Source: Fictibacillus arsenicus (lineage in GTDB: Bacteria; Bacillota; Bacilli; Bacillales; Fictibacillaceae). Taken from it: DNA of 64,000 bases. Position numbers and translations under genes: made by a program. Below are positions 1-64,000 of the stretch, in pieces. Within the stretch, counting starts at the first letter, position 1. Every line of letters starts with the position of its first letter. Under the pieces are notes generated by a model. The model was given only the letters and a program-made list of their open reading frames with translations, ran no database searches and was not told the DNA's origin. Where the stretch lies: assembly GCF_001642935.1 (NCBI RefSeq), contig NZ_CP016761.1, positions 3,534,001-3,598,000 of the forward strand, given 5' to 3'.

Positions 1-1334
1 TTGATACGTCGGTTAATGCCTGATGACTCCAAGCCTTCATAATCATTTTCAGATCCTAAAAGCGAGTGATAATACACAGCCGGAACACCCATCACTGAAA
101 ACAGCACGGAATGAGCAGCAAGCATCTTCTGAACTTGAACGTCCTCACTCACGTCTTCGTCCTTGTTGATGAGCGCGTCCATGTAATTGATGTTCAGCTC
201 ATAAGGAGATTCCGTTCCGTCCGGATTGCTCTTATAAGAAACACGTCCGCCGTTCTCCAGCACTTTTTCAGCCAAAGCCGTACGCTCTTCTTCTGTTAAA
301 ATTCCTTCTGTCGGGCGCATCCCGATTCCGTCATGACTTGCTAAAAAGTTAAAATACGTAGCTGAATCAGAAACTTTTACAATCGTTTTTGCCCAGCCCG
401 TCAGCTTGCTTGCATCATGTGTCGTTAACGTGTGCAGCACAAGCGGCGGCAAGGAGAACTGATACACCATATGCGCCTCATTCTCGCCATCACCAAAATA
501 GCTGATGTTCTCTTTATGAGGTACGTTCGTTTCAGTAATCAGCAGCGTGTTTAACTCCAGCTCATCTAAAATCTCACGCCACAATTGGATTATCGCATGC
601 GTCTGTGGCAAGTGGATACAAGTCGTTCCTGATTCTTTCCACATGAAGCCGATGGCATCCAAGCGAATGCTTGTCCCGCCTCGGTTTGCATACTCCAACA
701 AAATATCCGTCATTTCATGCAAAGCTGGAAAATGCTTAAAGTTCACATCCACTTGATCTTCAGAGAATGTCGTCCAAGCTGTCTTCCCGCCTTCATACTC
801 ATGGAAAAGAGGTGACGTACGCGGACGAACCACCTTTGAAGCATCAAAACCTTCTTCACGAGGAATGAAGTAATTCGCATACTCCGCTTCACCCTTCAGA
901 TACCCTTGAAACCACTTGCTCGATTTGGACATATGATTCGCCACAAAATCAAACATGAGACGGTAATCCCCTGAAAAACGCTCAATATCGGACCAGTCAC
1001 CAAGGTCAGGATGAATCTCACGGTAATCCACTACCGAAAAACCGTCATCAGAAGTGTAAGGGAACATCGGCAGCAAATGAACATCAGTGATCTCATTTTT
1101 TGCATATTCATTAATGAACTTGTTCAGCGTCTTTAATGTCGGCTGGCCTTCTTCTTTAATGATGTCGCCGTACGTGATCAGATACACGTTTTTCTCGGAA
1201 AGTGGAGCTGTTTCACTCCACTCTTTCTTTTTCCATGCCTCAACAAGTTTCAAAATCTCATTTTTATATTCAGGTAAAAAGTCCTCACCATAGATCGTTT
1301 TTAGCAGGTTCTCAACTTTTTCTGGAAAACTCAT
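1..1334 (-). CDS. GH13_18 sucrose/glucosylglycerate phosphorylase-like enzyme (partial, 3' end outside window)
   Basis: The first 444 codons are visible and the C-terminus lies beyond base 1. The (beta/alpha)8 GH13 signature is clear: nucleophile Asp226 in SIRLDAIGF, acid/base Glu268 in LLITETN, and the third carboxylate Asp335 in ASHDGIG. This family (subfamily 18) phosphorolyses sucrose, glucosylglycerol or glucosylglycerate. The start ATG directly follows the TAA of the upstream alpha-mannosidase gene, so the two are translated as one operon. The partners (a MngA-like PTS permease and a MngB-like mannosidase) favour glucosylglycerate as substrate over sucrose. That choice is inference; the family is well supported. 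Confidence 0.85.
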   Translation of the reverse strand, partial: MSFPEKVENLLKTIYGEDFLPEYKNEILKLVEAWKKKEWSETAPLSEKNVYLITYGDIIKEEGQPTLKTLNKFINEYAKNEITDVHLLPMFPYTSDDGFSVVDYREIHPDLGDWSDIERFSGDYRLMFDFVANHMSKSSKWFQGYLKGEAEYANYFIPREEGFDASKVVRPRTSPLFHEYEGGKTAWTTFSEDQVDVNFKHFPALHEMTDILLEYANRGGTSIRLDAIGFMWKESGTTCIHLPQTHAIIQLWREILDELELNTLLITETNVPHKENISYFGDGENEAHMVYQFSLPPLVLHTLTTHDASKLTGWAKTIVKVSDSATYFNFLASHDGIGMRPTEGILTEEERTALAEKVLENGGRVSYKSNPDGTESPYELNINYMDALINKDEDVSEDVQVQKMLAAHSVLFSVMGVPAVYYHSLLGSENDYEGLESSGINRRI

Positions 1335-3995
1335 TTACGCATTCTCCTTCATAACCAGTTTCAATGTTACGTACCCTTTAGGTCGAACGGTAATTTCATC
1401 CTTCACGTCGATGACGCTTTTTTCGTTTAATTTCGTTTGTGAAACAGACTGGATGTGTTCGCTCGATAACACCACCGTCTGTTCTTCCTCACTCGGATTA
1501 AACAAGCGTAAAATAACGGAATTGTTATCGTGTGCTTTTTTCAACGTGCTCAAGAAAACATCTCCTGTTGATTCAAACAAACTGAAGCTAGCTGGCAGAA
1601 TATCCACTGGATACGGGATCTCAAAACGGTCAAGCCTTTCTTCAAATGTGTTCAGTGTTTGCTTTTGATAACTTAAAGAATGACCGCGATATTGGTCCAC
1701 AAATTTAAACAACTGTTTAACATCGTGACCTTTTCCGACATGAATCGCGTACTCAAATGTCATCTTTTCCTGCATCTGAGCATCAGGCGTGTAAACGACT
1801 TTATTGTTAATTCCAGACGCTCGTCCAGGTCTCCACGCCAAGTTGTCGCGGCCGAGCAACCCAACACTTCTGAACAACGTTAATGCCAGTTCACCTGTTT
1901 CCTTAATCAGCTCGTATTCCTTGATTCCTTTTGTCATAACTATGGCAGTTCGTTCGCCATTCGTCGCACCAGCCAAGTTTTCCAATGGATAGATCGGTAC
2001 TGGAGCTTCTGCAAACTTCTGTTCACGCCAGTTTTCCATATATGGATTAACGGTTGGACGCTGAATCAAGCTAAAGCCTTGGTCACCAAACGAATAGTCA
2101 GGTGATTCAATAGATGTTTGAAGCAGCACGCGAACGCGGTGATCCTTTACATCATTCTCGATATCATGTGTTACTCGGATAAACGCTTCCCCTTTACGGA
2201 GCTCAAAACGCGTAACAACCGTTAATCCTTTTTTAATATCGCCTGCTTTTCTGTCTTCTAAGTTGCTCGGAACGTTCAACACATGAACAACTTCCATGAA
2301 CTCAGTGCTAGCACTCGCTTCAACGAATACAGACAGCACTTTTTTCGAGTAGATCGGTGAATCACCCTCTAACGGTGAGAAATCGTAAGAGTCACCTGCG
2401 TCTGCTACATTTTCGAATCTCATAAAATCAGAAATCGTTTGTTTTGTAGCTTTCACCTCAAGATTTAATACGCCATTTTCCTCAAAAATGTGGAAATGGT
2501 CGTTCTCAATTAAATGACTGTTTAAAAACTTATGAGATAGAAGGTCGTTTTCTCCGCCTTCAACGACTTCAAATGTTTCATAGCCCATCGCAGGCAGCTT
2601 CACGTCACGAAGCAGCACTTCATTTCTGTAATAGCCAGGGGCATCAACTTCTTTTTCGCCTTCAGCCGTAACGACAATCGTCTTCCCGCCTGAGATGTAC
2701 TCCTGATTAAGTACATCAAGTGCAACCGGATTTCCATCCAAATCACGAACGTTAAATGCATTTCCTTTTGTGAAAAGAACGACTTTCTGAGATCCAGTGA
2801 AAGCTTTCGGAAGCATGTGGAACACAACAAAGATAGAGTCCTTTCCTAAATTTCGGCTCACCGCTTCTGTCATCTGCTTTTTCAATAGATTCAAGCAGCC
2901 ATCAGCAATGCGGATCACTTTTGTTAAACGGTTTACGATCTCTTGGTTCGTGTCGTCAGAGTTACATCCACCGATGCTGTCATGCGCGTGCACATCAAAC
3001 AGCATCTTCCACATCTCATCAAGCCACTTTTGCGGATACTTGAACCCGATCGTGCTCGCTAAACTTGCAAGAGGTTCCAACTCATAAATGACTTTTTCTT
3101 CTGCGATATCGTTCAGCTTTTTAATGTCGTAACGCTGTGAACGAATCGTGTTGTGGATTCTGGATTTTTGTGTTGCGATCAGTTCCCCGGCGATCAAGTT
3201 CTCAAAATTGCCAGTCTCCCACGTGTCTTTCATAAACGTTTCATAATCTGAAAGCACATATTCATGCTTCATATCGATCTCGTTTAACTTTTTCACGGTT
3301 TCAGGAAAATGCTCGCGGACAAGCACTTGGTCACCGCCCGCTGGCAGCAGCAAGTTATCAGTATTCTCGTTTAGATCCGCAATTTTTTCTAAAATCGGCA
3401 GCAAACGTTCTTCCATATACTCATTTTCAGCCGCTAAAAACTTACCAGGGCCGTAACCGAAGTAGATGTTGTTCGCCTTCACACTCTCTCCGTCCGGAGA
3501 TTTCCACGTGAAGTTCAGATCTCCATTCAGCTGATCGGTGTAAATTCCCCGCTGCAGCACGCTATAGTCGATATCAAACTCTTTAAACATTGACGGCAGA
3601 TACGTGTTCTGACCAAAAATATCAGGCAGATAACCAACGTTCATGGAATGCCCCATTTTTTCCGCGATTCGTGTTCCGTACATCAAGTTACGAATCAATG
3701 ACTCACGGTTTACCAGCAATGAATCGGCTTGCGTATACCAAGGTCCAACAAAAATATGCTTGTCGGCGATCAGCTTAGCTAAACGCTCCTTCTCCTCTGG
3801 TCTAATTTTCAAATACTCATCAATGATCGAGCTTTGTGCGTCAAATACATACCCTGTATATTCCGAATCGTTCTCCATCACGTCCATCAACCGATCCATA
3901 TTTTCAACGAGTAAAAGGTTTGAATCTTCTATTGTAAAGTACCACTCACGATCCCAGTGGGAATGCGGTACGACGTAAACTTTTTTTTGTTTCAT
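1335..3995 (-). CDS. mngB: GH38 alpha-mannosidase, MngB-like
   Basis: This 886-residue protein would hydrolyse an alpha-mannoside in the cytoplasm, probably mannosylglycerate or its 6-phosphate delivered by the adjacent PTS. GH38 hallmarks are the N-terminal HSHWDREW zinc-site motif, the nucleophile Asp in YLPDIFGQ (about residue 125) and HAHDSIGGC in the middle. Length matches bacterial MngB. An ATG nine codons further upstream is in frame, but GGGAGG lies 8 bases before the ATG at 3995, so I use that start. The stop abuts the ATG of the GH13 gene. In E. coli MngA and MngB form the 2-O-mannosylglycerate system; identity of the sugar here is inferred from that pairing. Confidence 0.88.
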   Translation of the reverse strand: MKQKKVYVVPHSHWDREWYFTIEDSNLLLVENMDRLMDVMENDSEYTGYVFDAQSSIIDEYLKIRPEEKERLAKLIADKHIFVGPWYTQADSLLVNRESLIRNLMYGTRIAEKMGHSMNVGYLPDIFGQNTYLPSMFKEFDIDYSVLQRGIYTDQLNGDLNFTWKSPDGESVKANNIYFGYGPGKFLAAENEYMEERLLPILEKIADLNENTDNLLLPAGGDQVLVREHFPETVKKLNEIDMKHEYVLSDYETFMKDTWETGNFENLIAGELIATQKSRIHNTIRSQRYDIKKLNDIAEEKVIYELEPLASLASTIGFKYPQKWLDEMWKMLFDVHAHDSIGGCNSDDTNQEIVNRLTKVIRIADGCLNLLKKQMTEAVSRNLGKDSIFVVFHMLPKAFTGSQKVVLFTKGNAFNVRDLDGNPVALDVLNQEYISGGKTIVVTAEGEKEVDAPGYYRNEVLLRDVKLPAMGYETFEVVEGGENDLLSHKFLNSHLIENDHFHIFEENGVLNLEVKATKQTISDFMRFENVADAGDSYDFSPLEGDSPIYSKKVLSVFVEASASTEFMEVVHVLNVPSNLEDRKAGDIKKGLTVVTRFELRKGEAFIRVTHDIENDVKDHRVRVLLQTSIESPDYSFGDQGFSLIQRPTVNPYMENWREQKFAEAPVPIYPLENLAGATNGERTAIVMTKGIKEYELIKETGELALTLFRSVGLLGRDNLAWRPGRASGINNKVVYTPDAQMQEKMTFEYAIHVGKGHDVKQLFKFVDQYRGHSLSYQKQTLNTFEERLDRFEIPYPVDILPASFSLFESTGDVFLSTLKKAHDNNSVILRLFNPSEEEQTVVLSSEHIQSVSQTKLNEKSVIDVKDEITVRPKGYVTLKLVMKENA

Positions 3996-4087
3996 GCTGA
4001 TTTCCCTCCCAAGTTGCTCCACTCTTAATAGAAAGAGGGGTCACCTTTTAAAAAGATGCGCCCCTTTTCTTTGTTGCTTTTGAAAGT

Positions 4088-4218
4088 AGTTGATCTCCGT
4101 TCCAGATGCTCGCTTTCCGCGGGGCGGGCGGTGAGCCTCCTTGGCGCTTTGCACCATTAGGAGTCTCACCTGTCCCCCTGATCCCGCAGGAGTCTCGCAC
4201 CTTGCACTCCAATCAACT
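4088..4218. repeat. Palindromic MITE-like Bacillus intergenic repeat, about 131 bp
   Basis: The element is bounded by AGTTGAT (4088-4094) and its inverse complement ATCAACT (4212-4218). It contains the GC-rich blocks GCTCGCTTTCCGCGGGGC and CCCGCAGGAGTCTCGCACCT. It is much richer in GC than the flanking sequence and has no ORF. I recognise this sequence type as a dispersed repeat in several Bacillus-group genomes. It sits between mngA and mngB and could fold into a long imperfect hairpin in the operon mRNA. Confidence 0.75.
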
Positions 4219-4260
4219 ATTCAATGATGAACTACCAAAAACTTTAGAAAACACTATTTC

Positions 4261-6222
4261 TTAAGCTTGTCTCTCTTTTTTCTTTAAAATCGCAAAACGG
4301 ATAAAGATGTTCGCGAATGCGATGAATCCTGCACCGACAACTAGTCCTAACAGGTACGCCCATAAGTTTTCAACAAGCGGCCAGCCCCAGATTGCCGGAA
4401 GCGGAAGCCATTGAACAGCTCCTAGTAAAACAGCTGTACTTGCTCCTAGGATTGCACCGATAATGTTAATCGGAATCGTGATCAATGGGTTACGAAGCAT
4501 GAACGGAATCGCACCCTCAGAGATCGCAAGGAATCCTAATAATAGTGATGTGTTTCCTGCAACACGAAGGTCAGCCGGGAATACACGGCGTCCCACTACA
4601 TATTTGTCGATAATAACTGCTAGTCCAAGTCCAATCGGCGGAATAACGATCGCCAACACACGAGCAGTCAAAGGATAAACTTCATCAGCCGCAAGTCCGA
4701 TGGCAATCGCACCGGCTGCTTTGTTGATCGGTCCACCAAGGTCAAAAGCAGTTGCAGACGCGATGATAGAAGCTAACACAACATCTCCAGTACCTTGCGC
4801 CGCTTCAATCCAATTACGCAGAACAACATTCAGACCACCAAACACAGGGTCTACAATATAAAAGTTTAAGAAGAAGATCGATAAAACTGAGATTGCCGGG
4901 ATGATAAACATCGGTTTCATCGCAGCCAAGTTCTTACTCAATTGAATCTTTTGGTTCAAGAAACGAGCGATGTAACCCGCTGCCAAACCAAGAATTAAAG
5001 CACCCAAGAAACCAGACGGAATACCTTCAGGGTTATCCCAGAACGTGTAATGAAGTCCGCCCGCAAAAGCTCCTCCGATAAAACCAGCTACTAAACCAAC
5101 ACGGTCAGCTAGTGAATAGGCAACGAACGCCGCAAATATCGGATACATAAACTTAAAGATTAGTCCGCCAAACTTGTCTAAATGATGCAAAATAACAAAA
5201 AGTTCATTTGAGTGTGTCGCATATTTCGGATCACCGAGTTCGTTTACAAGACCAAATGGCATCGCACCAAGCTTCGCGATCCCCATCATCAGACCGCCGG
5301 CAACGATAACCGGGATCATGTAAGAAATCCCTGTCATAACCGCTTGGACCATGTCTTTAAAGAATCCGCCGCCGTTTGAAGAAGTAGTTGATGACTCGTC
5401 CTCATCACCAGCCTCAACCACTCCATCAGGGTTGTCGAGCGCTTTTTGAATCAATTCTTTACCGCGTCTGAGTGGCTCCGCAACACGTGTTGCAACGTAT
5501 GCTTTCCCAGCGAAACGCTCTTTCTTTTTAGGAGCGATGTCTGTTGCGAAGATAACCGCATCTGCATTTTTAATAACATCAGCAGTTAGCTCGTCCTCAA
5601 TCCCGTTAGCCCCTTGTTTTTCAACAAGTACTTTAACACCTAATTCGCGGCCACCTTTTTCTAAAGCTTCAGCCGACATATACGTATGTGCGATCCCTGT
5701 TGCACAAGCCGTAATCGCAACAACCGTTTTTGTAAACTCTTTTTCAACTGGTGCTTCTGTTTTTTCTTCAACATCCAGTCTGTTTAAAAATTCTTCAGAC
5801 GTTTCTGCAGCCATCAAGCCCTCTAAATAGCCGTCGCGCATTAAGTTTGTGCTCAATGTAGACAATACTTTCAAGTGCGTTGTGCCTGCTTCACTTTCAG
5901 GAATCGCGATCAGGAACACGAGCTGAACTTTGTTGTTCGGGTCGATGCTTTCCCAGTCTCCAAGTGCCGTCTTCAAACGAGCTACTGCAAATACTGCTTT
6001 TTTAACTGTAGTAGATTTACCATGCGGAATCGCAAGACCTTTCTCCATTCCTGTTGGTGATTGCTCTTCCCGTTTTAAAACCGCTTCCAATAAAGCGTCC
6101 TCTGATTCTATATAACCTTCTTTGTAAATGTTAGAAATTAGCTGCCGGATGACTTGCTCTTTATTTTGAGCGTCAACATCGAACATTACTAAATTCGGAT
6201 GGGTCATGTTTCTAAGTTGCAT
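4261..6222 (-). CDS. mngA: PTS fructose-family EIIABC permease, MngA-like
   Basis: This 653-residue fusion has the order IIA-IIB-IIC. IIA carries the phosphorylated His67 in GLAIPHGKS. IIB carries Cys173 in ITACATGIAHTY. IIC (about residue 280 on) has many membrane spans. The protein imports and phosphorylates its sugar using phosphoenolpyruvate. The linked GH38 and GH13_18 genes suggest mannosyl- or glucosylglycerate; fructose is the alternative, but no fructose-1-phosphate kinase is present. A GTG three codons upstream overlaps the Shine-Dalgarno AGGAG, so the ATG at 6222, 8 bases beyond it, is preferred. It is divergent from the RpiR-type regulator. Confidence 0.85.
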   Translation of the reverse strand: MQLRNMTHPNLVMFDVDAQNKEQVIRQLISNIYKEGYIESEDALLEAVLKREEQSPTGMEKGLAIPHGKSTTVKKAVFAVARLKTALGDWESIDPNNKVQLVFLIAIPESEAGTTHLKVLSTLSTNLMRDGYLEGLMAAETSEEFLNRLDVEEKTEAPVEKEFTKTVVAITACATGIAHTYMSAEALEKGGRELGVKVLVEKQGANGIEDELTADVIKNADAVIFATDIAPKKKERFAGKAYVATRVAEPLRRGKELIQKALDNPDGVVEAGDEDESSTTSSNGGGFFKDMVQAVMTGISYMIPVIVAGGLMMGIAKLGAMPFGLVNELGDPKYATHSNELFVILHHLDKFGGLIFKFMYPIFAAFVAYSLADRVGLVAGFIGGAFAGGLHYTFWDNPEGIPSGFLGALILGLAAGYIARFLNQKIQLSKNLAAMKPMFIIPAISVLSIFFLNFYIVDPVFGGLNVVLRNWIEAAQGTGDVVLASIIASATAFDLGGPINKAAGAIAIGLAADEVYPLTARVLAIVIPPIGLGLAVIIDKYVVGRRVFPADLRVAGNTSLLLGFLAISEGAIPFMLRNPLITIPINIIGAILGASTAVLLGAVQWLPLPAIWGWPLVENLWAYLLGLVVGAGFIAFANIFIRFAILKKKERQA

Positions 6223-6249
6223 GACGTTCACTCCTATCTTTCCTTAGTA

Positions 6250-6263
6250 TGAAAGCACTTCCA
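6250..6263. promoter_or_regulatory. Candidate cre (CcpA) site upstream of mngA
   Basis: TGAAAGCACTTCCA matches the cre consensus TGWAANCGNTNWCA with one clear mismatch. It lies between the likely mngA -10 box and the start codon, a roadblock position expected for catabolite repression of a secondary sugar. Confidence 0.45.
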
Positions 6264-6267
6264 AATA

Positions 6268-6296
6268 TCTATACTTAAGTTTTAACACAAAAGTAA
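6268..6296 (-). promoter_or_regulatory. Candidate promoter of mngA
   Basis: Read on the minus strand, TTACTT (6296-6291) and TATAGA (6273-6268) are separated by 17 bases. Both boxes are imperfect sigma-A matches. The TACAG operator cluster lies immediately upstream of the -35 box. Confidence 0.4.
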
Positions 6297-6306
6297 GCGT
6301 TATCTT

Positions 6307-6332
6307 TGTACAGTCGCTGTATATTTGTACAG
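6307..6332. promoter_or_regulatory. Candidate operator of the RpiR-type regulator (three TACAG half-sites)
   Basis: Three related half-sites alternate in orientation: TGTACAG (6307-6313), CTGTATA (6317-6323) and TGTACAG (6326-6332). The last overlaps the -35 box of the regulator gene, and the cluster also lies just upstream of the mngA promoter. One site group could therefore control both divergent transcripts. Confidence 0.5.
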
Positions 6333-6352
6333 AATGAAAAATGGGCTATACT
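6325..6352 (+). promoter_or_regulatory. Sigma-A-type promoter of the RpiR-family regulator
   Basis: TTGTAC (6325-6330) and TATACT (6347-6352) are separated by 16 bases. The start codon follows at 6389. Confidence 0.55.
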
Positions 6353-6388
6353 AAAGGAAAGACATGTACGGAAAAGAGGAAGTCACTC

Positions 6389-7135
6389 ATGGGGAAAGTC
6401 CTGGATCAGTTCGGAAGCCGCCTGGCCGAACTCACACCAACTGAAAAACAAGTGCTCTACTATATAGATGGGAATCTAGACGCGGCGAAAAAACATTCAC
6501 TGACCGAGATCGCAAAAGTGAACAACGTGAGTACCACAACGATCGTTCGGATGTCTCACAAACTCGGATTAGAAGGCTTTTCCGAGCTGAAATATATATT
6601 GAAGACGATTGAAAACCAGCAATCGCTACTGGATAACAATCCAGTTGACCGCTATAAAGAAGAGTTCGTCTCTGCGTTCGAGACGATCCAAACGCGTGAG
6701 CTTGAAAAATTGAGCGAGAAAATGGTGAACGCAAAACGCGTTATCGTAGTCGGAGTCGGCTTGTCCAAAATGATGGCGGAGTATTTTAGCAAGCTTTTGA
6801 TGCAGACGAATAAACAAACCCACTATACATATGAATCCCATATGATCGACCTGCTGCCAAACATGGTTCAGCCAGATGACCTTGTTTTCTTTATCTCATC
6901 AAGCGGCGAAACGAAAACTTTAATACAAGCCGCGGAAAAACTAACATATCAAGTAGTAGACACAGCAGCCATCACAAACTCGTCTGATTCTACGCTTGGT
7001 AAAATGGTCAAAACGAACTTAAGCATGACCGTCGACCGCGTGAAGTTCGCCGGGTATGACGTCACAGCGAGATCAACGCTGATGCTGCTGATTGATTTGC
7101 TGTTTGAGAGTTATTTGAAGAAGAGCGTGAAGTAG
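6389..7135 (+). CDS. RpiR/MurR-family transcriptional regulator of the hexosyl-glycerate operon
   Basis: The 248-residue protein has an N-terminal helix-turn-helix (STTTIVRMSHKLGLEGF, about residues 45-65) and a C-terminal SIS phosphosugar-binding domain (about 120-245) with FISSSGETKT. AGAGGA lies 8 bases before the ATG at 6389; an in-frame ATG at 6341 lies inside the promoter and is unlikely. It is divergent from the PTS/mannosidase operon, so it probably senses the phosphorylated hexosyl-glycerate made by the permease. Whether it activates or represses is not visible. Confidence 0.85.
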   Translation: MGKVLDQFGSRLAELTPTEKQVLYYIDGNLDAAKKHSLTEIAKVNNVSTTTIVRMSHKLGLEGFSELKYILKTIENQQSLLDNNPVDRYKEEFVSAFETIQTRELEKLSEKMVNAKRVIVVGVGLSKMMAEYFSKLLMQTNKQTHYTYESHMIDLLPNMVQPDDLVFFISSSGETKTLIQAAEKLTYQVVDTAAITNSSDSTLGKMVKTNLSMTVDRVKFAGYDVTARSTLMLLIDLLFESYLKKSVK

Positions 7136-7138
7136 AAG

Positions 7139-7170
7139 GGACTATTTTTTGGAATAGTCCTTTCCTTTTT
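7139..7170 (+). terminator. Terminator of the RpiR-family regulator gene
   Basis: Stem GGACTATT (7139-7146) pairs with AATAGTCC (7153-7160), followed by TTTCCTTTTT. Confidence 0.85.
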
Positions 7171-7181
7171 AGGCTTTTACG

Positions 7182-7320
7182 GTACGTGTTCTTAAATCTG
7201 TTACACGTACGCTCAAAAAGTTTGTTTTTCGCTCAGACTTAGCCGACTTTTGCTCAAAATCTTCGCGCTACGCTCAAAACATCACACTACGGCTCAAAAA
7301 TGCTGATTTTCGCTCAGCAG
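7182..7320 (+). repeat. Array A: six CGCTCA-core units with 20-21 base period and hairpin leader
   Basis: GCTCA cores start at 7211, 7231, 7252, 7272, 7292 and 7312. They usually stand in the context T/A-CGCTCAAAA, and the bases between are not conserved. The leader is a perfect inverted repeat, GTACGTGT (7182-7189) and ACACGTAC (7203-7210), that abuts the first core. The array begins just after the regulator's terminator and ends before pssA. The remaining bases to 7455 hold the pssA upstream region and I see nothing else certain there. Function unknown. Confidence 0.8.
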
Positions 7321-7455
7321 CTAATAATCCAACCTGAATTATCCCTTTTTTCTTACCGCAAACTCTGTTAAGATTGTCATTTAACTAAAAAAAATTAACG
7401 TTTTTACAGTAAATGGTCTATCATAGAGATAGAGTACTTTTTAAGGACGTGTACA

Positions 7456-8181
7456 ATGAAAAAACATATTCCGAATTTATTAACTTTAGGGAACTTATTT
7501 TGTGGTTTTCTTTCAATAGGATATGCTGCCCATGGCGATTTTCGAAATGCTGCAATGCTTATCTTTATTGCAATGATGCTCGATGCTGTAGATGGTAGAG
7601 CAGCACGAATTTTAGGCGTTTCCGGGACACTCGGGAAAGAGCTCGATTCACTGGCTGACGTTGTATCTTTCGGGGTCGCTCCTGCGTTTATCGCAGCTAA
7701 CTCTTATTTTGCCGGATTAGGCATGTGGGGTTATGTTCTCGCTGGACTATTCCCGCTATTCGGAGCTTACCGGCTTGCCCGATTTAATATTACCGACTCC
7801 GAAGAATCCATGAAATACTTCAAAGGCATTCCGATCCCGCCGGCTGGTGGAATCGTAGTCTTTCTAGTCTTTTTTGTAAAAATGATTCCGCTATGGATCT
7901 TCGTTCTTATCTTTTACGGAGTAGCATTAATGATGGTCAGCACCATCAAAATTCCAAGTTTAAAGGACATTCCGCTGCCTAGATACGGAACAATCATCAC
8001 GCTGTTTTTATTCTATATGTTTTATCTGCTAGCCAAGAACAAGTTCGAAAGTGTACCAATTTTCTTTTATGTCGCACTCATCACCTACTTTTTATTCATT
8101 AGCGTAAGGTTCATTAAAGTAAAAGAAATCAAGATCATCAGAAGAAAACGAAAGCCTCGAAACAAGAGAAGACGTTTTTAA
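7456..8181 (+). CDS. pssA: CDP-diacylglycerol--serine O-phosphatidyltransferase
   Basis: This integral membrane enzyme makes phosphatidylserine from CDP-diacylglycerol and serine, the first step to phosphatidylethanolamine. The CDP-alcohol phosphotransferase signature is complete: Asp46-Gly47, Ala50-Arg51, Gly60, Asp64 and Asp68. Several hydrophobic spans follow, and the C-terminus is very basic (RRKRKPRNKRRRF). Length 241 residues is close to the short Bacillus-type enzyme with this motif. AAGGA precedes the ATG by about 8 bases. It is monocistronic and has its own terminator. Confidence 0.9.
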   Translation: MKKHIPNLLTLGNLFCGFLSIGYAAHGDFRNAAMLIFIAMMLDAVDGRAARILGVSGTLGKELDSLADVVSFGVAPAFIAANSYFAGLGMWGYVLAGLFPLFGAYRLARFNITDSEESMKYFKGIPIPPAGGIVVFLVFFVKMIPLWIFVLIFYGVALMMVSTIKIPSLKDIPLPRYGTIITLFLFYMFYLLAKNKFESVPIFFYVALITYFLFISVRFIKVKEIKIIRRKRKPRNKRRRF

Positions 8182-8235
8182 ATTGACGAAACTGCCATCA
8201 TCCGATACATTTATGAAAAAGTAAATACAATCAGC

Positions 8236-8288
8236 AAAGGAGCTTTCCATCGCTATACTTCGGGTATAGGACTGGGGCTCCTTTTTTG
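8236..8288 (+). terminator. Terminator of pssA
   Basis: AAAGGAGC (8236-8243) pairs with GCTCCTTT (8277-8284), followed by Ts. An inner hairpin CTATAC-TTCG-GGTATAG sits in the loop. Confidence 0.8.
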
Positions 8289-8304
8289 TTCAGGAGGGAT
8301 AAAC

Positions 8305-9516
8305 GTGTCTTTTTTACAGTTAGCAGAATCCATCAAGCACCGAATCGTCGAATACCGTCGTCACCTGCACCAATATCCGGAACTGAGTTTTTCCGAATAC
8401 AAAACCGCTGAATTTGTTGCAAATATTCTTGAAGAAAACAACATCGAGGTGTTAAGGAGCGTAGCCGAAACTGGTGTTGTCGGACTCATAAAGGGAGATT
8501 CACCGGGTAAAACCATTGCACTGCGGGCAGATATGGACGCACTCCCGATCCAGGAACAGACCAACCTCAATTTCAGCTCAAACAACCCAGGTGTTATGCA
8601 TGCTTGCGGACACGATTTCCACACATCAATCCTACTAGGCGTTGCGATACTATTGAACCAGCATCGTCACCTGATCAAAGGAAACATCAAGCTTATCTTC
8701 CAGCCGGCTGAAGAAAAATTGACAGGTGCAAAAAAGATGATCGGAAAAGGCGTGCTTCAAAACCCCAACGTGGATGGGATTATGGCGCTGCACTGCTGGC
8801 CTGATCTTCCTGCCGGTACGATCGGAATCAGAAAAGGACCGATTACAGCAGCTGCTGATTTTATTGATATTACGATTCATGGAACAGCCGGTCACGCCGC
8901 TCATCCTCATAAGTGTGTAGATCCGATCGTTATCGCAGGTCATGTTGTTTCGACCTTGCAAACCGTGATTTCACGTGAGGTTGCACCTACTGACCCAGCC
9001 GTCCTCACCATCGGAAAAATTAACGGCGGTACAGCACCTAACGTGATTCCTTCGACCGTTCATTTGTCTGGCATGATTCGGACGGTAAGCCCTGATCTTC
9101 AAAAAAGAATGCCTGAAATCATTAATAGAGTTGTAACAAAAACAGCGGAAAGCATGAACGGTGAAGCTGAATTGACTTACACGATGGCGACTCCCCCGCT
9201 GATCAGCGACGCTGCCATGGTGGAGTTGATCGACAGCGTTGTTTCAGAAACGCTCGGTCAAGACCGCTTAGTCTATCTCGAAAATCCATCACTAGGTTCT
9301 GAAGATTTTTCGTTTTACGCGGAACAGGTGCCAGGCGTTCTCTTCCGATTAGGCACACATAATAAAAAACCAGAATCAAAACTTTCGCTGCATAATGCTG
9401 GCGTGGTTTTTGATGAAAATGCGCTCACAACCGGGGTTTCTGTCATGTGTGAAGCTGCCGTTCGTTTCCTAAGCCCCCAAACCACATCCAAACAAACACT
9501 TACTGGAAAGGTTTGA
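8305..9516 (+). CDS. M20-family amidohydrolase (N-acyl-amino-acid hydrolase type)
   Basis: The 403-residue protein resembles metal-dependent amidohydrolases that release amino acids from N-acyl conjugates (hippurate, IAA-amino acids). Metal-binding motifs are HACGHDFH (Cys101, His103), PAEE (Glu136-Glu137) and ALHCWPD (His163). A dimerisation domain containing GTAGHAAHPH follows. It starts with GTG, seven bases after AGGAGG. The next gene has its own promoter, starting four bases after this stop. Substrate is unknown. Given the downstream locus, an N-glutamyl amide is a conceivable but unproven substrate. Confidence 0.8.
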   Translation: MSFLQLAESIKHRIVEYRRHLHQYPELSFSEYKTAEFVANILEENNIEVLRSVAETGVVGLIKGDSPGKTIALRADMDALPIQEQTNLNFSSNNPGVMHACGHDFHTSILLGVAILLNQHRHLIKGNIKLIFQPAEEKLTGAKKMIGKGVLQNPNVDGIMALHCWPDLPAGTIGIRKGPITAAADFIDITIHGTAGHAAHPHKCVDPIVIAGHVVSTLQTVISREVAPTDPAVLTIGKINGGTAPNVIPSTVHLSGMIRTVSPDLQKRMPEIINRVVTKTAESMNGEAELTYTMATPPLISDAAMVELIDSVVSETLGQDRLVYLENPSLGSEDFSFYAEQVPGVLFRLGTHNKKPESKLSLHNAGVVFDENALTTGVSVMCEAAVRFLSPQTTSKQTLTGKV

Positions 9517-9519
9517 TTA

Positions 9520-9548
9520 TTGACAGAATATTAACATTATTTTAGAAT
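9520..9548 (+). promoter_or_regulatory. Strong sigma-A promoter of the eutW-like operon
   Basis: TTGACA (9520-9525), a 17-base spacer and TAGAAT (9543-9548). The transcript would begin near 9555 and run directly into the attenuator hairpins at 9571. Confidence 0.75.
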
Positions 9549-9570
9549 CAATCTATAAGTGAAGTACGAA

Positions 9571-9640
9571 AGCAAAGGGGCTATGTATGGGTATTCCTGC
9601 GGATTTAGCGGGATTATTTGTGCCGCCCCTTTTTGTGTTT
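9571..9640 (+). promoter_or_regulatory. ANTAR-type antiterminator hairpin and competing terminator before the histidine kinase gene
   Basis: AGC (9571-9573) and GCT (9580-9582) close a six-base loop AAAGGG with A at loop position 1 and G at position 4, the known ANTAR recognition pattern. An outer TAC/GTA pairing can extend the stem. The loop and its 3' arm form AAAGGGGC (9574-9581), which pairs perfectly with GCCCCTTT (9625-9632) followed by TTTTTGTGTTT, a terminator. The two structures exclude each other. A second upstream ANTAR hairpin was not identified. Confidence 0.6.
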
Positions 9641-9682
9641 CTAGGAGTCAGCCTTCTTAAGTAGTGAGAAAGGAGACAAACC

Positions 9683-11098
9683 ATGCACCGTACCATTCAA
9701 GAACTCTGTAGCCAATACACCACCTTAACCCGTTCAGACATTGACATCATTATCGAAAAATCAAAGTCCCTTCAACTCACTGCCGATCTAACCCAAGCAA
9801 ACCTATTTATCGATTGTCCAGCAAACGACGGCAAGCACGCCATCGTCGTTGCTGAAGCAAAGCCTGCCAATGTTCCTTCTCTTTACTCAAAATCTGTTGT
9901 CGGAAAGTACGCCTATGCGTCCTTTGAGCCTGCCGTCGCTTTTACCCATAAAACCGGCAAGCCGATGAAACGCATGCGTGCCATCACGCAAGAAGCGAAA
10001 TACGTGAAACAAAGTGTTGTTCCTATTAAAAATGGACACGGTGAAACGATCGGTTCACTCATCATGGAAGAAGACGTGAGCGAACAAGTCCATCACGAAA
10101 ATAAAGTAAAAGCTCTTTCAGAAACGAACGAACAGCTAAGCCAAACCTTAATCGGACTTACTGAGCAAGACTCCATCATCTCTAACATGATTCAGGAATC
10201 TCTCCTGCTTCTCGATTCAAAAGGCAGAATTTTGTATTACAACTCATGTGCAGGTTGTCTGATTAAAGAGCTGGATGGCAAAACCGATATCCTTGGAACG
10301 TTTATCCACGACCGCCTCCCTTTTATCACGGGAATCTATGAAAAAAGTGAAAGCATTCTACAGCAAGAAGTAAATGTCGGAAAAAAAGTGCTCGAAGTGA
10401 AGCAGATCATACTCGTTAACCAACGGCAAATCACAGGGATCCTCGTCGTGATCAGGGATCTTACGGAGCTCCGGGAAAAAGAACGCCAGCTCATGGTGAA
10501 GTCAGCGGTCATCCAGGAAATTCATCATCGTGTAAAAAACAACCTGCAAACTGTATCCAGCCTTCTGCGGCTGCAAATGAAACGCGGAGGCGGTCCGGAA
10601 AGTATTCAGCAAAGTCTAAACCGAATCTCCAGCATAGCGGCCGTTCATGAAGAGCTGCTCGAAAGTTCCAAGATTGATGAAGTCGAGATTAAGCAGTTAA
10701 TTGAACGCATTGGACAGATGTCTATCCAGAGCAGGATGTGTGCAGATGCAGAAGTGTCTATCGAGTTTCACGGTGAAGAGATGTATTTAAAATCAGATGT
10801 TGCCGTTTCTCTTGCGCTTACCATCAACGAGCTTATTCAGAACTGTTTGAAGCATGCATTTAAATACAGGAACCACGGAAACATTCTTATTCATTTTTCT
10901 GATGCTCAGGATCATTTTGAGGTCTCGGTTGAGGATAACGGCATCGGCTATTCTTCCTCTAATCAATCCTCGTTAGGACTCGATATTGTGAACACGATTG
11001 TGTGTCATGACTTAGCAGGAACGTTTACTATTGAAAAAACAAAGAGCGGTACAAAAGCGGTTATCACTTTTCCATTAAAAGAGGTGGAAGCAGTTTGA
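9683..11098 (+). CDS. eutW: EutW-like sensor histidine kinase (HisKA_2 type)
   Basis: The 471-residue kinase lacks transmembrane segments, so it is probably cytosolic. Residues 1-135 look like the EutW/Pdtas-type sensor domain (ADLTQANLFIDCP, VVGKYAYASFEPAV). A PAS-like region follows at about 165-260. The HisKA_2 phosphoacceptor region EIHHRVKNNLQ has His281/His282, and the ATPase has NELIQNCLKHA and EDNGIGY. Its TGA overlaps the start of the ANTAR regulator gene by four bases. Ethanolamine is the likely signal, from the EutW resemblance and the permease in the locus; direct evidence for the ligand is lacking. Confidence 0.78.
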   Translation: MHRTIQELCSQYTTLTRSDIDIIIEKSKSLQLTADLTQANLFIDCPANDGKHAIVVAEAKPANVPSLYSKSVVGKYAYASFEPAVAFTHKTGKPMKRMRAITQEAKYVKQSVVPIKNGHGETIGSLIMEEDVSEQVHHENKVKALSETNEQLSQTLIGLTEQDSIISNMIQESLLLLDSKGRILYYNSCAGCLIKELDGKTDILGTFIHDRLPFITGIYEKSESILQQEVNVGKKVLEVKQIILVNQRQITGILVVIRDLTELREKERQLMVKSAVIQEIHHRVKNNLQTVSSLLRLQMKRGGGPESIQQSLNRISSIAAVHEELLESSKIDEVEIKQLIERIGQMSIQSRMCADAEVSIEFHGEEMYLKSDVAVSLALTINELIQNCLKHAFKYRNHGNILIHFSDAQDHFEVSVEDNGIGYSSSNQSSLGLDIVNTIVCHDLAGTFTIEKTKSGTKAVITFPLKEVEAV

Positions 11099-11673
11099 AA
11101 CCTAAAATCATTGTGATTGAAGATGAAGCGATTTTGCGAATGGATCTAAAAGAAATGCTTACCGATGCAGGCTATGACGTGATTGCAGAAGGTGATAACG
11201 GAGAAAAAGCAATTGAGCTTGCTCACCAGTTCAAGCCTGATTTAATGATCATGGATATTAAAATGCCGAAGATGGACGGGCTAAAAGCAAGCCGGATTAT
11301 CGCCAAACAAAGTAAAACCCCGATTTTGATGCTGACGGCATTCAGCCAGAAGGAGTTTGTGGAAGATGCGAAAAAAGCCAATGTGCTTGGATATCTTGTA
11401 AAGCCCATCTCTGAGGCGAATCTGGTACCCGCAGTAGAAATCGCACTCTCTCAAGCTCAGCAGCGTGTGCAATTTGAAGATGAACTTTTACAAAAAGATA
11501 AAAAAATGAATGCCCGAAAGCAGATTGAACGTGCAAAAGGCGTCCTCATGAAAGTGAAGAAGCTGAACGAACAAGCTGCATATGAAAAGATGCGAAACTT
11601 CAGCATGAAACAGCAAGTCTCGCTTGAACGCACAGCAAATGCCATTTTAAAAAAGTACGCGAATGATATGTGA
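11095..11673 (+). CDS. eutV: EutV-like ANTAR response regulator
   Basis: The 192-residue protein has a receiver domain (residues 1-120) with acidic pocket Glu9-Asp10, phosphoacceptor Asp54 in MIMDIKMPKMDG and the LVKPIS lysine. The C-terminal ANTAR RNA-binding domain (about 130-190, RKQIERAKGVLMKV) follows. ANTAR proteins bind paired hairpins and stop terminator formation. The gene starts with TTG after GAGGTGG and overlaps the kinase stop. Two AAAG-loop hairpins in this locus fit as its targets. Confidence 0.85.
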   Translation: MKPKIIVIEDEAILRMDLKEMLTDAGYDVIAEGDNGEKAIELAHQFKPDLMIMDIKMPKMDGLKASRIIAKQSKTPILMLTAFSQKEFVEDAKKANVLGYLVKPISEANLVPAVEIALSQAQQRVQFEDELLQKDKKMNARKQIERAKGVLMKVKKLNEQAAYEKMRNFSMKQQVSLERTANAILKKYANDM

Positions 11674-11687
11674 CGAATGATATGTGA
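11660..11687 (+). repeat. Perfect 14-bp tandem duplication across the eutV-like stop codon
   Basis: CGAATGATATGTGA occurs at 11660-11673 and again at 11674-11687. The first copy supplies the codons for Asn-Asp-Met and the stop; the second falls just outside the gene. It looks like a recent slippage event. Confidence 0.85.
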
Positions 11688-11711
11688 TCAAAGACATGTA
11701 AATAGCAACCC

Positions 11712-11773
11712 GGCAAAGACGCCCGAGAAATACATCAACCATGTATGTCCCTGGGCGTCTTTTGTCTTGTTTT
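11712..11773 (+). promoter_or_regulatory. ANTAR-type antiterminator hairpin and terminator before the aldehyde dehydrogenase gene
   Basis: GGC (11712-11714) and GCC (11721-11723) close the six-base loop AAAGAC, again with A1 and G4. The loop plus 3' arm form AAAGACGCCC (11715-11724), which pairs perfectly with GGGCGTCTTT (11753-11762) and is followed by a T-rich tail. An inner ATACAT/ATGTAT helix extends that terminator. The design matches the leader at 9571. ATGT/ACAT (11682-11697) upstream is a loose candidate for the first ANTAR hairpin, but its loop is 8 bases. Confidence 0.6.
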
Positions 11774-11816
11774 ACTCTCTTATTCTCCAAAACTATCCTT
11801 ACAGGAGGTATGAAAC

Positions 11817-13292
11817 ATGGAAAAAACGACACTGAATTACCTATGGATTAACGGTGAGAAAATCAGTACATCTGAGACTATCGATGTTATCAACCCGGCG
11901 ACTGGTGAAGTGATCGACCAAGTGCCTAATGGTTGTGAAAAAGAAACAAAGCTTGCGATCAACGCTGCCTATGAAGCTTTTAAACCGTGGAAGAAGCTCA
12001 CCCCCGGAAAACGGGAGGCTTACCTAGTAAAGTGGGCTGATAATTTACTAGAAAACCGTGATGAACTGGCTGCTATTTTAACGGAAGAACAAGGAAAGCC
12101 AATAAGTGAATCGCGAGGTGAAATTGAAGGATGTGCAACGTTCATCAGATGGTACGCCGAGGAAGGAAAACGGGTTTACGGCGAAGTGATCACGGGCTCC
12201 AGCGAAAACCAGCGCATCTCGGTCATCAAACAGCCGGTTGGAGTATGCGGGCTGATCACACCGTGGAACTTCCCTGGCGCGATGGTGGCACGGAAAACCG
12301 CTCCTGCTCTTGCGGCTGGCTGTACGGTCGTTGTGAAACCTGCGAGTGAAACGCCGAGAATTGCCATCGCAATCTTTGAACAGCTCATGAAAACCGGTAT
12401 CCCAGCAGGGGTCGCGAATCTTGTAACCGGGAAAGCATCTGTTATTGGTGAGACGCTATTAGAAGATAGACGGGTGAAGAAGATTTCGTTTACTGGTTCA
12501 ACCGAAATCGGAAAGCAACTCATGAAGCGAGCAGCCGATCAAGTGAAACGTATTTCGCTGGAGCTTGGGGGAAATGCACCAGCGATCGTCTTCCCTGACG
12601 CGAATCTTGACCTCGCTGCTGAGAAAATCGTCGACAATAAGTTCGAAAACTGCGGACAGATGTGCAACGGGATAAACGTCATTTATGCCCATGAAGAAAT
12701 CAAGGAAAAGCTCACTGAAAAAATCGTAAATCTAGTAAAAGAGCTAAAAGTAGGCTCGGGGTCTGTCCCGGGGTCAGACCCCGGGACAGACCCCATACAA
12801 ATTGGACCTTTAGTCAACGAAGCAGCACTCAAAAACGTCGAAGAATTGCTTCAAGATGCTAAAGAAAAAGGTGCAACAGTGGAAACTGGCGGCGAGCGAA
12901 CCGGTGACTCCACCGGCTACTTCTTTCAGCCAACTGTACTCAGCGATGTCACACTCGATATGAAACTGACACAAGATGAAATTTTCGGTCCGGTCGCTCC
13001 TATCCTCTCTTTCCAAAGAGAACAGGAGGTTGTGGAATTCACCGAGAAAAGCCCTTACGGATTGGCAGCTTACTTCTTCACCCGTGATGTAAACCGCGTC
13101 TACCGCATGGCTGAAGAACTCGACTCAGGCATGATCGGCGTAAATGGAACATCGCTGAGTGTCCCTCAAGCTCCGTTTGGCGGAATTAAAGAAAGCGGCA
13201 TCGGCCGTGAAGGCGGATTTTACGGATTAGAAGAGTTTCTCGAACTGAAATACATCTCACTCACGCTCGAAAATGAAGAAGGAGGTTATTAA
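11817..13292 (+). CDS. NAD(P)-dependent aldehyde dehydrogenase (GabD/AldA-like) with a palindrome-encoded insertion
   Basis: The 491-residue enzyme has the ALDH signature: Glu249 in SLELGGNAP and catalytic Cys283 in NCGQMCNG. The closest type is succinate-semialdehyde dehydrogenase. Residues 314-326 (SGSVPGSDPGTDP) replace the short loop usually seen before IGPL; they are encoded by a perfect palindrome. In this operon it would oxidise an aldehyde derived from gamma-glutamylethanolamide to gamma-glutamylglycine; that substrate is inference. AGGAGG precedes the ATG. The ligase gene follows after one base. Confidence 0.85.
   Translation: MEKTTLNYLWINGEKISTSETIDVINPATGEVIDQVPNGCEKETKLAINAAYEAFKPWKKLTPGKREAYLVKWADNLLENRDELAAILTEEQGKPISESRGEIEGCATFIRWYAEEGKRVYGEVITGSSENQRISVIKQPVGVCGLITPWNFPGAMVARKTAPALAAGCTVVVKPASETPRIAIAIFEQLMKTGIPAGVANLVTGKASVIGETLLEDRRVKKISFTGSTEIGKQLMKRAADQVKRISLELGGNAPAIVFPDANLDLAAEKIVDNKFENCGQMCNGINVIYAHEEIKEKLTEKIVNLVKELKVGSGSVPGSDPGTDPIQIGPLVNEAALKNVEELLQDAKEKGATVETGGERTGDSTGYFFQPTVLSDVTLDMKLTQDEIFGPVAPILSFQREQEVVEFTEKSPYGLAAYFFTRDVNRVYRMAEELDSGMIGVNGTSLSVPQAPFGGIKESGIGREGGFYGLEEFLELKYISLTLENEEGGY
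12758..12794. repeat. Perfect 37-bp palindrome (18-bp arms) inside the aldehyde dehydrogenase gene
   Basis: GGGGTCTGTCCCGGGGTC (12758-12775), a single A, then its exact inverse complement (12777-12794). GGGGTC/GACCCC palindromes of this sort occur as dispersed repeats in some Bacillus genomes, usually between genes. Here it keeps the reading frame and adds a Gly/Pro/Asp-rich loop. Confidence 0.92.
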
Positions 13293-13293
13293 A

Positions 13294-14712
13294 ATGAGTC
13301 AAGAAACAATCGTAAATTTATCCAAGGAAGACGCAAAGAAAACAGGATTGATCTCTAAAGAAACCTTGCTTTCATTGCTGGAAGACGGATCGATCGACAC
13401 CGTGAATCTAGCAATCTGTGATATGCAAGGGCGACTGATGGGAAAGCGTCTGACGGCTGACTATTGTTTAGAAAACAACCTCGATAAAGGAACACATTTT
13501 TGCAACTATCTGCTTGGTACAGACTTTGAAATGAACACGCCTGACGGCTACGAAATGATGAACTGGGAGAACGGCTACGGTGACTGGCTCGCCCTTCCCG
13601 ACTGGTCAACGCTCCGTATCGTGCCTTGGGCGGACCGTACCGCCATCGTTTTTTGCGATGTGTACGACGAAAAGACCGGTGATCCCATCCCGATTGCGCC
13701 TCGTACCCTTTTGAAGAACCAAATTGAAAAAGCAGCAGCAAAAGGCTTCGAACTCAACATGGCAAGTGAACTCGAATTCTATCTGTTCAAAGAGTCCTTT
13801 GAAGATCTTCATCAAAAAGGCTATGAAGATGTTGAGACGGCTGGACACATAAACGAAGATTACAACCTTCTTCAAGGGACACGAAACGAACCGTTTTATC
13901 AAAAAATACGCCGGAACATGGCCAAAGCGGATATCCCAATTGAGTCTTCAAAAGGTGAGGCGTTTAAAGGACAGCATGAGATTAACATGCGTTATTCCCA
14001 CGCACTAAACGCTGCCGACAACCACATCATGTTCAAACACGGCATGAAAGAAATATGTATGCAAGACAATTTATCTGTCACGTTTATGGCAAAGCCAAAC
14101 CACCAATGGACAGGCTCGAGCGGCCACATCCACCTGAGCCTTTGGGACAAGCGTGCGGGCGAGAATGTTTTTTATGATCCGGATAGCGGCAATCATAACA
14201 TGTCTGAAACGATGCAGCATTTTTTAGCTGGTGTCTTAAAATACTCACGTGATTTTGCCCTGTTTTTCGCTCCATACGTGAACTCGTATAAAAGATACGC
14301 TCAAGAAAGCTGGGCCCCAGTTAACATCATCTGGAGTCATGACAACCGTTCATCCGGCTACCGAATTGTAGGTAACGGAAAAAGTCTCCGCATGGAAACA
14401 CGTATTCCAGGAGCGGATATGAATCCTTATTTAGCCTATACCGCATTGATCGGCGCTGGGCTTCAAGGCATTGAGGAACGTTTAGAACTCGAACCTGAAT
14501 TCAAAGGCAACGCTTATAAAGATAAAAACATTCCGCGTATTCCAGGTTCGCTATATGAGGCCATCCAATGCTGGGAAGATAGTGAAGTCGTTCAAAAAGT
14601 GTTGGGCGAAAAAGCAGCCTCCCACTACCTCTTTACCGCAAAACTAGAACAAAAACAGTTTGATCGTATCGTTACAAAATGGGAACGCCAGCGTTATTTC
14701 GAGCAGTGCTAG
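13294..14712 (+). CDS. Glutamine-synthetase-like gamma-glutamyl ligase (GlnA4/PuuA family)
   Basis: The 472-residue protein has the GS beta-grasp region (residues 35-140, LAICDMQGRLMGKR) and the catalytic domain with Glu-rich ASELEFYLF, SGHIHLSLW and NRSSGYRIVG. Its context differs from biosynthetic GlnA: it is flanked by aldehyde oxidation genes, an ethanolamine-type permease and a EutWV-like pair. I infer gamma-glutamylation of ethanolamine (or another amine such as putrescine). GGAGG lies before the ATG at 13294; an in-frame ATG at 13273 lies inside the previous gene and is less likely. Confidence 0.82.
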   Translation: MSQETIVNLSKEDAKKTGLISKETLLSLLEDGSIDTVNLAICDMQGRLMGKRLTADYCLENNLDKGTHFCNYLLGTDFEMNTPDGYEMMNWENGYGDWLALPDWSTLRIVPWADRTAIVFCDVYDEKTGDPIPIAPRTLLKNQIEKAAAKGFELNMASELEFYLFKESFEDLHQKGYEDVETAGHINEDYNLLQGTRNEPFYQKIRRNMAKADIPIESSKGEAFKGQHEINMRYSHALNAADNHIMFKHGMKEICMQDNLSVTFMAKPNHQWTGSSGHIHLSLWDKRAGENVFYDPDSGNHNMSETMQHFLAGVLKYSRDFALFFAPYVNSYKRYAQESWAPVNIIWSHDNRSSGYRIVGNGKSLRMETRIPGADMNPYLAYTALIGAGLQGIEERLELEPEFKGNAYKDKNIPRIPGSLYEAIQCWEDSEVVQKVLGEKAASHYLFTAKLEQKQFDRIVTKWERQRYFEQC

Positions 14713-14743
14713 CAGATTATCTGAACTTGAGGAGGAACAAAAG

Positions 14744-15511
14744 ATGAGACTACAAGACAAAGTATGCATCATAACAGGGGCCGGCGGCGGAATGGGAAAA
14801 ACCGCTGCTGAAATGTTCGCAAAAGAAGGCGCAAAAATCGCAGTATTTGAGATGAACGAAAAAAGCGGCTCGGAGGCGGCTGAAGCGATTCGTCAAGCTG
14901 GCGGTGACGCGACCTACTTTTATTGCAACGTAACGGACGAAAAAAGCGTAAAAAAAGCCGTTGGTGATACCGTAGAAAAATACGGAAAAATCGATGTCCT
15001 CTATAACAACGCCGGCGTCATGATTGCAGAGGATCACTCTGTCATTGATACTCCTGAAGACGCGTGGGACTTGGTTATGAACGTAAACGTTAAAGGGATC
15101 TATTTTATGTGCAAGTATGTCATTCCGGAAATGCAGAAAAACCAATCAGGATCGATCATCAACATAGCAAGTTTTGTAGCGTTCCTCGGGTGCAGCGTTC
15201 CACAAGATGCGTACACAGCTTCAAAAGGAGCCGTTAATGCATTGACAAAATCGCTCGCTATCCAGTTCCGTCCGGAAGGCATCCGTACCAATTCTATCTG
15301 CCCTGGACCGATCGAAACGCCCCTATTGATGGAATGGCTCGTAAAAGATGAAGAAGCAAAAAAGGTACGGTTGTCGCGACAACCGGCCGGTCGATTCGGA
15401 AAACCGGAAGATATCGTGTACGCAGCCATCTATTTAGCATCTGACGAGTCCGATTGGACGAACGGGGCGCTATTAAACATCGACGGCGGGATAACGTCGA
15501 ACTATTTCTAG
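14744..15511 (+). CDS. Short-chain dehydrogenase/reductase
   Basis: This 255-residue classical SDR has TGAGGGMGK at residues 11-19 for nucleotide binding, NNAG at 88-91, and the catalytic triad Ser143, Tyr157 and Lys161 (YTASK). GGAGG precedes the ATG at 14744; the longer frame from 14660 overlaps the ligase gene and lacks a good site. Placed between a gamma-glutamyl ligase and an ethanolamine permease, it could oxidise the terminal alcohol of gamma-glutamylethanolamide to the aldehyde used by the ALDH. That step is inferred from context only. Confidence 0.85.
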   Translation: MRLQDKVCIITGAGGGMGKTAAEMFAKEGAKIAVFEMNEKSGSEAAEAIRQAGGDATYFYCNVTDEKSVKKAVGDTVEKYGKIDVLYNNAGVMIAEDHSVIDTPEDAWDLVMNVNVKGIYFMCKYVIPEMQKNQSGSIINIASFVAFLGCSVPQDAYTASKGAVNALTKSLAIQFRPEGIRTNSICPGPIETPLLMEWLVKDEEAKKVRLSRQPAGRFGKPEDIVYAAIYLASDESDWTNGALLNIDGGITSNYF

Positions 15512-15535
15512 GGTAAAAGCTCTATATTCAAGGCC

Positions 15536-15638
15536 GTGAGTAGCTTATTCTCACAGAAACACACCACAATCTCACGGATTTCTAACTTATTCTCACGAGT
15601 TTTTACCTTAATCTCACGAAAATGCAACACATACTCGC
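15536..15638 (+). repeat. Array C: five CTCAC-core units with exact 21-base period
   Basis: CTCAC cores start at 15550, 15571, 15592 and 15613, with a decayed CTCGC at 15634; every step is 21 bases. The commonest unit is ATCTCACGAA. GTGAG at 15536-15540 makes a small hairpin with the first core, reminiscent of the hairpin leader of arrays A and B. The array fills the gap between the SDR and permease genes. Array D carries the same core in the opposite orientation. Confidence 0.78.
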
Positions 15639-15704
15639 GAGACGGCAATTCTAGACACATTCAGAACACCGATGCAACATCCAAATTCGAAAGGAGTGTT
15701 TAGA

Positions 15705-17120
15705 TTGGGGGAAGTAAATCACGATAAGCAAGGCCTTCAAAAAGCGTTAAAACCCATACACTTATGGGCAATCGCAGTCGGAATGGTTATCTCAGGTCAG
15801 TACTTCGGCTGGAACTACGGGTTTGAACAAGGCGGTACGCTCGGGCTTATGGGTGCCGCGCTTTTCATCACCATCTTCTACACCGCCTTTATTTTCAGCT
15901 ATTCGGAACTATCGACCTCCATTCCACACGCAGGCGGGCCATCGGCTTATGCCAGGCGTGCGATGGGACCATATGCAGGTTTTATGACGGGAATCTCGGT
16001 ACTGATCGAGTTCGTGTTCGCCCCGCCAGCCATTGCCGTTGCGACCGGGGCATACATCAACTTTCTCATCCCGGCAATCAACCCGGTTTATGCGACAGTT
16101 GCCGTGTTCGTCTTTTTCATTTTAATCAACATGATCGGTGTAAAAGGTGCCGCACTTATCGAGCTAGTCGCCACAATCATCGCACTCATCGGACTTGCTA
16201 TTTATTTTGCTGCTGGCTCCACACACGTCCAGCTAGACTACATTTTTAACGAAAATGCACTTCCGAACGGATGGACCGGCATGTGGATGGCAATTCCATT
16301 TGCGATCTGGTTCTATCTAGCGGTTGAAGGCGGTGCGATGGCAGCTGAAGAAGTTCAGAATCCCAAAAAAGACATTCCAAAAGGCTTCATCGCCGGAATT
16401 TTAACACTAGCCATTTGTACGATAGGAACGCTCTTCATAACAGCCGGCTTGGGTGGCGGTGTTGGACAGCCAGCAGATAACCCGCTTCCACAGGCACTCG
16501 CTTCCGTTTACGGTGAAGGTCACTTCTTTCCTAAGCTAGTAGCTGTGATCGGACTCGCCGGGTTAATCGCGAGCCTTCACGGCATCATCATCGGCTACTC
16601 ACGCCAGACATTCGCCCTTTCACGTGCCGGGTACCTGCCTAAGTTTTTATCAAGATTATCAAAGCGTCAAATTCCAACTTGGGGACTTCTCCTCCCGGGC
16701 GGAATCGGTGTCATTGCAGCAGCTAACGCCACATTTGCCAACCAGCTTATTATCCTAGCGGTATTTGGTGCTGCCATGATGTATTGTTTAAGCTTGGTTT
16801 CCCTGTTCATTTTAAGAAAAAAAGAGCCAAACCTGCACCGGCCGTTTAAAGTCTCATACCCTCTCGTTCCAGGTGTGGCAATCGTTCTCGGGGTTATCTC
16901 GCTTTTCTGTGTGATCTATTACAGCGTGTTTAATCAATCGCTGCCGTTGTTTGGAGTAAACATTCCGCTGCTTGGAGTGCTCCTGTTCATTTATGGAGCC
17001 GCAACCGTCTATTATTTAGCGGTTGGACGCCATAAACTTCTTCCGATCGAAGAAGAGTTTAGAGTGTTTGATGAATTAGAGGCGGAAAGTGATGAGAGTT
17101 TGAGAAAGAAGAACGCATAA
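15705..17120 (+). CDS. Ethanolamine-type APC-family permease
   Basis: The 471-residue protein has about twelve membrane segments. Its start HLWAIAVGMVISGQYFGWN is characteristic of the ethanolamine permease (Eat) branch of the amino acid-polyamine-organocation superfamily. I place the start at TTG 15705 because AAAGGAG lies 8 bases upstream; an ATG at 15672 lacks a ribosome-binding site. It ends the ethanolamine-like cluster and is followed by a strong terminator. This gene is the best sequence-based clue that the locus handles ethanolamine. Confidence 0.85.
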   Translation: MGEVNHDKQGLQKALKPIHLWAIAVGMVISGQYFGWNYGFEQGGTLGLMGAALFITIFYTAFIFSYSELSTSIPHAGGPSAYARRAMGPYAGFMTGISVLIEFVFAPPAIAVATGAYINFLIPAINPVYATVAVFVFFILINMIGVKGAALIELVATIIALIGLAIYFAAGSTHVQLDYIFNENALPNGWTGMWMAIPFAIWFYLAVEGGAMAAEEVQNPKKDIPKGFIAGILTLAICTIGTLFITAGLGGGVGQPADNPLPQALASVYGEGHFFPKLVAVIGLAGLIASLHGIIIGYSRQTFALSRAGYLPKFLSRLSKRQIPTWGLLLPGGIGVIAAANATFANQLIILAVFGAAMMYCLSLVSLFILRKKEPNLHRPFKVSYPLVPGVAIVLGVISLFCVIYYSVFNQSLPLFGVNIPLLGVLLFIYGAATVYYLAVGRHKLLPIEEEFRVFDELEAESDESLRKKNA

Positions 17121-17122
17121 TG

Positions 17123-17149
17123 AAAAGGCCATCTTTATTGGCCTTTTTT
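17123..17149 (+). terminator. Terminator of the ethanolamine-type permease gene
   Basis: AAAAGGCCA (17123-17131) pairs with TGGCCTTTT (17139-17147) followed by Ts. Confidence 0.88.
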
Positions 17150-17240
17150 ACGTTCATAAGAGTTTAATAGCACCCATAACATCTATAGAAGATTATTCGT
17201 ATATATGTTAAAATTCCAATAAAAGGATGTTAGGTGCTGT

Positions 17241-17663
17241 ATGAAAAATTTCATAAGTCTTAAAATGACCAGTAATCTATTGCTTGTTATTAATGGATTC
17301 ATGCTTTTACTGCATATCTTAATCTTGCTCAAAATAGTACCTTATGATTTCATCTGGGGCGGACAAATAAATAATACTGCAGATCTCTATCGGCTAGAAA
17401 GCATCTCAATACTCATACAGTGCGGGTTTATTTTTATCATTTCATTAAGAGCAGGGTACATCTTTCCAGGAAAGCTTAAAAAAACAGCAAATGTGGGTGT
17501 ATGGATAATCTTCATCTTCATGATCTTAAACACAATCGTCAACATTACATCAAGCTCTGGTATTGAATCATTAGTAATGACCCCATTAACGATTATACTC
17601 GCCATATTGACATTCAGGCTAGCCCTCGAAAAAGAGGGCCACAACACAACCATTTCTCACTAA
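17241..17663 (+). CDS. Small membrane protein of unknown function
   Basis: The 140-residue protein has four predicted hydrophobic segments (about residues 13-33, 53-72, 83-101 and 110-127) and little soluble sequence. AAAGGATG lies upstream of the ATG, somewhat far away. It has its own terminator. I do not recognise the family. Confidence 0.65.
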   Translation: MKNFISLKMTSNLLLVINGFMLLLHILILLKIVPYDFIWGGQINNTADLYRLESISILIQCGFIFIISLRAGYIFPGKLKKTANVGVWIIFIFMILNTIVNITSSSGIESLVMTPLTIILAILTFRLALEKEGHNTTISH

Positions 17664-17690
17664 ACAGCTCGCCATTAGAGCTGTTTTTTA
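17662..17690 (+). terminator. Terminator of the small membrane protein gene
   Basis: AAACAGCTC (17662-17670) pairs with GAGCTGTTT (17678-17686), followed by Ts. It overlaps the stop codon. Confidence 0.85.
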
Positions 17691-17818
17691 TTTTCCCTTT
17701 CAAGACAACTGCCTATCATCTTTCCCCCTCCCCCTGCATACAATGAGTTAATACATGAAATATGGTTAAGCCATTACCGAAAGAAATGGACAAATCATGT
17801 TTTGAAGGGAGAGATCGT

Positions 17819-18148
17819 ATGAGCGGATATCCGAACATGAGGGAGTTTTACCAGAAGGGGCTCATTCTTATCGGAGAGAATGATCGAGCGGCTCTTTTGC
17901 AGAAATCAGGAGAAAATACTTCGCACGAAGGGTCCACACACTGGCTCATAGCGATGGAAGGCAGCGAAAAGCAGCCCGATATTTACCAATGGAAGGTTCT
18001 CATCTACCCATCTGATTCAAAAAAAGTAAACTGCTACAAGTCACCGTACTACTCATCACAGCACTTTTCATCCATACACGACGCCATCAATTATTCAAAT
18101 GAGCTGAGCCAAAAAGCCAGAGAAGATCAGCTGAATACCCTCGAATAA
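17819..18148 (+). CDS. Hypothetical soluble protein
   Basis: The 109-residue protein begins MSGYPNMREFYQKG. GAAGGGAGAG lies just upstream of the ATG at 17819, which is better than an in-frame ATG at 17762. The sequence is polar and has no signal peptide or membrane span. It has the look of a small alpha/beta domain (HWLIAMEG, YQWKVLIYPSD). Family not recognised. From 18149 to the gerA-type gene I see only array D and no convincing gene. Confidence 0.6.
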   Translation: MSGYPNMREFYQKGLILIGENDRAALLQKSGENTSHEGSTHWLIAMEGSEKQPDIYQWKVLIYPSDSKKVNCYKSPYYSSQHFSSIHDAINYSNELSQKAREDQLNTLE

Positions 18149-18320
18149 CCACATAGATAGATTATCAGTTTTACCTTAGCTTTTCTTTTTACCTTGGATT
18201 GTGAAATAGTGTACATAAGCCCTCGTCAAATACATAGAACACCAGCAATGAAGTGGATTAGAGCCAGTTCATTTTTATTATGTCTTTTTGGCGATACTTG
18301 CTTGTCGAGCGGTGTCGGCT

Positions 18321-18409
18321 CGAGAGTATATGAAAATTTTCGTGAGAATAGCAGGGAAACTCGTGAGATTACGGGGATTTTTCGTGAGATTAAATATGAA
18401 ACTCGTGAA
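18321..18409 (-). repeat. Array D: four to five units of the array C core in opposite orientation
   Basis: On the plus strand GTGAG cores start at 18342, 18363 and 18384, with GTGAA at 18405, all 21 bases apart; a degenerate GAGAG at 18322 may be a fifth. The unit TTCGTGAGAT is the inverse complement of ATCTCACGAA in array C. It lies upstream of the gerA-type gene. Confidence 0.75.
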
Positions 18410-18582
18410 AAAAAACGTTCCCAAGCGCTTCCCCACCTAAACTTTCCCCAAGTCGTCTGCATTCGCTTCTGCCTACACTCCCTACCATTTTATTTCCCTC
18501 ACTATGCAACCAAAGAATATTCACTCGTGATCACGTCAATACTGCATACTATGACTTTATAGAGAAAGAAGATGGATGCGAA

Positions 18583-19965
18583 ATGACAGAATCATCTCGT
18601 GAATTTCTTACCGCTGATCTATCTCATAATTTAAAAATCATCGAAGAAAAAATGAATAATACTGCTGATTTAAAGATAAGGAAATTATCCTTTCATGGTA
18701 AGACCATTTTCCTTTTATATCTAGATACGATAACGGATAAGGAATCGATTGAAATGCATATCATCAATCCGATTAACAAGCAGATCTCAGAAAGTATTGA
18801 GGGTACGTTAAGCGCAAAACAATTTTCGATTCTCACTACCTTTAATGATATAAGCAACTCATTAGTTGAGGGAAATACGATTTTATTGATGCAAGACGGC
18901 AACATTGCCTATTCGATCGCTACATTGACCGATGAAAAGCGTGCGATAAATGAATCGTTAAACGAAAAAGTGACAATGGGTGCCCATGATAGTTTTGTTG
19001 AAAACGCCAGCACCAATATAGCTTTACTAAGAAAACGGCTCCGATCTGCCGATTTCAAAGTCGAATACCAAAAATTTGGAACAACAACAAATGTTGAAGT
19101 TGCAATCTGCTATATTGAATCAAAAGTGGATCCCGCTGTTCTTCATTCCATTAAAAGCAGATTGGAAAAAATAAATAATACGGAGCTCTATAATGCTCGT
19201 CAGTTGCAAGAAATCCTGGAAGATTACCCGTATTCTCCTTTTCCGCAAACGCTTCGATCGGAAAGGCCAGACCGGGCAGTTATAAATCTTTTAAAAGGAA
19301 GTACGGTTATTTTTCTTGAGCATGAACCTTCTGCCTTAATTACACCTGTCTCTTTTTATTCGTTTTTGAGAAGTCCGGAAGATTATAACTCCAGATGGTT
19401 CGTGAACCTTTTTTATTATTCATTAAGATTACTTGCTTTTATTATGTCCGTAACACTTCCGGCTTTTTATATCGCTGTAAATGCCTATCATTCTTCCATA
19501 TTGCCTGTAAGTACCTTTTATACTCTAAAGCTTTCCGTTTTGAATGTCCCGTTTCATCCTTTTATCGAAGCGGTTATGATGCAGATTATATTGGAATTGT
19601 TGAAGGAAGCATCGGTTAGACTCCCATCGGCGGTTGCCCAAACAATCGGTACTGTTGGGGCGATTGTCATCGGTTCAGCAATCGTTCAAACCAACTTTAT
19701 ATCGAATACAATGGTCGTGGTAATTGCGATTACTGCAGTTTCATCCTTTGTCATGCCGATCGGAGAAATGAGTACAACAATCCGTTTAATGAGTTTTCCA
19801 CTCATTTTTCTAGCAGCCCTTTTTGGCTTTATAGGGATTGCATTCGGATTGATGGTCTATACGACACATCTTGTAAAACTGACATCTGCCGGAAAAGCGT
19901 ATGTAGATTCACCTAACATTCTTCAATCAACGCTAAAAAAAGCACCTAACAAAGGAAAGGCGTAG
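18583..19965 (+). CDS. Spore germination protein, GerA subunit-A family
   Basis: This is the A subunit of a germinant receptor in the spore inner membrane. The 460-residue protein has a soluble N-terminal domain (about residues 1-250, ending PYSPFPQTLRSERPD) and a C-terminal membrane domain of about five spans (FVNLFYYSLRLLAFIMSVTL onward). It starts a three-gene A-B-C operon with its B subunit 7 bases downstream. CATACTA at 18545-18551 resembles a sigma-G -10 box, as expected for forespore genes, but I see no clear -35. Confidence 0.92.
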   Translation: MTESSREFLTADLSHNLKIIEEKMNNTADLKIRKLSFHGKTIFLLYLDTITDKESIEMHIINPINKQISESIEGTLSAKQFSILTTFNDISNSLVEGNTILLMQDGNIAYSIATLTDEKRAINESLNEKVTMGAHDSFVENASTNIALLRKRLRSADFKVEYQKFGTTTNVEVAICYIESKVDPAVLHSIKSRLEKINNTELYNARQLQEILEDYPYSPFPQTLRSERPDRAVINLLKGSTVIFLEHEPSALITPVSFYSFLRSPEDYNSRWFVNLFYYSLRLLAFIMSVTLPAFYIAVNAYHSSILPVSTFYTLKLSVLNVPFHPFIEAVMMQIILELLKEASVRLPSAVAQTIGTVGAIVIGSAIVQTNFISNTMVVVIAITAVSSFVMPIGEMSTTIRLMSFPLIFLAALFGFIGIAFGLMVYTTHLVKLTSAGKAYVDSPNILQSTLKKAPNKGKA

Positions 19966-19972
19966 GATCCAT

Positions 19973-21034
19973 ATGCTTACAAATAAGAATTTATTTTTCT
20001 TAATTATACAAGCCCAGATCGGCATCGGCATCCTCGGTCTGCCCTATATTTTATATAACGACGTACAGCAGGATGGCTGGATGTCTCTTCTTGTCGCCGG
20101 AGTTTTGGCGCAAGGTGTCATCATTATTCTTGTCATGCTTTGCAGAACCTCACCAAAAGAAACCTTTTATGAGCTCAACCTAAGACTGTTAGGGAATTTT
20201 TTAGGAAAACTTTTAAACATAAGTTACGTCCTGTACTTTACATTGCTTTCGTTGCTCTTAATGATCCTTGTTTCAGATGTAATCAACACATGGATCCTGC
20301 ATAGAACACCTCGGTGGGCGATCATTTTATTACTATTAATTGCATCAGCCTATATTGCGAAAGAAAAAATCGTAACCATTTCTAGAACGTTCCTCTTTTT
20401 TTCCGTTCTTTTTTTAGGTCTGATTTTTTTGCTCATCCTTGTCTATCAGCAAGATACACACATCGGAAGACTGCGGCCAATTGGGACAAACAGTTTTATG
20501 GAGATTATTAAAGCTAGTCCGGATGCTTTCGTTTCAATCATTGGCTTTGAACTCATTTTATTCATCATGCCGTTTCTGAAGAATCCTAAAAAGAGTCTAA
20601 TAGTTCTTTCCTTTGCGAATTTGTTTACCGTTGCGCTATATGTCTTCCTTTTTGTTACATGTGTGATTTCTTTTAGCGGTGTACAATTCAGCCTCATTCA
20701 AGAACCTCTGTTGTATCTTTTTCGTGGATTATCGTTCGAGTTTGTCGAGAGAATCGATGTTATCTTTCTTTCTTTTTGGCTTGTCCCGATCGCAAGTACA
20801 CTCGTAATTCAGCTTTTTAACGCCAGTCATGGCGTTCAACATTTATTTTCAATCCAAAGGAAAAAAGCGGTGTATTTAATTTCCGTTATTTTATTCTGCA
20901 TCGGTTTATTTCCTGTTAGTGTTGCAGTAAAAGATACACTCTCAAATATCTTGATCTATTTAAACATAACCTTTGTTTTTTTCTTTCCCACTCTATTGTT
21001 GATAATCGCAAAACTTAGGGGGAAGAAAGCATGA
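19973..21034 (+). CDS. Spore germination protein, GerA subunit-B family
   Basis: The 353-residue protein has about ten membrane spans and belongs to the APC-like germinant receptor B subunits, which bind the germinant. The motif QIGIGILGLPY in the first span is typical. It lies between subunits A and C and overlaps C by four bases (ATGA). Confidence 0.92.
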   Translation: MLTNKNLFFLIIQAQIGIGILGLPYILYNDVQQDGWMSLLVAGVLAQGVIIILVMLCRTSPKETFYELNLRLLGNFLGKLLNISYVLYFTLLSLLLMILVSDVINTWILHRTPRWAIILLLLIASAYIAKEKIVTISRTFLFFSVLFLGLIFLLILVYQQDTHIGRLRPIGTNSFMEIIKASPDAFVSIIGFELILFIMPFLKNPKKSLIVLSFANLFTVALYVFLFVTCVISFSGVQFSLIQEPLLYLFRGLSFEFVERIDVIFLSFWLVPIASTLVIQLFNASHGVQHLFSIQRKKAVYLISVILFCIGLFPVSVAVKDTLSNILIYLNITFVFFFPTLLLIIAKLRGKKA

Positions 21035-22149
21035 AAAATACGTTGTTAAAAATAATCATCCCTTTGACTCTCATTCCTCTGTTATCCGGATGCTGGGACC
21101 AGAAGTTAATCGTGGATCAAGAAGTAATGAATGGCATAAGTTTTGATTTAGAGGACGAAAAAGTTAAGTCTACGATATTGGTACTTAACATCATACCGAT
21201 GGGAACAGGCTTTTTCGACTTTAAAAACCAGATTTCTTCTGCCACCGGCCATTCTTTAGAAGATACGTATCGGGAATTAAGAACATATTATACAGGACCT
21301 TTAACCGCATCAAAATCACGCATCGTTTTGTTTGGAGAAAGTTTTGCCAAGAAAAATTTAAACGCCTATCTCGATTTTTTCTTCCGTTTACCCGATCCTT
21401 ATCTCGGGAGTAAAGTCGCAATCGTAAAAGGGCAAGAAGCAAGCGAATTTTTTTCTACGAAAGAAATCGGCACGAACCCAATCGCCTTTGGCTTATATGA
21501 AATCATAGATGCAGCGGAAGATAATTCGACGGTTCCTAAAGGGACGCTGAACACGTTATTTACCTATTTTAATGAAGAAGGAAAAGATTTTCTCCTTCCT
21601 GTCTTGGAGAAAAAAGAGGGCAATATTCTTGTTTCGGGAGCAGGATTAATCAGCCAAAATGCTTATTCGGGAGAGATGATTTCCTTAAAAGACTGTTCCC
21701 TTCTTTTATTATTGATGGATAATTACGGGGATCGTGTCGATCTGGAAACATATCTAAGTGAAAAAAAGAAATTAAACAATCAGGTTGCCTATCGGATTAT
21801 AAAATCCAAACGAGAGATGAAAATTAAGAAAGATGCCTTACAAAAGCCAACAGTAGACATATCCTTAAACCTGAAAGTTATGATTCATCAATACCCAAAG
21901 ACCGAAAGCATTGATTCCAAGAAAATTAAAGAGTTAGAAGAAACCATATCACGGGATTTAACAAAAAAATCTCAAGCGATTATGAAACAGACACAAAAGG
22001 CCAAAAGTGATGTCTTGGGGATTGGACGAGAAATAAAAGAGACTGATCCCTCAGCCTGGAAAGCACAAATTTGGAGAGAAACGTATCCTGAGATAAAAAT
22101 AAATACACACGTAAAAGTAACGATTGAGAAGACAGGAATACTGAAATAA
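21031..22149 (+). CDS. Spore germination lipoprotein, GerA subunit-C family
   Basis: The 372-residue lipoprotein has lipobox LLSGC with Cys21, followed by WDQKLI, the classic GerC start. The C-terminal region (PTVDISLNLKVMIHQYP, THVKVTIEKTG) is the conserved third domain. Its ATG overlaps the B-subunit stop, and a terminator follows immediately. Confidence 0.92.
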   Translation: MKNTLLKIIIPLTLIPLLSGCWDQKLIVDQEVMNGISFDLEDEKVKSTILVLNIIPMGTGFFDFKNQISSATGHSLEDTYRELRTYYTGPLTASKSRIVLFGESFAKKNLNAYLDFFFRLPDPYLGSKVAIVKGQEASEFFSTKEIGTNPIAFGLYEIIDAAEDNSTVPKGTLNTLFTYFNEEGKDFLLPVLEKKEGNILVSGAGLISQNAYSGEMISLKDCSLLLLLMDNYGDRVDLETYLSEKKKLNNQVAYRIIKSKREMKIKKDALQKPTVDISLNLKVMIHQYPKTESIDSKKIKELEETISRDLTKKSQAIMKQTQKAKSDVLGIGREIKETDPSAWKAQIWRETYPEIKINTHVKVTIEKTGILK

Positions 22150-22153
22150 CAAA

Positions 22154-22180
22154 AAAAGCACGCGAATGTGTGCTTTTTTT
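22154..22180 (+). terminator. Terminator of the germination operon
   Basis: AAAAGCAC (22154-22161) pairs with GTGCTTTT (22170-22177) followed by Ts. Confidence 0.88.
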
Positions 22181-22215
22181 CAATGGAATTTTAAACAGTT
22201 GTTTAAAAAAGTATA

Positions 22216-22374
22216 CTAGCTCTGAACCGTCACTTCTGATTTATGTACCAATATCACCCGTCGCAAATAGCCTTTTTCAATTTTCCTTATCTCTATAAAA
22301 TCAGACGTATAGACGTGCAGAACGATATACGGTTCATTTTGATAAGTTACAATATTTCCTCTTTGAATACTCAT
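22216..22374 (-). CDS. Small 52-residue protein of unknown function
   Basis: ATG at 22374 is preceded by AGGGTG at a 6-base distance. The peptide begins MSIQRGNIVTYQNEPYIVLH and is strongly patterned for beta strands (YIVLHVY, FIEIRKI, RRVILVH, EVTV), like a small SH3/KOW-type barrel. It is convergent with the germination operon and divergent from the HTH-TPR regulator. Composition and ribosome-binding site make it a likely real gene. Confidence 0.6.
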   Translation of the reverse strand: MSIQRGNIVTYQNEPYIVLHVYTSDFIEIRKIEKGYLRRVILVHKSEVTVQS

Positions 22375-22434
22375 GCTATCACCCTAGATGTCACTTGATA
22401 TAGATAATTATACCTAAAATCGGTACCGTAAAAA

Positions 22435-22493
22435 TTGGGAAACATAGCGGATAAATAAGCACTAATCTCGAAAAAATGAGCATAGTTTCCCAA
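22435..22493. promoter_or_regulatory. Separated 9-bp inverted repeat upstream of the HTH-TPR regulator
   Basis: TTGGGAAAC (22435-22443) and GTTTCCCAA (22485-22493) are exact inverse complements 41 bases apart. No T run follows, so it is not a terminator. It lies between two divergent genes and could be a pair of operator half-sites. Confidence 0.4.
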
Positions 22494-22598
22494 CATAGAT
22501 CTGCATCGCTTTTCTTATTCACTTCCTAAGCGTTTTATAAAGGTATATTCCAATTATATTAAGTGTTAAAATCAAAAGAAAACGGCGGGGGTAAAAGA

Positions 22599-23867
22599 AT
22601 GCACCTAGGCGAAAAGATACGGTACTTTCGAAAAGTCAAAAACTTATCCCAGCAAGAACTCGCAGCCGGGATCTGTTCGATTCCCTATTTAAGCAAAATT
22701 GAAAACGGCGTAACCGAACCTTCACATGAAATACAAGAGCATCTAGCCGCTCGATTAGAAATAAGATTAGAGTCCATGAACGAAAACGAGATGATGCGAA
22801 ACTATGTTGATCTCTTTCATTCCCTTTATCAGAGAGACCATAAATCTGCTGTACAGAAGTATAATACTTTGATAGATTCCCCATCACAATCTGTCGATCA
22901 AGATATCTTGCACAAAATATTTAAAAGCATCTATATGATGATGACCAAGCAAGAAACACAGGGAGTTCACGCTTTGTTAGATGAGGTTTCATACATAGAC
23001 AATGTGATGAAAGGGGAAAAAGCGTTTTACTATTTTCTAGCTAGAGGGCAGCTCAGCTATTATTCAAATAATTATGAGGAAGCATTTAACGATTTTTTAT
23101 TGGCAGAAAAACAGATGGAGAATAATCGCTTTCAAGAATGGGAAAAGGGATATTTGCTGTACTTGATCGCTCTCACAGCAAACCAGTTGTATAGAAATAT
23201 TCTTGCTTTAGAATACACCATCCAGGCATTAGAGATATTTGAGAAAACCTACTTCTTTAAGAGATGTGCTGATTGCAGAATAATCCTGGCTATCGTTCAT
23301 CTTCGGGTTAGAAATTTCGATGAATCTACTAAACAACTATTACTTGCTGAAACCATTGCGAATACCTTTAATGATAAGGTGCTACAGGGAGTGATTTATC
23401 ATAACTTAGGTAGTATCGCCACCCATAAAGGTGAAACAGAACAAGCTATTGAGCTCTATTCAAGAAGTCTGGAAGCAAAAGAAAATGTAACCCTTTCTGC
23501 AAAAATAATGACGATCTATGCTCTGGTGAAAGAATACGAAAAGACTAAGCAACCGGAAAAAGGCTTGGCTCTTATAGATACGTGGCTTGAACAAGTTAGT
23601 AATGATCCGTTTAACCACGGATTTGAACTTCATTTACTCTATTACAAAGATTTATTTACATACGGTGAAATAAATACGGAGTTTATGATTAACGAACTGA
23701 TCCCTTACTTCGAACAAAGAAACGAATGGATTCACCTTGCCGATTATTATCCGATACTCGGAAAGTATTTTGAGAAGCAGCAAAAGTACAAACAGGCCAG
23801 TATGTATTATTCATTAGGAATTGAAGCGTTGAAGAACATGCATCAAGTAGGGGTTACGTATGTATAA
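22599..23867 (+). CDS. HTH-TPR transcriptional regulator (NprR/PlcR-like architecture)
   Basis: The 422-residue protein has an XRE helix-turn-helix at residues 1-65 (EKIRYFRKVKNLSQQELAAG, IPYLSKIENG) and a TPR array over about 70-415. Domain order and length resemble the peptide-sensing regulators NprR and PlcR (RNPP family). GGCGGGGG precedes the ATG at 22599; the longer frame from 22563 lacks a site. No exported signal peptide gene follows, only a terminator, so peptide sensing is not established. Targets are unknown. Confidence 0.75.
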   Translation: MHLGEKIRYFRKVKNLSQQELAAGICSIPYLSKIENGVTEPSHEIQEHLAARLEIRLESMNENEMMRNYVDLFHSLYQRDHKSAVQKYNTLIDSPSQSVDQDILHKIFKSIYMMMTKQETQGVHALLDEVSYIDNVMKGEKAFYYFLARGQLSYYSNNYEEAFNDFLLAEKQMENNRFQEWEKGYLLYLIALTANQLYRNILALEYTIQALEIFEKTYFFKRCADCRIILAIVHLRVRNFDESTKQLLLAETIANTFNDKVLQGVIYHNLGSIATHKGETEQAIELYSRSLEAKENVTLSAKIMTIYALVKEYEKTKQPEKGLALIDTWLEQVSNDPFNHGFELHLLYYKDLFTYGEINTEFMINELIPYFEQRNEWIHLADYYPILGKYFEKQQKYKQASMYYSLGIEALKNMHQVGVTYV

Positions 23868-23871
23868 GTTG

Positions 23872-23905
23872 GACAACTAAAATCACTTTAGTTGTTCTTT
23901 TTTAT
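23872..23905 (+). terminator. Terminator of the HTH-TPR regulator gene
   Basis: GACAACTAAA (23872-23881) pairs with TTTAGTTGTT (23887-23896), followed by CTTTTTT. Confidence 0.85.
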
Positions 23906-23923
23906 AGGAAAACGTCTTTTACG

Positions 23924-24059
23924 GTACGTGTTCTTTTATCTATTACACGTTCGCTCAAAAAAAGCCCGCTACGCTCAGAATTCTTCATCTACGCTCAAAA
24001 TGCCTAGAGTTTCGCTCAAACTAGATGAGTATCACTCAAGATCCCTCCCGTTTCGCTCA
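23924..24059 (+). repeat. Array B: six units of the array A core with the same leader
   Basis: Cores start at 23953, 23973, 23993, 24014, 24034 (ACTCA variant) and 24055, at steps of 20 or 21. The leader resembles that of array A: GTACGTGT (23924-23931) then ACACGT (23945-23950), plus the preceding TTTTACG. The array starts just after the HTH-TPR terminator and ends at the fixX terminator. The unit spacers show no similarity between A and B. Confidence 0.8.
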
Positions 24060-24064
24060 ACCTT

Positions 24065-24091
24065 AAAAAAGTGCCTCATCAAGAGGCACTT
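24065..24091 (-). terminator. Terminator of the fixABCX operon
   Basis: On the minus strand AAGTGCCTC and GAGGCACTT pair, followed by TTTTTAAGG. Confidence 0.85.
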
Positions 24092-24146
24092 CACACTACT
24101 ATTTTTCACGCAAAACAGGAAAAACTCGCTTCAAAATGTTTTTCGC

Positions 24147-24440
24147 CTAACCCAATCGAAACACAATCCCATGCCCGCCTTTTGGGTACTCCCACTTGAT
24201 ATTCTGGTGCGGGCACCCGATTCGGCAGCTTCCGCATTCGTGACAGCCTTCGTACCCCACGTGCATGCGAATTTCTTCCCACTTATACACCTCAGCCGGA
24301 CAAAAGATCGTACAAATTTTATCCGGACAATGGTTCAAACAAACATCGGCATCCATAACGGTGAGATGTGATTTCGTGTCTGCGTTAAAACGAACGAGAT
24401 ACTGCTTTTCTTCGATGGTCTGACACTTCTTTTCGCTCAT
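24147..24440 (-). CDS. fixX: Ferredoxin-like protein FixX
   Basis: The 97-residue protein has two cysteine clusters (CLNHCPDKICTIFCP and CHECGSCRIGCP) for iron-sulfur binding. It completes the FixABCX electron-transfer flavoprotein complex, passing electrons with FixC. Its ATG directly follows the FixC stop codon. Confidence 0.93.
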   Translation of the reverse strand: MSEKKCQTIEEKQYLVRFNADTKSHLTVMDADVCLNHCPDKICTIFCPAEVYKWEEIRMHVGYEGCHECGSCRIGCPHQNIKWEYPKGGHGIVFRLG

Positions 24441-25736
24441 TTACTTCATCACCTTCCACGCCCGGTATGCGTCACGAGCCAATTTGAGTTTCTCTCCAGC
24501 CGTTCCCACATCTCGCCAAATCTTCTTTTGTTTATCCCATTTAGACGTGCCATCAACCGTGAACATCTGGCTCATCGCTTTGTTCGCCATCGGAATGTAC
24601 TTTTCAAAATACTGCGGGAACTTATCGAAATGATGCGTAGAATCCTTATATTTTTTCATGTCCTGGCCAACGAAACTGCTCATCAATCTTGTTTTATAGT
24701 GATTGAGTGTAGCTTCCGAATAATCGTCGCGTTCCTTAGCGAGTAATACCGCTTCTGCCGCAAACTGTCCCGACTTCATCGCAAGGTTTGAGCCTTCGCG
24801 GTGAATCGCATTCACGAGCTGTGCAGCATCCCCGACAACAAGCACCCCGTTCCCCGCCACTTTCGGCATCGATTTATAGCCGCCTTCAGGTATCATGTGC
24901 GCCAAGTACTCAACCGGCTCCCCGCCAGCGATGTAAGGGCGAATCATCGGATGGTTCTTCACATATTCTAAAAGTTCATACGGTTTAATCTTATGCTTAA
25001 TCAGCCCAGATAGAAGTGAACCGACCCCAAGACTCAAGGTGTCTTTGTTCGTATATAAAAATCCGGTGCCAAGGATTCCCTTTGTTGCGTCACCAAAAAG
25101 TTCAATCGTCGTTCCCTGATTTTCCTCCAGATTAAAACGATCCTCAATCGTCTTTTTATCGAGTTTAATGATTTCCATTGTGGCCAGTGCAACTTCATCA
25201 GGCCGGAACTCTTTATGGAATCCGAGTGACTTTGCTAAAAGGGAGTTAACACCGTCCGCCAGCACGACAACATCCGCATAAAGATCGCCATCAGGACGAT
25301 CAGTCCGCACTCCAACTACCTTTCCGTTTTCTACAATACACTCCAAAACTACGGTTTCATTAACTAAAAGTGCACCCTGCTCAACAGCCTTCCCCGCAAA
25401 CCACTGATCAAACTTTGCGCGCAGCACCGTAAAGTTGTTGTACGGTTCTTGTCCCCACTCCATCCCTTTGTAGCCGACAGTTATCGCCGATTCCTTATCC
25501 ATCATCATGAACCGCTGTTCCACGATCGGCCGCTCAAGCGGTGCTTCCTTCCAAAACTCTGGAATTACATCTTCCATCATTTTGCGGTATAGAACCCCGC
25601 CCATTACGTTTTTCGAACCTGGGTATTCACCGCGTTCAATTAATAAAACATTCACGCCTGCTTTTGCCAATTCATACGCACAGGAAATGCCGGCAGGACC
25701 TGCCCCGACAACGATAACATCAAATTTTTCAGACAT
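24441..25736 (-). CDS. fixC: Electron transfer flavoprotein-quinone oxidoreductase FixC
   Basis: The 431-residue flavoprotein starts with the dinucleotide-binding motif VIVVGAGPAGISCAYE and has VVGDAAQLVNAIHREGSN near residue 300. Related to ETF-ubiquinone oxidoreductase, it takes electrons from FixAB. The start overlaps the end of fixB by eight bases. Confidence 0.93.
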   Translation of the reverse strand: MSEKFDVIVVGAGPAGISCAYELAKAGVNVLLIERGEYPGSKNVMGGVLYRKMMEDVIPEFWKEAPLERPIVEQRFMMMDKESAITVGYKGMEWGQEPYNNFTVLRAKFDQWFAGKAVEQGALLVNETVVLECIVENGKVVGVRTDRPDGDLYADVVVLADGVNSLLAKSLGFHKEFRPDEVALATMEIIKLDKKTIEDRFNLEENQGTTIELFGDATKGILGTGFLYTNKDTLSLGVGSLLSGLIKHKIKPYELLEYVKNHPMIRPYIAGGEPVEYLAHMIPEGGYKSMPKVAGNGVLVVGDAAQLVNAIHREGSNLAMKSGQFAAEAVLLAKERDDYSEATLNHYKTRLMSSFVGQDMKKYKDSTHHFDKFPQYFEKYIPMANKAMSQMFTVDGTSKWDKQKKIWRDVGTAGEKLKLARDAYRAWKVMK

Positions 25737-26754
25737 GGTCGACCGCCTCTCTGTTAAACGCTTGTTTAAATTGTTCGATTAAAAGTGGCACAATTTCAAA
25801 GGCATCCCCGACGATTCCGTAGTGACTAGATTGAAAGATTGGAGCTTCAGGGTCGTTGTTGATCGCGATAATGAGACCCGAATTCTGCATGCCAACAATG
25901 TGCTGAATAGCACCAGAAATGCCGATCGCAAAATAGATTTTAGGCGTAACCGTTACACCTGTCTGTCCAACCTGATGATGGTGCTCAATCCAACCCGCTT
26001 CTACCACATCACGGCTTCCCCCAACTGCTCCGCCCAGTGTTTCCGCTAATTGATGAACAAGCTGAAACCCATTCGGACTGCCTAACCCTTTTCCGCCAGC
26101 GACGATAATATCCGCTTCATCAATTTTCACTTTTTGAGTCGTATGCCTGACGATCTCGAGCACTTTTGTTCGGATATCTTCTTCCTTAAGAGAAGCCGTT
26201 TCTTCTACTAGCTTACCTGTCCGGCCCGGTTCTGGCGTAAGAGCTTTCATCACTTTCGGCCGTACCGTCGCCATTTGCGGCCGGTACTTTTTACAAAGAA
26301 TCGTAGCCATGATGTTCCCGCCAAACGCCGGACGGCTCGCAAGCAATAAGCCTGTATCTTCTTCAATGTCCAAAATGGTAGAGTCGGCCGTGAGCCCCGT
26401 CGGAAGGTCTGTCGCGACCGCGCTCGCCAAGTCCTTACCCGTCGACGTTGCCCCATACAAAATCACTTCCGGCTTGTATTTTTGACAGCACTCCAGCAAA
26501 GCTTTCATGTACGACTCTGTCCGGTAATCTTTGAAAATAGCATAGTCATACACGTAGACGGTGTCCGCTCCGTATTCAAAAAGAGAGTCTGCTAGTTGTG
26601 TGACGTTTTCTCCGATTAAAACACCAGCTAGTTCTGTCCCACGTTTATCCGCAAGCTCTTTCCCCGCTCCAAGCAACTCCAGAGAAACCGGCACAACTTC
26701 CCCGTCCTTCACCTCGATAAAAACCCAAATGCCATGATAGTCTTCGAAACTCAA
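25729..26754 (-). CDS. fixB: Electron transfer flavoprotein alpha subunit FixB
   Basis: The 341-residue subunit has the conserved C-terminal FAD-binding region (GSRDVVEAGW, YFAIGISGAIQHIVGMQ, IINNDPEAPIF-like segment AINNDPEAPIF). It overlaps fixA by four bases. Confidence 0.93.
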   Translation of the reverse strand: MSFEDYHGIWVFIEVKDGEVVPVSLELLGAGKELADKRGTELAGVLIGENVTQLADSLFEYGADTVYVYDYAIFKDYRTESYMKALLECCQKYKPEVILYGATSTGKDLASAVATDLPTGLTADSTILDIEEDTGLLLASRPAFGGNIMATILCKKYRPQMATVRPKVMKALTPEPGRTGKLVEETASLKEEDIRTKVLEIVRHTTQKVKIDEADIIVAGGKGLGSPNGFQLVHQLAETLGGAVGGSRDVVEAGWIEHHHQVGQTGVTVTPKIYFAIGISGAIQHIVGMQNSGLIIAINNDPEAPIFQSSHYGIVGDAFEIVPLLIEQFKQAFNREAVDHV

Positions 26755-27587
26755 CTTCCGTCCCCTCCCTTCACCGCAGCAAAAAGTTCTTTTTTCTCTA
26801 GCAAAATATTTAGAAGCTGCTCCGTCTGCTTAGCCGCATCGCCTTCCAGCATCTCTCCGCCACTCGGTTTTGTTGGTGCCCAAACTTTTGATACGATTGT
26901 AGGCGACCCTTTCAACCCGAGCTGAGTTCTCTCCACATCCTCCAGATCCGCAACCGCCCAAATTATTGGTTGGTATCTAGCTGCCTTCAGCATGTTCGTC
27001 ATCGATGAATAAGGAACTTCGTTGATCTCTTTTTCTACTGACATCAAACAAGGCATCGTGGACTGAATGACTTCATACCCGTCTTCAAGCTTTCGATGAA
27101 CAACCGCATAGCCTTCTTCCATATTGATCTCTTTTACCATATTGACGGATGTTAAAGGAGGCATGTCTAAACGGCGAGCGATCCCTGGTCCAACTTGTCC
27201 GGTGTCACCGTCGATCGTCATCTTCCCGCAGATAATTAAATCCACCGGCTTGATTTTAGAAATCTTCTCGATCGCTTTTGTTAGGGCATAACTCGTTGCC
27301 AACGTATCCGCTCCAGCAAAGGCGCGGTCAGAAATCATGTAACCTTCATCTGCACCGATCTCGATGCACTTTTTGATTGCCTTTACAGCTGGCGGCGGCC
27401 CCATCGTCAAAACGGAAACCGTCCCGCCGTATCTCTTTTTCAAACGCACAGCCTCTTCCACCGCATGCGCGTCATAAGGATTCAAGATGGCAGGCGCGCT
27501 CGCCCGGTCCATCGTATTCGTCTTCGGGTTCATCTTGATGATCTTCGTATCCGGAACCTGCTTAATGCAAGCCACAATATGAAGCAT
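26751..27587 (-). CDS. fixA: Electron transfer flavoprotein beta subunit FixA
   Basis: The 278-residue subunit begins MLHIVACIKQVPDTK and has NPYDAHAVEEAVRLK and DLIICGKMTIDGDTGQVGP, typical ETF-beta motifs. GGAGGG precedes the ATG. It leads the operon fixABCX, known elsewhere for quinone-linked electron bifurcation to ferredoxin. No nitrogenase gene is in view, so the electron donor and purpose here are open. Confidence 0.93.
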   Translation of the reverse strand: MLHIVACIKQVPDTKIIKMNPKTNTMDRASAPAILNPYDAHAVEEAVRLKKRYGGTVSVLTMGPPPAVKAIKKCIEIGADEGYMISDRAFAGADTLATSYALTKAIEKISKIKPVDLIICGKMTIDGDTGQVGPGIARRLDMPPLTSVNMVKEINMEEGYAVVHRKLEDGYEVIQSTMPCLMSVEKEINEVPYSSMTNMLKAARYQPIIWAVADLEDVERTQLGLKGSPTIVSKVWAPTKPSGGEMLEGDAAKQTEQLLNILLEKKELFAAVKGGDGS

Positions 27588-27683
27588 TCGATCCCTCCTC
27601 TAATCACTGGCCAGTCTTTTTCTAGAAGCCACTATTATGATGATTACTACTACTATATGGAGGGCTTATCCGATACATGACGG

Positions 27684-27721
27684 AAAATAAAAAAGAAAGT
27701 TCCATTGTTCGGAGCTTTCTT
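27684..27721 (-). terminator. Terminator of the TPR-protein gene
   Basis: On the minus strand AGAAAGCTCC (27720-27711) pairs with GGAACTTTCT (27703-27694), one mismatch, followed by a T run. Confidence 0.8.
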
Positions 27722-28636
27722 CTAATCTTTGTATTCTGGATGTCCATGCCGTTTGCAACCAAAAAGGTAACAACCGGTTTCAGCGGAAGGTTCAAACTCG
27801 ATTTTGGGAAGGACTCCTGCTGACACCCGTTCAATCATAGATCGATACTCATTTATTTCTTTTGTAAGTTTTTTAATATGATCTCGTTTGTCGTTTTCGG
27901 TCCAATCTTCATCTACAACATCTTCATGTGCTTCATTTAACTCTTCTTTTTTTTGTTGAATTGCTTCATTTATGATTTCTTGAGCTTTGGTGTATTGATT
28001 GGTTTGAATTAGCGAATTAACGTACCAAACTACCCAGTGAGGTTGCCTATAATAACTTTCCCAACCTTTGTCATACCAAAAAATCGCTGCGTCATAAAGT
28101 TGTAACTCTGCGTACAATTCAGCCAAATCGACCTCTCCAACGAAATCATCATCATTTTCATTAAAAGTGTCTATTACCATTTTAGCTTCATTAACTTGAT
28201 TACTCATAATCAAACATCTTACCTGATTATATACCGTAAAATCTGATTTTCCTGATGCTAAACCAAAGTATTTAGAAGCCTCTGCAGGATCACCAAGATA
28301 GTATTTTGCTACTCCGATATTATGATAGGCTTCCGATGTTGGTTGTATAGAAATAGATGTAAGTAGATGTTTAAGTGCTTCTTCATATTGCTCTAATTTC
28401 AATAACAGTTCACCACAAAAACTATATGGAAAATGAGATTCGGGGCTGAGATCAATCGCTTCTAGAACTAGACTCAACGCTTTTTGGTTATCCTCTTCTT
28501 CATGCAAGTAAACCCACGCGAGGTTCGTAAGTGATTGAATATCTCTTTTTTCAAGAACCGCTTTTCGAAAAAGTTTTAGAGCCCCTTCATAATTATTTTC
28601 CTCTAATAATTCGATTGCTCTTTGGTTTGTGTTCAT
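27722..28636 (-). CDS. Tetratricopeptide repeat protein
   Basis: The 304-residue protein starts MNTNQRAIELLEENNYEGAL. TPR-like helical pairs fill residues 5-230, followed by a highly charged helix (KKEELNEAHEDVVDEDWTENDKR region) and a Cys-containing tail (GCYLFGCKRHGHPE). GCGGGGG lies before the ATG. The partner is unknown; TPR proteins usually act as scaffolds. It is monocistronic. Confidence 0.8.
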   Translation of the reverse strand: MNTNQRAIELLEENNYEGALKLFRKAVLEKRDIQSLTNLAWVYLHEEEDNQKALSLVLEAIDLSPESHFPYSFCGELLLKLEQYEEALKHLLTSISIQPTSEAYHNIGVAKYYLGDPAEASKYFGLASGKSDFTVYNQVRCLIMSNQVNEAKMVIDTFNENDDDFVGEVDLAELYAELQLYDAAIFWYDKGWESYYRQPHWVVWYVNSLIQTNQYTKAQEIINEAIQQKKEELNEAHEDVVDEDWTENDKRDHIKKLTKEINEYRSMIERVSAGVLPKIEFEPSAETGCYLFGCKRHGHPEYKD

Positions 28637-28794
28637 ATTAATCCCCCGCCGGTGTTCTCTGCTTCATCTCATTATAGCTGATATTAAAATATGTACTTAT
28701 TCTTTTATAAAACTTGCCTAGAAATTATTATTGATACACTCTTTGAAATAAGTTACCATTACAGTGGTTACTTTTTGAAAGAAGGTAGATATAC

Positions 28795-29964
28795 TTGAAT
28801 AAACGTGTGTATTTATTGACGATCGTTTCGTTTGTTGTGGGAATGGTCGAATTGATTATAGGCGGGATTCTAGACTTAGTAGCAGAGGATCTTGGGGTGA
28901 GTCTCGGAAAAGCCGGATTCCTCATCACCATTTTCTCACTAGTGTTTGCGATTGCTGCTCCAATCTTGTTGACGATGACCGCTAAAATAGAGAGAAAGCG
29001 TCTGACCTTAATCTCTTTGATCGTATTTTTATTAGGAAACATACTCGCGATCTTGAGTCCTACGTATTCAATGTTATTAATCGCTCGAATTTTATCTGCA
29101 GCAAGCGGTTCATTGCTCGTCGTGTTATGTGTAACGATCGCATCCAACATCGTAGAAGGAAAATACCGTGCGCGTGCAATCGGCGTGGTCTTTATGGGGA
29201 TTAGTGCATCGCTCGTACTCGGAATTCCAATCGGCTTAATGCTCGGAAATGCATTCGGGTGGCGTGCTCCGTTTATCTTAATCACGGCACTAACCGTGTT
29301 ATCCATACTTGGCGTGTATTTCTTTATGGGACGTCTCGATCCAAAACCGGCGATTCCAATCCGTCAGCAGCTGCGCACGTTAAAAGATCGGACCGTACTA
29401 TTTGCTCAACTGACTTCATTCCTGTTCCTCGCTGGCCATCTTACGTTATACGGCTACTTAACGCCATTTCTAAAAATGACGCTTGGGCTTAATGGAACAT
29501 GGGTAAGTATTGTATACTTGATATTCGGTGTGGCAGCCGTATTTGGCGGCGGATTCGGCGGCATGCTCGCTGACCGGTTCGGCACAAAACCTACAATTCT
29601 TTGCGTTACAATCATCTTTGGCATTTCAATCTTTATGATTCCATATACAACGTTTGCGTTTCCGTTATTTTTAGTGGTCATGATCATTTGGAGCATGCTC
29701 AGCTGGGCCATCACACCGGCTATGTAGAGTTATCTCATCGAGTCCGCTCCAGAAACTTCCGATATTCAGCAAAGCTTAAACAACTCTGCCCTTCACTTCG
29801 GCATTGCTTTCGGATCCATGATCGGCGGAATCGTAATTGAACAGGCATCTGTTGAGATGAATGCAACAGTTGGCGGATTTTTGGTCATACTGGCATTAGG
29901 TGCAGCCGTTCTTTCCATGACAAAAAAAGAGCGTTCTTCTAGTCATGCTCATTCCATTAGCTAG
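28795..29964 (+). pseudogene. MFS (DHA1) drug-efflux-type transporter interrupted by an in-frame amber codon
   Basis: The frame runs from TTG 28795 to TAG 29962-29964 (389 codons) but has one internal TAG at 29725-29727. The upstream part (310 residues, about ten membrane spans) and downstream part ([17 protein letters not shown]) are both typical of DHA1 efflux pumps. Homologues have Gln at the place of the stop, so a single CAG to TAG change fits. The protein is probably truncated and inactive. Confidence 0.85.
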
Positions 29965-30006
29965 TCTCGTAAAACTATGGCATGATAATGAGAGATAAAA
30001 AATTTG

Positions 30007-30056
30007 AGGAGGTGGAACCGTTACAACCATCAATGACGGGTTGTAATGGTGGACAA
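30007..30056 (+). promoter_or_regulatory. Leader hairpin between two Shine-Dalgarno-like sites upstream of deoD
   Basis: A very strong AGGAGGTGG (30007-30015) lies 41 bases before the deoD ATG, too far to serve it in linear form. TTACAACC (30021-30028) and GGTTGTAA (30039-30046) form an 8-bp hairpin in between. A weaker TGGTGG (30047-30052) adjoins the ATG. Confidence 0.45.
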
Positions 30057-30767
30057 ATGAGTATCCATATTGGCGCAAAACAAGGTGAAATTGCAGAAAG
30101 CATTCTATTACCAGGAGATCCGCTTCGTGCAAAATATATTGCAGAAACGTTTTTAGAAGACGTAACGTGCTACAACGAAGTTCGCGGAATGCTTGGATTC
30201 ACAGGAACATACAAAGGAAAACGCGTATCTGTTCAAGGGACAGGAATGGGGATTCCTTCGATTGGGATCTACGCAAACGAATTGATCCGTGAATATGGTG
30301 TAAAAAACTTGATTCGTGTTGGTACGTGCGGCGCAATTCAGCAAGATGTTAAAGTTCGTGATGTAATCTTAGCGATGACAGCATCTACAGATTCACGAAT
30401 GAACCACCTAGCTTTCCCTGGCATCGACTTCGCGCCATGTGCAAACTTCGACCTATTGAAAAAAGCGTATGAAGCTGGAACTGAAAAAGGATTAAAAATC
30501 AAAGTAGGTAACGTGTTAACGGCTGACTTGTTTTACCGTGACAGCATGGATATCGTGAAAAAGCTAGCGGAAAACGGCGTACTAGCTGTTGAGATGGAAA
30601 CAACAGCTCTTTACTCAATCGCAGCAAAATACGGTGTTAATGCACTTTCAATCTTAACTGTAAGTGATCACATCTTCACAGGTGAAGAAACTTCAGCAGA
30701 AGAACGTCAAACGACGTTCAATGACATGATCGAGATGGCATTGGAAGTAGTTAGTTCAGAACAATAA
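30057..30767 (+). CDS. deoD: Purine nucleoside phosphorylase, DeoD type
   Basis: The 236-residue enzyme cleaves purine nucleosides with phosphate in salvage. The start [20 protein letters not shown] matches DeoD N-termini, so I choose ATG 30057; the frame stays open upstream to 29982 but that part is not conserved in the family. [18 protein letters not shown] and SDHIFTGEE are the phosphate and base-binding regions. No other nucleoside gene adjoins it. Confidence 0.92.
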
Positions 30768-30778
30768 TAATGTAAAGT

Positions 30779-30807
30779 GCATGACTGTTATCAGTTATGC
30801 TCTTTTT
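30779..30807 (+). terminator. Terminator of deoD
   Basis: GCATGACTG (30779-30787) pairs with CAGTTATGC (30792-30800), one G-T pair, followed by TCTTTTTC. Confidence 0.8.
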
Positions 30808-30820
30808 CATGTTGTGGTTT

Positions 30821-30974
30821 GACTCATAGGATGGTCGGATTGACTCATAGACCCTTAGTTTTGGCTCATAGAATTATGATTGGTTCATAGAAGTTTTATT
30901 TTGACCCATAGAGTCACCATTTTGACTCATAGACCTTCCACTTCGGTTCATAGGCTCTTCGTTTTGGTTCATAG
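30821..30974 (+). repeat. Array E: eight TCATAG-core units, period 21 (one step of 19)
   Basis: Cores start at 30824, 30845, 30866, 30885, 30906 (CCATAG variant), 30927, 30948 and 30969. The upstream half alternates between TTGACTCATAG and TTGGTTCATAG, and intervening bases are not conserved. It lies directly after the deoD terminator. Array F carries the related core in the opposite orientation, also eight units and also with one 19-base step. Confidence 0.85.
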
Positions 30975-30986
30975 GAAATCTATATA

Positions 30987-31027
30987 ACAAAAAAGGAATG
31001 AACTAAAGTACCCTCTTAGTTCATTCC
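30987..31027 (-). terminator. Terminator of the TrmB-family regulator gene
   Basis: On the minus strand GGAATGAACTAA pairs with TTAGTTCATTCC (30995-31027), followed by TTTTTTTGTT. Confidence 0.88.
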
Positions 31028-31035
31028 CTCTTAAA

Positions 31036-31794
31036 TTAGTACCTCAATTTCATTAGAACACTTCTAATCTCATCATCATTCATCAACAGTTCCGAATGCT
31101 TTTCATTGATTTTCGCAAGTGCCACATCGTGATAAAAGAACTCGATGAACACTTTAATAAATGGACGGGACTTTGTTTTCATTGCTTGCCAGCTTTGATT
31201 TTCCACACCGGCAAAAATCACTTCTTCCTCATCCACGACAACTAATCGAAAGCGTTCTAGCGAATGGTGTTCCTGCGCCGGAATGAGGGTATGTACGTTC
31301 GTTAGCGAAGACTCTAGTTCTCCAACTACAAGAACCTCCACAGCGATTCCCTGCTTTTCTTTTTCCTCAAGTATGGGCAAGTAATCACGTACGTCATCTT
31401 GCCATGCGGAAACCTTAATCGATTTCTCCGCCGCTTGCAAAATCTTCTTCGTCTGCGCACGAATCGATGAATCCACCTTTAGACTCCAGACGTGTTCATC
31501 ATAAAACTTTCTTTTAGACGTACTCGTTTTTAACTGCTCCACGTTTTCCTGAAATTCAGTCGTCAACTTCTCGATCACGATGGACAGCGGAAGTGCGGTA
31601 TACAGCTTCTTTTTTTCCGAAACCGAATCCAGCACCATCCCTTTTTCGATCATTCGCGTGAGCACTTCATATATCTTTGATTTTGGTACACCTGAATATT
31701 TAACGATGTTCGTAGCGTCCATCGGTTCCTCACTGGACGCAAGGACTTCGAACACCTGACTCTCATATTGTGAAAAACCGAATTTTTGTAACAT
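31036..31794 (-). CDS. TrmB-family transcriptional regulator
   Basis: The 252-residue protein has an N-terminal winged helix (YESQVFEVLASS, GVPKSKIYEVLTRM, residues 8-60) and a C-terminal regulator domain with a phospholipase D-like fold (about 105-245). AGGAGG precedes the ATG at 31794 by four bases, so the longer frame to 31833 is unlikely. Ligand and targets are unknown; neighbours are not obvious sugar operons apart from the secreted protein at 32572. Confidence 0.8.
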   Translation of the reverse strand: MLQKFGFSQYESQVFEVLASSEEPMDATNIVKYSGVPKSKIYEVLTRMIEKGMVLDSVSEKKKLYTALPLSIVIEKLTTEFQENVEQLKTSTSKRKFYDEHVWSLKVDSSIRAQTKKILQAAEKSIKVSAWQDDVRDYLPILEEKEKQGIAVEVLVVGELESSLTNVHTLIPAQEHHSLERFRLVVVDEEEVIFAGVENQSWQAMKTKSRPFIKVFIEFFYHDVALAKINEKHSELLMNDDEIRSVLMKLRY

Positions 31795-31939
31795 GGTTCC
31801 TCCTAAAATAACTTCTATAAAAAATAGTTGCATCTCTCATTCTTACCGGTTATGTATCCATTCAATTCTTCTTCTGTTATTTCGTGGTTGCCCTCCTCTA
31901 TCTTAAAGCAACTAGGACAAGCTTTTAAAACGAAAACTG

Positions 31940-32359
31940 TTAATTAAAATATTTTTCAGCATACTTCCATACACATGCCAGCCAAAAGATTGCAGCTATT
32001 GGTCTTGGGTCTTTAAATATTATCTTCTCAAGCCTTTCAATTTTTTCTAGTTTAACAATAAACATATCCCTCTTCACTAAAATTACAAAATAAGTATGCA
32101 TTACAATTACGATTAACGGAAGGATTAATGTACTGAAAATCCAGTAAGGTTTATGAAGCGGCTCCCAAACTTCAATTTCAAAGATTAATAAAAGCACTGG
32201 TACTGTAAATGTAAAAATAATAAGAGAAGAATAAGATAATAAGACGTAATAATAACGTTCTCTTTTTTTCCATTTAAATTGTATAAACATGATAAACGGA
32301 AGTGCCGTCAAAAGAAATAGAAAACAAGTAAAAACCTTATCCAAAGTATCCATAGACAT
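31940..32359 (-). CDS. Membrane protein of unknown function
   Basis: The 139-residue protein has about four hydrophobic segments (residues 8-26, 36-60, 72-95, 118-132). AGAGG precedes the ATG. I do not recognise the family. The 212 bases to the next gene hold its upstream region and a cre candidate. Confidence 0.6.
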   Translation of the reverse strand: MSMDTLDKVFTCFLFLLTALPFIMFIQFKWKKRERYYYVLLSYSSLIIFTFTVPVLLLIFEIEVWEPLHKPYWIFSTLILPLIVIVMHTYFVILVKRDMFIVKLEKIERLEKIIFKDPRPIAAIFWLACVWKYAEKYFN

Positions 32360-32542
32360 GATGCTAACCTCTTTTGTGTACTATTATTATTTATATTTTC
32401 CTTTTATTGCTTACTGTGGTCAATAACTATTCATCTATTACTTTTGTTTTAGTTAAGACATTTTTCTTTAGGCACATGTAACCAACTTCATGACAAAACT
32501 CATTTGTAACTTGATAAAATAATTCGTCATGCAATAATGTAA

Positions 32543-32556
32543 TTAAAACGCTTACA
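32543..32556. promoter_or_regulatory. Candidate cre (CcpA) site upstream of the secreted glycosidase-like gene
   Basis: TTAAAACGCTTACA matches TGWAANCGNTNWCA except at position 2. It ends 15 bases before the ATG and would block transcription when preferred sugars are present. Confidence 0.55.
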
Positions 32557-32571
32557 TGAAAGGGGAAAAAG

Positions 32572-34335
32572 ATGCAGAAGTATTTTCAGATTGTACTAGC
32601 ATTCATTTTTATGGTTTCAATTGTGTTTCCAACTCAGGCAGAGGCAGCAGAAACTCAAACCTCTCTAGTCAACCTCGACCACCTGGATTTTTTAAATGAA
32701 GAGATCACGATTGAGGGTAAAGAGATGCTAATTACACACATCTATTCTGAGTATCCCAATTACGAATGGGTGGATGATGCGGACGAAGGCATTGCTTGTG
32801 TAGATGATGTGGCACGGGCAGCTGTTGTGTATTTGAATCATTACGAACAAACAAAGAAAAAGGCATCCCTAGAAAAAGCTAAGAAAGCTTTAAACTTTGT
32901 CATGTACATGCAAGCTGATGACGGGGAATTTTATAACTTTATTTTTGACGACTATTCAATTAACACAGACGGTCCGACTAGCAAGAAGTCTTTTGACTGG
33001 TGGGCAGCTAGAGCGATGTGGTCAATTGGCCATGGCTATAAAGTATTTTCCGAAACGGATCCTGCTTATGCAAAAGAGTTAAAGGAAAGCTTCTTACTAG
33101 CGAACAATGCCTTACAAAAGAAAGTGGACGAAAAGTACGAAGAGTATAACATCGTTAACGGCTACAAGGTTCCAGCTTGGATCGGCGGTTTTGACGCGAT
33201 GTCCAATGCTTTGCTTGGTCTCTCAGAATATTATGAGGTGCAAAAAGATCCGGTAGTAAAAGATTCTATGTTAAAGCTCGGAAAAGGATTATCGGAGTAC
33301 CAATTCGGATCCTACACAAAATATCCGTTCGGGGCTCACCTGGACTGGGACGGCTCCCCTACTCTTTGGCATGCTTGGGGCAGCGGACAATCTATGGCTC
33401 TTGCTAAAGCTGGTAATCTACTAAACAAAGAAGAATGGATCGAATCAGCACAGCAAGAAGCCGATCAGCTTTTCACTCACATCCTCGTGAAAGGCATGAT
33501 TAAAGAGATGGCACCAACACCAACAAAGGACGAGCAGATCGCATACGGCGTGAACATGCTGACGCAAGCTTTCACTGAACTTTACCATGCAACAAACGAG
33601 AAAAAATACGCACAATATGCGGGGATCGCTGCCTCTTGGTACACAGGCAACAATGACGCGAACTTCCAGATGTACGATCCGGAAACTGGCAGAGGGTATG
33701 ACGGATTAAACGGAGTAACCGGAAAAGTGAATATGAACTCAGGCGCGGAGTCAACGATTGAAGCGTTGATGTCAATTCAAGCCATTCAACAACTACCTGA
33801 AGCCATGGACACGTTTAACGTAAAAACAAAAGAACGACACACATCAACCATCCATGAAGCTGAAACGTTCACTACAAAAAGCGGCAGTCCGGTCATCGAA
33901 ACACCAGAAAGCGCATGGACTGGCGACGCACTTTTCAGCAACAAAATTGTAAAATTAAATAACGGAGACACGATTCAAAAGGAAGTTAACATTGATAAAC
34001 AAGGCTTGTACCTCATCTATGGTGCACTAGAAAAAGCACCATCATTAGGCGGCGAGCTAAAACTAGATTTAAAGATTGATGGCCGTAAAGTAAGTTCAAC
34101 AGACGTTTCTGCTGCGAACAAGTACCTTACTCTAGTAAACTTGAACAAAGTAAACTATTTATCTACCGGTAAGCACACCATTACATTAACAGCGAAGACT
34201 CCATACAACGAAACACTCACTTTAGATAATGTTGTGGTGCAGCCGGTGAATGAGTATGCGGTGTTTGAAGATGAAAGCAACCAAACTGTTAAGCTTGAGA
34301 GAAATCTAGTTCAAGGTAAGAACTTAATTCGATAG
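32572..34335 (+). CDS. Secreted (alpha/alpha)-barrel glycoside-hydrolase-like protein with C-terminal carbohydrate-binding-like domain
   Basis: The 587-residue protein has a signal peptide ending FPTQAEAAE (about residue 26). Residues 35-410 contain Trp- and Asp-rich motifs (WVDDADEGIACVDD, SFDWWAARAMWS, HLDWDGSPTLWHAWGSG) like six-hairpin glycosidases. Residues 425-565 look like a beta-sandwich CBM35-type module (HEAETFTTKSGSP, GKHTITLTA). Family and substrate are not certain. A cre-like site and own terminator suggest a catabolite-controlled extracellular enzyme. Confidence 0.6.
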   Translation: MQKYFQIVLAFIFMVSIVFPTQAEAAETQTSLVNLDHLDFLNEEITIEGKEMLITHIYSEYPNYEWVDDADEGIACVDDVARAAVVYLNHYEQTKKKASLEKAKKALNFVMYMQADDGEFYNFIFDDYSINTDGPTSKKSFDWWAARAMWSIGHGYKVFSETDPAYAKELKESFLLANNALQKKVDEKYEEYNIVNGYKVPAWIGGFDAMSNALLGLSEYYEVQKDPVVKDSMLKLGKGLSEYQFGSYTKYPFGAHLDWDGSPTLWHAWGSGQSMALAKAGNLLNKEEWIESAQQEADQLFTHILVKGMIKEMAPTPTKDEQIAYGVNMLTQAFTELYHATNEKKYAQYAGIAASWYTGNNDANFQMYDPETGRGYDGLNGVTGKVNMNSGAESTIEALMSIQAIQQLPEAMDTFNVKTKERHTSTIHEAETFTTKSGSPVIETPESAWTGDALFSNKIVKLNNGDTIQKEVNIDKQGLYLIYGALEKAPSLGGELKLDLKIDGRKVSSTDVSAANKYLTLVNLNKVNYLSTGKHTITLTAKTPYNETLTLDNVVVQPVNEYAVFEDESNQTVKLERNLVQGKNLIR

Positions 34336-34342
34336 GATTACA

Positions 34343-34370
34343 AAAAGACCGATTTAACTCGGTCTTTTCC
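34343..34370. terminator. Bidirectional terminator between convergent genes
   Basis: AAAAGACCGA (34343-34352) pairs with TCGGTCTTTT (34359-34368). A-run and T-run on opposite sides let it act on both strands. Confidence 0.85.
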
Positions 34371-34379
34371 TATGTTTTA

Positions 34380-35371
34380 TTAAAATTTGTTTCTTAGATT
34401 TTGTATTTTTTCCTTCGTTTCTTCTTTATATATGTAACAGAAAAGTATAAACGGGATTAGAAGGCATAATAGTAGGAAAGGCGTTATTACTTGATCTAAA
34501 ATAAGGTATAACACCCCTATTTCTTCTACACTACTATTCTCTTCTTCAATTTCAATATTGCTCTCTTCTCTACCTTGTTTAAAACCTTCTTCAAAGGCTT
34601 TTTTCAAGGTATTACTCTTCTCAATTTCTAAAGGGAATTTAATTTTATCCATTTCAAGTCCATAAGAATAGCCTTTTGTAAAAGCTATTTCTTCTTGTAC
34701 TTTAATTTCAGCATTGTATCTAAGTCCTGCATAATCTTTTACATTTTGCGGCAGATCTGTCGGAGGTTAAAATATTTAAATTGTTTTGCGGTTTCGTAAG
34801 CAAGATTCCCCCACTTTGTATTTAGAGCATTATTAAAACCGCGCTCAAAAGCATCTTTTAACTCCGGCTGATTATATTCTGCCGGTAAAACGAGATCATC
34901 CGTTTTCTCACCCAATGCATATCCGGCTTTTGAAGCTTCGTCTTTTTTCATTTCAAACTTTTTATTTCTATAAGCTTCTTCATATCCTTGTTTATACGCA
35001 TTATATTCTGCCTTTGTAAATTCACTAGTTTTAGGTTTTAGTTGATTAACTCCTGTTTCAGCTGCTAAAAAGCCATCACTTCCACCTATATTATTAAGAT
35101 TTAATAAGAGCTCTTCTTGATCCTGTTCATAATCATTTACGAAATTATGGTCAACGTCCTTATCCCTTTTAGGTTCAGGAGTTGATTTCCGAACAGGATT
35201 AGAGGAAGAACTATCACTAGATCCATTATGACAATGATAGACTCCAGTAGAATGATTAGTATGGCACCCGCTCCCATCTGTTCTGCCACTATGAGCATAT
35301 CCTTCCGTATAAGTTATTAGAAATGTAACTCCTACTACTAATAAAAATGAAACAATTATTTTTGCTTTCAT
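34380..35371 (-). pseudogene. YHYH-motif exported protein split by a frameshift
   Basis: The upstream half (34739-35371, 210 residues) has a signal peptide and HTNHSTGVYHCHNG, then EYNAYKQGYEEAY and LKDAFERGFNNAL repeats. It ends out of frame after KQFKYFN. The frame one base over continues without a stop as PPTDLPQNVKDYAGLRY, KGYSYGLE, KKAFEEGFKQG and a C-terminal membrane span, to 34380. Losing one A near 34768 (AAACC to AACC) explains the break. The whole would be about 330 residues. It lies downstream of the dynamin cluster on the same strand. Confidence 0.8.
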
Positions 35372-35442
35372 TATGACGTACTCCTATTATTTCCGTTATC
35401 ATAAAAGGTGCCCTTTTAATAACGGCACCTTTTGAAAATATA

Positions 35443-35805
35443 TTAATCTCTTCTCAAATACCCTCCACCATGATTCTCATCACGATTGATGGAAGTATTT
35501 CCATCTCCATCTCGATAATAACCGTTTACATAAGTACCATCTTCTCTCATGTACCCTTCTACGTAATGTGGTTTTACAAAATGAACTCCATTCCCAAAGT
35601 CTAATAAGAACGGCTTAAACTGATGTTTGTAGCAATATTTCAAAGGATCATTGTAGTTAAAGCACTCATGTTCCCCGTTGTAATTTGAAAAGGTATTATG
35701 ATCAAGCTGATGGATCGGCTCTGTAATTAGCTCTGTTGAGTTACTTTTGAAATCTTGATCAAAAGAATTTGAAATATCAATACTATTTGAATCCCAATCA
35801 CTCAT
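35443..35805 (-). CDS. Hypothetical protein
   Basis: The 120-residue protein is polar and rich in Asn, Asp and His. Its C-terminal 45 residues (HFVKPHYVEGYMREDGTYV, NGYYRDGDGN) look like the DGTYV-type short repeats found in some exported Bacillus proteins, but no signal peptide is seen. It is 23 bases downstream of a dynamin-like gene and probably cotranscribed. Function unknown. Confidence 0.6.
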   Translation of the reverse strand: MSDWDSNSIDISNSFDQDFKSNSTELITEPIHQLDHNTFSNYNGEHECFNYNDPLKYCYKHQFKPFLLDFGNGVHFVKPHYVEGYMREDGTYVNGYYRDGDGNTSINRDENHGGGYLRRD

Positions 35806-35828
35806 ATCTTACTTCCTCCTTAGTGTTA

Positions 35829-37616
35829 TTACTTTACTCCTGCATCAATCTTTTTAAAGTGACCCTCTAACATAATACTTAATTCTTTTAGCTCTTTTTG
35901 ATAGGTAACCACTTTGTTTGTTTCATCTTGTTTTTTATTCATTTCTTCATTTAAAAGGTGCTCATATGACTGTATCGCTCGGTTAAAGTGATCTAAGGCA
36001 TCATTTTTTATGGTATTTACTTGATTATGAATGAATGTATCTAAGTTCCGATGAAGTTCCTCTAGCAGAACATTTATTTGTCCTTCAACAGCAAGGAGGA
36101 GCTCCGGCTTTAGGTTCTGCAACTGTTTTTCGGCTACTTTTTGTGACAAAAAGGGCATTCCAGCCATACCTACTAAAGGGATGAAAAAAGGTCCACCTAA
36201 TAATATTGCAACGGTGCTTACTCCACCCATAATAAGACCAGCTTTTACGTTAGCGTTCCCACTGGTCATGTTTAATACAGGGATATCCGTTTCATAAGAG
36301 AGCTGACTCTGTCTAGAATGATTCATTTGAATTCTTTGGTTAAAGGATGAAGATAGCCCTTTTTCCACTTCATTATGTAATTTCATTAGAAGACTCTGAA
36401 TGTGTTCTCCATATTGGTCTACCCAATTCTTAAACTGACTTTTGATGGAGACAGGTATTTGAGATTCTACTAAATTCTTTATATCTGCACCTTGAAAGAG
36501 TTCAACTTTTGCCTTTATATCTTCTTTTAGTTTTTCTCCAAAGTAGTTGAGCGACTTATAGGTCATGAATTTAATATCATCTTCTTGTTCATATAAGTAA
36601 TTTTGAATTTGCACTTCCCAAGCTGATTGATTATCTAAAAAATTCCGAACGGATTGAAGATGTTCTTGTAATTCCTCAATGGACTGGTTGGTAAGGTGCA
36701 AAGCTGTTTCTATTTCTTTTTGCAGATTTCCTGCAATCACCTCTAAACGAAAATGAAATCGTTCTAATTTTTCTTTGCTTTGTACACCCGATTCCATTCT
36801 CCTTTTCAGCTCTTCTTCAATTTCTAAAATACCCGAGTACTCTATCAATTCTTTATCATTTCTAACCTTGCCTTGGAGTGCTTCTTTTGCCGACAAAGGA
36901 TATACTGGGACATTAGGAAAACCTGTTACATTCTCGATTCGACGTTTCATAAATTCATAGACTTCATCATATTCGTCATCTTCCACTGAATCTGAAAAGT
37001 TCCCAATAAAAATTGTACGATCCAAACCATTTTTCAGAAGATTTTCTTCTATGAATAGTTTTTCTGTTTTCTTTATGGCACTAGTCATTGGAGTCAAAAA
37101 CAATACAACGTCTGCCCGTGGGATGAACTGATAAGTAATGGATGAGCGATGTTCGTTCAAGTCATTTACCCCAGGTGTGTCTACTAATACAACACCCTCT
37201 TTAATGAGCTTTGAATCCGTAAACACTTTAATGAATTGGATGTCATCTGGATCAAAGTCAGCTTCAGCCGTATAATTTTTCAGTTCTTCCAATGAAAGTT
37301 CTTTCTTTTCTACATCACCATTCGTTTTTACGATATGAATCTCGTTTTTGTTGCTTTGAAAGATTGCATTAATGGTTGCTGTTGTTGGCGTAACATCTCT
37401 TGGCATAATATCTTTGCCTAACAACGCATTGATGAAAGTAGATTTACCGTGTTTAAATTCACCCACTACAACAACCGTATAATAATCGTTCGTTATATCT
37501 TCTTTTAATTGCTGGATTGTCTTGCATTGAGAACTTTCCGGCAACAAATTTAATACCGTTTCTTGCAATTCCACAATTTTTTTATACAAGTTATCTTTTT
37601 CTAATGAATAATTCAT
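35829..37616 (-). CDS. Dynamin-like GTPase with membrane-insertion segment
   Basis: The 595-residue protein has G1 GEFKHGKSTF (52-61), G2 threonines in TPTTATI, G3 DTPGVND (146-152) and a G4-like NFSD. Helical stalk regions follow, with a hydrophobic stretch (AGLIMGGVSTVAILLGG, near residue 460-490) that fits a membrane paddle. Bacterial dynamins remodel or tether membranes; B. subtilis DynA works in membrane repair and phage tolerance. The ATG overlaps the preceding stop by four bases. Confidence 0.85.
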   Translation of the reverse strand: MNYSLEKDNLYKKIVELQETVLNLLPESSQCKTIQQLKEDITNDYYTVVVVGEFKHGKSTFINALLGKDIMPRDVTPTTATINAIFQSNKNEIHIVKTNGDVEKKELSLEELKNYTAEADFDPDDIQFIKVFTDSKLIKEGVVLVDTPGVNDLNEHRSSITYQFIPRADVVLFLTPMTSAIKKTEKLFIEENLLKNGLDRTIFIGNFSDSVEDDEYDEVYEFMKRRIENVTGFPNVPVYPLSAKEALQGKVRNDKELIEYSGILEIEEELKRRMESGVQSKEKLERFHFRLEVIAGNLQKEIETALHLTNQSIEELQEHLQSVRNFLDNQSAWEVQIQNYLYEQEDDIKFMTYKSLNYFGEKLKEDIKAKVELFQGADIKNLVESQIPVSIKSQFKNWVDQYGEHIQSLLMKLHNEVEKGLSSSFNQRIQMNHSRQSQLSYETDIPVLNMTSGNANVKAGLIMGGVSTVAILLGGPFFIPLVGMAGMPFLSQKVAEKQLQNLKPELLLAVEGQINVLLEELHRNLDTFIHNQVNTIKNDALDHFNRAIQSYEHLLNEEMNKKQDETNKVVTYQKELKELSIMLEGHFKKIDAGVK

Positions 37617-38794
37617 GTGAATATCTCAACCTTTTCTTCATGTGTTTTCTGGTCTAACTCATTAAAATAGTGGTTGATACGAGTTTTTATTTGTACTAAA
37701 CGAATTTCTCTGCGTTCCAATAAATCTAGTTTTTGCTGCAGTTGAATGCCTTCTAAACGAGTACTATCGAGTAAAACTTGAAGCTGTTGCTCCATCTGCT
37801 GAACGTTTTCATTGATAATCCCTTCATATTGTTCATTCACCGACTTAACCATGCCTTTCCACTCACTCTTAAATGTTGCTCGTTTCTTTTTGCTAGAATC
37901 CTCAAACTTAAGCATCAGTTGACGTTTATACTTCATTTTTTCATTATCACCTGTTAACCAAGAGATAAAAGAAGAAACTGCTCCTAACACACTCGTTGCT
38001 ACATACCCTGCACCAATCGCCAGTTTGCCGATAAAGCTGTTACTTTGCTCCCATGCCTGATCCAAACTTTCATACATCTCGTCAAATATTGAAGGTGAAT
38101 AACTTGTTTCATAAGAAGATGCATCCACCAATGCAAGTGCATGCTCTTGATTAGCACCGTTAGGAAGATGAATGTGCAGAAGATCTTTCTCAAGTTTTAG
38201 CCACTGTTCATTTACTTTATTACTCTGATTTTCGACTACTGTCTTTGCAGATTCAGTCATTCGTTTAATTTTTTCTTTATGCAAATCTCTTTCTAATGGC
38301 GCAATGGTTTGTTCTATTGTTTGCTTTATGGATTGGATATCTAAATAGTTAAACTGCTCATATGTTTTCATGGCTTGATTCGCAATTTTTTGCAATTCAC
38401 TTTCATACCATTTTGTTATTTCTAGTTCTTGTCTGCTCAGTTGTATATTAATGTTCTGAAGAGATTCTTTTCCCACAGCATGTATAGCCGAAAGTTTTGG
38501 TTTGAAAGCTTCTACCTTTTCTTTCAAGCCAACTTTCTTTTGAGAAAGTGTGTTCTTTTCAAATTTGATCTTCTTCTCTAATACTTCATTTATTAATTTT
38601 TCTGCTCTTTTTATAGGACGCTGCAACTTCACTTTTCCCCGCTCATATTGAAGAAACTCAGACAAGCTTCTTTCAAGTTCAGGTATCCCCGTTGATTCAA
38701 GATCCCAAATTTTTATCGGTCTTCCTCTTCTACCTTTAATTTCTTCACCCTGACTTGATCGTTTCGCATTTAAAGCCTGCAAAGCGGATATCAT
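37613..38794 (-). CDS. C-terminal half of a split dynamin-like protein
   Basis: The 393-residue frame begins MISALQALNAK, which continues the GTPase domain that ends in the upstream frame. It has long helices, a hydrophobic segment (GKLAIGAGYVATSVLGAV) near residue 260 and a coiled-coil end. It contains no G1 motif of its own. Start and upstream stop overlap as ATGA. The likeliest history is a one-base deletion splitting a protein of about 650 residues. The alternative is a stable coupled pair. Confidence 0.75.
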   Translation of the reverse strand: MISALQALNAKRSSQGEEIKGRRGRPIKIWDLESTGIPELERSLSEFLQYERGKVKLQRPIKRAEKLINEVLEKKIKFEKNTLSQKKVGLKEKVEAFKPKLSAIHAVGKESLQNINIQLSRQELEITKWYESELQKIANQAMKTYEQFNYLDIQSIKQTIEQTIAPLERDLHKEKIKRMTESAKTVVENQSNKVNEQWLKLEKDLLHIHLPNGANQEHALALVDASSYETSYSPSIFDEMYESLDQAWEQSNSFIGKLAIGAGYVATSVLGAVSSFISWLTGDNEKMKYKRQLMLKFEDSSKKKRATFKSEWKGMVKSVNEQYEGIINENVQQMEQQLQVLLDSTRLEGIQLQQKLDLLERREIRLVQIKTRINHYFNELDQKTHEEKVEIFT

Positions 38795-39567
38795 GATATT
38801 CTTGGTTCTTTCAAGATGTTTTTTAGGTTGTCATAGGCGTATTTTTGAACCTTTTCTATTGCTTCTGGGCTTTCTAATTCATCTTTAAAATTTACTACAA
38901 TAAATACTTTTTGAATATCATTGCTTAATAAGCGGTCCCTAAGAAAGCTTAACTCGGATTCAGACAGTATTTTTCGAGCTGACAAAAGAAAGATGGCAGC
39001 ATCTGATCGTGGGATGATACTATTTGTTATTTTCTCGCGTGCTTCATCCAGGTCGTTTGTGCCTGGGGTATCAATTAATGTCACACCACCCTTACAAAAA
39101 GAAAGGGGATGGCCAATTTCAGCACTTTGAATCTGTTTTAGTGTATCTGCTTGCTTTTGATAAGCTGCTTCAGATTCTGGATCACCCTTAATAGGCTCTT
39201 TTGGTGCAATAAGCCTTTTGAACGTTTCTTCACTAATATGCATTTCTTGTCTATTTTCATCATGGAACCGAATTTTAATATAAGATTCTTTGCTATATTT
39301 AATGACATTTAATAGTGCGGTCGTAGGATTTGCTGATGATGGCAGCAACTGATTTCCTAACAACGAATTAATAAAAGTCGATTTTCCGCGTGAGAATTCC
39401 CCTACCACTACAATCTGAAAATTCTCTTGTTTTATATGATCTATAATTTCGGTAAGCTTTTGTAATTCTACCCTGCTTTCCATTTCATTTAATAGAAAAA
39501 TAAGCTGTTCAAGCTCTTTAACGATTTGATCTTTCTTCTTATTAAAATTCATTAGTGAGAAACTCAT
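38791..39567 (-). CDS. N-terminal GTPase half of a split dynamin-like protein
   Basis: The 258-residue frame has G1 GEFSRGKSTF (56-65), G3 DTPGTND and G4 NFKD (VVNFKDELES). It stops right after KNILKEPRIS, where family members continue with an I-SA element; that element starts the next frame (MISAL). GGGAG lies before the ATG, which is one base after the stop of the large dynamin. Confidence 0.78.
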   Translation of the reverse strand: MSFSLMNFNKKKDQIVKELEQLIFLLNEMESRVELQKLTEIIDHIKQENFQIVVVGEFSRGKSTFINSLLGNQLLPSSANPTTALLNVIKYSKESYIKIRFHDENRQEMHISEETFKRLIAPKEPIKGDPESEAAYQKQADTLKQIQSAEIGHPLSFCKGGVTLIDTPGTNDLDEAREKITNSIIPRSDAAIFLLSARKILSESELSFLRDRLLSNDIQKVFIVVNFKDELESPEAIEKVQKYAYDNLKNILKEPRIS

Positions 39568-39568
39568 C

Positions 39569-42500
39569 TTATTCTCCCTCTGTCAAATCTATTTCTTCTA
39601 CTATATTTAGGTCTTGAATACTTTCTATCAGAAGCTTGCCTTCATTTGTTACTTTCAGCAGATAATCTACGCTTACTTTCTTTCGGTCTCCAGAACCATC
39701 ACGGTAGCGATATTCATCTTCAACATAAAAGCTCACAAGATAGTGGTTGGGACCCGCAATTTCAATAGATTGTACTTCTTGATAAAGGTTTTTCATTTTC
39801 ATTTGTTTTTCTATGGCATTACTAATGTAACCTTCTGTTTGATCATATTCAGTTCCGTTACGATCATAATATGGAGCTAGAACATGAAACCCTGACCCAT
39901 TAAAAGCTACTTCTAACCTATAATAATGATTTTGTATAAATTCATTTACATCTTCTTCTGATACCAATTCTGTAGTCGATTCTATAATCGATTCTGTTTC
40001 TTTAGTTAAATCTTTAATCTGTTCAATAGTGATCTCATTGGGTGAGATTGCGCTTAACATGTATTCTTTCGTCTTCACATATTTTGTTTTGTTACTTTGT
40101 GCATCTGAAAAAACAAAAACTTCATTTGTTGAAGCAACATACGTATTCGGACCTATCTTCTCAATCCCAGTTACATTAAATTGCTCAAACATAAAAGTGT
40201 AACCCTTTCCACTAATGGAATTAATATAATTATGCAACTCTTCTCGCGCTGTACCTGTTGGACTTAAATAGGAAGAAATCAGGTCGAAGTGTTCATTATT
40301 TAGAGCAGACATATAATCATTTCTAAACGAATGAAGAGTCTCTTCTATCAACCCATCCTCAACATCAATAGAGATCGCTTCTTCTTCAGTAAGACTAAAA
40401 GAAACATCCTCAATCATTAATTCATCTAATCCTATTAAGTTTATCGTATAAATAACTTCATAAATCCGGTCCGTTTGTTCTATTCGATAATTCTCAGTTG
40501 CTGTAACAAGAGCCGTGTAATCATCAACGTATTTAATATTAAAAACGCTAAACGAATAACTTTCTGCAGCTGCTGTTTCGTCGTAAAATAACTCAAAATT
40601 TGCCCATGCTTGCTCAGAAAAAACTCCTTCCCATGGAAGAACCTTCAAATCATACAAATCAGTATGTACAGTATTTAGGAATTCTTTCAAATCTTGTTGC
40701 TCAATTGATGTTACGGCTGAATTCGCATCTTCTAAACTTTCAACCTCTTCTTCCTCATACTCATCATTTACAGTGCTCACGACATTTTCATTGTAATCTG
40801 CATCTGCATTTTCATTAGAAACACTACCCTGAACGGTAAGAAAAATACTTAAGCCAATTAGAGCTGAAGCACTTAAAACAAAAATCTTTTCATTCTTACT
40901 GAATTTTGTATGTGTAACAACTGGATGTTTTAAAGGATTTAAACTTTTCAATGATACTTTGTGAAACGCCGTAGATGGTAAGAATGGATTGATCTCTTTG
41001 TTTATAATCCTTTCTCCATGTATTTGTTTCTCGTTTAAGGAGGTTAAATATGATAGATTCTCTATCCCATCAAACTTTGTAAACATGGCGTAAATGTTTT
41101 GAGCGATGTATAGACATTCCTTGTAAGAATCTAACTCAACGATATCCTCTTGTTTTGTTATGAGATTTGAAAGAACTTCTTTAACAAAGAAGTGAATAGT
41201 GCGATGAAACTTGGTTATTTCTTCTAATTGCTTCTCGTCCAGTTCACCATACTTCTTAGTTAAATACTGATAATGACTTTTATAACGATTGACGATTTCT
41301 TTCTCTTTAAAGATAAGATTATTGGTTTCTTCTGTTATAAATTCTCCAAAAGATTCGTCTAGTTTATTAAAGGAGTCTAGCAATTTAGTATGTAACTTTT
41401 TCAAACCCGTTTCTCTATTATGTAAGTATTGAATATCAATATTTAGATCAATTTGCTTTCTTTCATATTTTTTATGTCGTAAGTGCTTAAAGAACCTTAT
41501 ATTTTGTAATCTTTGCCACTCATAGTCCAGTTCTTCTCTTTTTCCCCTTAAATTCAAATACTCTTCTTTGTATTCAACTGTTTTTTGATCAATGGATCGA
41601 ATCAAATCTGGAATCGTATTTTGAATAAGAGAAACAGTCTCAGATTGATTGAAGAATGCTACTGTTTCTAAAGGTTCTACTTTTAAAAGGATGTTTTGTG
41701 CTACTTCCAAACTCCTTTTTGGTTCTTTTATTTCAGGAGGCAATATTTTCTCTAACTCTTGATTTTGTTTATAGATCATCTCTAATTCTTTAATGGTCTT
41801 TTCTTTTTCTTTTACTAAAGAAGGAAGTTCGGTTTGAAAATTTTTAATAAGCTCTACTGAATCAGAAATTCTTAATTCTGACCACAATCTCATGAACTCT
41901 ATATCCATCTTTTTCAAAGGCTGTACTAATTTTGATAATGCTCTTTCAGCTTTTATTTTTACTCTTTTTTCTCTCAGTTCTTGAAACAATTCATCTATTT
42001 TAAACCAGTCGCTCCAGTCCAACAGCTCTTTGTCATTATTAAGCTTTCCTTCCAGCGCTTCTTTAGCCGATACACCGATCAGGTCAGTAATCTTAATTTG
42101 ATTACTAAGCCTTTGCCTATTTTCTTTATAATAATCTTCAATATCTTGTTCATCGTTATGGGAATCAATCGCATTTATGATAGCAATAGGTTCAATATTT
42201 AATGCATTTAATTTTCCAAGCCATTGGTATGAAGTAGTAGTGCCTACTTCACGATAATGAAATAACCACAAAACAACATCTGCTCTACCTAAAAAATCCT
42301 CCGTAATTTCGGTGTGATGAAAGTGATTGGCATTTAGACCTGGAGAATCGACAATAGTAAAGTATTTTAAAAGGTCGTTTGAAAACTGTATTTCTACGTA
42401 ATTAAGATTTTTCCTTATAAATTCAAATTTCCCGTGTTTCTCTGTTGTCAGCTGACTAAGCCATTGTCGATCAAATTCTTTAATCGTTTTGTCTTTAAAA

Positions 42501-42781
42501 TGAGCTAGTATTTTTTCATGCGTATTATAAGTTAACTTCGTGATAACTGCAGTGGCTGGTATCACATCGACAGCGACAACACGTTCTCCTAGAAGCGCAT
42601 TAATAAAAGTAGATTTACCGGCATTAAATTCACCCGCGATCATAACAGTTAATTCATCTTGTAAATCTTCTTTTATGTTTGTTAGTTCTTGTACATAAGG
42701 CTTAAGGTTTTCTTGTTCCTCTAGAAGGGATAGAGTTAACCAGTTTTCTATTCCCTCTGTTATGCGACTTGTCCAGTTCAT
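39569..42781 (-). CDS. Large dynamin-like GTPase with a transmembrane segment and C-terminal extracytoplasmic domains
   Basis: About 1070 residues. The GTPase part has G1 GEFNAGKSTF (about 50-59), G3 DSPG (145-148) and G4 NAID (203-206). Helical stalk follows to about 600. One transmembrane span (VLSASALIGLSIFLTV, about 635-650) leads to an acidic linker and about 400 residues with three diverged NTF2/TcaA-like units (KEFLNTVH, DYMSALNNEHFDLISSYL, QNHYYRLEVAFNG). That tail would lie outside the membrane. AGGTG precedes the ATG at 42781. It heads the dynamin cluster. Confidence 0.82.
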   Translation of the reverse strand: MNWTSRITEGIENWLTLSLLEEQENLKPYVQELTNIKEDLQDELTVMIAGEFNAGKSTFINALLGERVVAVDVIPATAVITKLTYNTHEKILAHFKDKTIKEFDRQWLSQLTTEKHGKFEFIRKNLNYVEIQFSNDLLKYFTIVDSPGLNANHFHHTEITEDFLGRADVVLWLFHYREVGTTTSYQWLGKLNALNIEPIAIINAIDSHNDEQDIEDYYKENRQRLSNQIKITDLIGVSAKEALEGKLNNDKELLDWSDWFKIDELFQELREKRVKIKAERALSKLVQPLKKMDIEFMRLWSELRISDSVELIKNFQTELPSLVKEKEKTIKELEMIYKQNQELEKILPPEIKEPKRSLEVAQNILLKVEPLETVAFFNQSETVSLIQNTIPDLIRSIDQKTVEYKEEYLNLRGKREELDYEWQRLQNIRFFKHLRHKKYERKQIDLNIDIQYLHNRETGLKKLHTKLLDSFNKLDESFGEFITEETNNLIFKEKEIVNRYKSHYQYLTKKYGELDEKQLEEITKFHRTIHFFVKEVLSNLITKQEDIVELDSYKECLYIAQNIYAMFTKFDGIENLSYLTSLNEKQIHGERIINKEINPFLPSTAFHKVSLKSLNPLKHPVVTHTKFSKNEKIFVLSASALIGLSIFLTVQGSVSNENADADYNENVVSTVNDEYEEEEVESLEDANSAVTSIEQQDLKEFLNTVHTDLYDLKVLPWEGVFSEQAWANFELFYDETAAAESYSFSVFNIKYVDDYTALVTATENYRIEQTDRIYEVIYTINLIGLDELMIEDVSFSLTEEEAISIDVEDGLIEETLHSFRNDYMSALNNEHFDLISSYLSPTGTAREELHNYINSISGKGYTFMFEQFNVTGIEKIGPNTYVASTNEVFVFSDAQSNKTKYVKTKEYMLSAISPNEITIEQIKDLTKETESIIESTTELVSEEDVNEFIQNHYYRLEVAFNGSGFHVLAPYYDRNGTEYDQTEGYISNAIEKQMKMKNLYQEVQSIEIAGPNHYLVSFYVEDEYRYRDGSGDRKKVSVDYLLKVTNEGKLLIESIQDLNIVEEIDLTEGE

Positions 42782-42957
42782 GTTCATCACCTAATCATGT
42801 ATTTTCCATATTTATTTATCGGTAAATTTCCAGTTTTTATAATATGCAAAACAGTTTTAATATGTATTTCTTCATAGGTCTTTTATATCAGTACCGATAA
42901 CTTTTTCTGGAATAGGACATTTTCTCCCTTGAATACCCTATTCGAGGGAGGTGGCTA

Positions 42958-43458
42958 ATGAAAAAATACATCTTGGCGAGTTTTCTTTTTTTGGTTTTCA
43001 TCCTTTCGGGCTGCGGAGATCCGGTGCAGGATGATCTTCTGGATTATGTGAACGAAAAGATGCCGTCACTTGGTAAGGAAGAGACGAAGATCTTGGAGAA
43101 ATATGAGGATGTGACTGGACCGAACTATACAGACGACCAAACCCTTTACGATGCATTAAAAGTAGAGATTATCCCAGCTTACAATCAGTACATTGAAGAT
43201 CTGGAGTCTGTGAAACTTGAAACGGATGAGTTAAGGAAGATCCATGAAGATTACATTGAGGCAGCGAACATTCAGGCGAGTGCGTTTCTAACAATCATTA
43301 CAGCCCTCGAAAATCAAGATAGTGGTCTAATAAATGAAGCAAATGAAAAGCTGAATACTGCACGCAAAATGATGAGAGATTATCAGAATGCAGTGGAAAA
43401 GCTAGCAAAGGAACATGATGTGAAGTTGGAGAAGAACAAGAAATCTGAGGAACTTTAA
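42958..43458 (+). CDS. Small lipoprotein (coiled-coil, intact copy)
   Basis: The 166-residue protein has lipobox ILSGC (Cys19), then an alpha-helical, charged mature part. GAGGGAGGTGG precedes the ATG. Its last 63 codons, its upstream ribosome-binding region and its terminator are duplicated at 53498-53779. Function unknown. Confidence 0.8.
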   Translation: MKKYILASFLFLVFILSGCGDPVQDDLLDYVNEKMPSLGKEETKILEKYEDVTGPNYTDDQTLYDALKVEIIPAYNQYIEDLESVKLETDELRKIHEDYIEAANIQASAFLTIITALENQDSGLINEANEKLNTARKMMRDYQNAVEKLAKEHDVKLEKNKKSEEL

Positions 43459-43461
43459 ATT

Positions 43462-43513
43462 AAAAAGAGGCGAGACTTTAAACATTTGTTTAAACTGTCT
43501 GCCTCTTTTTTTA
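43462..43513 (+). terminator. Terminator of the lipoprotein gene
   Basis: AAAAAGAGGC (43462-43471) pairs with GCCTCTTTTT (43501-43510); an inner TTTAAAC/GTTTAAA helix extends it. Confidence 0.88.
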
Positions 43514-43673
43514 ACTTTAACTATAGGACTTAACGTTATCAAGAACAATTTCATTATAGAATATATCGGATTTTTAGTTTGGATTATCATTAATTTTTTT
43601 AAGGTTGCCTTTTATAAAAAGGCCACCTCTTGTTATATATTGTTCCGGTTTTTCACTTTCCTCATAAATGTAT

Positions 43674-44870
43674 TTAATTATAAAGTTTAGATTTTATACC
43701 TTTTGAAGCATAAAGAAAATCTACAATTTCATAATCTTTTGGTGTTCTCTGTTCAAAAATTGCGTCTCTTAATAGAATTGGAATGGGATCTATAGCATGA
43801 ATAATTTCACCCCATAAACGTGCACTAGTTTGCACTTGTGCAGTACGGGGAATTCGTTTTTCCTGATAAGCCTGGAAAACATCGTGGTAGTTACCAGCTT
43901 GGGTTTCCAACATCTCAGCAAGGTAAGCAGCATCTTCTAGAGCTTGACATCCACCTTGCGCTAAATATTGGAGCATAGGATGTGCAGCATCTCCTAAAAG
44001 TGTAATATTCCCCTTAGTCCAGTTATCAATTGGCAAACGGTCGTACATTGGCCAACGAATTTGACGTTGAATAAATTGTAATGCATGATGTGCTAGAGGG
44101 TGACACCCTGCAAACCGTTTTTCCATTTCTTCTGGAGTGCCCCAATCATCTGAATCAGCTTTATAGTTATAGCTCTTAAAAACAACTACAAGATTATAGA
44201 GCTCTTTGCGTCGAACTGGATATTGAACTAGATGTAAATTGGGTCCAATCCACATTATTACATCTTCCATGTTTGCATTTTCAATCTCCGAGGTTGGAAT
44301 AGTACCTCGGTATGCGACATATTCTGAACATATTGGTTCATCATCACTAAAAACCTTACGTATGTTTGATTTTAGACCATCTGCGCCGATTAAAGCCTTT
44401 CCACTGAACAATTTACCATGTTGATTTTTAATAGTTACTCTATTTGCTGTTTCATTAACTTCTTGAATGGACTGATTGTTTAAGAGTTCGATACTACCTG
44501 TTTTGAGACAGGCTACATGTAAAATTTTTTGCAGATCAGAACGATGAAGGACGGTGTATGAATAACCATAGCGTTTTTTAAAAGAATCGCCTAAATCTAG
44601 TACAGACAATTCTTTTCCGGTATATATATCTTTTAGTACTAATCGTTTTGGGTAAACAGCTACTTTGTCAATTTCATTAAGTAACCCAAAGTAATCTAGT
44701 GCTTTCATCGCATTTGGCCCAAGTTGAATACCTGCGCCAACCTCACCGAATTTTGATGCCTGTTCAAATACTACTGATGATACTCCTGCTTTTGCTGCTC
44801 CAAGAGCTGCAGCAAGACCGCCTATTCCGCCTCCGACAATGAGGAGGTTATCTTTCTTCGTTTCTATCAT
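43674..44870 (-). CDS. FAD-dependent aromatic hydroxylase (3-hydroxybenzoate 6-hydroxylase or salicylate hydroxylase type)
   Basis: The 398-residue flavoprotein has the FAD motif VGGGIGGLAAALG, GVGAGIQLGPNAMK-like sequence (GEVGAGIQLGPNAM) and the second FAD motif GDAAHPMLQ. Being last in an operon with gentisate 1,2-dioxygenase makes 3-hydroxybenzoate 6-hydroxylase, which makes gentisate, the best reading. Salicylate 5-hydroxylation is the alternative. Sequence alone does not fix the substrate. Confidence 0.8.
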   Translation of the reverse strand: MIETKKDNLLIVGGGIGGLAAALGAAKAGVSSVVFEQASKFGEVGAGIQLGPNAMKALDYFGLLNEIDKVAVYPKRLVLKDIYTGKELSVLDLGDSFKKRYGYSYTVLHRSDLQKILHVACLKTGSIELLNNQSIQEVNETANRVTIKNQHGKLFSGKALIGADGLKSNIRKVFSDDEPICSEYVAYRGTIPTSEIENANMEDVIMWIGPNLHLVQYPVRRKELYNLVVVFKSYNYKADSDDWGTPEEMEKRFAGCHPLAHHALQFIQRQIRWPMYDRLPIDNWTKGNITLLGDAAHPMLQYLAQGGCQALEDAAYLAEMLETQAGNYHDVFQAYQEKRIPRTAQVQTSARLWGEIIHAIDPIPILLRDAIFEQRTPKDYEIVDFLYASKGIKSKLYN

Positions 44871-44901
44871 TTATAACACTCCTTTACTTAGTATCCCGAG
44901 C

Positions 44902-46014
44902 TCAAACTAAAACAGGATTAAATTCCTTAGTTACTTCCTGATAACCCTTACCGATTCCGTAAGATTCTTTGCGTTCAAGACTAAACTTTTCAAGAATCGG
45001 CAAATCATTAGTCGAAAACAAATAACTATCTTTTATAGCTACATGTTCGTGCCATGCCCAGTTTGGTATTACAAAGTAATCGCCTTTCTCCCAGTCAAAT
45101 CGAACACCGTTAATAATTGTATATCCACAACCCTCATGAACATGATAAATAGATGCATGTGTATGTCGATGTGCTTTGGAATGGAATCCTCCAGGCAATT
45201 TTTGCAGCCAAGAAGCTATAGTTGGACAAGCTGTTTCTCCATTGGTTGGGTTAATATATTCAACAGCATAACCATCATAGGGGTCGGGATCAAACTTACT
45301 TAATCCATCTATGGCGGCAGCCGTACCTCCCCATTTATAAGATCCGATTCCTATTTTTTTTGAATAACGGTCAGAGATAGGACGAACCATGCCCCCTTCA
45401 TAGCGTTGAGTAGAATAGTTATCAGGAAGATGTGGATGTTCTATCTTTTCTGGATAAGGTTCAAAGAACGTGCCACCAAGATAAAAAATTGTAGGGATGT
45501 CGAGACAATCCATCCACATCATTGGCTTGTCCCCTTCGTGTCCATGTCCATGCCATAATCCATTCGGAGTGGTCAAAAAGTCTCCACGCTCCATAAAAAT
45601 ACGCTCTCCTTGTACAATGGAGTAGGCTCCTTCACCCTCCATTACAAATCGAACTGCATTTTGTGCGTGTCGATGTGATGGGGCGATTTCACCAGGCAAT
45701 ATTAATTGAACCGCTGCATATAATGTTTGAGTTGTAGATGCCCAGCCCCATGGTTTTCTATAATTAAGACCAGGATTTTGTAAGTAAATAGCTCTGCGTT
45801 CCCCACCACGGTCAGGTGTAAATATTTGTGTGGCTTCCATTAATTTTTTTTGTAAGAGATCATATTTCCAAAGATAAGCCTGCGCATGCGGTTCTGGTGT
45901 ATGTTTCATTAGGTCAGGTATCGCATTCCATAAAGGACCTAGATGATATTGTTCAATATCTTGGTTAAATTCCTTAACAATCTTACTTTCAAAAAATGAA
46001 TTTTTCTCTGCCAT
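44902..46014 (-). CDS. Gentisate 1,2-dioxygenase
   Basis: The 370-residue bicupin opens the gentisate ring to maleylpyruvate using Fe(II). Cupin 1 has HRHAQNAVRF with ENGLWHGHGH-like downstream His; cupin 2 has HRHTHASIYHV and WAWHEH. AAAGGGG lies 7 bases before the ATG at 46014, so the longer frame to 46047 is rejected. It lies between the hydroxylase and the DinB-type protein. Confidence 0.9.
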   Translation of the reverse strand: MAEKNSFFESKIVKEFNQDIEQYHLGPLWNAIPDLMKHTPEPHAQAYLWKYDLLQKKLMEATQIFTPDRGGERRAIYLQNPGLNYRKPWGWASTTQTLYAAVQLILPGEIAPSHRHAQNAVRFVMEGEGAYSIVQGERIFMERGDFLTTPNGLWHGHGHEGDKPMMWMDCLDIPTIFYLGGTFFEPYPEKIEHPHLPDNYSTQRYEGGMVRPISDRYSKKIGIGSYKWGGTAAAIDGLSKFDPDPYDGYAVEYINPTNGETACPTIASWLQKLPGGFHSKAHRHTHASIYHVHEGCGYTIINGVRFDWEKGDYFVIPNWAWHEHVAIKDSYLFSTNDLPILEKFSLERKESYGIGKGYQEVTKEFNPVLV

Positions 46015-46049
46015 TTTTTTACCCCTTTGCCTAGATTCCATTTCCAAGA

Positions 46050-46547
46050 TTAATTAGATATCTTTTTAATCAGACGCTGGATTTGTCCATAATGTTTTTC
46101 AATGTGCTCAACAATCAAATGATCTACTATAAAACCCACCGTCTTCTCTTTAAATCGAGGATTACGGCTTGGAGCTTTTATATCCAAATCTTCAGCTGTC
46201 AATGATTCCAGTGTTTCTTCAACTAAAAAAGGTATGTGAGACAGTTTTTTTAATATTTCTTCTACCGATAAACCATTCACTTTTTCTTTTGAAATGGCTC
46301 TTACACGAGTTTCATCTGTTAAACCTCTCCCCCATGTATAATCTTTATTCATTTTTATATTACGAATTTCCTGAACCCAAAATGGAATGGCTTCGCCCAG
46401 ATGAACAATCACCTGCATGATACTCCATTCTTCCTTCGACGGTTTCCAACGAATTTTATCTTCTGAGAGCCCCCTTACACAATTATCTATTTGATCGATT
46501 GTTTTTTTAACTGACTCTAATGCATTTACTTGAAGAATATCTGCCAT
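46050..46547 (-). CDS. DinB/YfiT-fold metalloenzyme, probable thiol-dependent maleylpyruvate isomerase
   Basis: The 165-residue four-helix protein keeps the DinB-superfamily metal triad: His49, His148 and His152 (HIEKH). The fold includes the mycothiol-dependent maleylpyruvate isomerase and the bacillithiol transferase BstA. It lies between gentisate dioxygenase and the fumarylpyruvate hydrolase, exactly where an isomerase is needed, and no glutathione-type isomerase is in the operon. Firmicutes use bacillithiol, so I infer bacillithiol dependence. Start overlaps the upstream stop as TAATG. Confidence 0.7.
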   Translation of the reverse strand: MADILQVNALESVKKTIDQIDNCVRGLSEDKIRWKPSKEEWSIMQVIVHLGEAIPFWVQEIRNIKMNKDYTWGRGLTDETRVRAISKEKVNGLSVEEILKKLSHIPFLVEETLESLTAEDLDIKAPSRNPRFKEKTVGFIVDHLIVEHIEKHYGQIQRLIKKISN

Positions 46548-47491
46548 TAAACTGTAACTCCTATCGATTGTTTTACTACTTTGTTCTCAAGGACACCAAC
46601 TTTATCCACTTCAATCCGGACATAATCCCCATCTTTTAAAAAAATTTGTGGATCCCGTGCAACACCAACTCCGCCTGGTGTGCCTGTAAGGATGATGTCA
46701 CCAGGTTCAAGTGTCATGAGTTTGGAAAGGAATTCAATCAGGTATTGAACAGAAAAAACAAGATTCCCTGTGTTTGATTTTTGACGATTTTCTCCATTAA
46801 CCGTTAGAACGATATCAAGGTCAGATGGATCAACTAACTCATCTGAAGTAACTAGCCATGGCCCCATCGGAGCACTACCGTCAATCGATTTACCTTGCAG
46901 CCACTGAAGAGTACGACGTTGTAAATCACGGTATGTTATATCATTAACGATTGTATAACCTGCAACATAATCAAGAGCATTTGCTTGGGTAACATTTTTT
47001 GCACGCTTTCCTATAACAAAAGCGAATTCAGCTTCATAATCTAATTGATCTGAGACTGGATAAAAAGGAATATTATCCTCTGGACCAATTACTGTGTTTG
47101 CAAATTTAGCAAAAACTACAGGAAAAGCTGGCAACTCCCTTTTCATCTCCAATATGTGTTCCCGATAATTATGACCTACACAAATCATCTTGCCAGGTGC
47201 AGGAACTGGTGCCTCAATCTTGACTTCTTCTCTGTCAAACACTAGTTGAACAGCTGTTTCAGTTTCTAATGCAAAAGAAATCGATTCTTGAGCCAAATCT
47301 AAACTCTCTTTACCTCCTTGCAAGAAACCAGTCATATCTTCCGGTATGTAAGCTTCAGCTAACTGCGCCGCTCGAAGCTTACCTTCTGTTTCAAATTTCA
47401 ATTCCAAGGCAGCATGCAAATCAACCACTTTTTCATTTTCAATTGCACCAATTCGACTTTTACCATTATGAGTAAACGTGAGAAGTTTCAT
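46547..47491 (-). CDS. Fumarylacetoacetate hydrolase-family protein, probable fumarylpyruvate hydrolase
   Basis: The 314-residue protein has the FAH metal site (DYEAEFAFVIG, GYTIVNDITYRDLQ, DIILTGTPGGVG). In a gentisate operon it should split fumarylpyruvate into fumarate and pyruvate. A closed-ring lactone or acylpyruvate hydrolase role is possible. It precedes the DinB gene with TAATG overlap. Confidence 0.88.
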   Translation of the reverse strand: MKLLTFTHNGKSRIGAIENEKVVDLHAALELKFETEGKLRAAQLAEAYIPEDMTGFLQGGKESLDLAQESISFALETETAVQLVFDREEVKIEAPVPAPGKMICVGHNYREHILEMKRELPAFPVVFAKFANTVIGPEDNIPFYPVSDQLDYEAEFAFVIGKRAKNVTQANALDYVAGYTIVNDITYRDLQRRTLQWLQGKSIDGSAPMGPWLVTSDELVDPSDLDIVLTVNGENRQKSNTGNLVFSVQYLIEFLSKLMTLEPGDIILTGTPGGVGVARDPQIFLKDGDYVRIEVDKVGVLENKVVKQSIGVTV

Positions 47492-47517
47492 TAAATTCTT
47501 CCTTTCAAATTAGTTTA

Positions 47518-47772
47518 TTAGCTAGCAACCCATTCTTTTATTTCATACAAAGTTTCAGATGGATCATTCATTGGATCAGCAATAATGATATTTCTAGCTT
47601 CCTCTAATGAAGTACACTCCAGCACATAAGCGCCACCAGTCTGGTCTTTAAAACCACCTGCTAAATTTAGTATTTTTAACTCTCTTAACTTTTGAATGTA
47701 TTCTCGATGAGCATTTAAATTCTCGCCTGAAAAGTTTGGTTTTCTAATGATAACGACAAGAAATTTTTTCAT
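47518..47772 (-). CDS. YciI-like small protein
   Basis: The 84-residue protein shows the YCII fold: beta strand FLVVIIRK, then HREYIQKLRELKILNLAGG and EEARNIIIADP. Relatives include dehydrochlorinases and muconolactone-like isomerases. In this operon it may help an isomerisation or remove a side product. AGGAG precedes the ATG. Confidence 0.75.
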   Translation of the reverse strand: MKKFLVVIIRKPNFSGENLNAHREYIQKLRELKILNLAGGFKDQTGGAYVLECTSLEEARNIIIADPMNDPSETLYEIKEWVAS

Positions 47773-47790
47773 TTTGCATCTCCTTAATCT

Positions 47791-48135
47791 TTAACTGTTA
47801 AACTTTTTAAAGTAAATAGATTCATCAATGGATACACCATTTTTATAGTAGAGAAGCGGAGATAATAATTGAAAAAAAATGTGTACATTTGTATAACCAT
47901 ATTTACTTAATATTTCATAAATTAATGAACTTAAAGAATCAAATGTCTGTTGATCTCTTGGGAAAATTAATATTTCAATTGAAGGAGGGCTTTGGGTTAG
48001 TGGTTCAGTTTTATGTAACTCCAACTTAATGGTATCTTTTTGGATATTTGCAATGGTTGCGATTTTTTCAATAAGGGACGGTGCAAAAATCTCTAAGGTT
48101 TCTCGGTTAAATCCTGTAAATCTTATAAACGGCAT
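47791..48135 (-). CDS. DUF1904/tautomerase-superfamily protein with N-terminal proline
   Basis: The 114-residue protein starts Met-Pro (MPFIRFTGF). GGGAGG is best spaced to the second of two adjacent ATGs, at 48135, which exposes Pro1 after Met removal, as in 4-oxalocrotonate tautomerases. It ends with a short hydrophobic region. Placement inside the gentisate operon suggests a keto-enol tautomerase of a ring-cleavage product. That role is inference. Confidence 0.65.
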   Translation of the reverse strand: MPFIRFTGFNRETLEIFAPSLIEKIATIANIQKDTIKLELHKTEPLTQSPPSIEILIFPRDQQTFDSLSSLIYEILSKYGYTNVHIFFQLLSPLLYYKNGVSIDESIYFKKFNS

Positions 48136-48232
48136 CATAACCTCCCTTTCTGTATTTCGCTTTATGTAATAAAGAAAGGATATGAACCAAGTCTTATGTA
48201 TAACCCATATGATTTGGCTCATATTTGACTTC

Positions 48233-49285
48233 TTACTTTTTATCTAATACTTTTAATGCATCATCATATAAATCGGTAGCCACTACTTTATCTACATCTA
48301 CTTCTTTTTCTAGCAAGTCATTTTCGTTATACCACTTAGACCAGGTTCTTAAGTCTTCTTTCCATAGCTCTGCATTACGATCAATATAAGGGAGATTATT
48401 TGGAATTTTTTCTTCTGGAATTTTAGTACGTTCAGCTAAAATTTTTATAGCATCCTTATATTCAGATGAATTTTTATCTTTAGCTGTTAAAACGTTATCA
48501 TGATAATATCGAACAGACTCAATATACGCAGCTAAAAAACGCTTTGCTTTTTCTTCATCCTCTAACATATTTTTAGAATAGAACATGCTACTTAACTGTA
48601 TTTTTGTTTCATCTCCTACCCACGTTATGAGTTTAGCTTTATCCTTTTCTACTAATGGAGCAACTGCTGTACTTAGAAGAACACCAGCATCAATTTGATT
48701 GCTCTCTAAAGCAGCGGCAATGTTTCCTACCCCACCCATTGGAGTAATAGTTACATCTTCAATATTTAATCCTTCCTTCTCTAAAAGTCTTCCTGCCATA
48801 TAATGAAGAGAAGAACCATTTTGAGTAACCCCAATTTTTTTTCCTTTTAAATCTTTAATTTCTTTAACACCGTTATCAAAGGCATTTTTACTTACCATTA
48901 ATGCACTGCCATTATATCCTGGCCATTCCTTGCTTCCATCTGCAACAATTCGCAAAGGAGAATTACCTTCGGTTAAAAGATTAAAAAAACCAGCAGTAAA
49001 TGCAGTAGAACCAACATCTATATCTCCTGTTTGGGCTGCAACCGAAATCGGCTGTGCTGACTGAAAGCCTTTAAAATCTAATTTAATTCCATGTTTTTTG
49101 AAAATACCTTTTTCATCTCCTAAGTAAATTGAGGAATTACCAAGTGAGTTTAATAGTCCTATTTTCACCGTCATTGTTTCGTTTTTACTAGAACCACCTG
49201 TTATGTTTTGTGAACAAGCTGACAACACTAATACCAAAACTAAAATTATGGCCAAAATAACTTGCTTTTTAATCCTATAAGCCAC
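48233..49285 (-). CDS. ABC transporter substrate-binding lipoprotein (SsuA/NMT1 type)
   Basis: The 350-residue protein has lipobox LVLSAC (Cys24), then KIGLLNSLGNSSIYLG and AAQTGDIDVG, typical of sulfonate/aromatic acid binding proteins. With the next two genes it forms an importer. In this operon the substrate is probably an aromatic acid such as 3-hydroxybenzoate rather than a sulfonate, since no desulfonating enzyme is present. Confidence 0.85.
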   Translation of the reverse strand: MAYRIKKQVILAIILVLVLVLSACSQNITGGSSKNETMTVKIGLLNSLGNSSIYLGDEKGIFKKHGIKLDFKGFQSAQPISVAAQTGDIDVGSTAFTAGFFNLLTEGNSPLRIVADGSKEWPGYNGSALMVSKNAFDNGVKEIKDLKGKKIGVTQNGSSLHYMAGRLLEKEGLNIEDVTITPMGGVGNIAAALESNQIDAGVLLSTAVAPLVEKDKAKLITWVGDETKIQLSSMFYSKNMLEDEEKAKRFLAAYIESVRYYHDNVLTAKDKNSSEYKDAIKILAERTKIPEEKIPNNLPYIDRNAELWKEDLRTWSKWYNENDLLEKEVDVDKVVATDLYDDALKVLDKK

Positions 49286-49312
49286 TGTATTTTCCCCCTT
49301 AAAATAATTTGA

Positions 49313-50146
49313 TTACCGCCAAGGTATTAATTTTTTCTCAAGCCATGCCAGCCCTTGATTAAATAAAAGACCTAGAATACATAGTATAAATACCCCTACC
49401 ATTACCTTTGAAATTATTAGTAAATCTGCGTTTTGAAGAATAAATGCACCAATACCATGCTCGGCAGCTACCATCTCAGCTGAAACTAGTATTAATAGTG
49501 CAGTTCCTGCTGCGATTCTCATTCCTGATAACATCATAGGAAAGGAGCTTGGTAGAATTACTTTTTTCACCAGATCCATACGACTCGCTCCAAATGTAAC
49601 AGCTACATTTATTAAAAGACGTTGTGTTTGTGTTACCCCTGTATAAGTGTTATAGACAACGGGAAAGAACACGCCTATAGCTATAACTGTTATCTTGGAG
49701 ACTTCCCCAATTCCTAACCAAAGCATAATTAAAGGCAGTATCGCTATTTTTGGAATAGGATATAGAGTATTTACAATGGGCATACCTACTTTCTCTGACA
49801 ATTTGGAGAAACCTAATATGATCCCAATTGCTATTCCTGCAATACAACCAAAAAAGTATCCCCATCCAAGACGATATAAACTAGCTGAAATTTCTGTCCA
49901 TAAAGAACCGTCTTTTATTAATTCCCATGCCGTAAGTAAAATGGTAGATGGTGAGGGTAAAGTAAATTCATTTACTAGGCCGGACATTGAAACAATCTGC
50001 CAAACTACTAGGATTGTGATTACACCCAATGGAGCATAAACATTTGAAATATTTTTATCTAAAAATGCAACTTTGTTTTTTATTATGACTTTTTGTCTTT
50101 TCTGCGCTTGAATGTCGCTATTTAGTTCTTTCAATTTAGGTATCAT
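49313..50146 (-). CDS. ABC transporter permease (SsuC type)
   Basis: The 277-residue protein has about six spans and the EAA-like loop VTFGASRMDLVKKVILPSS. The ATG at 50146 overlaps the ATPase stop as TAATG and follows AAGGAG, so the longer frame to 50197 is rejected. Confidence 0.88.
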   Translation of the reverse strand: MIPKLKELNSDIQAQKRQKVIIKNKVAFLDKNISNVYAPLGVITILVVWQIVSMSGLVNEFTLPSPSTILLTAWELIKDGSLWTEISASLYRLGWGYFFGCIAGIAIGIILGFSKLSEKVGMPIVNTLYPIPKIAILPLIMLWLGIGEVSKITVIAIGVFFPVVYNTYTGVTQTQRLLINVAVTFGASRMDLVKKVILPSSFPMMLSGMRIAAGTALLILVSAEMVAAEHGIGAFILQNADLLIISKVMVGVFILCILGLLFNQGLAWLEKKLIPWR

Positions 50147-50925
50147 TAGGCATTCTCCTTTAACGCATTCATGGCATCTTCTCGAATTAAGCTCCAAATA
50201 CTATGTGTATAATTTGCCACTTCCTTTTGATACTCAGAATCTGCTCGACCGTTTCTTGGAAGATTAATATTTATAATTTTATTAATTTTCCCTGGACGTC
50301 GAGAGAGAACAACAACTCTATCAGCTAAGAAAACAGCTTCATTAATATTGTGAGTAACGTATATAGTACGATGTTTTTCTTCATTCCAGATATTTAATAA
50401 TTCTTCTTGCAAAATCTGTCTTGTTTGTGCATCAAGTGCAGAAAGTGGTTCATCCATAAGTAGTAGATCAGGCTTAGTTGCAAGAGCTCTGGCAATCCCT
50501 ACCCTTTGTTTCATACCACCAGAAAGTTGATGAGGATATGAATTTTCAAAACCTTGCAGACCTACCATATTAATATACTTATTTACACGTCTTTCAATTT
50601 TTTCTTTTGATAGATCACTATTTTCCAAACCTAGCTTTACATTGTCTAAAACAGTACGCCATGGGAACAAGCCAGCTTCTTGGAATACAACAGAAACGGA
50701 TGGGGGTTTGCTAGTCTCGATATGATCAAAGTAAACCTTGCCCTCAGTTGGAGACATAAGACCGGCTACAATATTTAGTAATGTTGATTTACCACAACCA
50801 CTCGGTCCTACAATTGCCACAAATTCCTCGTTATTAATTGCTAAATTAATATCATGCAGTGCAACTACTTCATTGTCTTTTTTGTCCCTAAAGGTTTTTG
50901 AAAGATTTTCTATTACGACTTTCAA
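50146..50925 (-). CDS. ABC transporter ATP-binding protein (SsuB type)
   Basis: The 259-residue ATPase has Walker [10 protein letters not shown], the signature LSGGMKQR, Walker [13 protein letters not shown] and the switch His in VTHN. It couples to the permease and binding protein downstream. Confidence 0.92.
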
Positions 50926-50999
50926 TTTGTTTCACCTGCCCCTAATTTATTACAAAAAGCATATCTTTAATAAGAAAAGTTTTCAAAATTTTTACTCAA

Positions 51000-52268
51000 T
51001 TATATTATTGCATCTTGTATAAGCAGCTCATTTCTTACACTAACAGGATCTACAAACCCATGTTGACAATATAGGGCAGCAGTTACTCCCGCAGCATGCC
51101 CAGTCGCAAATGCTGTCCCCATAACTCTTACTGAAGCAAATGCATCTGGGTCACATGCAATAGTTCTGCCTGCGGCCCAAAGATTATTAATATTTCTTAC
51201 CTTTAAACTTCGTAAAGGAATATCATAGTAACTATTATTAGCTATTGATTGCCATACGTTTGGTGCACCTGGTTCAGAATGAGATTCCATTGGCCATCCT
51301 CCCCTTCCTATAGAGTCATTATGTCTTCTAGCATTTAGTACATCGCTGTGAGTTAATATATAATCACCAACAATATGTCTTGTCTCCCGTATACCGATCT
51401 GTGGTCCTGTCTGCACTAAGTAAGCGTTTTCAAAACCAGGTAAATATTTTTTAAATGCTTCTAAATATCCCCAAGCCTGTTTACGTGCTGACATTTCTGC
51501 TTTCGTCATACTGACGCTGTCTAATCCATTCACCCCTTCATCTGCTAATATAGCTAGAACATCTTTTGATCCCGGCATTCTCACTATCGTTCCTAATTCT
51601 TTAGTTAGGGCTGCAATCCCATGTTCTTTACCTAGTTTAATAGCTTTCTGAACCTCTAAAGGGTGAGCATTTGATTCTTCTCTGACTCCACCTATTCGAA
51701 TCATTAACGTCCCAGCTTGAAAAGTTCCTTTTTCATTCCCGCAAATATATTCCCCCCCAGCTAAAGCAGTCAAGTTTGCTTCTCCACTAGCGTCTATAAA
51801 AGCTTCAGCTTCTATTGTAAATCGGCCGGAATGATCCACACACTCTATTGCTTTTATCTTCCCATCTTCTACATTTGTACCTATAACTTGGACGTGTAAT
51901 AATGGCTTAACATTATTTTCAGCTATACAATTATCCAAGGCTATTTTAGTTGCTTCAGGATCTAACAATACGATAACCGTTCCAGTATGTGGTGTCCGCT
52001 TTGGACCATCATACATTCCTATCTTAGAAAGATTGTTTAATACCTTTTGTCCTACTCCACCTACTATTTGTTCAGGTGGATTTCCTTGAGTAAAGAACCC
52101 ACAATATGTAAGTACTGAACTATGTGTAGCCGCACCGCCAAAGTAAGGGTTTTTCTCAATTAAAATTGTATCTGCACCAGTCTGTGCTGCTCCTATTGCT
52201 GCGGCAACACCCGCTGACCCCCCACCTACAACAACTACATCACATTTCATGTCTCTTTGTTTTGTCAT
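51000..52268 (-). CDS. FAD-dependent oxidoreductase of unknown substrate
   Basis: The 422-residue protein starts with VVVVGGGSAGVAAAIGAAQTG and has YFGGAATHSSVLTYCG and GPQIGIRETRHIVGDY, signatures of the FAD_oxidored family. It is the first gene of the gentisate operon, upstream of the importer. It may open a pathway step before the hydroxylase. Substrate is not evident. The LysR gene is divergent, 121 bases away. Confidence 0.7.
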   Translation of the reverse strand: MTKQRDMKCDVVVVGGGSAGVAAAIGAAQTGADTILIEKNPYFGGAATHSSVLTYCGFFTQGNPPEQIVGGVGQKVLNNLSKIGMYDGPKRTPHTGTVIVLLDPEATKIALDNCIAENNVKPLLHVQVIGTNVEDGKIKAIECVDHSGRFTIEAEAFIDASGEANLTALAGGEYICGNEKGTFQAGTLMIRIGGVREESNAHPLEVQKAIKLGKEHGIAALTKELGTIVRMPGSKDVLAILADEGVNGLDSVSMTKAEMSARKQAWGYLEAFKKYLPGFENAYLVQTGPQIGIRETRHIVGDYILTHSDVLNARRHNDSIGRGGWPMESHSEPGAPNVWQSIANNSYYDIPLRSLKVRNINNLWAAGRTIACDPDAFASVRVMGTAFATGHAAGVTAALYCQHGFVDPVSVRNELLIQDAII

Positions 52269-52389
52269 TTCCGTCTCCTTTTTACTTATTATTCAAACTT
52301 TTCTTAATTTTATGAAATATTATTAATTACTACAATCGATATTTCTGATAGAATTAATAAGTGAAACTAATAAATGAGGTTGATTTGTT

Positions 52390-53289
52390 ATGGAAATTCA
52401 TCAATTAGAATATGTAGTTGCTGTTGCTAACCATAGACAGTTTACAAAGGCTGCGGAAGAAATTTGTTTATCTCAATCATCTTTATCTCAGCAAATAATT
52501 AAATTGGAAGAAGAACTTGAAGTCCGCCTCTTCGATCGTACTACTCGTTCTGTACGATTAACTCCTGCGGGTAAAGAATTCCTTTTATACGCAAAACGTA
52601 TCCTTAGTGAAGTTAAACAGGCACGTAAAACAATGTTGCAATACACTGATTTGGAGCGCGGTCATATTGTTCTAGGGACTCTTCCAATAATAGGTCAATT
52701 GGGTTTTACTTCTTTAATTGCATCTTTTCAACGAAAATATCCCGGTATTAATATCGAAATTCGAGAGGGTGGTAGCGAAGACTTGCTGGAATGGTTGCTC
52801 TTAGCTGAAATAGAAGTTGCCCTTCTTACACCTCCAGATCGTCTTAAAAGTGAAGAAAATTTAGAATTTCATCTTTTACTAGAAGATGAAATTGTACTTA
52901 TTACAAGCTTGTCTCACCGACTAGCTAATAGTGATAAAATTAATTTAGCCGATGCAGCAACTGAAAATTTTTTATTTATGAACTATCATTCTGGAATGCG
53001 TAAAATTAGTAAGCTTGCATGTAATCTTGCAGGATTCGAACCAAAGATCATTTATGAAAGTAGTCAAGTAGAAACCATTTGTGGACTCGTGGAAGAAAAT
53101 ATTGGGGTTGCTTTACTAACTTCAAGAGTAGCCGCCTCTTATAAACATTATAAAATTCATGTTGTTCATTTAAATAGAGCCTATATGCGTAAAACTGCTT
53201 TAGCTCTTCCAAAAACTCAATTTATTTCAAAAGCAGTAGATGCTTTTCGAGATTTTACACTTGATTGGATACCAAATATTAAAAATTAG
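52390..53289 (+). CDS. LysR-family regulator of the gentisate operon
   Basis: The 299-residue protein has the N-terminal winged helix (HQLEYVVAVANHRQFTKAAE, SSLSQQIIKLEEEL) and a periplasmic-binding-like effector domain from about residue 90. It is divergent from the ten-gene catabolic operon, the usual arrangement for LysR regulators, with a pathway compound as probable inducer. GAGGTTG lies upstream of the ATG. The 228 bases to the lipoprotein relic hold no feature I can support. Confidence 0.88.
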   Translation: MEIHQLEYVVAVANHRQFTKAAEEICLSQSSLSQQIIKLEEELEVRLFDRTTRSVRLTPAGKEFLLYAKRILSEVKQARKTMLQYTDLERGHIVLGTLPIIGQLGFTSLIASFQRKYPGINIEIREGGSEDLLEWLLLAEIEVALLTPPDRLKSEENLEFHLLLEDEIVLITSLSHRLANSDKINLADAATENFLFMNYHSGMRKISKLACNLAGFEPKIIYESSQVETICGLVEENIGVALLTSRVAASYKHYKIHVVHLNRAYMRKTALALPKTQFISKAVDAFRDFTLDWIPNIKN

Positions 53290-53497
53290 CTACTTCTATT
53301 TAAACTAAACTTTAACTTCATCTCATCTATCAGAGTTTATTAGAACCCTCATTTTTACCACTAGCAATCATCAATTTAGAAATTTACTTTAAATTACTCT
53401 ATATTATAGTATTCCTTAATTGAGATCTTCATTTGTCTATCTACTTAAAATAAACAATCTTTTATACACTTTAGTAATGACAATAGCTCCTCCGAAC

Positions 53498-53725
53498 CTA
53501 TTCCGAGGAAGGTGGCTAATGAAAGAGAACATTCAGGCGAGTGCGTTTCTCACAATCATAACAGCCCTCGAAAATCAAGATAGCGGTCTAATTAATGAAG
53601 CCAATGAAAAGCTGAATACTCCACGGAAAATGATGAGAGATTATCAGAATGCAGTGGAAAAGTTGTCAAAGGAACATGATGTGAAGTTGAAGTTGGAGAA
53701 AAATAAAAAATCAGAGGAACTTTAA
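53498..53725 (+). pseudogene. Internally deleted duplicate of the lipoprotein gene at 42958
   Basis: Upstream CCTATTC-CGAGG and GGTGGCTAATGAAA copy the ribosome-binding region of the intact gene. After Met-Lys the frame jumps to the intact gene's residue about 103 (ENIQASAFLTIITALENQD) and runs to the same end, KKSEEL. The 68-codon product lacks the lipobox, so it cannot be a lipoprotein. Roughly nine bases in ten match the intact copy. Confidence 0.9.
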
Positions 53726-53727
53726 AG

Positions 53728-53779
53728 TAAAAAGAGGCAAGACTTTTAAACATTTGTTTAAATAGTCAGCCTCTTTTTC
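53728..53779 (+). terminator. Terminator of the lipoprotein relic (duplicate of 43462-43513)
   Basis: AAAAGAGGC pairs with GCCTCTTTTT with an inner TTTAAAC/GTTTAAA helix, like the intact copy. The block CTATAGGACTTAACGT downstream is also shared. Confidence 0.85.
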
Positions 53780-53812
53780 AACTCGAACTATAGGACTTAA
53801 CGTAGTTATTAA

Positions 53813-54253
53813 TCACGAATCTGCCACAAAACAAAATCTACCTTTTAAACATTCGCTAAACCTGTATTCGGATATGTTTCGTCGAATAATCGGATGATCT
53901 GGATTGATGGTAGCTGCAAGTTTACTTGAAAAAGAAGCTTCTACTCTATCCAATTCTTTAAATAAAAAATTCAGTGCTTGCTCAAAAGTTGGAGATTGAT
54001 ATTTATTCTCCTCCATAAAACGGTAAAAGGTATCATAAAATAGCTGCGATCTTTGACGCATTCTATAAAAACCATTAAACGCTTGTTTAAATTCAGCACT
54101 TTTAGACACATCCACATTGTAGATTAAATTACGAATATGCAGGTACTTTTGCAATCCCGGCTGCACTTTACTAAGAGCTTCTATCACACTTTTATCATCT
54201 AATAAAATAACTTGCGACAAAATATCAGTCCTCTCATCCACCTGCTCAAACAC
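53813..54253 (-). CDS. Hypothetical protein, possibly truncated at its N-terminus
   Basis: The 146-residue frame is helical and aromatic-rich (FNGFYRMRQRSQLFYDTFYRFMEE, then SEYRFSECLKGRF). The first possible start is GTG 54253, which has a poor ribosome-binding site. The frame is open a few codons further up (LPSQG), so the beginning may have been lost. Family not recognised. Confidence 0.5.
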   Translation of the reverse strand: MFEQVDERTDILSQVILLDDKSVIEALSKVQPGLQKYLHIRNLIYNVDVSKSAEFKQAFNGFYRMRQRSQLFYDTFYRFMEENKYQSPTFEQALNFLFKELDRVEASFSSKLAATINPDHPIIRRNISEYRFSECLKGRFCFVADS

Positions 54254-54280
54254 GCCTTGAGAAGGAAGTAACTTTTAAAC

Positions 54281-54637
54281 TTAATCCTCATACCCTTTCA
54301 CGTGGTAAAAAGCCGTTGGTTTAAATCCTCCTTGAGCGTTGAATAAGCCAGACTGACGATGTGCATTTCTCCCTTTTGGAGCTTGATGATGTTTTACATT
54401 CTTTTTTGGTTTATTTTTATGTAGTGCAGGAGATTTTTGTTTGATTTGATTGGGTTTGTATCTTTGTTCTTTATACTTTTCCATTTGTTCTATATCATTA
54501 ATAAGCTTTGATACAAATTTCTTAATTTCTTCTATTCGACTATTAATAAGGGGATTGTCAGTATTTTGTTTAGCATACTGCAAATTTTCGTGTATCATAT
54601 CTAATTCTCCAATAAGGCTACTGTGCTTATCGTTCAT
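54281..54637 (-). CDS. Hypothetical protein with coiled coil and basic tail
   Basis: The 118-residue protein starts MNDKHSSLIGELDMIHEN at ATG 54637, behind GAGGAG. Residues 1-65 form a likely coiled coil; residues 70-105 are very basic (HKNKPKKNVKHHQAPKGRN). It ends 28 bases before the next gene. Function unknown. Confidence 0.55.
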   Translation of the reverse strand: MNDKHSSLIGELDMIHENLQYAKQNTDNPLINSRIEEIKKFVSKLINDIEQMEKYKEQRYKPNQIKQKSPALHKNKPKKNVKHHQAPKGRNAHRQSGLFNAQGGFKPTAFYHVKGYED

Positions 54638-54746
54638 ATTTAATCTCCTCGCCCTTTCAATAATTCTTAGTCGTGATAGTAAACCCTTTAACTTATACAT
54701 CGGCATCTATTGTAAAAAATTTACATCAACAAAAAGGAAAATTAAT

Positions 54747-54781
54747 CAAAAAAAAACAACCTCGAAATTTCCGAGGTTGTT
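54747..54781 (-). terminator. Terminator downstream of the broken DxDxDG-repeat gene
   Basis: AACAACCTCG pairs with CGAGGTTGTT; on the minus strand a run of nine Ts follows. Confidence 0.85.
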
Positions 54782-54796
54782 CCAAATTCATTTATT

Positions 54797-55018
54797 TCAC
54801 ATGTGGATTCGTTCCTTAGCCTGCTCCACTAAGTTCGTAAACCCATCCTTATCGAAATCTTCAGCTGCATCGTTTACTCCATTTCCGTCAGTATCCTTCA
54901 TTAACGGGTTAAGATGAGTTGGTTTAAATTCCGCTGCATTGCTGAAGTTTTTGAACACCTTGCTAGAGTCGTGATACACCACTTCAAAATAATCAGATAG
55001 CATGTCTCCGTCTGTATC
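54797..55018 (-). pseudogene. Fragment of a calcium-binding DxDxDG-repeat (thrombospondin type 3-like) protein, inverted half
   Basis: Reading leftward from the palindrome at 55010, the frame encodes DTDGDMLSDYFEV, then DTDGNGVNDAAEDFDKDG and a C-terminal tail ending ERIHM. Aspartate spacing fits type 3 repeats that bind calcium. No start codon or signal peptide remains at the proper place. Its counterpart lies head-to-head on the plus strand. Confidence 0.65.
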
Positions 55019-55026
55019 ATACAGAC
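55010..55026. repeat. Palindromic inversion junction GTCTGTAT-C-ATACAGAC
   Basis: The 8-bp arms each encode the start of a DxDxDG repeat (ATACAGAC), reading outward on both strands. It marks the point where the two gene halves meet head-to-head. Confidence 0.8.
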
Positions 55027-55268
55027 AAAGATGGTCTGAATGACTATGTTGAAGTCAGGATCTTCAAAACAAATACATTAAGGACGTGGACCCTAAAACG
55101 GATGAAGAAATTAATCTAAAACAAGTAAGAGAAACATTAGGAAAGCCTCATAAAATGTATGAAGACCAAAAATCCGGGACAACCGTTTATATATGGAATG
55201 ACACAAAACACTCGATTTCATTTTATTTTAAGGATGCGAACAATCTTTACTATGTTAGCGTAAAATAG
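55019..55268 (+). pseudogene. Second half of the broken DxDxDG-repeat gene with BamE-like C-terminus
   Basis: From 55021 the frame reads TDKDGLNDYVEVRIFKTN, then a one-base shift near 55075 leads to KDVDPKTDEEINLKQVRETLGKPHK and on to YFKDANNLYYVSVK. The latter part resembles small BamE/SmpA-like domains. No ribosome-binding site precedes it. It appears to be a relic, although the GTG at 55086 could start a 60-codon frame. Confidence 0.6.
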
Positions 55269-55274
55269 ATGATT

Positions 55275-55305
55275 AAAGCAGTCCACTTACAGGACTGCTT
55301 TTAGT
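55275..55305 (+). terminator. Terminator of the broken DxDxDG-repeat gene, plus-strand half
   Basis: AAAGCAGTCC (55275-55284) pairs with GGACTGCTTT (55292-55301) followed by Ts. Confidence 0.85.
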
Positions 55306-55403
55306 TTTAAATTAATATCAACATTCGACATGCTTCGACTTTCCTTGTCTATCTGTCATGCTATATTAGAATAGTATGACTACTTTGAAAGGATTGTGAT
55401 GTT

Positions 55404-57086
55404 ATGTCAGTTAAACAAACGTTTAAGAGATTACTAGCTTCCTCTCTTGCTGTTGGGTTAATCTCTTCACAAGTTGCAACCGCTTCCTTTGCTGCACCTA
55501 AAGAAACACCTAAGAAAAAGGAACCCAAAACATTTAACCTATCATTAATGCATACAAACGATACACATGCTCATTTAGATAATGTTGCAAAGCGTATTAC
55601 GGCTATAAAAGAGGTTCGTTCAGAAAAGCCAGATGCCCTATTGCTGGATGCCGGTGACGTGTTCTCTGGTACTTTATATTTTAATGAGTTTAAAGGACAA
55701 GCTGATCTAGAGTTTATGAATTTAGCAGGCTATGACCTTATGACATTTGGAAACCATGAGTTTGACCTTGGTTCCAGCCCAGAAGGACACCAAGCGTTGG
55801 CGGATTTCGTAAAAAATGCAGATTTTCCGATTGTTAGTACAAATGTCGACCTGTCAAATGACGAAAAGTTAAATCCTCTTTATAAAGATAAAATGACAAA
55901 GAAACCAGAAGACGGAAACATCTATCCTACTATTATTAAAAAAGTGAACGGAGAAAAGGTAGGATTCATCGGTCTTACAACCGAAGAAACAGCTGATATA
56001 TCGAGCCCTGAAGGTGTAGTTTTTGAAAACTATATTGAAGAAGCAGAAGAAGCTGTAAATCAATTAGAACGCCGTGGCATCAACAAAATAGTGGCAATCA
56101 CACACCTTGGTTATGACGATAATCCAGCGTATGACAACGATCTTGAACTGGCAAAACATGTAGACGGACTTGATGTCATCGTTGGTGGACACAGCCATAC
56201 AAAATTAGCAGAACCTGTCGTTATCTCCTCGGACGAAAACGGCCAAACAAAAGACGCGACCGTTATTGTACAAGCCTCTCAATATGGGGAGTTCTTAGGT
56301 ACACTGGATGTTCATTTCAACAAAAAAGGTGAAGTTATCGGACAAGCTGGGGAACTGATTGAAGTAAAGACAAAAGCAGAAGATCCTGAAGCTGCTGAAC
56401 TTTTGAAAAAGTATTCCAGTAAAATCGCTGAATTGAAGAACACACCAACTGGCGGTGTTGCTGAAAAAGAATTGGCTAACCCGCGTTCTGAAGGTGACGG
56501 ACCAAGTGTACGCAGCAACGAAACAGAGTTAGGAAATCTAATCACAGACGGTATGCTTGATAAAGCAAGAGAGTTCAACCCGACCGTTGCCATGGCATTC
56601 CAAAACGGTGGCGGAATCCGTGCACCAATCGATAAAGGTGAAATCACATACGGTGATGTTTTAACGACACTTCCATTCGGAAATACGCTTGCTACGATGA
56701 AGTTAACTGGTGCAGAGATTAAAGCAGCTCTTGAGCACAGTGTTAGCCAATCTCCGAAAGAAAGCGGCGGCTTCCTTCATGTGTCTGGTATGAAGTTTAC
56801 CTTTGACAGCACGAAAGCAGTAGGCAGCCGTGTTGTATCAATGGAAGTGAAAAATGCAGATGGAACATATACAGCAATTAATCCTGCAAAAGAATATGTA
56901 ATCGCAACAAACGCCTTCACAGCTAAAGGCGGAGACGGGTTTACTGTATTTAAAACAGCTTATGAGCAAGGCCGCGTAACCGACCTAGGCGCTTCCGACT
57001 GGGAGAACCTGCGTGATTATGTAGCCGAGTTAGGCAGTGTTAACCCGCAAATTGAAGGACGAATTAAGGATGTAGCTAGACAATAA
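55404..57086 (+). CDS. Secreted 5'-nucleotidase/2',3'-cyclic phosphodiesterase-type metallophosphatase
   Basis: The 560-residue protein has a signal peptide (cleavage after about ATASFAA, residue 31). The metallophosphatase domain has HTNDTHAHLD, DAGDVFSG, GNHEFDLG, THLGYDD and GGHSHTK. The C-terminal 5'-nucleotidase domain (about 340-555) has FQNGGGIRAPIDKGEITYGD. It probably releases phosphate and nucleosides outside the cell. There is no sortase motif. AAAGGATTGTG lies upstream of the ATG. Confidence 0.88.
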   Translation: MSVKQTFKRLLASSLAVGLISSQVATASFAAPKETPKKKEPKTFNLSLMHTNDTHAHLDNVAKRITAIKEVRSEKPDALLLDAGDVFSGTLYFNEFKGQADLEFMNLAGYDLMTFGNHEFDLGSSPEGHQALADFVKNADFPIVSTNVDLSNDEKLNPLYKDKMTKKPEDGNIYPTIIKKVNGEKVGFIGLTTEETADISSPEGVVFENYIEEAEEAVNQLERRGINKIVAITHLGYDDNPAYDNDLELAKHVDGLDVIVGGHSHTKLAEPVVISSDENGQTKDATVIVQASQYGEFLGTLDVHFNKKGEVIGQAGELIEVKTKAEDPEAAELLKKYSSKIAELKNTPTGGVAEKELANPRSEGDGPSVRSNETELGNLITDGMLDKAREFNPTVAMAFQNGGGIRAPIDKGEITYGDVLTTLPFGNTLATMKLTGAEIKAALEHSVSQSPKESGGFLHVSGMKFTFDSTKAVGSRVVSMEVKNADGTYTAINPAKEYVIATNAFTAKGGDGFTVFKTAYEQGRVTDLGASDWENLRDYVAELGSVNPQIEGRIKDVARQ

Positions 57087-57091
57087 GTTAT

Positions 57092-57124
57092 GGAGGCAGA
57101 CTTATGGTTTGCCTCTTTTTTATT
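57092..57124 (+). terminator. Terminator of the 5'-nucleotidase gene
   Basis: GAGGCA (57093-57098) pairs with TGCCTC (57110-57115) followed by TTTTTT. Confidence 0.8.
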
Positions 57125-57160
57125 TTTCATCTTGTTTCTTTTTTAACTCTTATTTCTCCT

Positions 57161-57194
57161 AACGAAAATAGCCCCCTAAATCAAAAGAGGGCTA
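57161..57194 (-). terminator. Probable terminator of the esterase gene
   Basis: On the minus strand TAGCCC (57094 side, 57194-57189) pairs with GGGCTA (57074 side, 57174-57169), followed by TTTTCGTT. About 110 bases separate it from the stop codon; I see no feature in between. Confidence 0.6.
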
Positions 57195-57307
57195 AGTAGT
57201 AGAATTTATTCAAAATCTTCCCATTAAAAAACAGATCAGCACCATACTCCAAAGCAAGTGTAGTCTTACCAAATGGAGCCTTAAAAGCCAGTTCAACTTG
57301 TTTATTC

Positions 57308-58591
57308 TTATTTTTTAGGTTTGATGCTAACAGAAAGTGTATCTTCAGCTTTTTCAGTCGTAAAATCAAGATCTATCTTTAATCTTCCTTCCTCATCGGC
57401 ATCCGCTTTTATCACTTTCGTTCTGCCTGCCCCCTTAACTTTCACTTGGTAGAGTCCATGAGGCGTAAACCATGGAGCTGTTCGTATCTCTGCTTTTCCA
57501 GATCCAGTGAGATCAAATCCTTTGGTTGAAACATTGGAAAGCTTGGCAAACTCCATGTTTTTTCTTTGGAATTCCACCTGCCAGCTATAGACAGAAAAGG
57601 CATTTTCCGCTGATTTATAACTAAAAGGAATGGGTGCTTCCGGCGGGTTATTAAAGATGTCCATGAATCTTGGCAAGGTCTGATGCAAGTCCCGCTGCCA
57701 GTAACCCCATGTATGAGAGCCAGCACCGTAGCTGTCCCAAATGTGCGGGATGTTTAGTTCGTCTAAACGATCATGTAGGCTTGTTGACATGACAAAACAA
57801 GTCTTCTCAACGGGAGATTCCAATCCGCCATCCAACGGCCCACCTGCTTCACCATTACCTGTATGAATCGCAAGGTCTACTCCCTCCAAGTTTTCGGCTA
57901 GATCCCACGGGTTGTGGCTTCTCCAGATGATCTCATTTGTTTCTCTGTCACCCCAAACCGTCCCAGGGGGTACTTTCTCCTGATTTTGAAAAATGGTCTT
58001 CTCTAAAAAGTCGGGATCTAAGTTGGTATCAAGTACACCTGAGAACGAGGCGGCGGCTACAAAAAGGTCAGGATGACGGGCAGCATAAGACATCGCTCCA
58101 AAGCCTCCCATAGATAACCCCGCTACTGCCCGTCCTTCTCTCGTTCCTTTCGCCCGGTACTCCTGTTCAATCCAAGGAATTAGTTCATTAATATGATACT
58201 TCTCCCACTCCGGAGGTCCATAGTCTCCCTGGTTGTACCAATCCGAATAGCTGGCTCCTCTTCCTGCATCCGGCATCACAACGATCAGCGGCAGGTTTTC
58301 CGTTGCTTTTTCAATATCCGTCCGTGCTGTCCATGCTTTATAGTCTCCACAGCATCCATGCAATAAGTAGAGAACCGGGTAGGTTTCATTGGAATCCTCA
58401 TACCCTTTGGGCAGCAAAATCCGCAGCGAGGTCTGTTTACCGAGTGCCGGGCTTTCCAGCACGATATCGTGTTGCCTTTCGCTAAGCAGCGTATCCGAAA
58501 CCAGTCTTACCTTTGCTTGTGCTTGTCCACTCGGATAAAGTCCGACAATCAACAGTATCACCAAGATACTTTTGAGCAAGATCCGAAACAT
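57308..58591 (-). CDS. Secreted esterase of the esterase D/antigen 85-like alpha/beta-hydrolase family
   Basis: The 427-residue protein has a signal peptide (FRILLKSILVILLIVGLYP, cleaved near AQA). The hydrolase domain has YLLHGCCGD and the nucleophile Ser in GLSMGGFGAM; a His in GSHTWGYW completes the triad. A beta-rich C-terminal domain of about 110 residues follows. GGGAGG precedes the ATG at 58591; the longer frame to 58702 is unlikely. The substrate may be a polymer-linked ester. Confidence 0.82.
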   Translation of the reverse strand: MFRILLKSILVILLIVGLYPSGQAQAKVRLVSDTLLSERQHDIVLESPALGKQTSLRILLPKGYEDSNETYPVLYLLHGCCGDYKAWTARTDIEKATENLPLIVVMPDAGRGASYSDWYNQGDYGPPEWEKYHINELIPWIEQEYRAKGTREGRAVAGLSMGGFGAMSYAARHPDLFVAAASFSGVLDTNLDPDFLEKTIFQNQEKVPPGTVWGDRETNEIIWRSHNPWDLAENLEGVDLAIHTGNGEAGGPLDGGLESPVEKTCFVMSTSLHDRLDELNIPHIWDSYGAGSHTWGYWQRDLHQTLPRFMDIFNNPPEAPIPFSYKSAENAFSVYSWQVEFQRKNMEFAKLSNVSTKGFDLTGSGKAEIRTAPWFTPHGLYQVKVKGAGRTKVIKADADEEGRLKIDLDFTTEKAEDTLSVSIKPKK

Positions 58592-58824
58592 GGCGTATAT
58601 TCCTCCCTTAGCATTACCTGAAATTTCCTTATACAAGAATAAGATTACATGCCAAATGCTAGATTTACAATAAGACGAAGTGCTCGACATGAGCACCTTC
58701 AAAGTGGGATTATTTACTTATTAAAATGTATTAGATGCAGTTCCTGTTTAACGTTCAATACTCCTATACGAAAATAACCAAGTATTTGATATGGTATTAA
58801 TTACTAGATATGAGAGGTGTCATC

Positions 58825-59265
58825 ATGATCATTGTTCTAATTATATTTGCACTAATCGCCGGCATGGCATTACCAACACAATTCAGCATCAATGCACAGT
58901 TAAGGACTTTAGTAGGTTCTCCTATCCTGGCTTCTACGATCTCCTTTATTGTGGGATCTATCGCATTATTGATTCTGTCAATCTTTAATCATGGAATAAA
59001 AGTTAGTAAAGGTTGGATTGAGGCACCTTGGTGGGTTTGGACCGGCGGCTTGTTAGGGGCTTTTTATGTAGTTGCCACCATTGTCTTAATACCTAGGATC
59101 GGTGCAGCATCAACAGTAGCATTCATTCTAACGGGACAAATCATAGCTTCTGTACTGATTGATCATTTCGGACTTCTCGGCGTGCATGTTCAACCAATTA
59201 ATCTATTTAAACTTATTGGCGTTTCCCTCATTATTATAGGGGTGTATTTTGTGCAGAAATATTAA
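58825..59265 (+). CDS. DMT-superfamily membrane protein (YdcZ/DUF606 type)
   Basis: The 146-residue protein has about five membrane spans, with GMALPTQFSINAQLR and VAFILTGQIIASVLIDHFG, signatures of the DUF606 half-size transporters. GAGAGGTG precedes the ATG at 58825, which is five codons inside the longest frame. Members usually work as pairs, but no partner is visible. Confidence 0.82.
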   Translation: MIIVLIIFALIAGMALPTQFSINAQLRTLVGSPILASTISFIVGSIALLILSIFNHGIKVSKGWIEAPWWVWTGGLLGAFYVVATIVLIPRIGAASTVAFILTGQIIASVLIDHFGLLGVHVQPINLFKLIGVSLIIIGVYFVQKY

Positions 59266-59327
59266 TAGGGACGATTTTATAATAGGGGATGACCCAAAAG
59301 CAAGGTCTTTTTGAATGAATAACGGTT

Positions 59328-59480
59328 CTATGCACCAAAATCCATACTCTATGCACGGAAGTAAAAAGTCTATGCACCAAACGGGGATTCCTATACATGA
59401 AACCTTTGTGTCTATGCACCGTTCGTTTTTCTATGCACCAAATTGGTCGTTCTATGCGCCGAAATGGCCACTCTATGCAC
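59328..59480 (-). repeat. Array F: eight units of the array E core in opposite orientation, period 21 (one step of 19)
   Basis: On the plus strand CTATGCAC cores start at 59328, 59349, 59370, 59391 (CTATACAT), 59412, 59431, 59452 (CTATGCGC) and 59473. Read on the minus strand the unit is TTGGTGCATAGA, closely like TTGGTTCATAGA in array E. It follows the terminator of a minus-strand pseudogene. Confidence 0.83.
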
Positions 59481-59485
59481 GAAAC

Positions 59486-59519
59486 GAAAAAAAGAGGGTG
59501 TCCCATAAGGAGTCACCTT
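59486..59519 (-). terminator. Terminator of the M20-peptidase relic
   Basis: On the minus strand AAGGTG-AC-TCC pairs with GGACACCCT with a two-base bulge, followed by CTTTTTTTCG. Confidence 0.6.
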
Positions 59520-59527
59520 CTTTCTAC

Positions 59528-59819
59528 CTAAATCGACAACCGCTGAATCGTCTTCGCCAAGAGCAGCGTCCGATCAGTCAACGTCGGTATATCCAGATAT
59601 TCGTCTTCACTATGTGCGTTCCCGCCGACTGGCCCTAGTCCGTCAACGGTTGCGACACCGTTTGCTGAAGTGAAAGAGGCATCTGATCCCCCGCCGGTCG
59701 CGGTGTCTGACTAGTGCAACCCTATTTCTTCTCCCACTTCTTTAATGATCTCCAGAAGTGAGCGCGTTTGCTCATTCTTCTCCATCGGCGGCCGGCTGAT
59801 GTCACCATCCAGTTCAATT
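59528..59819 (-). pseudogene. C-terminal fragment of an M20 (glutamate carboxypeptidase type) peptidase
   Basis: The minus-strand frame encodes GDISRPPMEKNEQTRSLLEI, then an in-frame TAG, then TGGGSDASFTSANGVATVDG, GPVGGNAHSEDEYLD and RTLLLAKTIQRLSI to a stop at 59528. GGSDA and the GG-AHS motif are typical of carboxypeptidase G2-type enzymes. The N-terminal two thirds are missing, cut off near 59819. Confidence 0.8.
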
Positions 59820-59906
59820 TCTTATTATGAGATGAGTTATGTAGTAGGATTAGAAGATGGTATACCTAAGCTTTTAGGTGGGGAGATAGTAACAGAAAAG
59901 AAGTAA
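59820..59906 (+). pseudogene. C-terminal fragment of an unidentified plus-strand gene
   Basis: A frame ending YEMSYVVGLEDGIPKLLGG, then EIVTEKK and TAA at 59904, abuts the truncated M20 relic. There is no ribosome-binding site or complete domain. It is likely the tail of another gene joined here by a deletion. Confidence 0.4.
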
Positions 59907-59937
59907 AAAGCATCCTGCCCTAAAACAGGATGCTTTT
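59906..59937. terminator. Bidirectional terminator
   Basis: AAAAGCATCCTG (59906-59917) pairs with CAGGATGCTTTT (59926-59937). It would end the plus-strand fragment and the CoA-transferase gene. Confidence 0.88.
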
Positions 59938-59960
59938 ATTGCTTTATTAATTAAATGCTC

Positions 59961-61565
59961 TTAGTTCGTCCTCTGAAAAGCTTCTTGTTTAAAACTGATT
60001 ACGTTTTGGTTAAAAAGTTTCATTGGTCCATCAACAAAAAGTCTAGGATCCATTTCACTCAAATCAGAGGAGATTATTGGTTTGAATTCCATTTGAGCTA
60101 AAATATCCTTTTCTATATCAATTCCTGGTGCAATCTCAGTTAGGACTAAACCATCTTTTGTTAGCACAAATACCGCACGTTCCGTTACATAGATAACATC
60201 ATTATCATGATCTGCTGCAAATCTGCCACTATAGGTAATTTGTTGAACTTGATTTTTAAATTTCTTTATTTTACCTTCTTGAATGATAGATAGCTTACCA
60301 TTTTCCACCTCTACTTTTAACCCGCCTCCAGTAAAAGTCGTACAGAATATCACTTTTTTTGCTGTTTGAGTAATATCTATAAAACCACCGCAGCCAACTG
60401 ACCTTGTGCCAAATTTAGATACATTTACATTTCCGGTTTGGTCAACTTCAGCCGCTCCCATGAAAGTGATATCAATTCCGGTTCCATGATAGTAATCAAA
60501 TAAATACTCATGGTCCAAAATAGCATCCGCATTGCGTGCAACTCCAAATTCATTCGCCCCAATTGGTACACCGCCCACGATTCCTGATTCCAACGTAAGT
60601 GTAATCAGACTGTTTAGCCCTTCCTCGTGTGTAATAGGACCAATAACGTCACCAGGAATACCAATGCCCAAGTTAACCACTGCAGGATCAGTCACTTCTT
60701 GCACTGCTCTTCTCCCAATAACTTTTCGAATATCTAACGGTATTGGCTCTAAACTAACCGACGGTGTCCGGACATCTCCTGAAAAAACCGGATTGTATAC
60801 CGTACTTGGGACTTGACGATGCTCTGTATCAGGATCATCAACAATTACATATCCATCGACTAGATAACCAGGAACCACTACATCTTTAGGGTGCATTGTA
60901 TCTTTTTTCACTTCATATTTGACTTGTGCAATGACTTTACCGCCATATGCTTTAGCTGCATGTGCTGCAGAGAGAATTTCTAATTTTAACGGTTCTTCTT
61001 CCGCTGTAATGTTACCGTTCTCATCAATACTTGTTCCTCGGATAAAAACATAATCAAAGGCAATTGAAGGATACAGCAAAAATTCTTCCTGCTCTATTAT
61101 AACAACTTTAATCAAGTCTTCTTTCTGCTTTGTTCTTTCATTAAACTTACCACCCTCAATACGGGGATCAATGAAAGTTCCGATTCCAATTGGAGATATT
61201 TGTCCCGGCATCTTGTTAGCCATCGCTCTCAATAAATGAGTTAATTGCCCCTGTGGAAAGCAATAACAGTCGATTTTATTTTCTTCAATTAAGCCTCTCA
61301 TCTTTGGAGCAAGTCCCCAGTGCCCACCAATTACACGAGATATTAATCCTTCCTCAGCTATATACTCAATTCCATTTGTTTTATCTGACTGTCCAGCTGT
61401 ATGAAAAACAGTCAAGTTGTTGGGGTGTCCTTTTTGTTTAAAATTCTGGCCTATCGCCTTCAAAATTTTATCACACTGGCCCATTCCGCCAAATCCTACG
61501 AGCGCTATGGTGCTGTCATTAGGAATTTCAGATGAGAGTGTCTCCGCCTCTATGCATTTAACCAT
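59961..61565 (-). CDS. Type I CoA-transferase (acetate/propionate/acetoacetate family, fused alpha-beta)
   Basis: The 534-residue protein joins both halves: an alpha part (FGGMGQCDKILKAIG, HTAGQSDK) and a beta part with GIGIPGDVIGPI and the catalytic Glu region LTLESGIVGG. It moves CoA between carboxylic acids. Downstream of a TRAP transporter, it may activate the imported carboxylate. The exact acids are unknown. Confidence 0.82.
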   Translation of the reverse strand: MVKCIEAETLSSEIPNDSTIALVGFGGMGQCDKILKAIGQNFKQKGHPNNLTVFHTAGQSDKTNGIEYIAEEGLISRVIGGHWGLAPKMRGLIEENKIDCYCFPQGQLTHLLRAMANKMPGQISPIGIGTFIDPRIEGGKFNERTKQKEDLIKVVIIEQEEFLLYPSIAFDYVFIRGTSIDENGNITAEEEPLKLEILSAAHAAKAYGGKVIAQVKYEVKKDTMHPKDVVVPGYLVDGYVIVDDPDTEHRQVPSTVYNPVFSGDVRTPSVSLEPIPLDIRKVIGRRAVQEVTDPAVVNLGIGIPGDVIGPITHEEGLNSLITLTLESGIVGGVPIGANEFGVARNADAILDHEYLFDYYHGTGIDITFMGAAEVDQTGNVNVSKFGTRSVGCGGFIDITQTAKKVIFCTTFTGGGLKVEVENGKLSIIQEGKIKKFKNQVQQITYSGRFAADHDNDVIYVTERAVFVLTKDGLVLTEIAPGIDIEKDILAQMEFKPIISSDLSEMDPRLFVDGPMKLFNQNVISFKQEAFQRTN

Positions 61566-61628
61566 TTTCTCTTCCCCTTTCTCTATGAATTTAGAAATAA
61601 AATCTCTCTTGTATAGGGGTTCTACTTT

Positions 61629-62900
61629 TTAAACAATTGATGGCAACCACGTCGAGAAGAAGGGTATTAAACTGATAATCAGAACATCAACAAACAGAAT
61701 AATAACAAATGGAACAATAGCTCTTGAGATATGTTCTATCCTGATCTTAGATATCTGCATCGCTACAAATAAATTGATTCCTACTGGCGGTGTGATTAAT
61801 CCAATTGCTAGGTTCACCACAACAATTATTCCAAAATGAATAGGATCCATGCCTAGGTTTAAAGCGATTGGAAGTAAGATTGGAACGAAAATTAAGATGG
61901 CTGCTGCAGCTTCCATAAACATTCCTACAATCAGCAAGAAAATGTTTACTACAATAATAAACACATAAATATTAGTCGTGATATCAAGGAACGTTTCTGA
62001 TACTAACGCCGGAACTCTTAAACGATTCAAGATAAAGCTGAATAAACCAGCTGTAGAAATTATGATCATAACAATGGATGTTGTTACTGCCGATTCTTTA
62101 AAAATCTTAGGCAGCTCTTTCCACTTGATTTCGCGATAAATGAATACACCAACAATGAATGCATAAGCGACTGCGACTACAGCAGCTTCTGTTGGCGTGA
62201 AGATTCCTCCATAAATACCACCAAGTACAATAATGGGCATCAATAATGATAGAATTGCGCTTTTAAATGCTTTGAACGTATCGCTGACGTTTGCTTTTTC
62301 TACTCCAAGATAGCCTTTTCTTTTTGAAACAAAGTAAGCTGAAATCAATAACGATATCGTAATAACGATCCCAGGAATGACACCTGCCATAAACATATCT
62401 CCTACAGACTGCTTGGCTGCTATTCCGTATAAGATAAGAGGGATACTTGGTGGGATGATTACGCCAAGCGCCCCAGATACGGCCTGGTTTGCACTAGCAA
62501 AGTTCACATGGTAGCCTTTTGCAATCATAGCTGGAATCAAAATCGACCCGATAGCTGCTGTAGTGGCTGCCCCTGATCCAGAGATAGCAGCAAAGAACAT
62601 GGAAGTAATGATAACAACCATCGCAAGACCACCCGTAATATGCCCAACAAGACTACTTGCAAAGTTTACGAGTCTTTGTGATATACCACCAACTTGCATC
62701 AAGTATCCTGCCAGAATAAAGAATGGAATCGCCATTAAAGGAAATGAATTAATTGAATTAAACATCTGCTGAGGTACCAACTGTAATGGTGCGAGATCTC
62801 CCATCCCAGCAATTAAAGTTGTTGATAATCCTAATGCTATGGCAATAGGTGTACCTATAATAAAGAGGAATGCTAATGATAAAAAGAGTAAAGCGACCAT
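61629..62900 (-). CDS. dctM: TRAP transporter large permease DctM
   Basis: The 423-residue protein has about twelve spans and the DctM-type segments FFAAISGSGAATTAAIG and PPSIPLILYGIAA. Its ATG directly follows the DctQ stop. Confidence 0.92.
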   Translation of the reverse strand: MVALLFLSLAFLFIIGTPIAIALGLSTTLIAGMGDLAPLQLVPQQMFNSINSFPLMAIPFFILAGYLMQVGGISQRLVNFASSLVGHITGGLAMVVIITSMFFAAISGSGAATTAAIGSILIPAMIAKGYHVNFASANQAVSGALGVIIPPSIPLILYGIAAKQSVGDMFMAGVIPGIVITISLLISAYFVSKRKGYLGVEKANVSDTFKAFKSAILSLLMPIIVLGGIYGGIFTPTEAAVVAVAYAFIVGVFIYREIKWKELPKIFKESAVTTSIVMIIISTAGLFSFILNRLRVPALVSETFLDITTNIYVFIIVVNIFLLIVGMFMEAAAAILIFVPILLPIALNLGMDPIHFGIIVVVNLAIGLITPPVGINLFVAMQISKIRIEHISRAIVPFVIILFVDVLIISLIPFFSTWLPSIV

Positions 62901-63395
62901 CTATAATTCCTCCTTACCAATAAAGTCTTCTATTAAACTAGCAACCGTATTAATTAGCATTAATGCTCCACCTACAGGAACAGCAAGCATTGGCCAAAAC
63001 ATGGACAATCCAGTTGTAGGAGCAGTTTGAAACGATACATTTTGCGCCATCTTGAAGCCATAGATAATGAGTATGATATAAAACACACTCGTACAAACAG
63101 ACATGATTACTTTTAGAACTTTTGCTCGATTACCTGTTAACTTGTTTTGCAGAATATCTACTGCGATAAGCGAACCTTCCTTAACTGCATAAGCTGCACC
63201 TAATAAAGTTAGCCAGATCATCAGAAACCTAGAAGCCTCTTCCGAAAAAGTAAGAGAATTACCTGCTACAAATCTTGCGAATACTTGCCAAGTAATGAGT
63301 ACGCTCATGACTGCAAGCATAATAAATAACAAATATCCAACCACTCTATTTAGTAGGTTTGTTAGTCTTACATATTGTCTTAATGTGTGTACCAT
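62901..63395 (-). CDS. dctQ: TRAP transporter small permease DctQ
   Basis: The 164-residue protein has four spans and the DctQ motif FSEEASRFLMIWLTLLGAA. AAGGAGGGG precedes the ATG. It joins DctM and the binding protein DctP. Confidence 0.9.
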   Translation of the reverse strand: MVHTLRQYVRLTNLLNRVVGYLLFIMLAVMSVLITWQVFARFVAGNSLTFSEEASRFLMIWLTLLGAAYAVKEGSLIAVDILQNKLTGNRAKVLKVIMSVCTSVFYIILIIYGFKMAQNVSFQTAPTTGLSMFWPMLAVPVGGALMLINTVASLIEDFIGKEEL

Positions 63396-63400
63396 TCTAA

Positions 63401-63429
63401 CCCCTCCTTAGAGAGGGGGGAGTCCCCCC
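63401..63429 (-). promoter_or_regulatory. Intercistronic GC hairpins between dctP and dctQ
   Basis: GGGGGG (63415-63420) and CCCCCC (63424-63429) are separated by three bases. CCCCTCC (63401-63407) can also pair with AGGGGGG (63414-63420). The alternatives would respectively expose or mask the dctQ ribosome-binding site. Without a T run it is not a standard terminator. Confidence 0.5.
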
Positions 63430-63436
63430 AATAAAA

Positions 63437-64000
63437 TTAATAATCGTAATTTCTGACTTTATTGATCAGTTCTTCATTAATTTCTGGTGCCCATTTTTTA
63501 TATACAGGTTCTACTGCTTTTCTGAACGCTTCTAAATCTGGTGATGCAACTTCCATTCCATTTTCCTCTAGCTTTTTAAGTGATTCCTTCTCCAGTCGCT
63601 GACTTGCTTCACGCTGTACTGGTGTTGCGAGCTTCGCGGCTTCTAAGACTGCATCCTGATCTTCTTTTGATAAAGAGTCAAACAATTGTTTGCTCATCAT
63701 AAATGGTAGTGGAGAGTATACATGACCTGTTAGATTGAGATATTTTTGCACTTCATGAAAACGCACATCTAAGATTGTTGGAATCGGATTTTCTTGGCTT
63801 TCAATTACCCCTTGTTGAAGGGCTGTATATACTTCAGGCCAAGCCATTGGTGTAGCATCTGCTCCGAATGCTCTCCATGTATCAACTTGAACTTCACTTT
63901 CTTGCGTTCTGTGCTTGATTCCTTTTAAATCATCTGGTTTATTTATTAGGCGCACATTGTTTGTTTCATGACGCACACCATTTTCCATCCAAGACAACAC
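63437..64000 (-). CDS. dctP: TRAP transporter substrate-binding protein DctP (partial)
   Basis: The C-terminal 187 residues are visible; the start lies beyond base 64000. DATPMAWPEVYTALQQGVIE, with the preceding Arg-rich stretch, is the conserved DctP ligand region for a carboxylate. It leads dctPQM and the CoA-transferase gene. Uptake is sodium-coupled in this family. Confidence 0.88.
   Translation of the reverse strand: MLSWMENGVRHETNNVRLINKPDDLKGIKHRTQESEVQVDTWRAFGADATPMAWPEVYTALQQGVIESQENPIPTILDVRFHEVQKYLNLTGHVYSPLPFMMSKQLFDSLSKEDQDAVLEAAKLATPVQREASQRLEKESLKKLEENGMEVASPDLEAFRKAVEPVYKKWAPEINEELINKVRNYDY

Follow-up and report, generated by a model that had tools for sequence, protein, structure and literature searches.

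A probable gamma-glutamyl-type ethanolamine gene set in Fictibacillus arsenicus with predicted EutWV antitermination control

Degradation of ethanolamine through gamma-glutamyl intermediates is already known from Streptomyces GlnA4 and from the eto operon of Phaeobacter. The glnA4 cluster of Streptomyces coelicolor (SCO1610-SCO1615) combines a glutamine synthetase (GS)-like gamma-glutamylethanolamide synthetase with a short-chain dehydrogenase (SDR) and an aldehyde dehydrogenase (ALDH), and a permease is present in other Streptomyces; the regulator is EpuRI, the text consulted mentioning neither EutWV nor a leader, and the proposed hydrolase, SCO1615, is named both as FGase family and as a glutamine amidotransferase (PMC6529630). 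The Phaeobacter paper also cites eto operons in Chromohalobacter and Agrobacterium (PMC10132767). A chemically unrelated route is the B12-dependent one of the eut operons, which rely on the ammonia-lyase EutB and are run by EutW and EutV in Enterococcus and in the order studied here (PMC3369931, PMC8934654 and PMC5821096). In E. faecalis and Listeria, according to one of these reports, the supply of AdoCbl forms a second gate on EutV (PMC5821096).

The stretch of DNA analyzed here (the window; 64,000 nt) carries a contiguous set of seven genes, all on the + strand, between 8305 and 17120. An M20D amidohydrolase with a GTG start (8305-9516; above the cut-off of TIGR01891) is followed by the sensor histidine kinase EutW (9683-11098; GAF_PdtaS, a variable middle domain, and HisKA_2/HATPase) and the response regulator EutV (11095-11673; TTG start, a receiver plus an ANTAR RNA-binding domain). 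Downstream lie an ALDH resembling succinate-semialdehyde dehydrogenases (11817-13292), a GS-like ligase (13273-14712), an SDR (14744-15511, the ATG at 14744 being chosen over the first in-frame start of the open reading frame, a TTG at 14660), and an APC-family ethanolamine permease, Eat (15672-17120). An earlier note on this DNA had recognized the contiguity of the genes from EutW to the permease, and they are indeed all present between 9683 and 17120; its range of 9520-17120 missed the M20 gene, which belongs to the set, and left the leader elements undescribed. The note also held that ammonia-lyase and shell genes are lacking, and searches of the whole Fictibacillus genome bear this out, returning no match to EutB or to microcompartment (BMC) shell proteins at E<=0.001. 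The comparison of gene neighborhoods that it had called for reveals the same order in six relatives (loci L002-L006 and L016), and because of this repetition the arrangement in the window is not ascribed to chance.

We consider it highly probable that the window encodes an ethanolamine catabolic regulon that requires neither B12 nor a microcompartment, proceeds by the gamma-glutamyl route, and is controlled by EutWV antitermination. Eat would bring ethanolamine into the cell, where the ligase, as a putative gamma-glutamylethanolamide synthetase, would use ATP to join it to the gamma-carboxyl of glutamate. The SDR would then oxidize the alcohol of gamma-glutamylethanolamide to the aldehyde, and the ALDH, as a gamma-glutamyl-aminoacetaldehyde dehydrogenase, would convert this to gamma-glutamylglycine, from which the M20 enzyme, acting on an N-acyl-glycine, might release glycine and return the glutamate carrier. 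The same four steps are described for the eto operon (PMC10132767). The sequence of permease, ligase, SDR and ALDH suggested previously thus finds comparative support, although gamma-glutamylglycine need not be its end, the M20 gene with its EutV-type leader being a constant partner.

The ligase combines residues for glutamate, ATP and metal with a loss of those for ammonium. It does not reach the equivalog cut-off of GlnA, of type III GS or of gamma-glutamylputrescine synthetase, and its best PDB matches are 11zs (E 7e-126) and 5dm3 (E 3e-124). The six metal ligands and R321, R359, H271 and R344 are retained, whereas the flap position Glu327, a glutamate used by ammonia-GS, is occupied by Trp; Glu327 is likewise lost from S. 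coelicolor GlnA4 (PMC6529630). There is no counterpart of Y179. A point against the assignment is that the glutamate-binding Asn264 of GSI is replaced by Thr; at the D50 position the window ligase has Glu, and those of two relatives have Asp. The partners expected for the two oxidation steps, SDR and ALDH, both lie beside the ligase. Among more distant relatives, Thermomicrobium has GS, SDR and Eat together, and Embleya (Streptomycetaceae) has permease, GS, ALDH and SDR, as reported for the GlnA4 cluster (PMC6529630). The note's remark that such a ligase is known in Streptomyces is correct, and the eto operons of proteobacteria are a further instance. A Paracoccus plasmid (L105; of 35 plasmid records that contain a relative of the ligase, 7 were opened) encodes a ligase 48% identical to that of the window, but there it is accompanied by a TRAP transporter, an iron-containing alcohol dehydrogenase, an FGase-type hydrolase and an RpiR-type regulator, the ALDH family being the only partner in common, and a distant one (29%). 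Two other observations weigh against this reading. The window ALDH shares just 28-29% identity with its counterparts next to the ligases in Paracoccus, Ruegeria and Allomeiothermus, and Robbsia has a related ligase (46%) that stands without any of the partner enzymes.

Such chemistry could in principle serve another small amine or amino-alcohol, such as 1-amino-2-propanol, 3-aminopropanol or a polyamine, with a changed ligand for EutW. GS-like ligases accept many amines, the ALDH scores closest to succinate-semialdehyde dehydrogenases, and the ligase has a weak score on the gamma-glutamylputrescine synthetase model (219.9 versus a cut-off of 650). We nevertheless regard a substrate other than ethanolamine as quite unlikely. 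A secondary alcohol would be oxidized to a ketone, so that the ALDH would have nothing to act on, and the Eat-linked relatives, Thermomicrobium and Embleya, point to ethanolamine. So does the permease, which scores 477.7 bits against the NCBIfam model "ethanolamine permease" (TIGR00908; cut-off 381.75) and is of a type common to EutB operons, being 70% identical to one within such an operon and 66% and 69% identical to those of L097 and L103. The sensor domain of EutW is also conserved: median identity to EutB-type EutW is 47.6% for the GAF domain (n=35) and 48.9% for the kinase core (n=35), and lower, 34.6% (n=32), for the middle domain.

The distribution of the two enzyme systems argues further for ethanolamine as the substrate. 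Among 46 genomes of the order that encode an EutV of at least 40% identity, the Fictibacillus genome included, EutB was found in all 38 without the ligase, 1.5-4.7 kb from EutV at its nearest, and in none of the 8 with it, five of these eight belonging to one genus and the eight thus not being independent. Relatedness is disregarded in the Fisher tests (p 4e-9 and 2e-7), whose values we do not take as probabilities. In one search behind this comparison of EutV, EutB and ligase, matches below 50% identity were discarded, which left 12 of 27 genomes; another gave an EutV match in 47 genomes. Of these 47, seven were left out of the count: three (G101, G160, G396) contain stops, with the receiver part alone matched, and four (G293, G356, G388, G412) have an EutV identity of 31-36%, the EutB survey being confined to the genomes counted. 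Each of these four encodes another ANTAR-like regulator with a nearby EutW match confined to the kinase part, and no ligase match occurs in the 15.5 kb examined. In the EutV genomes examined, two chemically unrelated routes for one nutrient exclude each other and share a sensor and an RNA switch, providing a clean natural case in which the regulator follows the nutrient and not the enzymes. The EutB exclusion, the leader matches described below, the permease likeness and the position of EutWV in the tree together link the set with both ethanolamine and EutV.

The sensor kinase and the receiver-ANTAR regulator are both homologous to those of EutWV-run eut operons (PMC3369931, PMC8934654, PMC5821096); EutV is 40-56% identical to its counterparts there and matches E. 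faecalis EutV in the PDB (6wsh, E 6.9e-39). The EutB loci in our set (L069-L103) share with the window the P2 hexaloop-terminator type of leader, often an upstream box, and the presumed signal, whereas their enzymes are entirely different, with EutB in place of the ligase, SDR, ALDH and M20; the one such locus read gene by gene (L072) has EutB, EutH, EutA, EutC and shell-type genes.

Three leaders of this type precede genes of the set. That of M20 (8204-8248) contains the box AAGTAAAT (8219-8226) and the P2 hexaloop AGC-AAAGGA-GCT (8233-8244), that of eutWV (9542-9586) the box AAGTGAAG (9557-9564) and AGC-AAAGGG-GCT (9571-9582), and that of ALDH-GS-SDR (11681-11727) the box ATGTAAAT (11696-11703) and GGC-AAAGAC-GCC (11712-11723). 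In all three the hexaloop (A1, G4) overlaps an intrinsic terminator, at 8236-8287 upstream of M20 (z -3.89 for 8212-8292), 9574-9634 upstream of eutW (z -3.13 for 9525-9660) and 11715-11763 upstream of ALDH (z -3.60 for 11660-11790). On this basis, ethanolamine sensed by EutW would lead to phosphorylation of EutV, which would bind the P2 hexaloop, located at the 5′ foot of each of the three terminators, and allow RNA polymerase to read through. EutWV control, as the note had proposed, can be read as a prediction from these leader-terminators and has the comparative support that such leaders are common to EutB-type operons.

To score these elements we used a leader-RNA model, R1, trained solely on EutB-type operon leaders (38 of 65 candidate sites, the other 27 being near-duplicates or doubtful). 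Its top two matches in the 4.06 Mb genome, with 150 of 2941 first-look candidates scored, are the leaders of M20 (31.4 bits) and eutWV (30.8 bits). The ALDH leader, at 17.9 bits, is not significant genome-wide and is exceeded by a 19.4-bit match elsewhere (genome position 3617829, E 9.7), which we took as chance, the site being AT-rich and nothing linked to ethanolamine appearing on reading; an EutV-type site nonetheless precedes ALDH in 7/7 EutWV-linked relatives. Across 17 ligase loci R1 gave 21 matches at E<=1, of which 20 precede genes of the cluster and the remaining one a HAD-family gene. The seven EutWV-linked loci account for every one of them; the ten loci in which no EutWV was found have none. 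No R1 match precedes the permease in the window.

The P1 hexaloop hairpin of the E. faecalis element was sought just upstream of P2 and found in none of the three window leaders; its frequency in EutB-type leaders (4/38) is near that in shuffled stretches (8.3%), and a strict upstream box occurs in 21 of the 38 training leaders. Promoter-like sequences lie at 8183-8211 for M20 (TTGACG-17-TACATT) and at 9520-9548 for eutWV (TTGACA-17-TAGAAT, 11/12 positions), the consensus scan returning 11 such sites versus 12.6 in shuffles, which makes both weak when taken alone. Transcription from the M20 site would begin close to the AAGTAAAT box. Rfam models gave chance matches in 9000-18600 and none at gathering score across the window, nor any at gathering score in the 8 of the 35 EutB-type loci examined, so that a cobalamin riboswitch does not tell the two operon kinds apart there.

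In a midpoint-rooted tree, the EutWV of the window and of the six relatives with the same gene order form one clade among EutB-type sequences, and L017 branches apart with support of 0.14, so that a single origin of ligase-type EutWV is not resolved. The most likely source of EutWV and the leaders is a B12-dependent eut operon, since elements of this type serve such operons elsewhere in the order; it appears that the regulator passed from the B12-dependent to the B12-free pathway. Might EutWV instead be relics of a lost eut operon, left with unresponsive leaders beside an unrelated constitutive pathway? One species of the genus (G001) does have EutV together with EutB, but that EutV and the one of the window share only about 51% identity, EutW, EutV, leaders and terminators are conserved in seven relatives, and in L017 the enzymes and permease occupy separate units on opposite strands, each of which has kept an EutV-type leader. 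We judge the relic scenario most improbable. A functioning switch acquired from a eut operon is the reading we prefer. Its fuller form, to which we give somewhat less than an even chance, is that the leader-terminators moved with EutWV to the unrelated pathway and now serve a multi-transcript regulon that includes an M20 gamma-glutamylglycine hydrolase not assigned before, with EutV targets in the order representing a second architecture whose linear AAGURAAU-type box, in promoter-proximal leaders near the RNA 5′ end, takes the place of the P1 hairpin. The B12-free pathway would show what the EutV switch does once the AdoCbl gate has no purpose, and the three leaders offer ready-made material on EutV recognition without a P1 hairpin.

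The M20 protein is probably the gamma-glutamylglycine hydrolase, making it a candidate for the final reaction of the route in Firmicutes. An orthologue (at least 75% identity) occurs in 7/7 ligase-positive versus 0/27 ligase-negative genomes of the family, it adjoins the ligase in other arrangements in L017 and L018, and R1 places an EutV site of its own before M20 in six relatives as in the window. The protein could alternatively be a general aminoacylase that is a neighbor by accident, gamma-glutamylglycine being cut by gamma-glutamyltranspeptidase, a C26 hydrolase or another enzyme: these genomes encode many M20 enzymes, with two further members of this broad family in Fictibacillus (36-39% identity), and the published candidates for this amidohydrolase belong to the FGase or the glutamine-amidotransferase type (PMC10132767, PMC6529630), Paracoccus having an FGase. 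That another enzyme does the cutting is unlikely given the distribution, the varied linkage and the leader, and a search of the whole Fictibacillus genome yielded no FGase-type hydrolase, M20 standing in its place. In L016, M20 is directly preceded by a tandem glycine riboswitch and by glyA, the gene for serine hydroxymethyltransferase, which fits glycine as the M20 product.

The note had supposed the link between a gamma-glutamyl route and an ANTAR system to be undescribed, and we too found no publication on it, nor on EutWV antitermination of such a route or on M20 as the likely hydrolase of gamma-glutamylglycine, in a literature search whose coverage leaves out most subscription-journal papers and bioRxiv preprints. 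A phospholipid link through pssA, which adjoins M20, was considered and dropped, pssA having no EutV site before it and being absent from the stretches examined of L002, L006 and L016. The gene at 6341-7135, suspected of being psd, turned out to encode an RpiR-type regulator.

The window holds, on the forward strand at 8305-17120, genes for an M20D amidohydrolase (M20), EutW, EutV, an aldehyde dehydrogenase (ALDH), a glutamine-synthetase-like (GS-like) ligase, an SDR and an ethanolamine permease, in that order. The genes from EutW to the permease, which an earlier note had described as contiguous, are all present in one run; the range proposed there contains them but starts at 9520, and so leaves M20 (from 8305) outside. 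The accompanying claim that ammonia-lyase and shell genes are lacking holds for the whole genome (4.06 Mb, single contig), in which searches returned no match to EutB (the B12-dependent ethanolamine ammonia-lyase), BMC shell protein or FGase, and one match to ANTAR. Several imperfect TCTCACGA repeats lie in the gap between SDR and permease (15512-15671), where relatives have other short repeats (ATCCACRA), and a short tandem duplication (GACGAATGATATGT-like, 11658-11686) spans the eutV stop codon, reaching from the 3′ end of the gene into the ALDH leader.

We infer the enzyme assignments of the set, in which the ligase would be a gamma-glutamylethanolamide synthetase and M20 a gamma-glutamylglycine hydrolase. 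M20 resembles N-acyl-amino-acid hydrolases, with TIGR01891 over cut-off, and gamma-glutamylglycine is an N-acyl-glycine. In the related locus L016, a tandem glycine riboswitch (949-1137) followed by a serine hydroxymethyltransferase gene (1146-2477) lies immediately 5′ of the EutV site and gene of M20, an arrangement one would predict for a pathway that yields glycine. Another relative, L006, has a beta-eliminating-lyase-family gene (829-1920, threonine-aldolase-like) two genes upstream of M20, perhaps encoding another glycine-using enzyme. The best PDB matches of the ligase are 11zs and 5dm3, the latter of which we take to be Csal_0679 of Chromohalobacter. In an alignment to GlnA of E. coli, all six metal ligands are retained in the ligase, as are R321, R339, R359, H271 and R344; the flap residue Glu327 is replaced by Trp and Asn264 by Thr, Tyr179 has no counterpart, and the D50 position is ambiguous. 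GlnA4 is described, in the available part of its report, as lacking D50, E327 and Y179 (PMC6529630).

Neighbourhood comparison across relatives, a check proposed in the earlier note, showed the set to be a conserved unit, with the order M20-EutW-EutV-ALDH-GS-SDR-permease kept in L002-L006 and in L016, whose genes are 57-81% identical to those of the window and include an additional one between M20 and EutW. A locus from another family (L017) carries ALDH-GS-SDR-M20 on one strand and the genes for permease, EutV and EutW on the opposite one. In L018 (genome G261) the ligase (59%) precedes M20 (49%) and an iron-containing alcohol dehydrogenase, and EutWV gave no match. Named close relatives of the ligase comprise four Fictibacillus records (96-98%) and one of Alkalihalobacillus (78%), on which basis the window is assigned to Fictibacillus. 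The ligase is rare, since it occurs, own genome included, in 7/34 genomes of the family (E<=1e-60), 6/397 of the order (E<=1e-120) and 4/398 of the phylum (E<=1e-100). The order is the one assigned to the genome of the window, taken here to be Bacillales or a split of it. M20 orthologues (at least 75% identity) occur in exactly the seven family genomes that have the ligase, the best matches in the remainder reaching 45% or less. In L002, L003 and L005, similar inserts of ~200 bases, absent from the window, lie between the eutW leader and eutW and part the terminator from the gene. A distant locus from another part of the phylum (L022) encodes ligase (49%), SDR (61%) and ALDH (34%) beside a permease and an AsnC-type regulator, one more regulator for the ligase-SDR-ALDH module.

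Relatives of the ligase also occur on plasmids, and seven of 35 such records were examined. By annotation or tblastn, the arrangements are GS-SDR-eat in Thermomicrobium, FGase-TRAP-GS-ALDH-FeADH in Paracoccus, FGase-GS-ALDH-FeADH in Ruegeria, permease-aminotransferase-GS-SDR-ALDH in Allomeiothermus, and permease, GS, ALDH and SDR in Embleya; judged from gene content, these five show the putative pathway to be modular. Arthrobacter has permease, GS, ALDH and SDR by tblastn only. None of the partner enzymes was found at the Robbsia ligase locus, and ligase similarity of ~45% alone is therefore no proof of the pathway.

The strongest clue to ethanolamine as the substrate is the regulator. EutV genomes were drawn from searches of the order (matches of 40% identity or more, covering most of the protein; 40 of 47 matched genomes taken) and family (at least 50% identity; 12 of 27 taken), giving 46 with the own genome included; one counted gene (G108) has a stop within the match, and the count excludes four genomes whose ANTAR regulator is of another type, at 31-36% identity. 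The search for EutB covered these 46 plus G261, a ligase genome with no EutV match. EutB was found, 1.5-4.7 kb from EutV, in all 38 EutV genomes without the ligase, and was absent from all eight with the ligase and also from G261. Because five of those eight belong to one genus, they represent some three or four independent lineages; G001, of the same genus as the window, has EutV together with EutB. The window permease is 70% identical to one within an EutB operon, and similar permeases occur in two more. Compared with EutB-type EutW, the GAF sensor domain (median identity 47.6%, 35 sequences) is conserved across both operon kinds to the same degree as the kinase core (48.9%, 35 sequences), the middle domain being lower (34.6%, 32 sequences). 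The four excluded genomes (G293, G356, G388 and G412; loci L115-L118) encode this other type of receiver-ANTAR protein beside a kinase.

The regions 5′ of M20 (leader at 8204-8248), EutW (9542-9586) and ALDH (11681-11727), all on the forward strand, each contain a box AWGTRAA and a 3-bp hairpin whose hexaloop begins with A and has G as its fourth base, overlapped by the 5′ arm of a terminator. In E. faecalis, according to the available portions of two reports, the hexaloops that EutV recognises have A1 and G4, and the second one overlaps the terminator (PMC3369931; PMC8934654). A hairpin-terminator of this type also stands in EutB-type leaders of the order, at 65 sites in 35 loci, where the upstream box varies more (strict form in 21 of 38 model sites). 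The leader model R1 was built from 38 of these 65 sites, with none from ligase loci. Its best three matches in the window are the M20 (31.4 bits), EutW (30.8) and ALDH (17.9) leaders, ahead of a fourth at 14.1, and the first two are the best genome-wide, in a scan that scored 150 of 2941 first-look candidates. Genome-wide, the ALDH leader is outscored by a 19.4-bit match of E 9.7, and its call rests on conservation. Across 17 ligase loci, all 21 matches at E<=1 fall in the seven with EutWV, 5′ of M20, EutW and ALDH in L002-L006 and L016, 5′ of ALDH and of the permease in L017, and once 5′ of an HAD-family gene in L016; the ten in which no EutWV was found gave none. The HAD-family gene, for a putative lipoprotein (4143-5483, reverse strand), has its EutV-type leader at 5704-5747 (reverse strand), and its product could be a phosphatase freeing ethanolamine from phosphoethanolamine. 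A linear box, AAGTRAAT, is frequent a few bases 5′ of the P2 hairpin in EutV leaders of the order (L069-L103 and the window, where the spacing is 6-8 bases), and in two window leaders would sit near the RNA 5′ end. Promoter-like sites at 8183 and 9520, no commoner than in shuffled sequence, would place the RNA start near the box.

EutV was aligned with 6wsh and read by eye, on the assumption that residue numbers in the chain and in the paper differ by two; the RNA contacts are those named in the available part of PMC8934654. The window protein keeps R142, K143, K149, E160, Y164, R168 and M172, has Arg for K147, and is changed at the stem contacts N173, R175 and R177, as is the EutB-type EutV of L072; it thus matches the known E. 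faecalis RNA reader in part. Whereas the E. faecalis element has a P1 hairpin, leaders of this order are without it: a matching hairpin was found in the 40 bases 5′ of P2 in none of the three window leaders and in 4 of 38 EutB-type leaders, against 8.3% of shuffled stretches. Given these stem-contact changes and the missing P1, the element of the order departs from that of E. faecalis alike in both operon kinds.

A midpoint-rooted tree built on joined EutV and EutW places the ligase-type pairs among the EutB-type ones. Those other than L017 (placement support 0.14) form one clade (support 1.00), joined to a large EutB-type group at 0.98. The simplest reading is that an eut operon of the B12-dependent kind was, once or twice, the source of the regulator and leaders. 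Previous work has described the gamma-glutamyl route in Streptomyces and eto operons, and EutWV antitermination in eut operons; our literature search found no paper joining the two. What is new is the combination of a known pathway with a known switch, to which M20 probably adds a new last enzyme.
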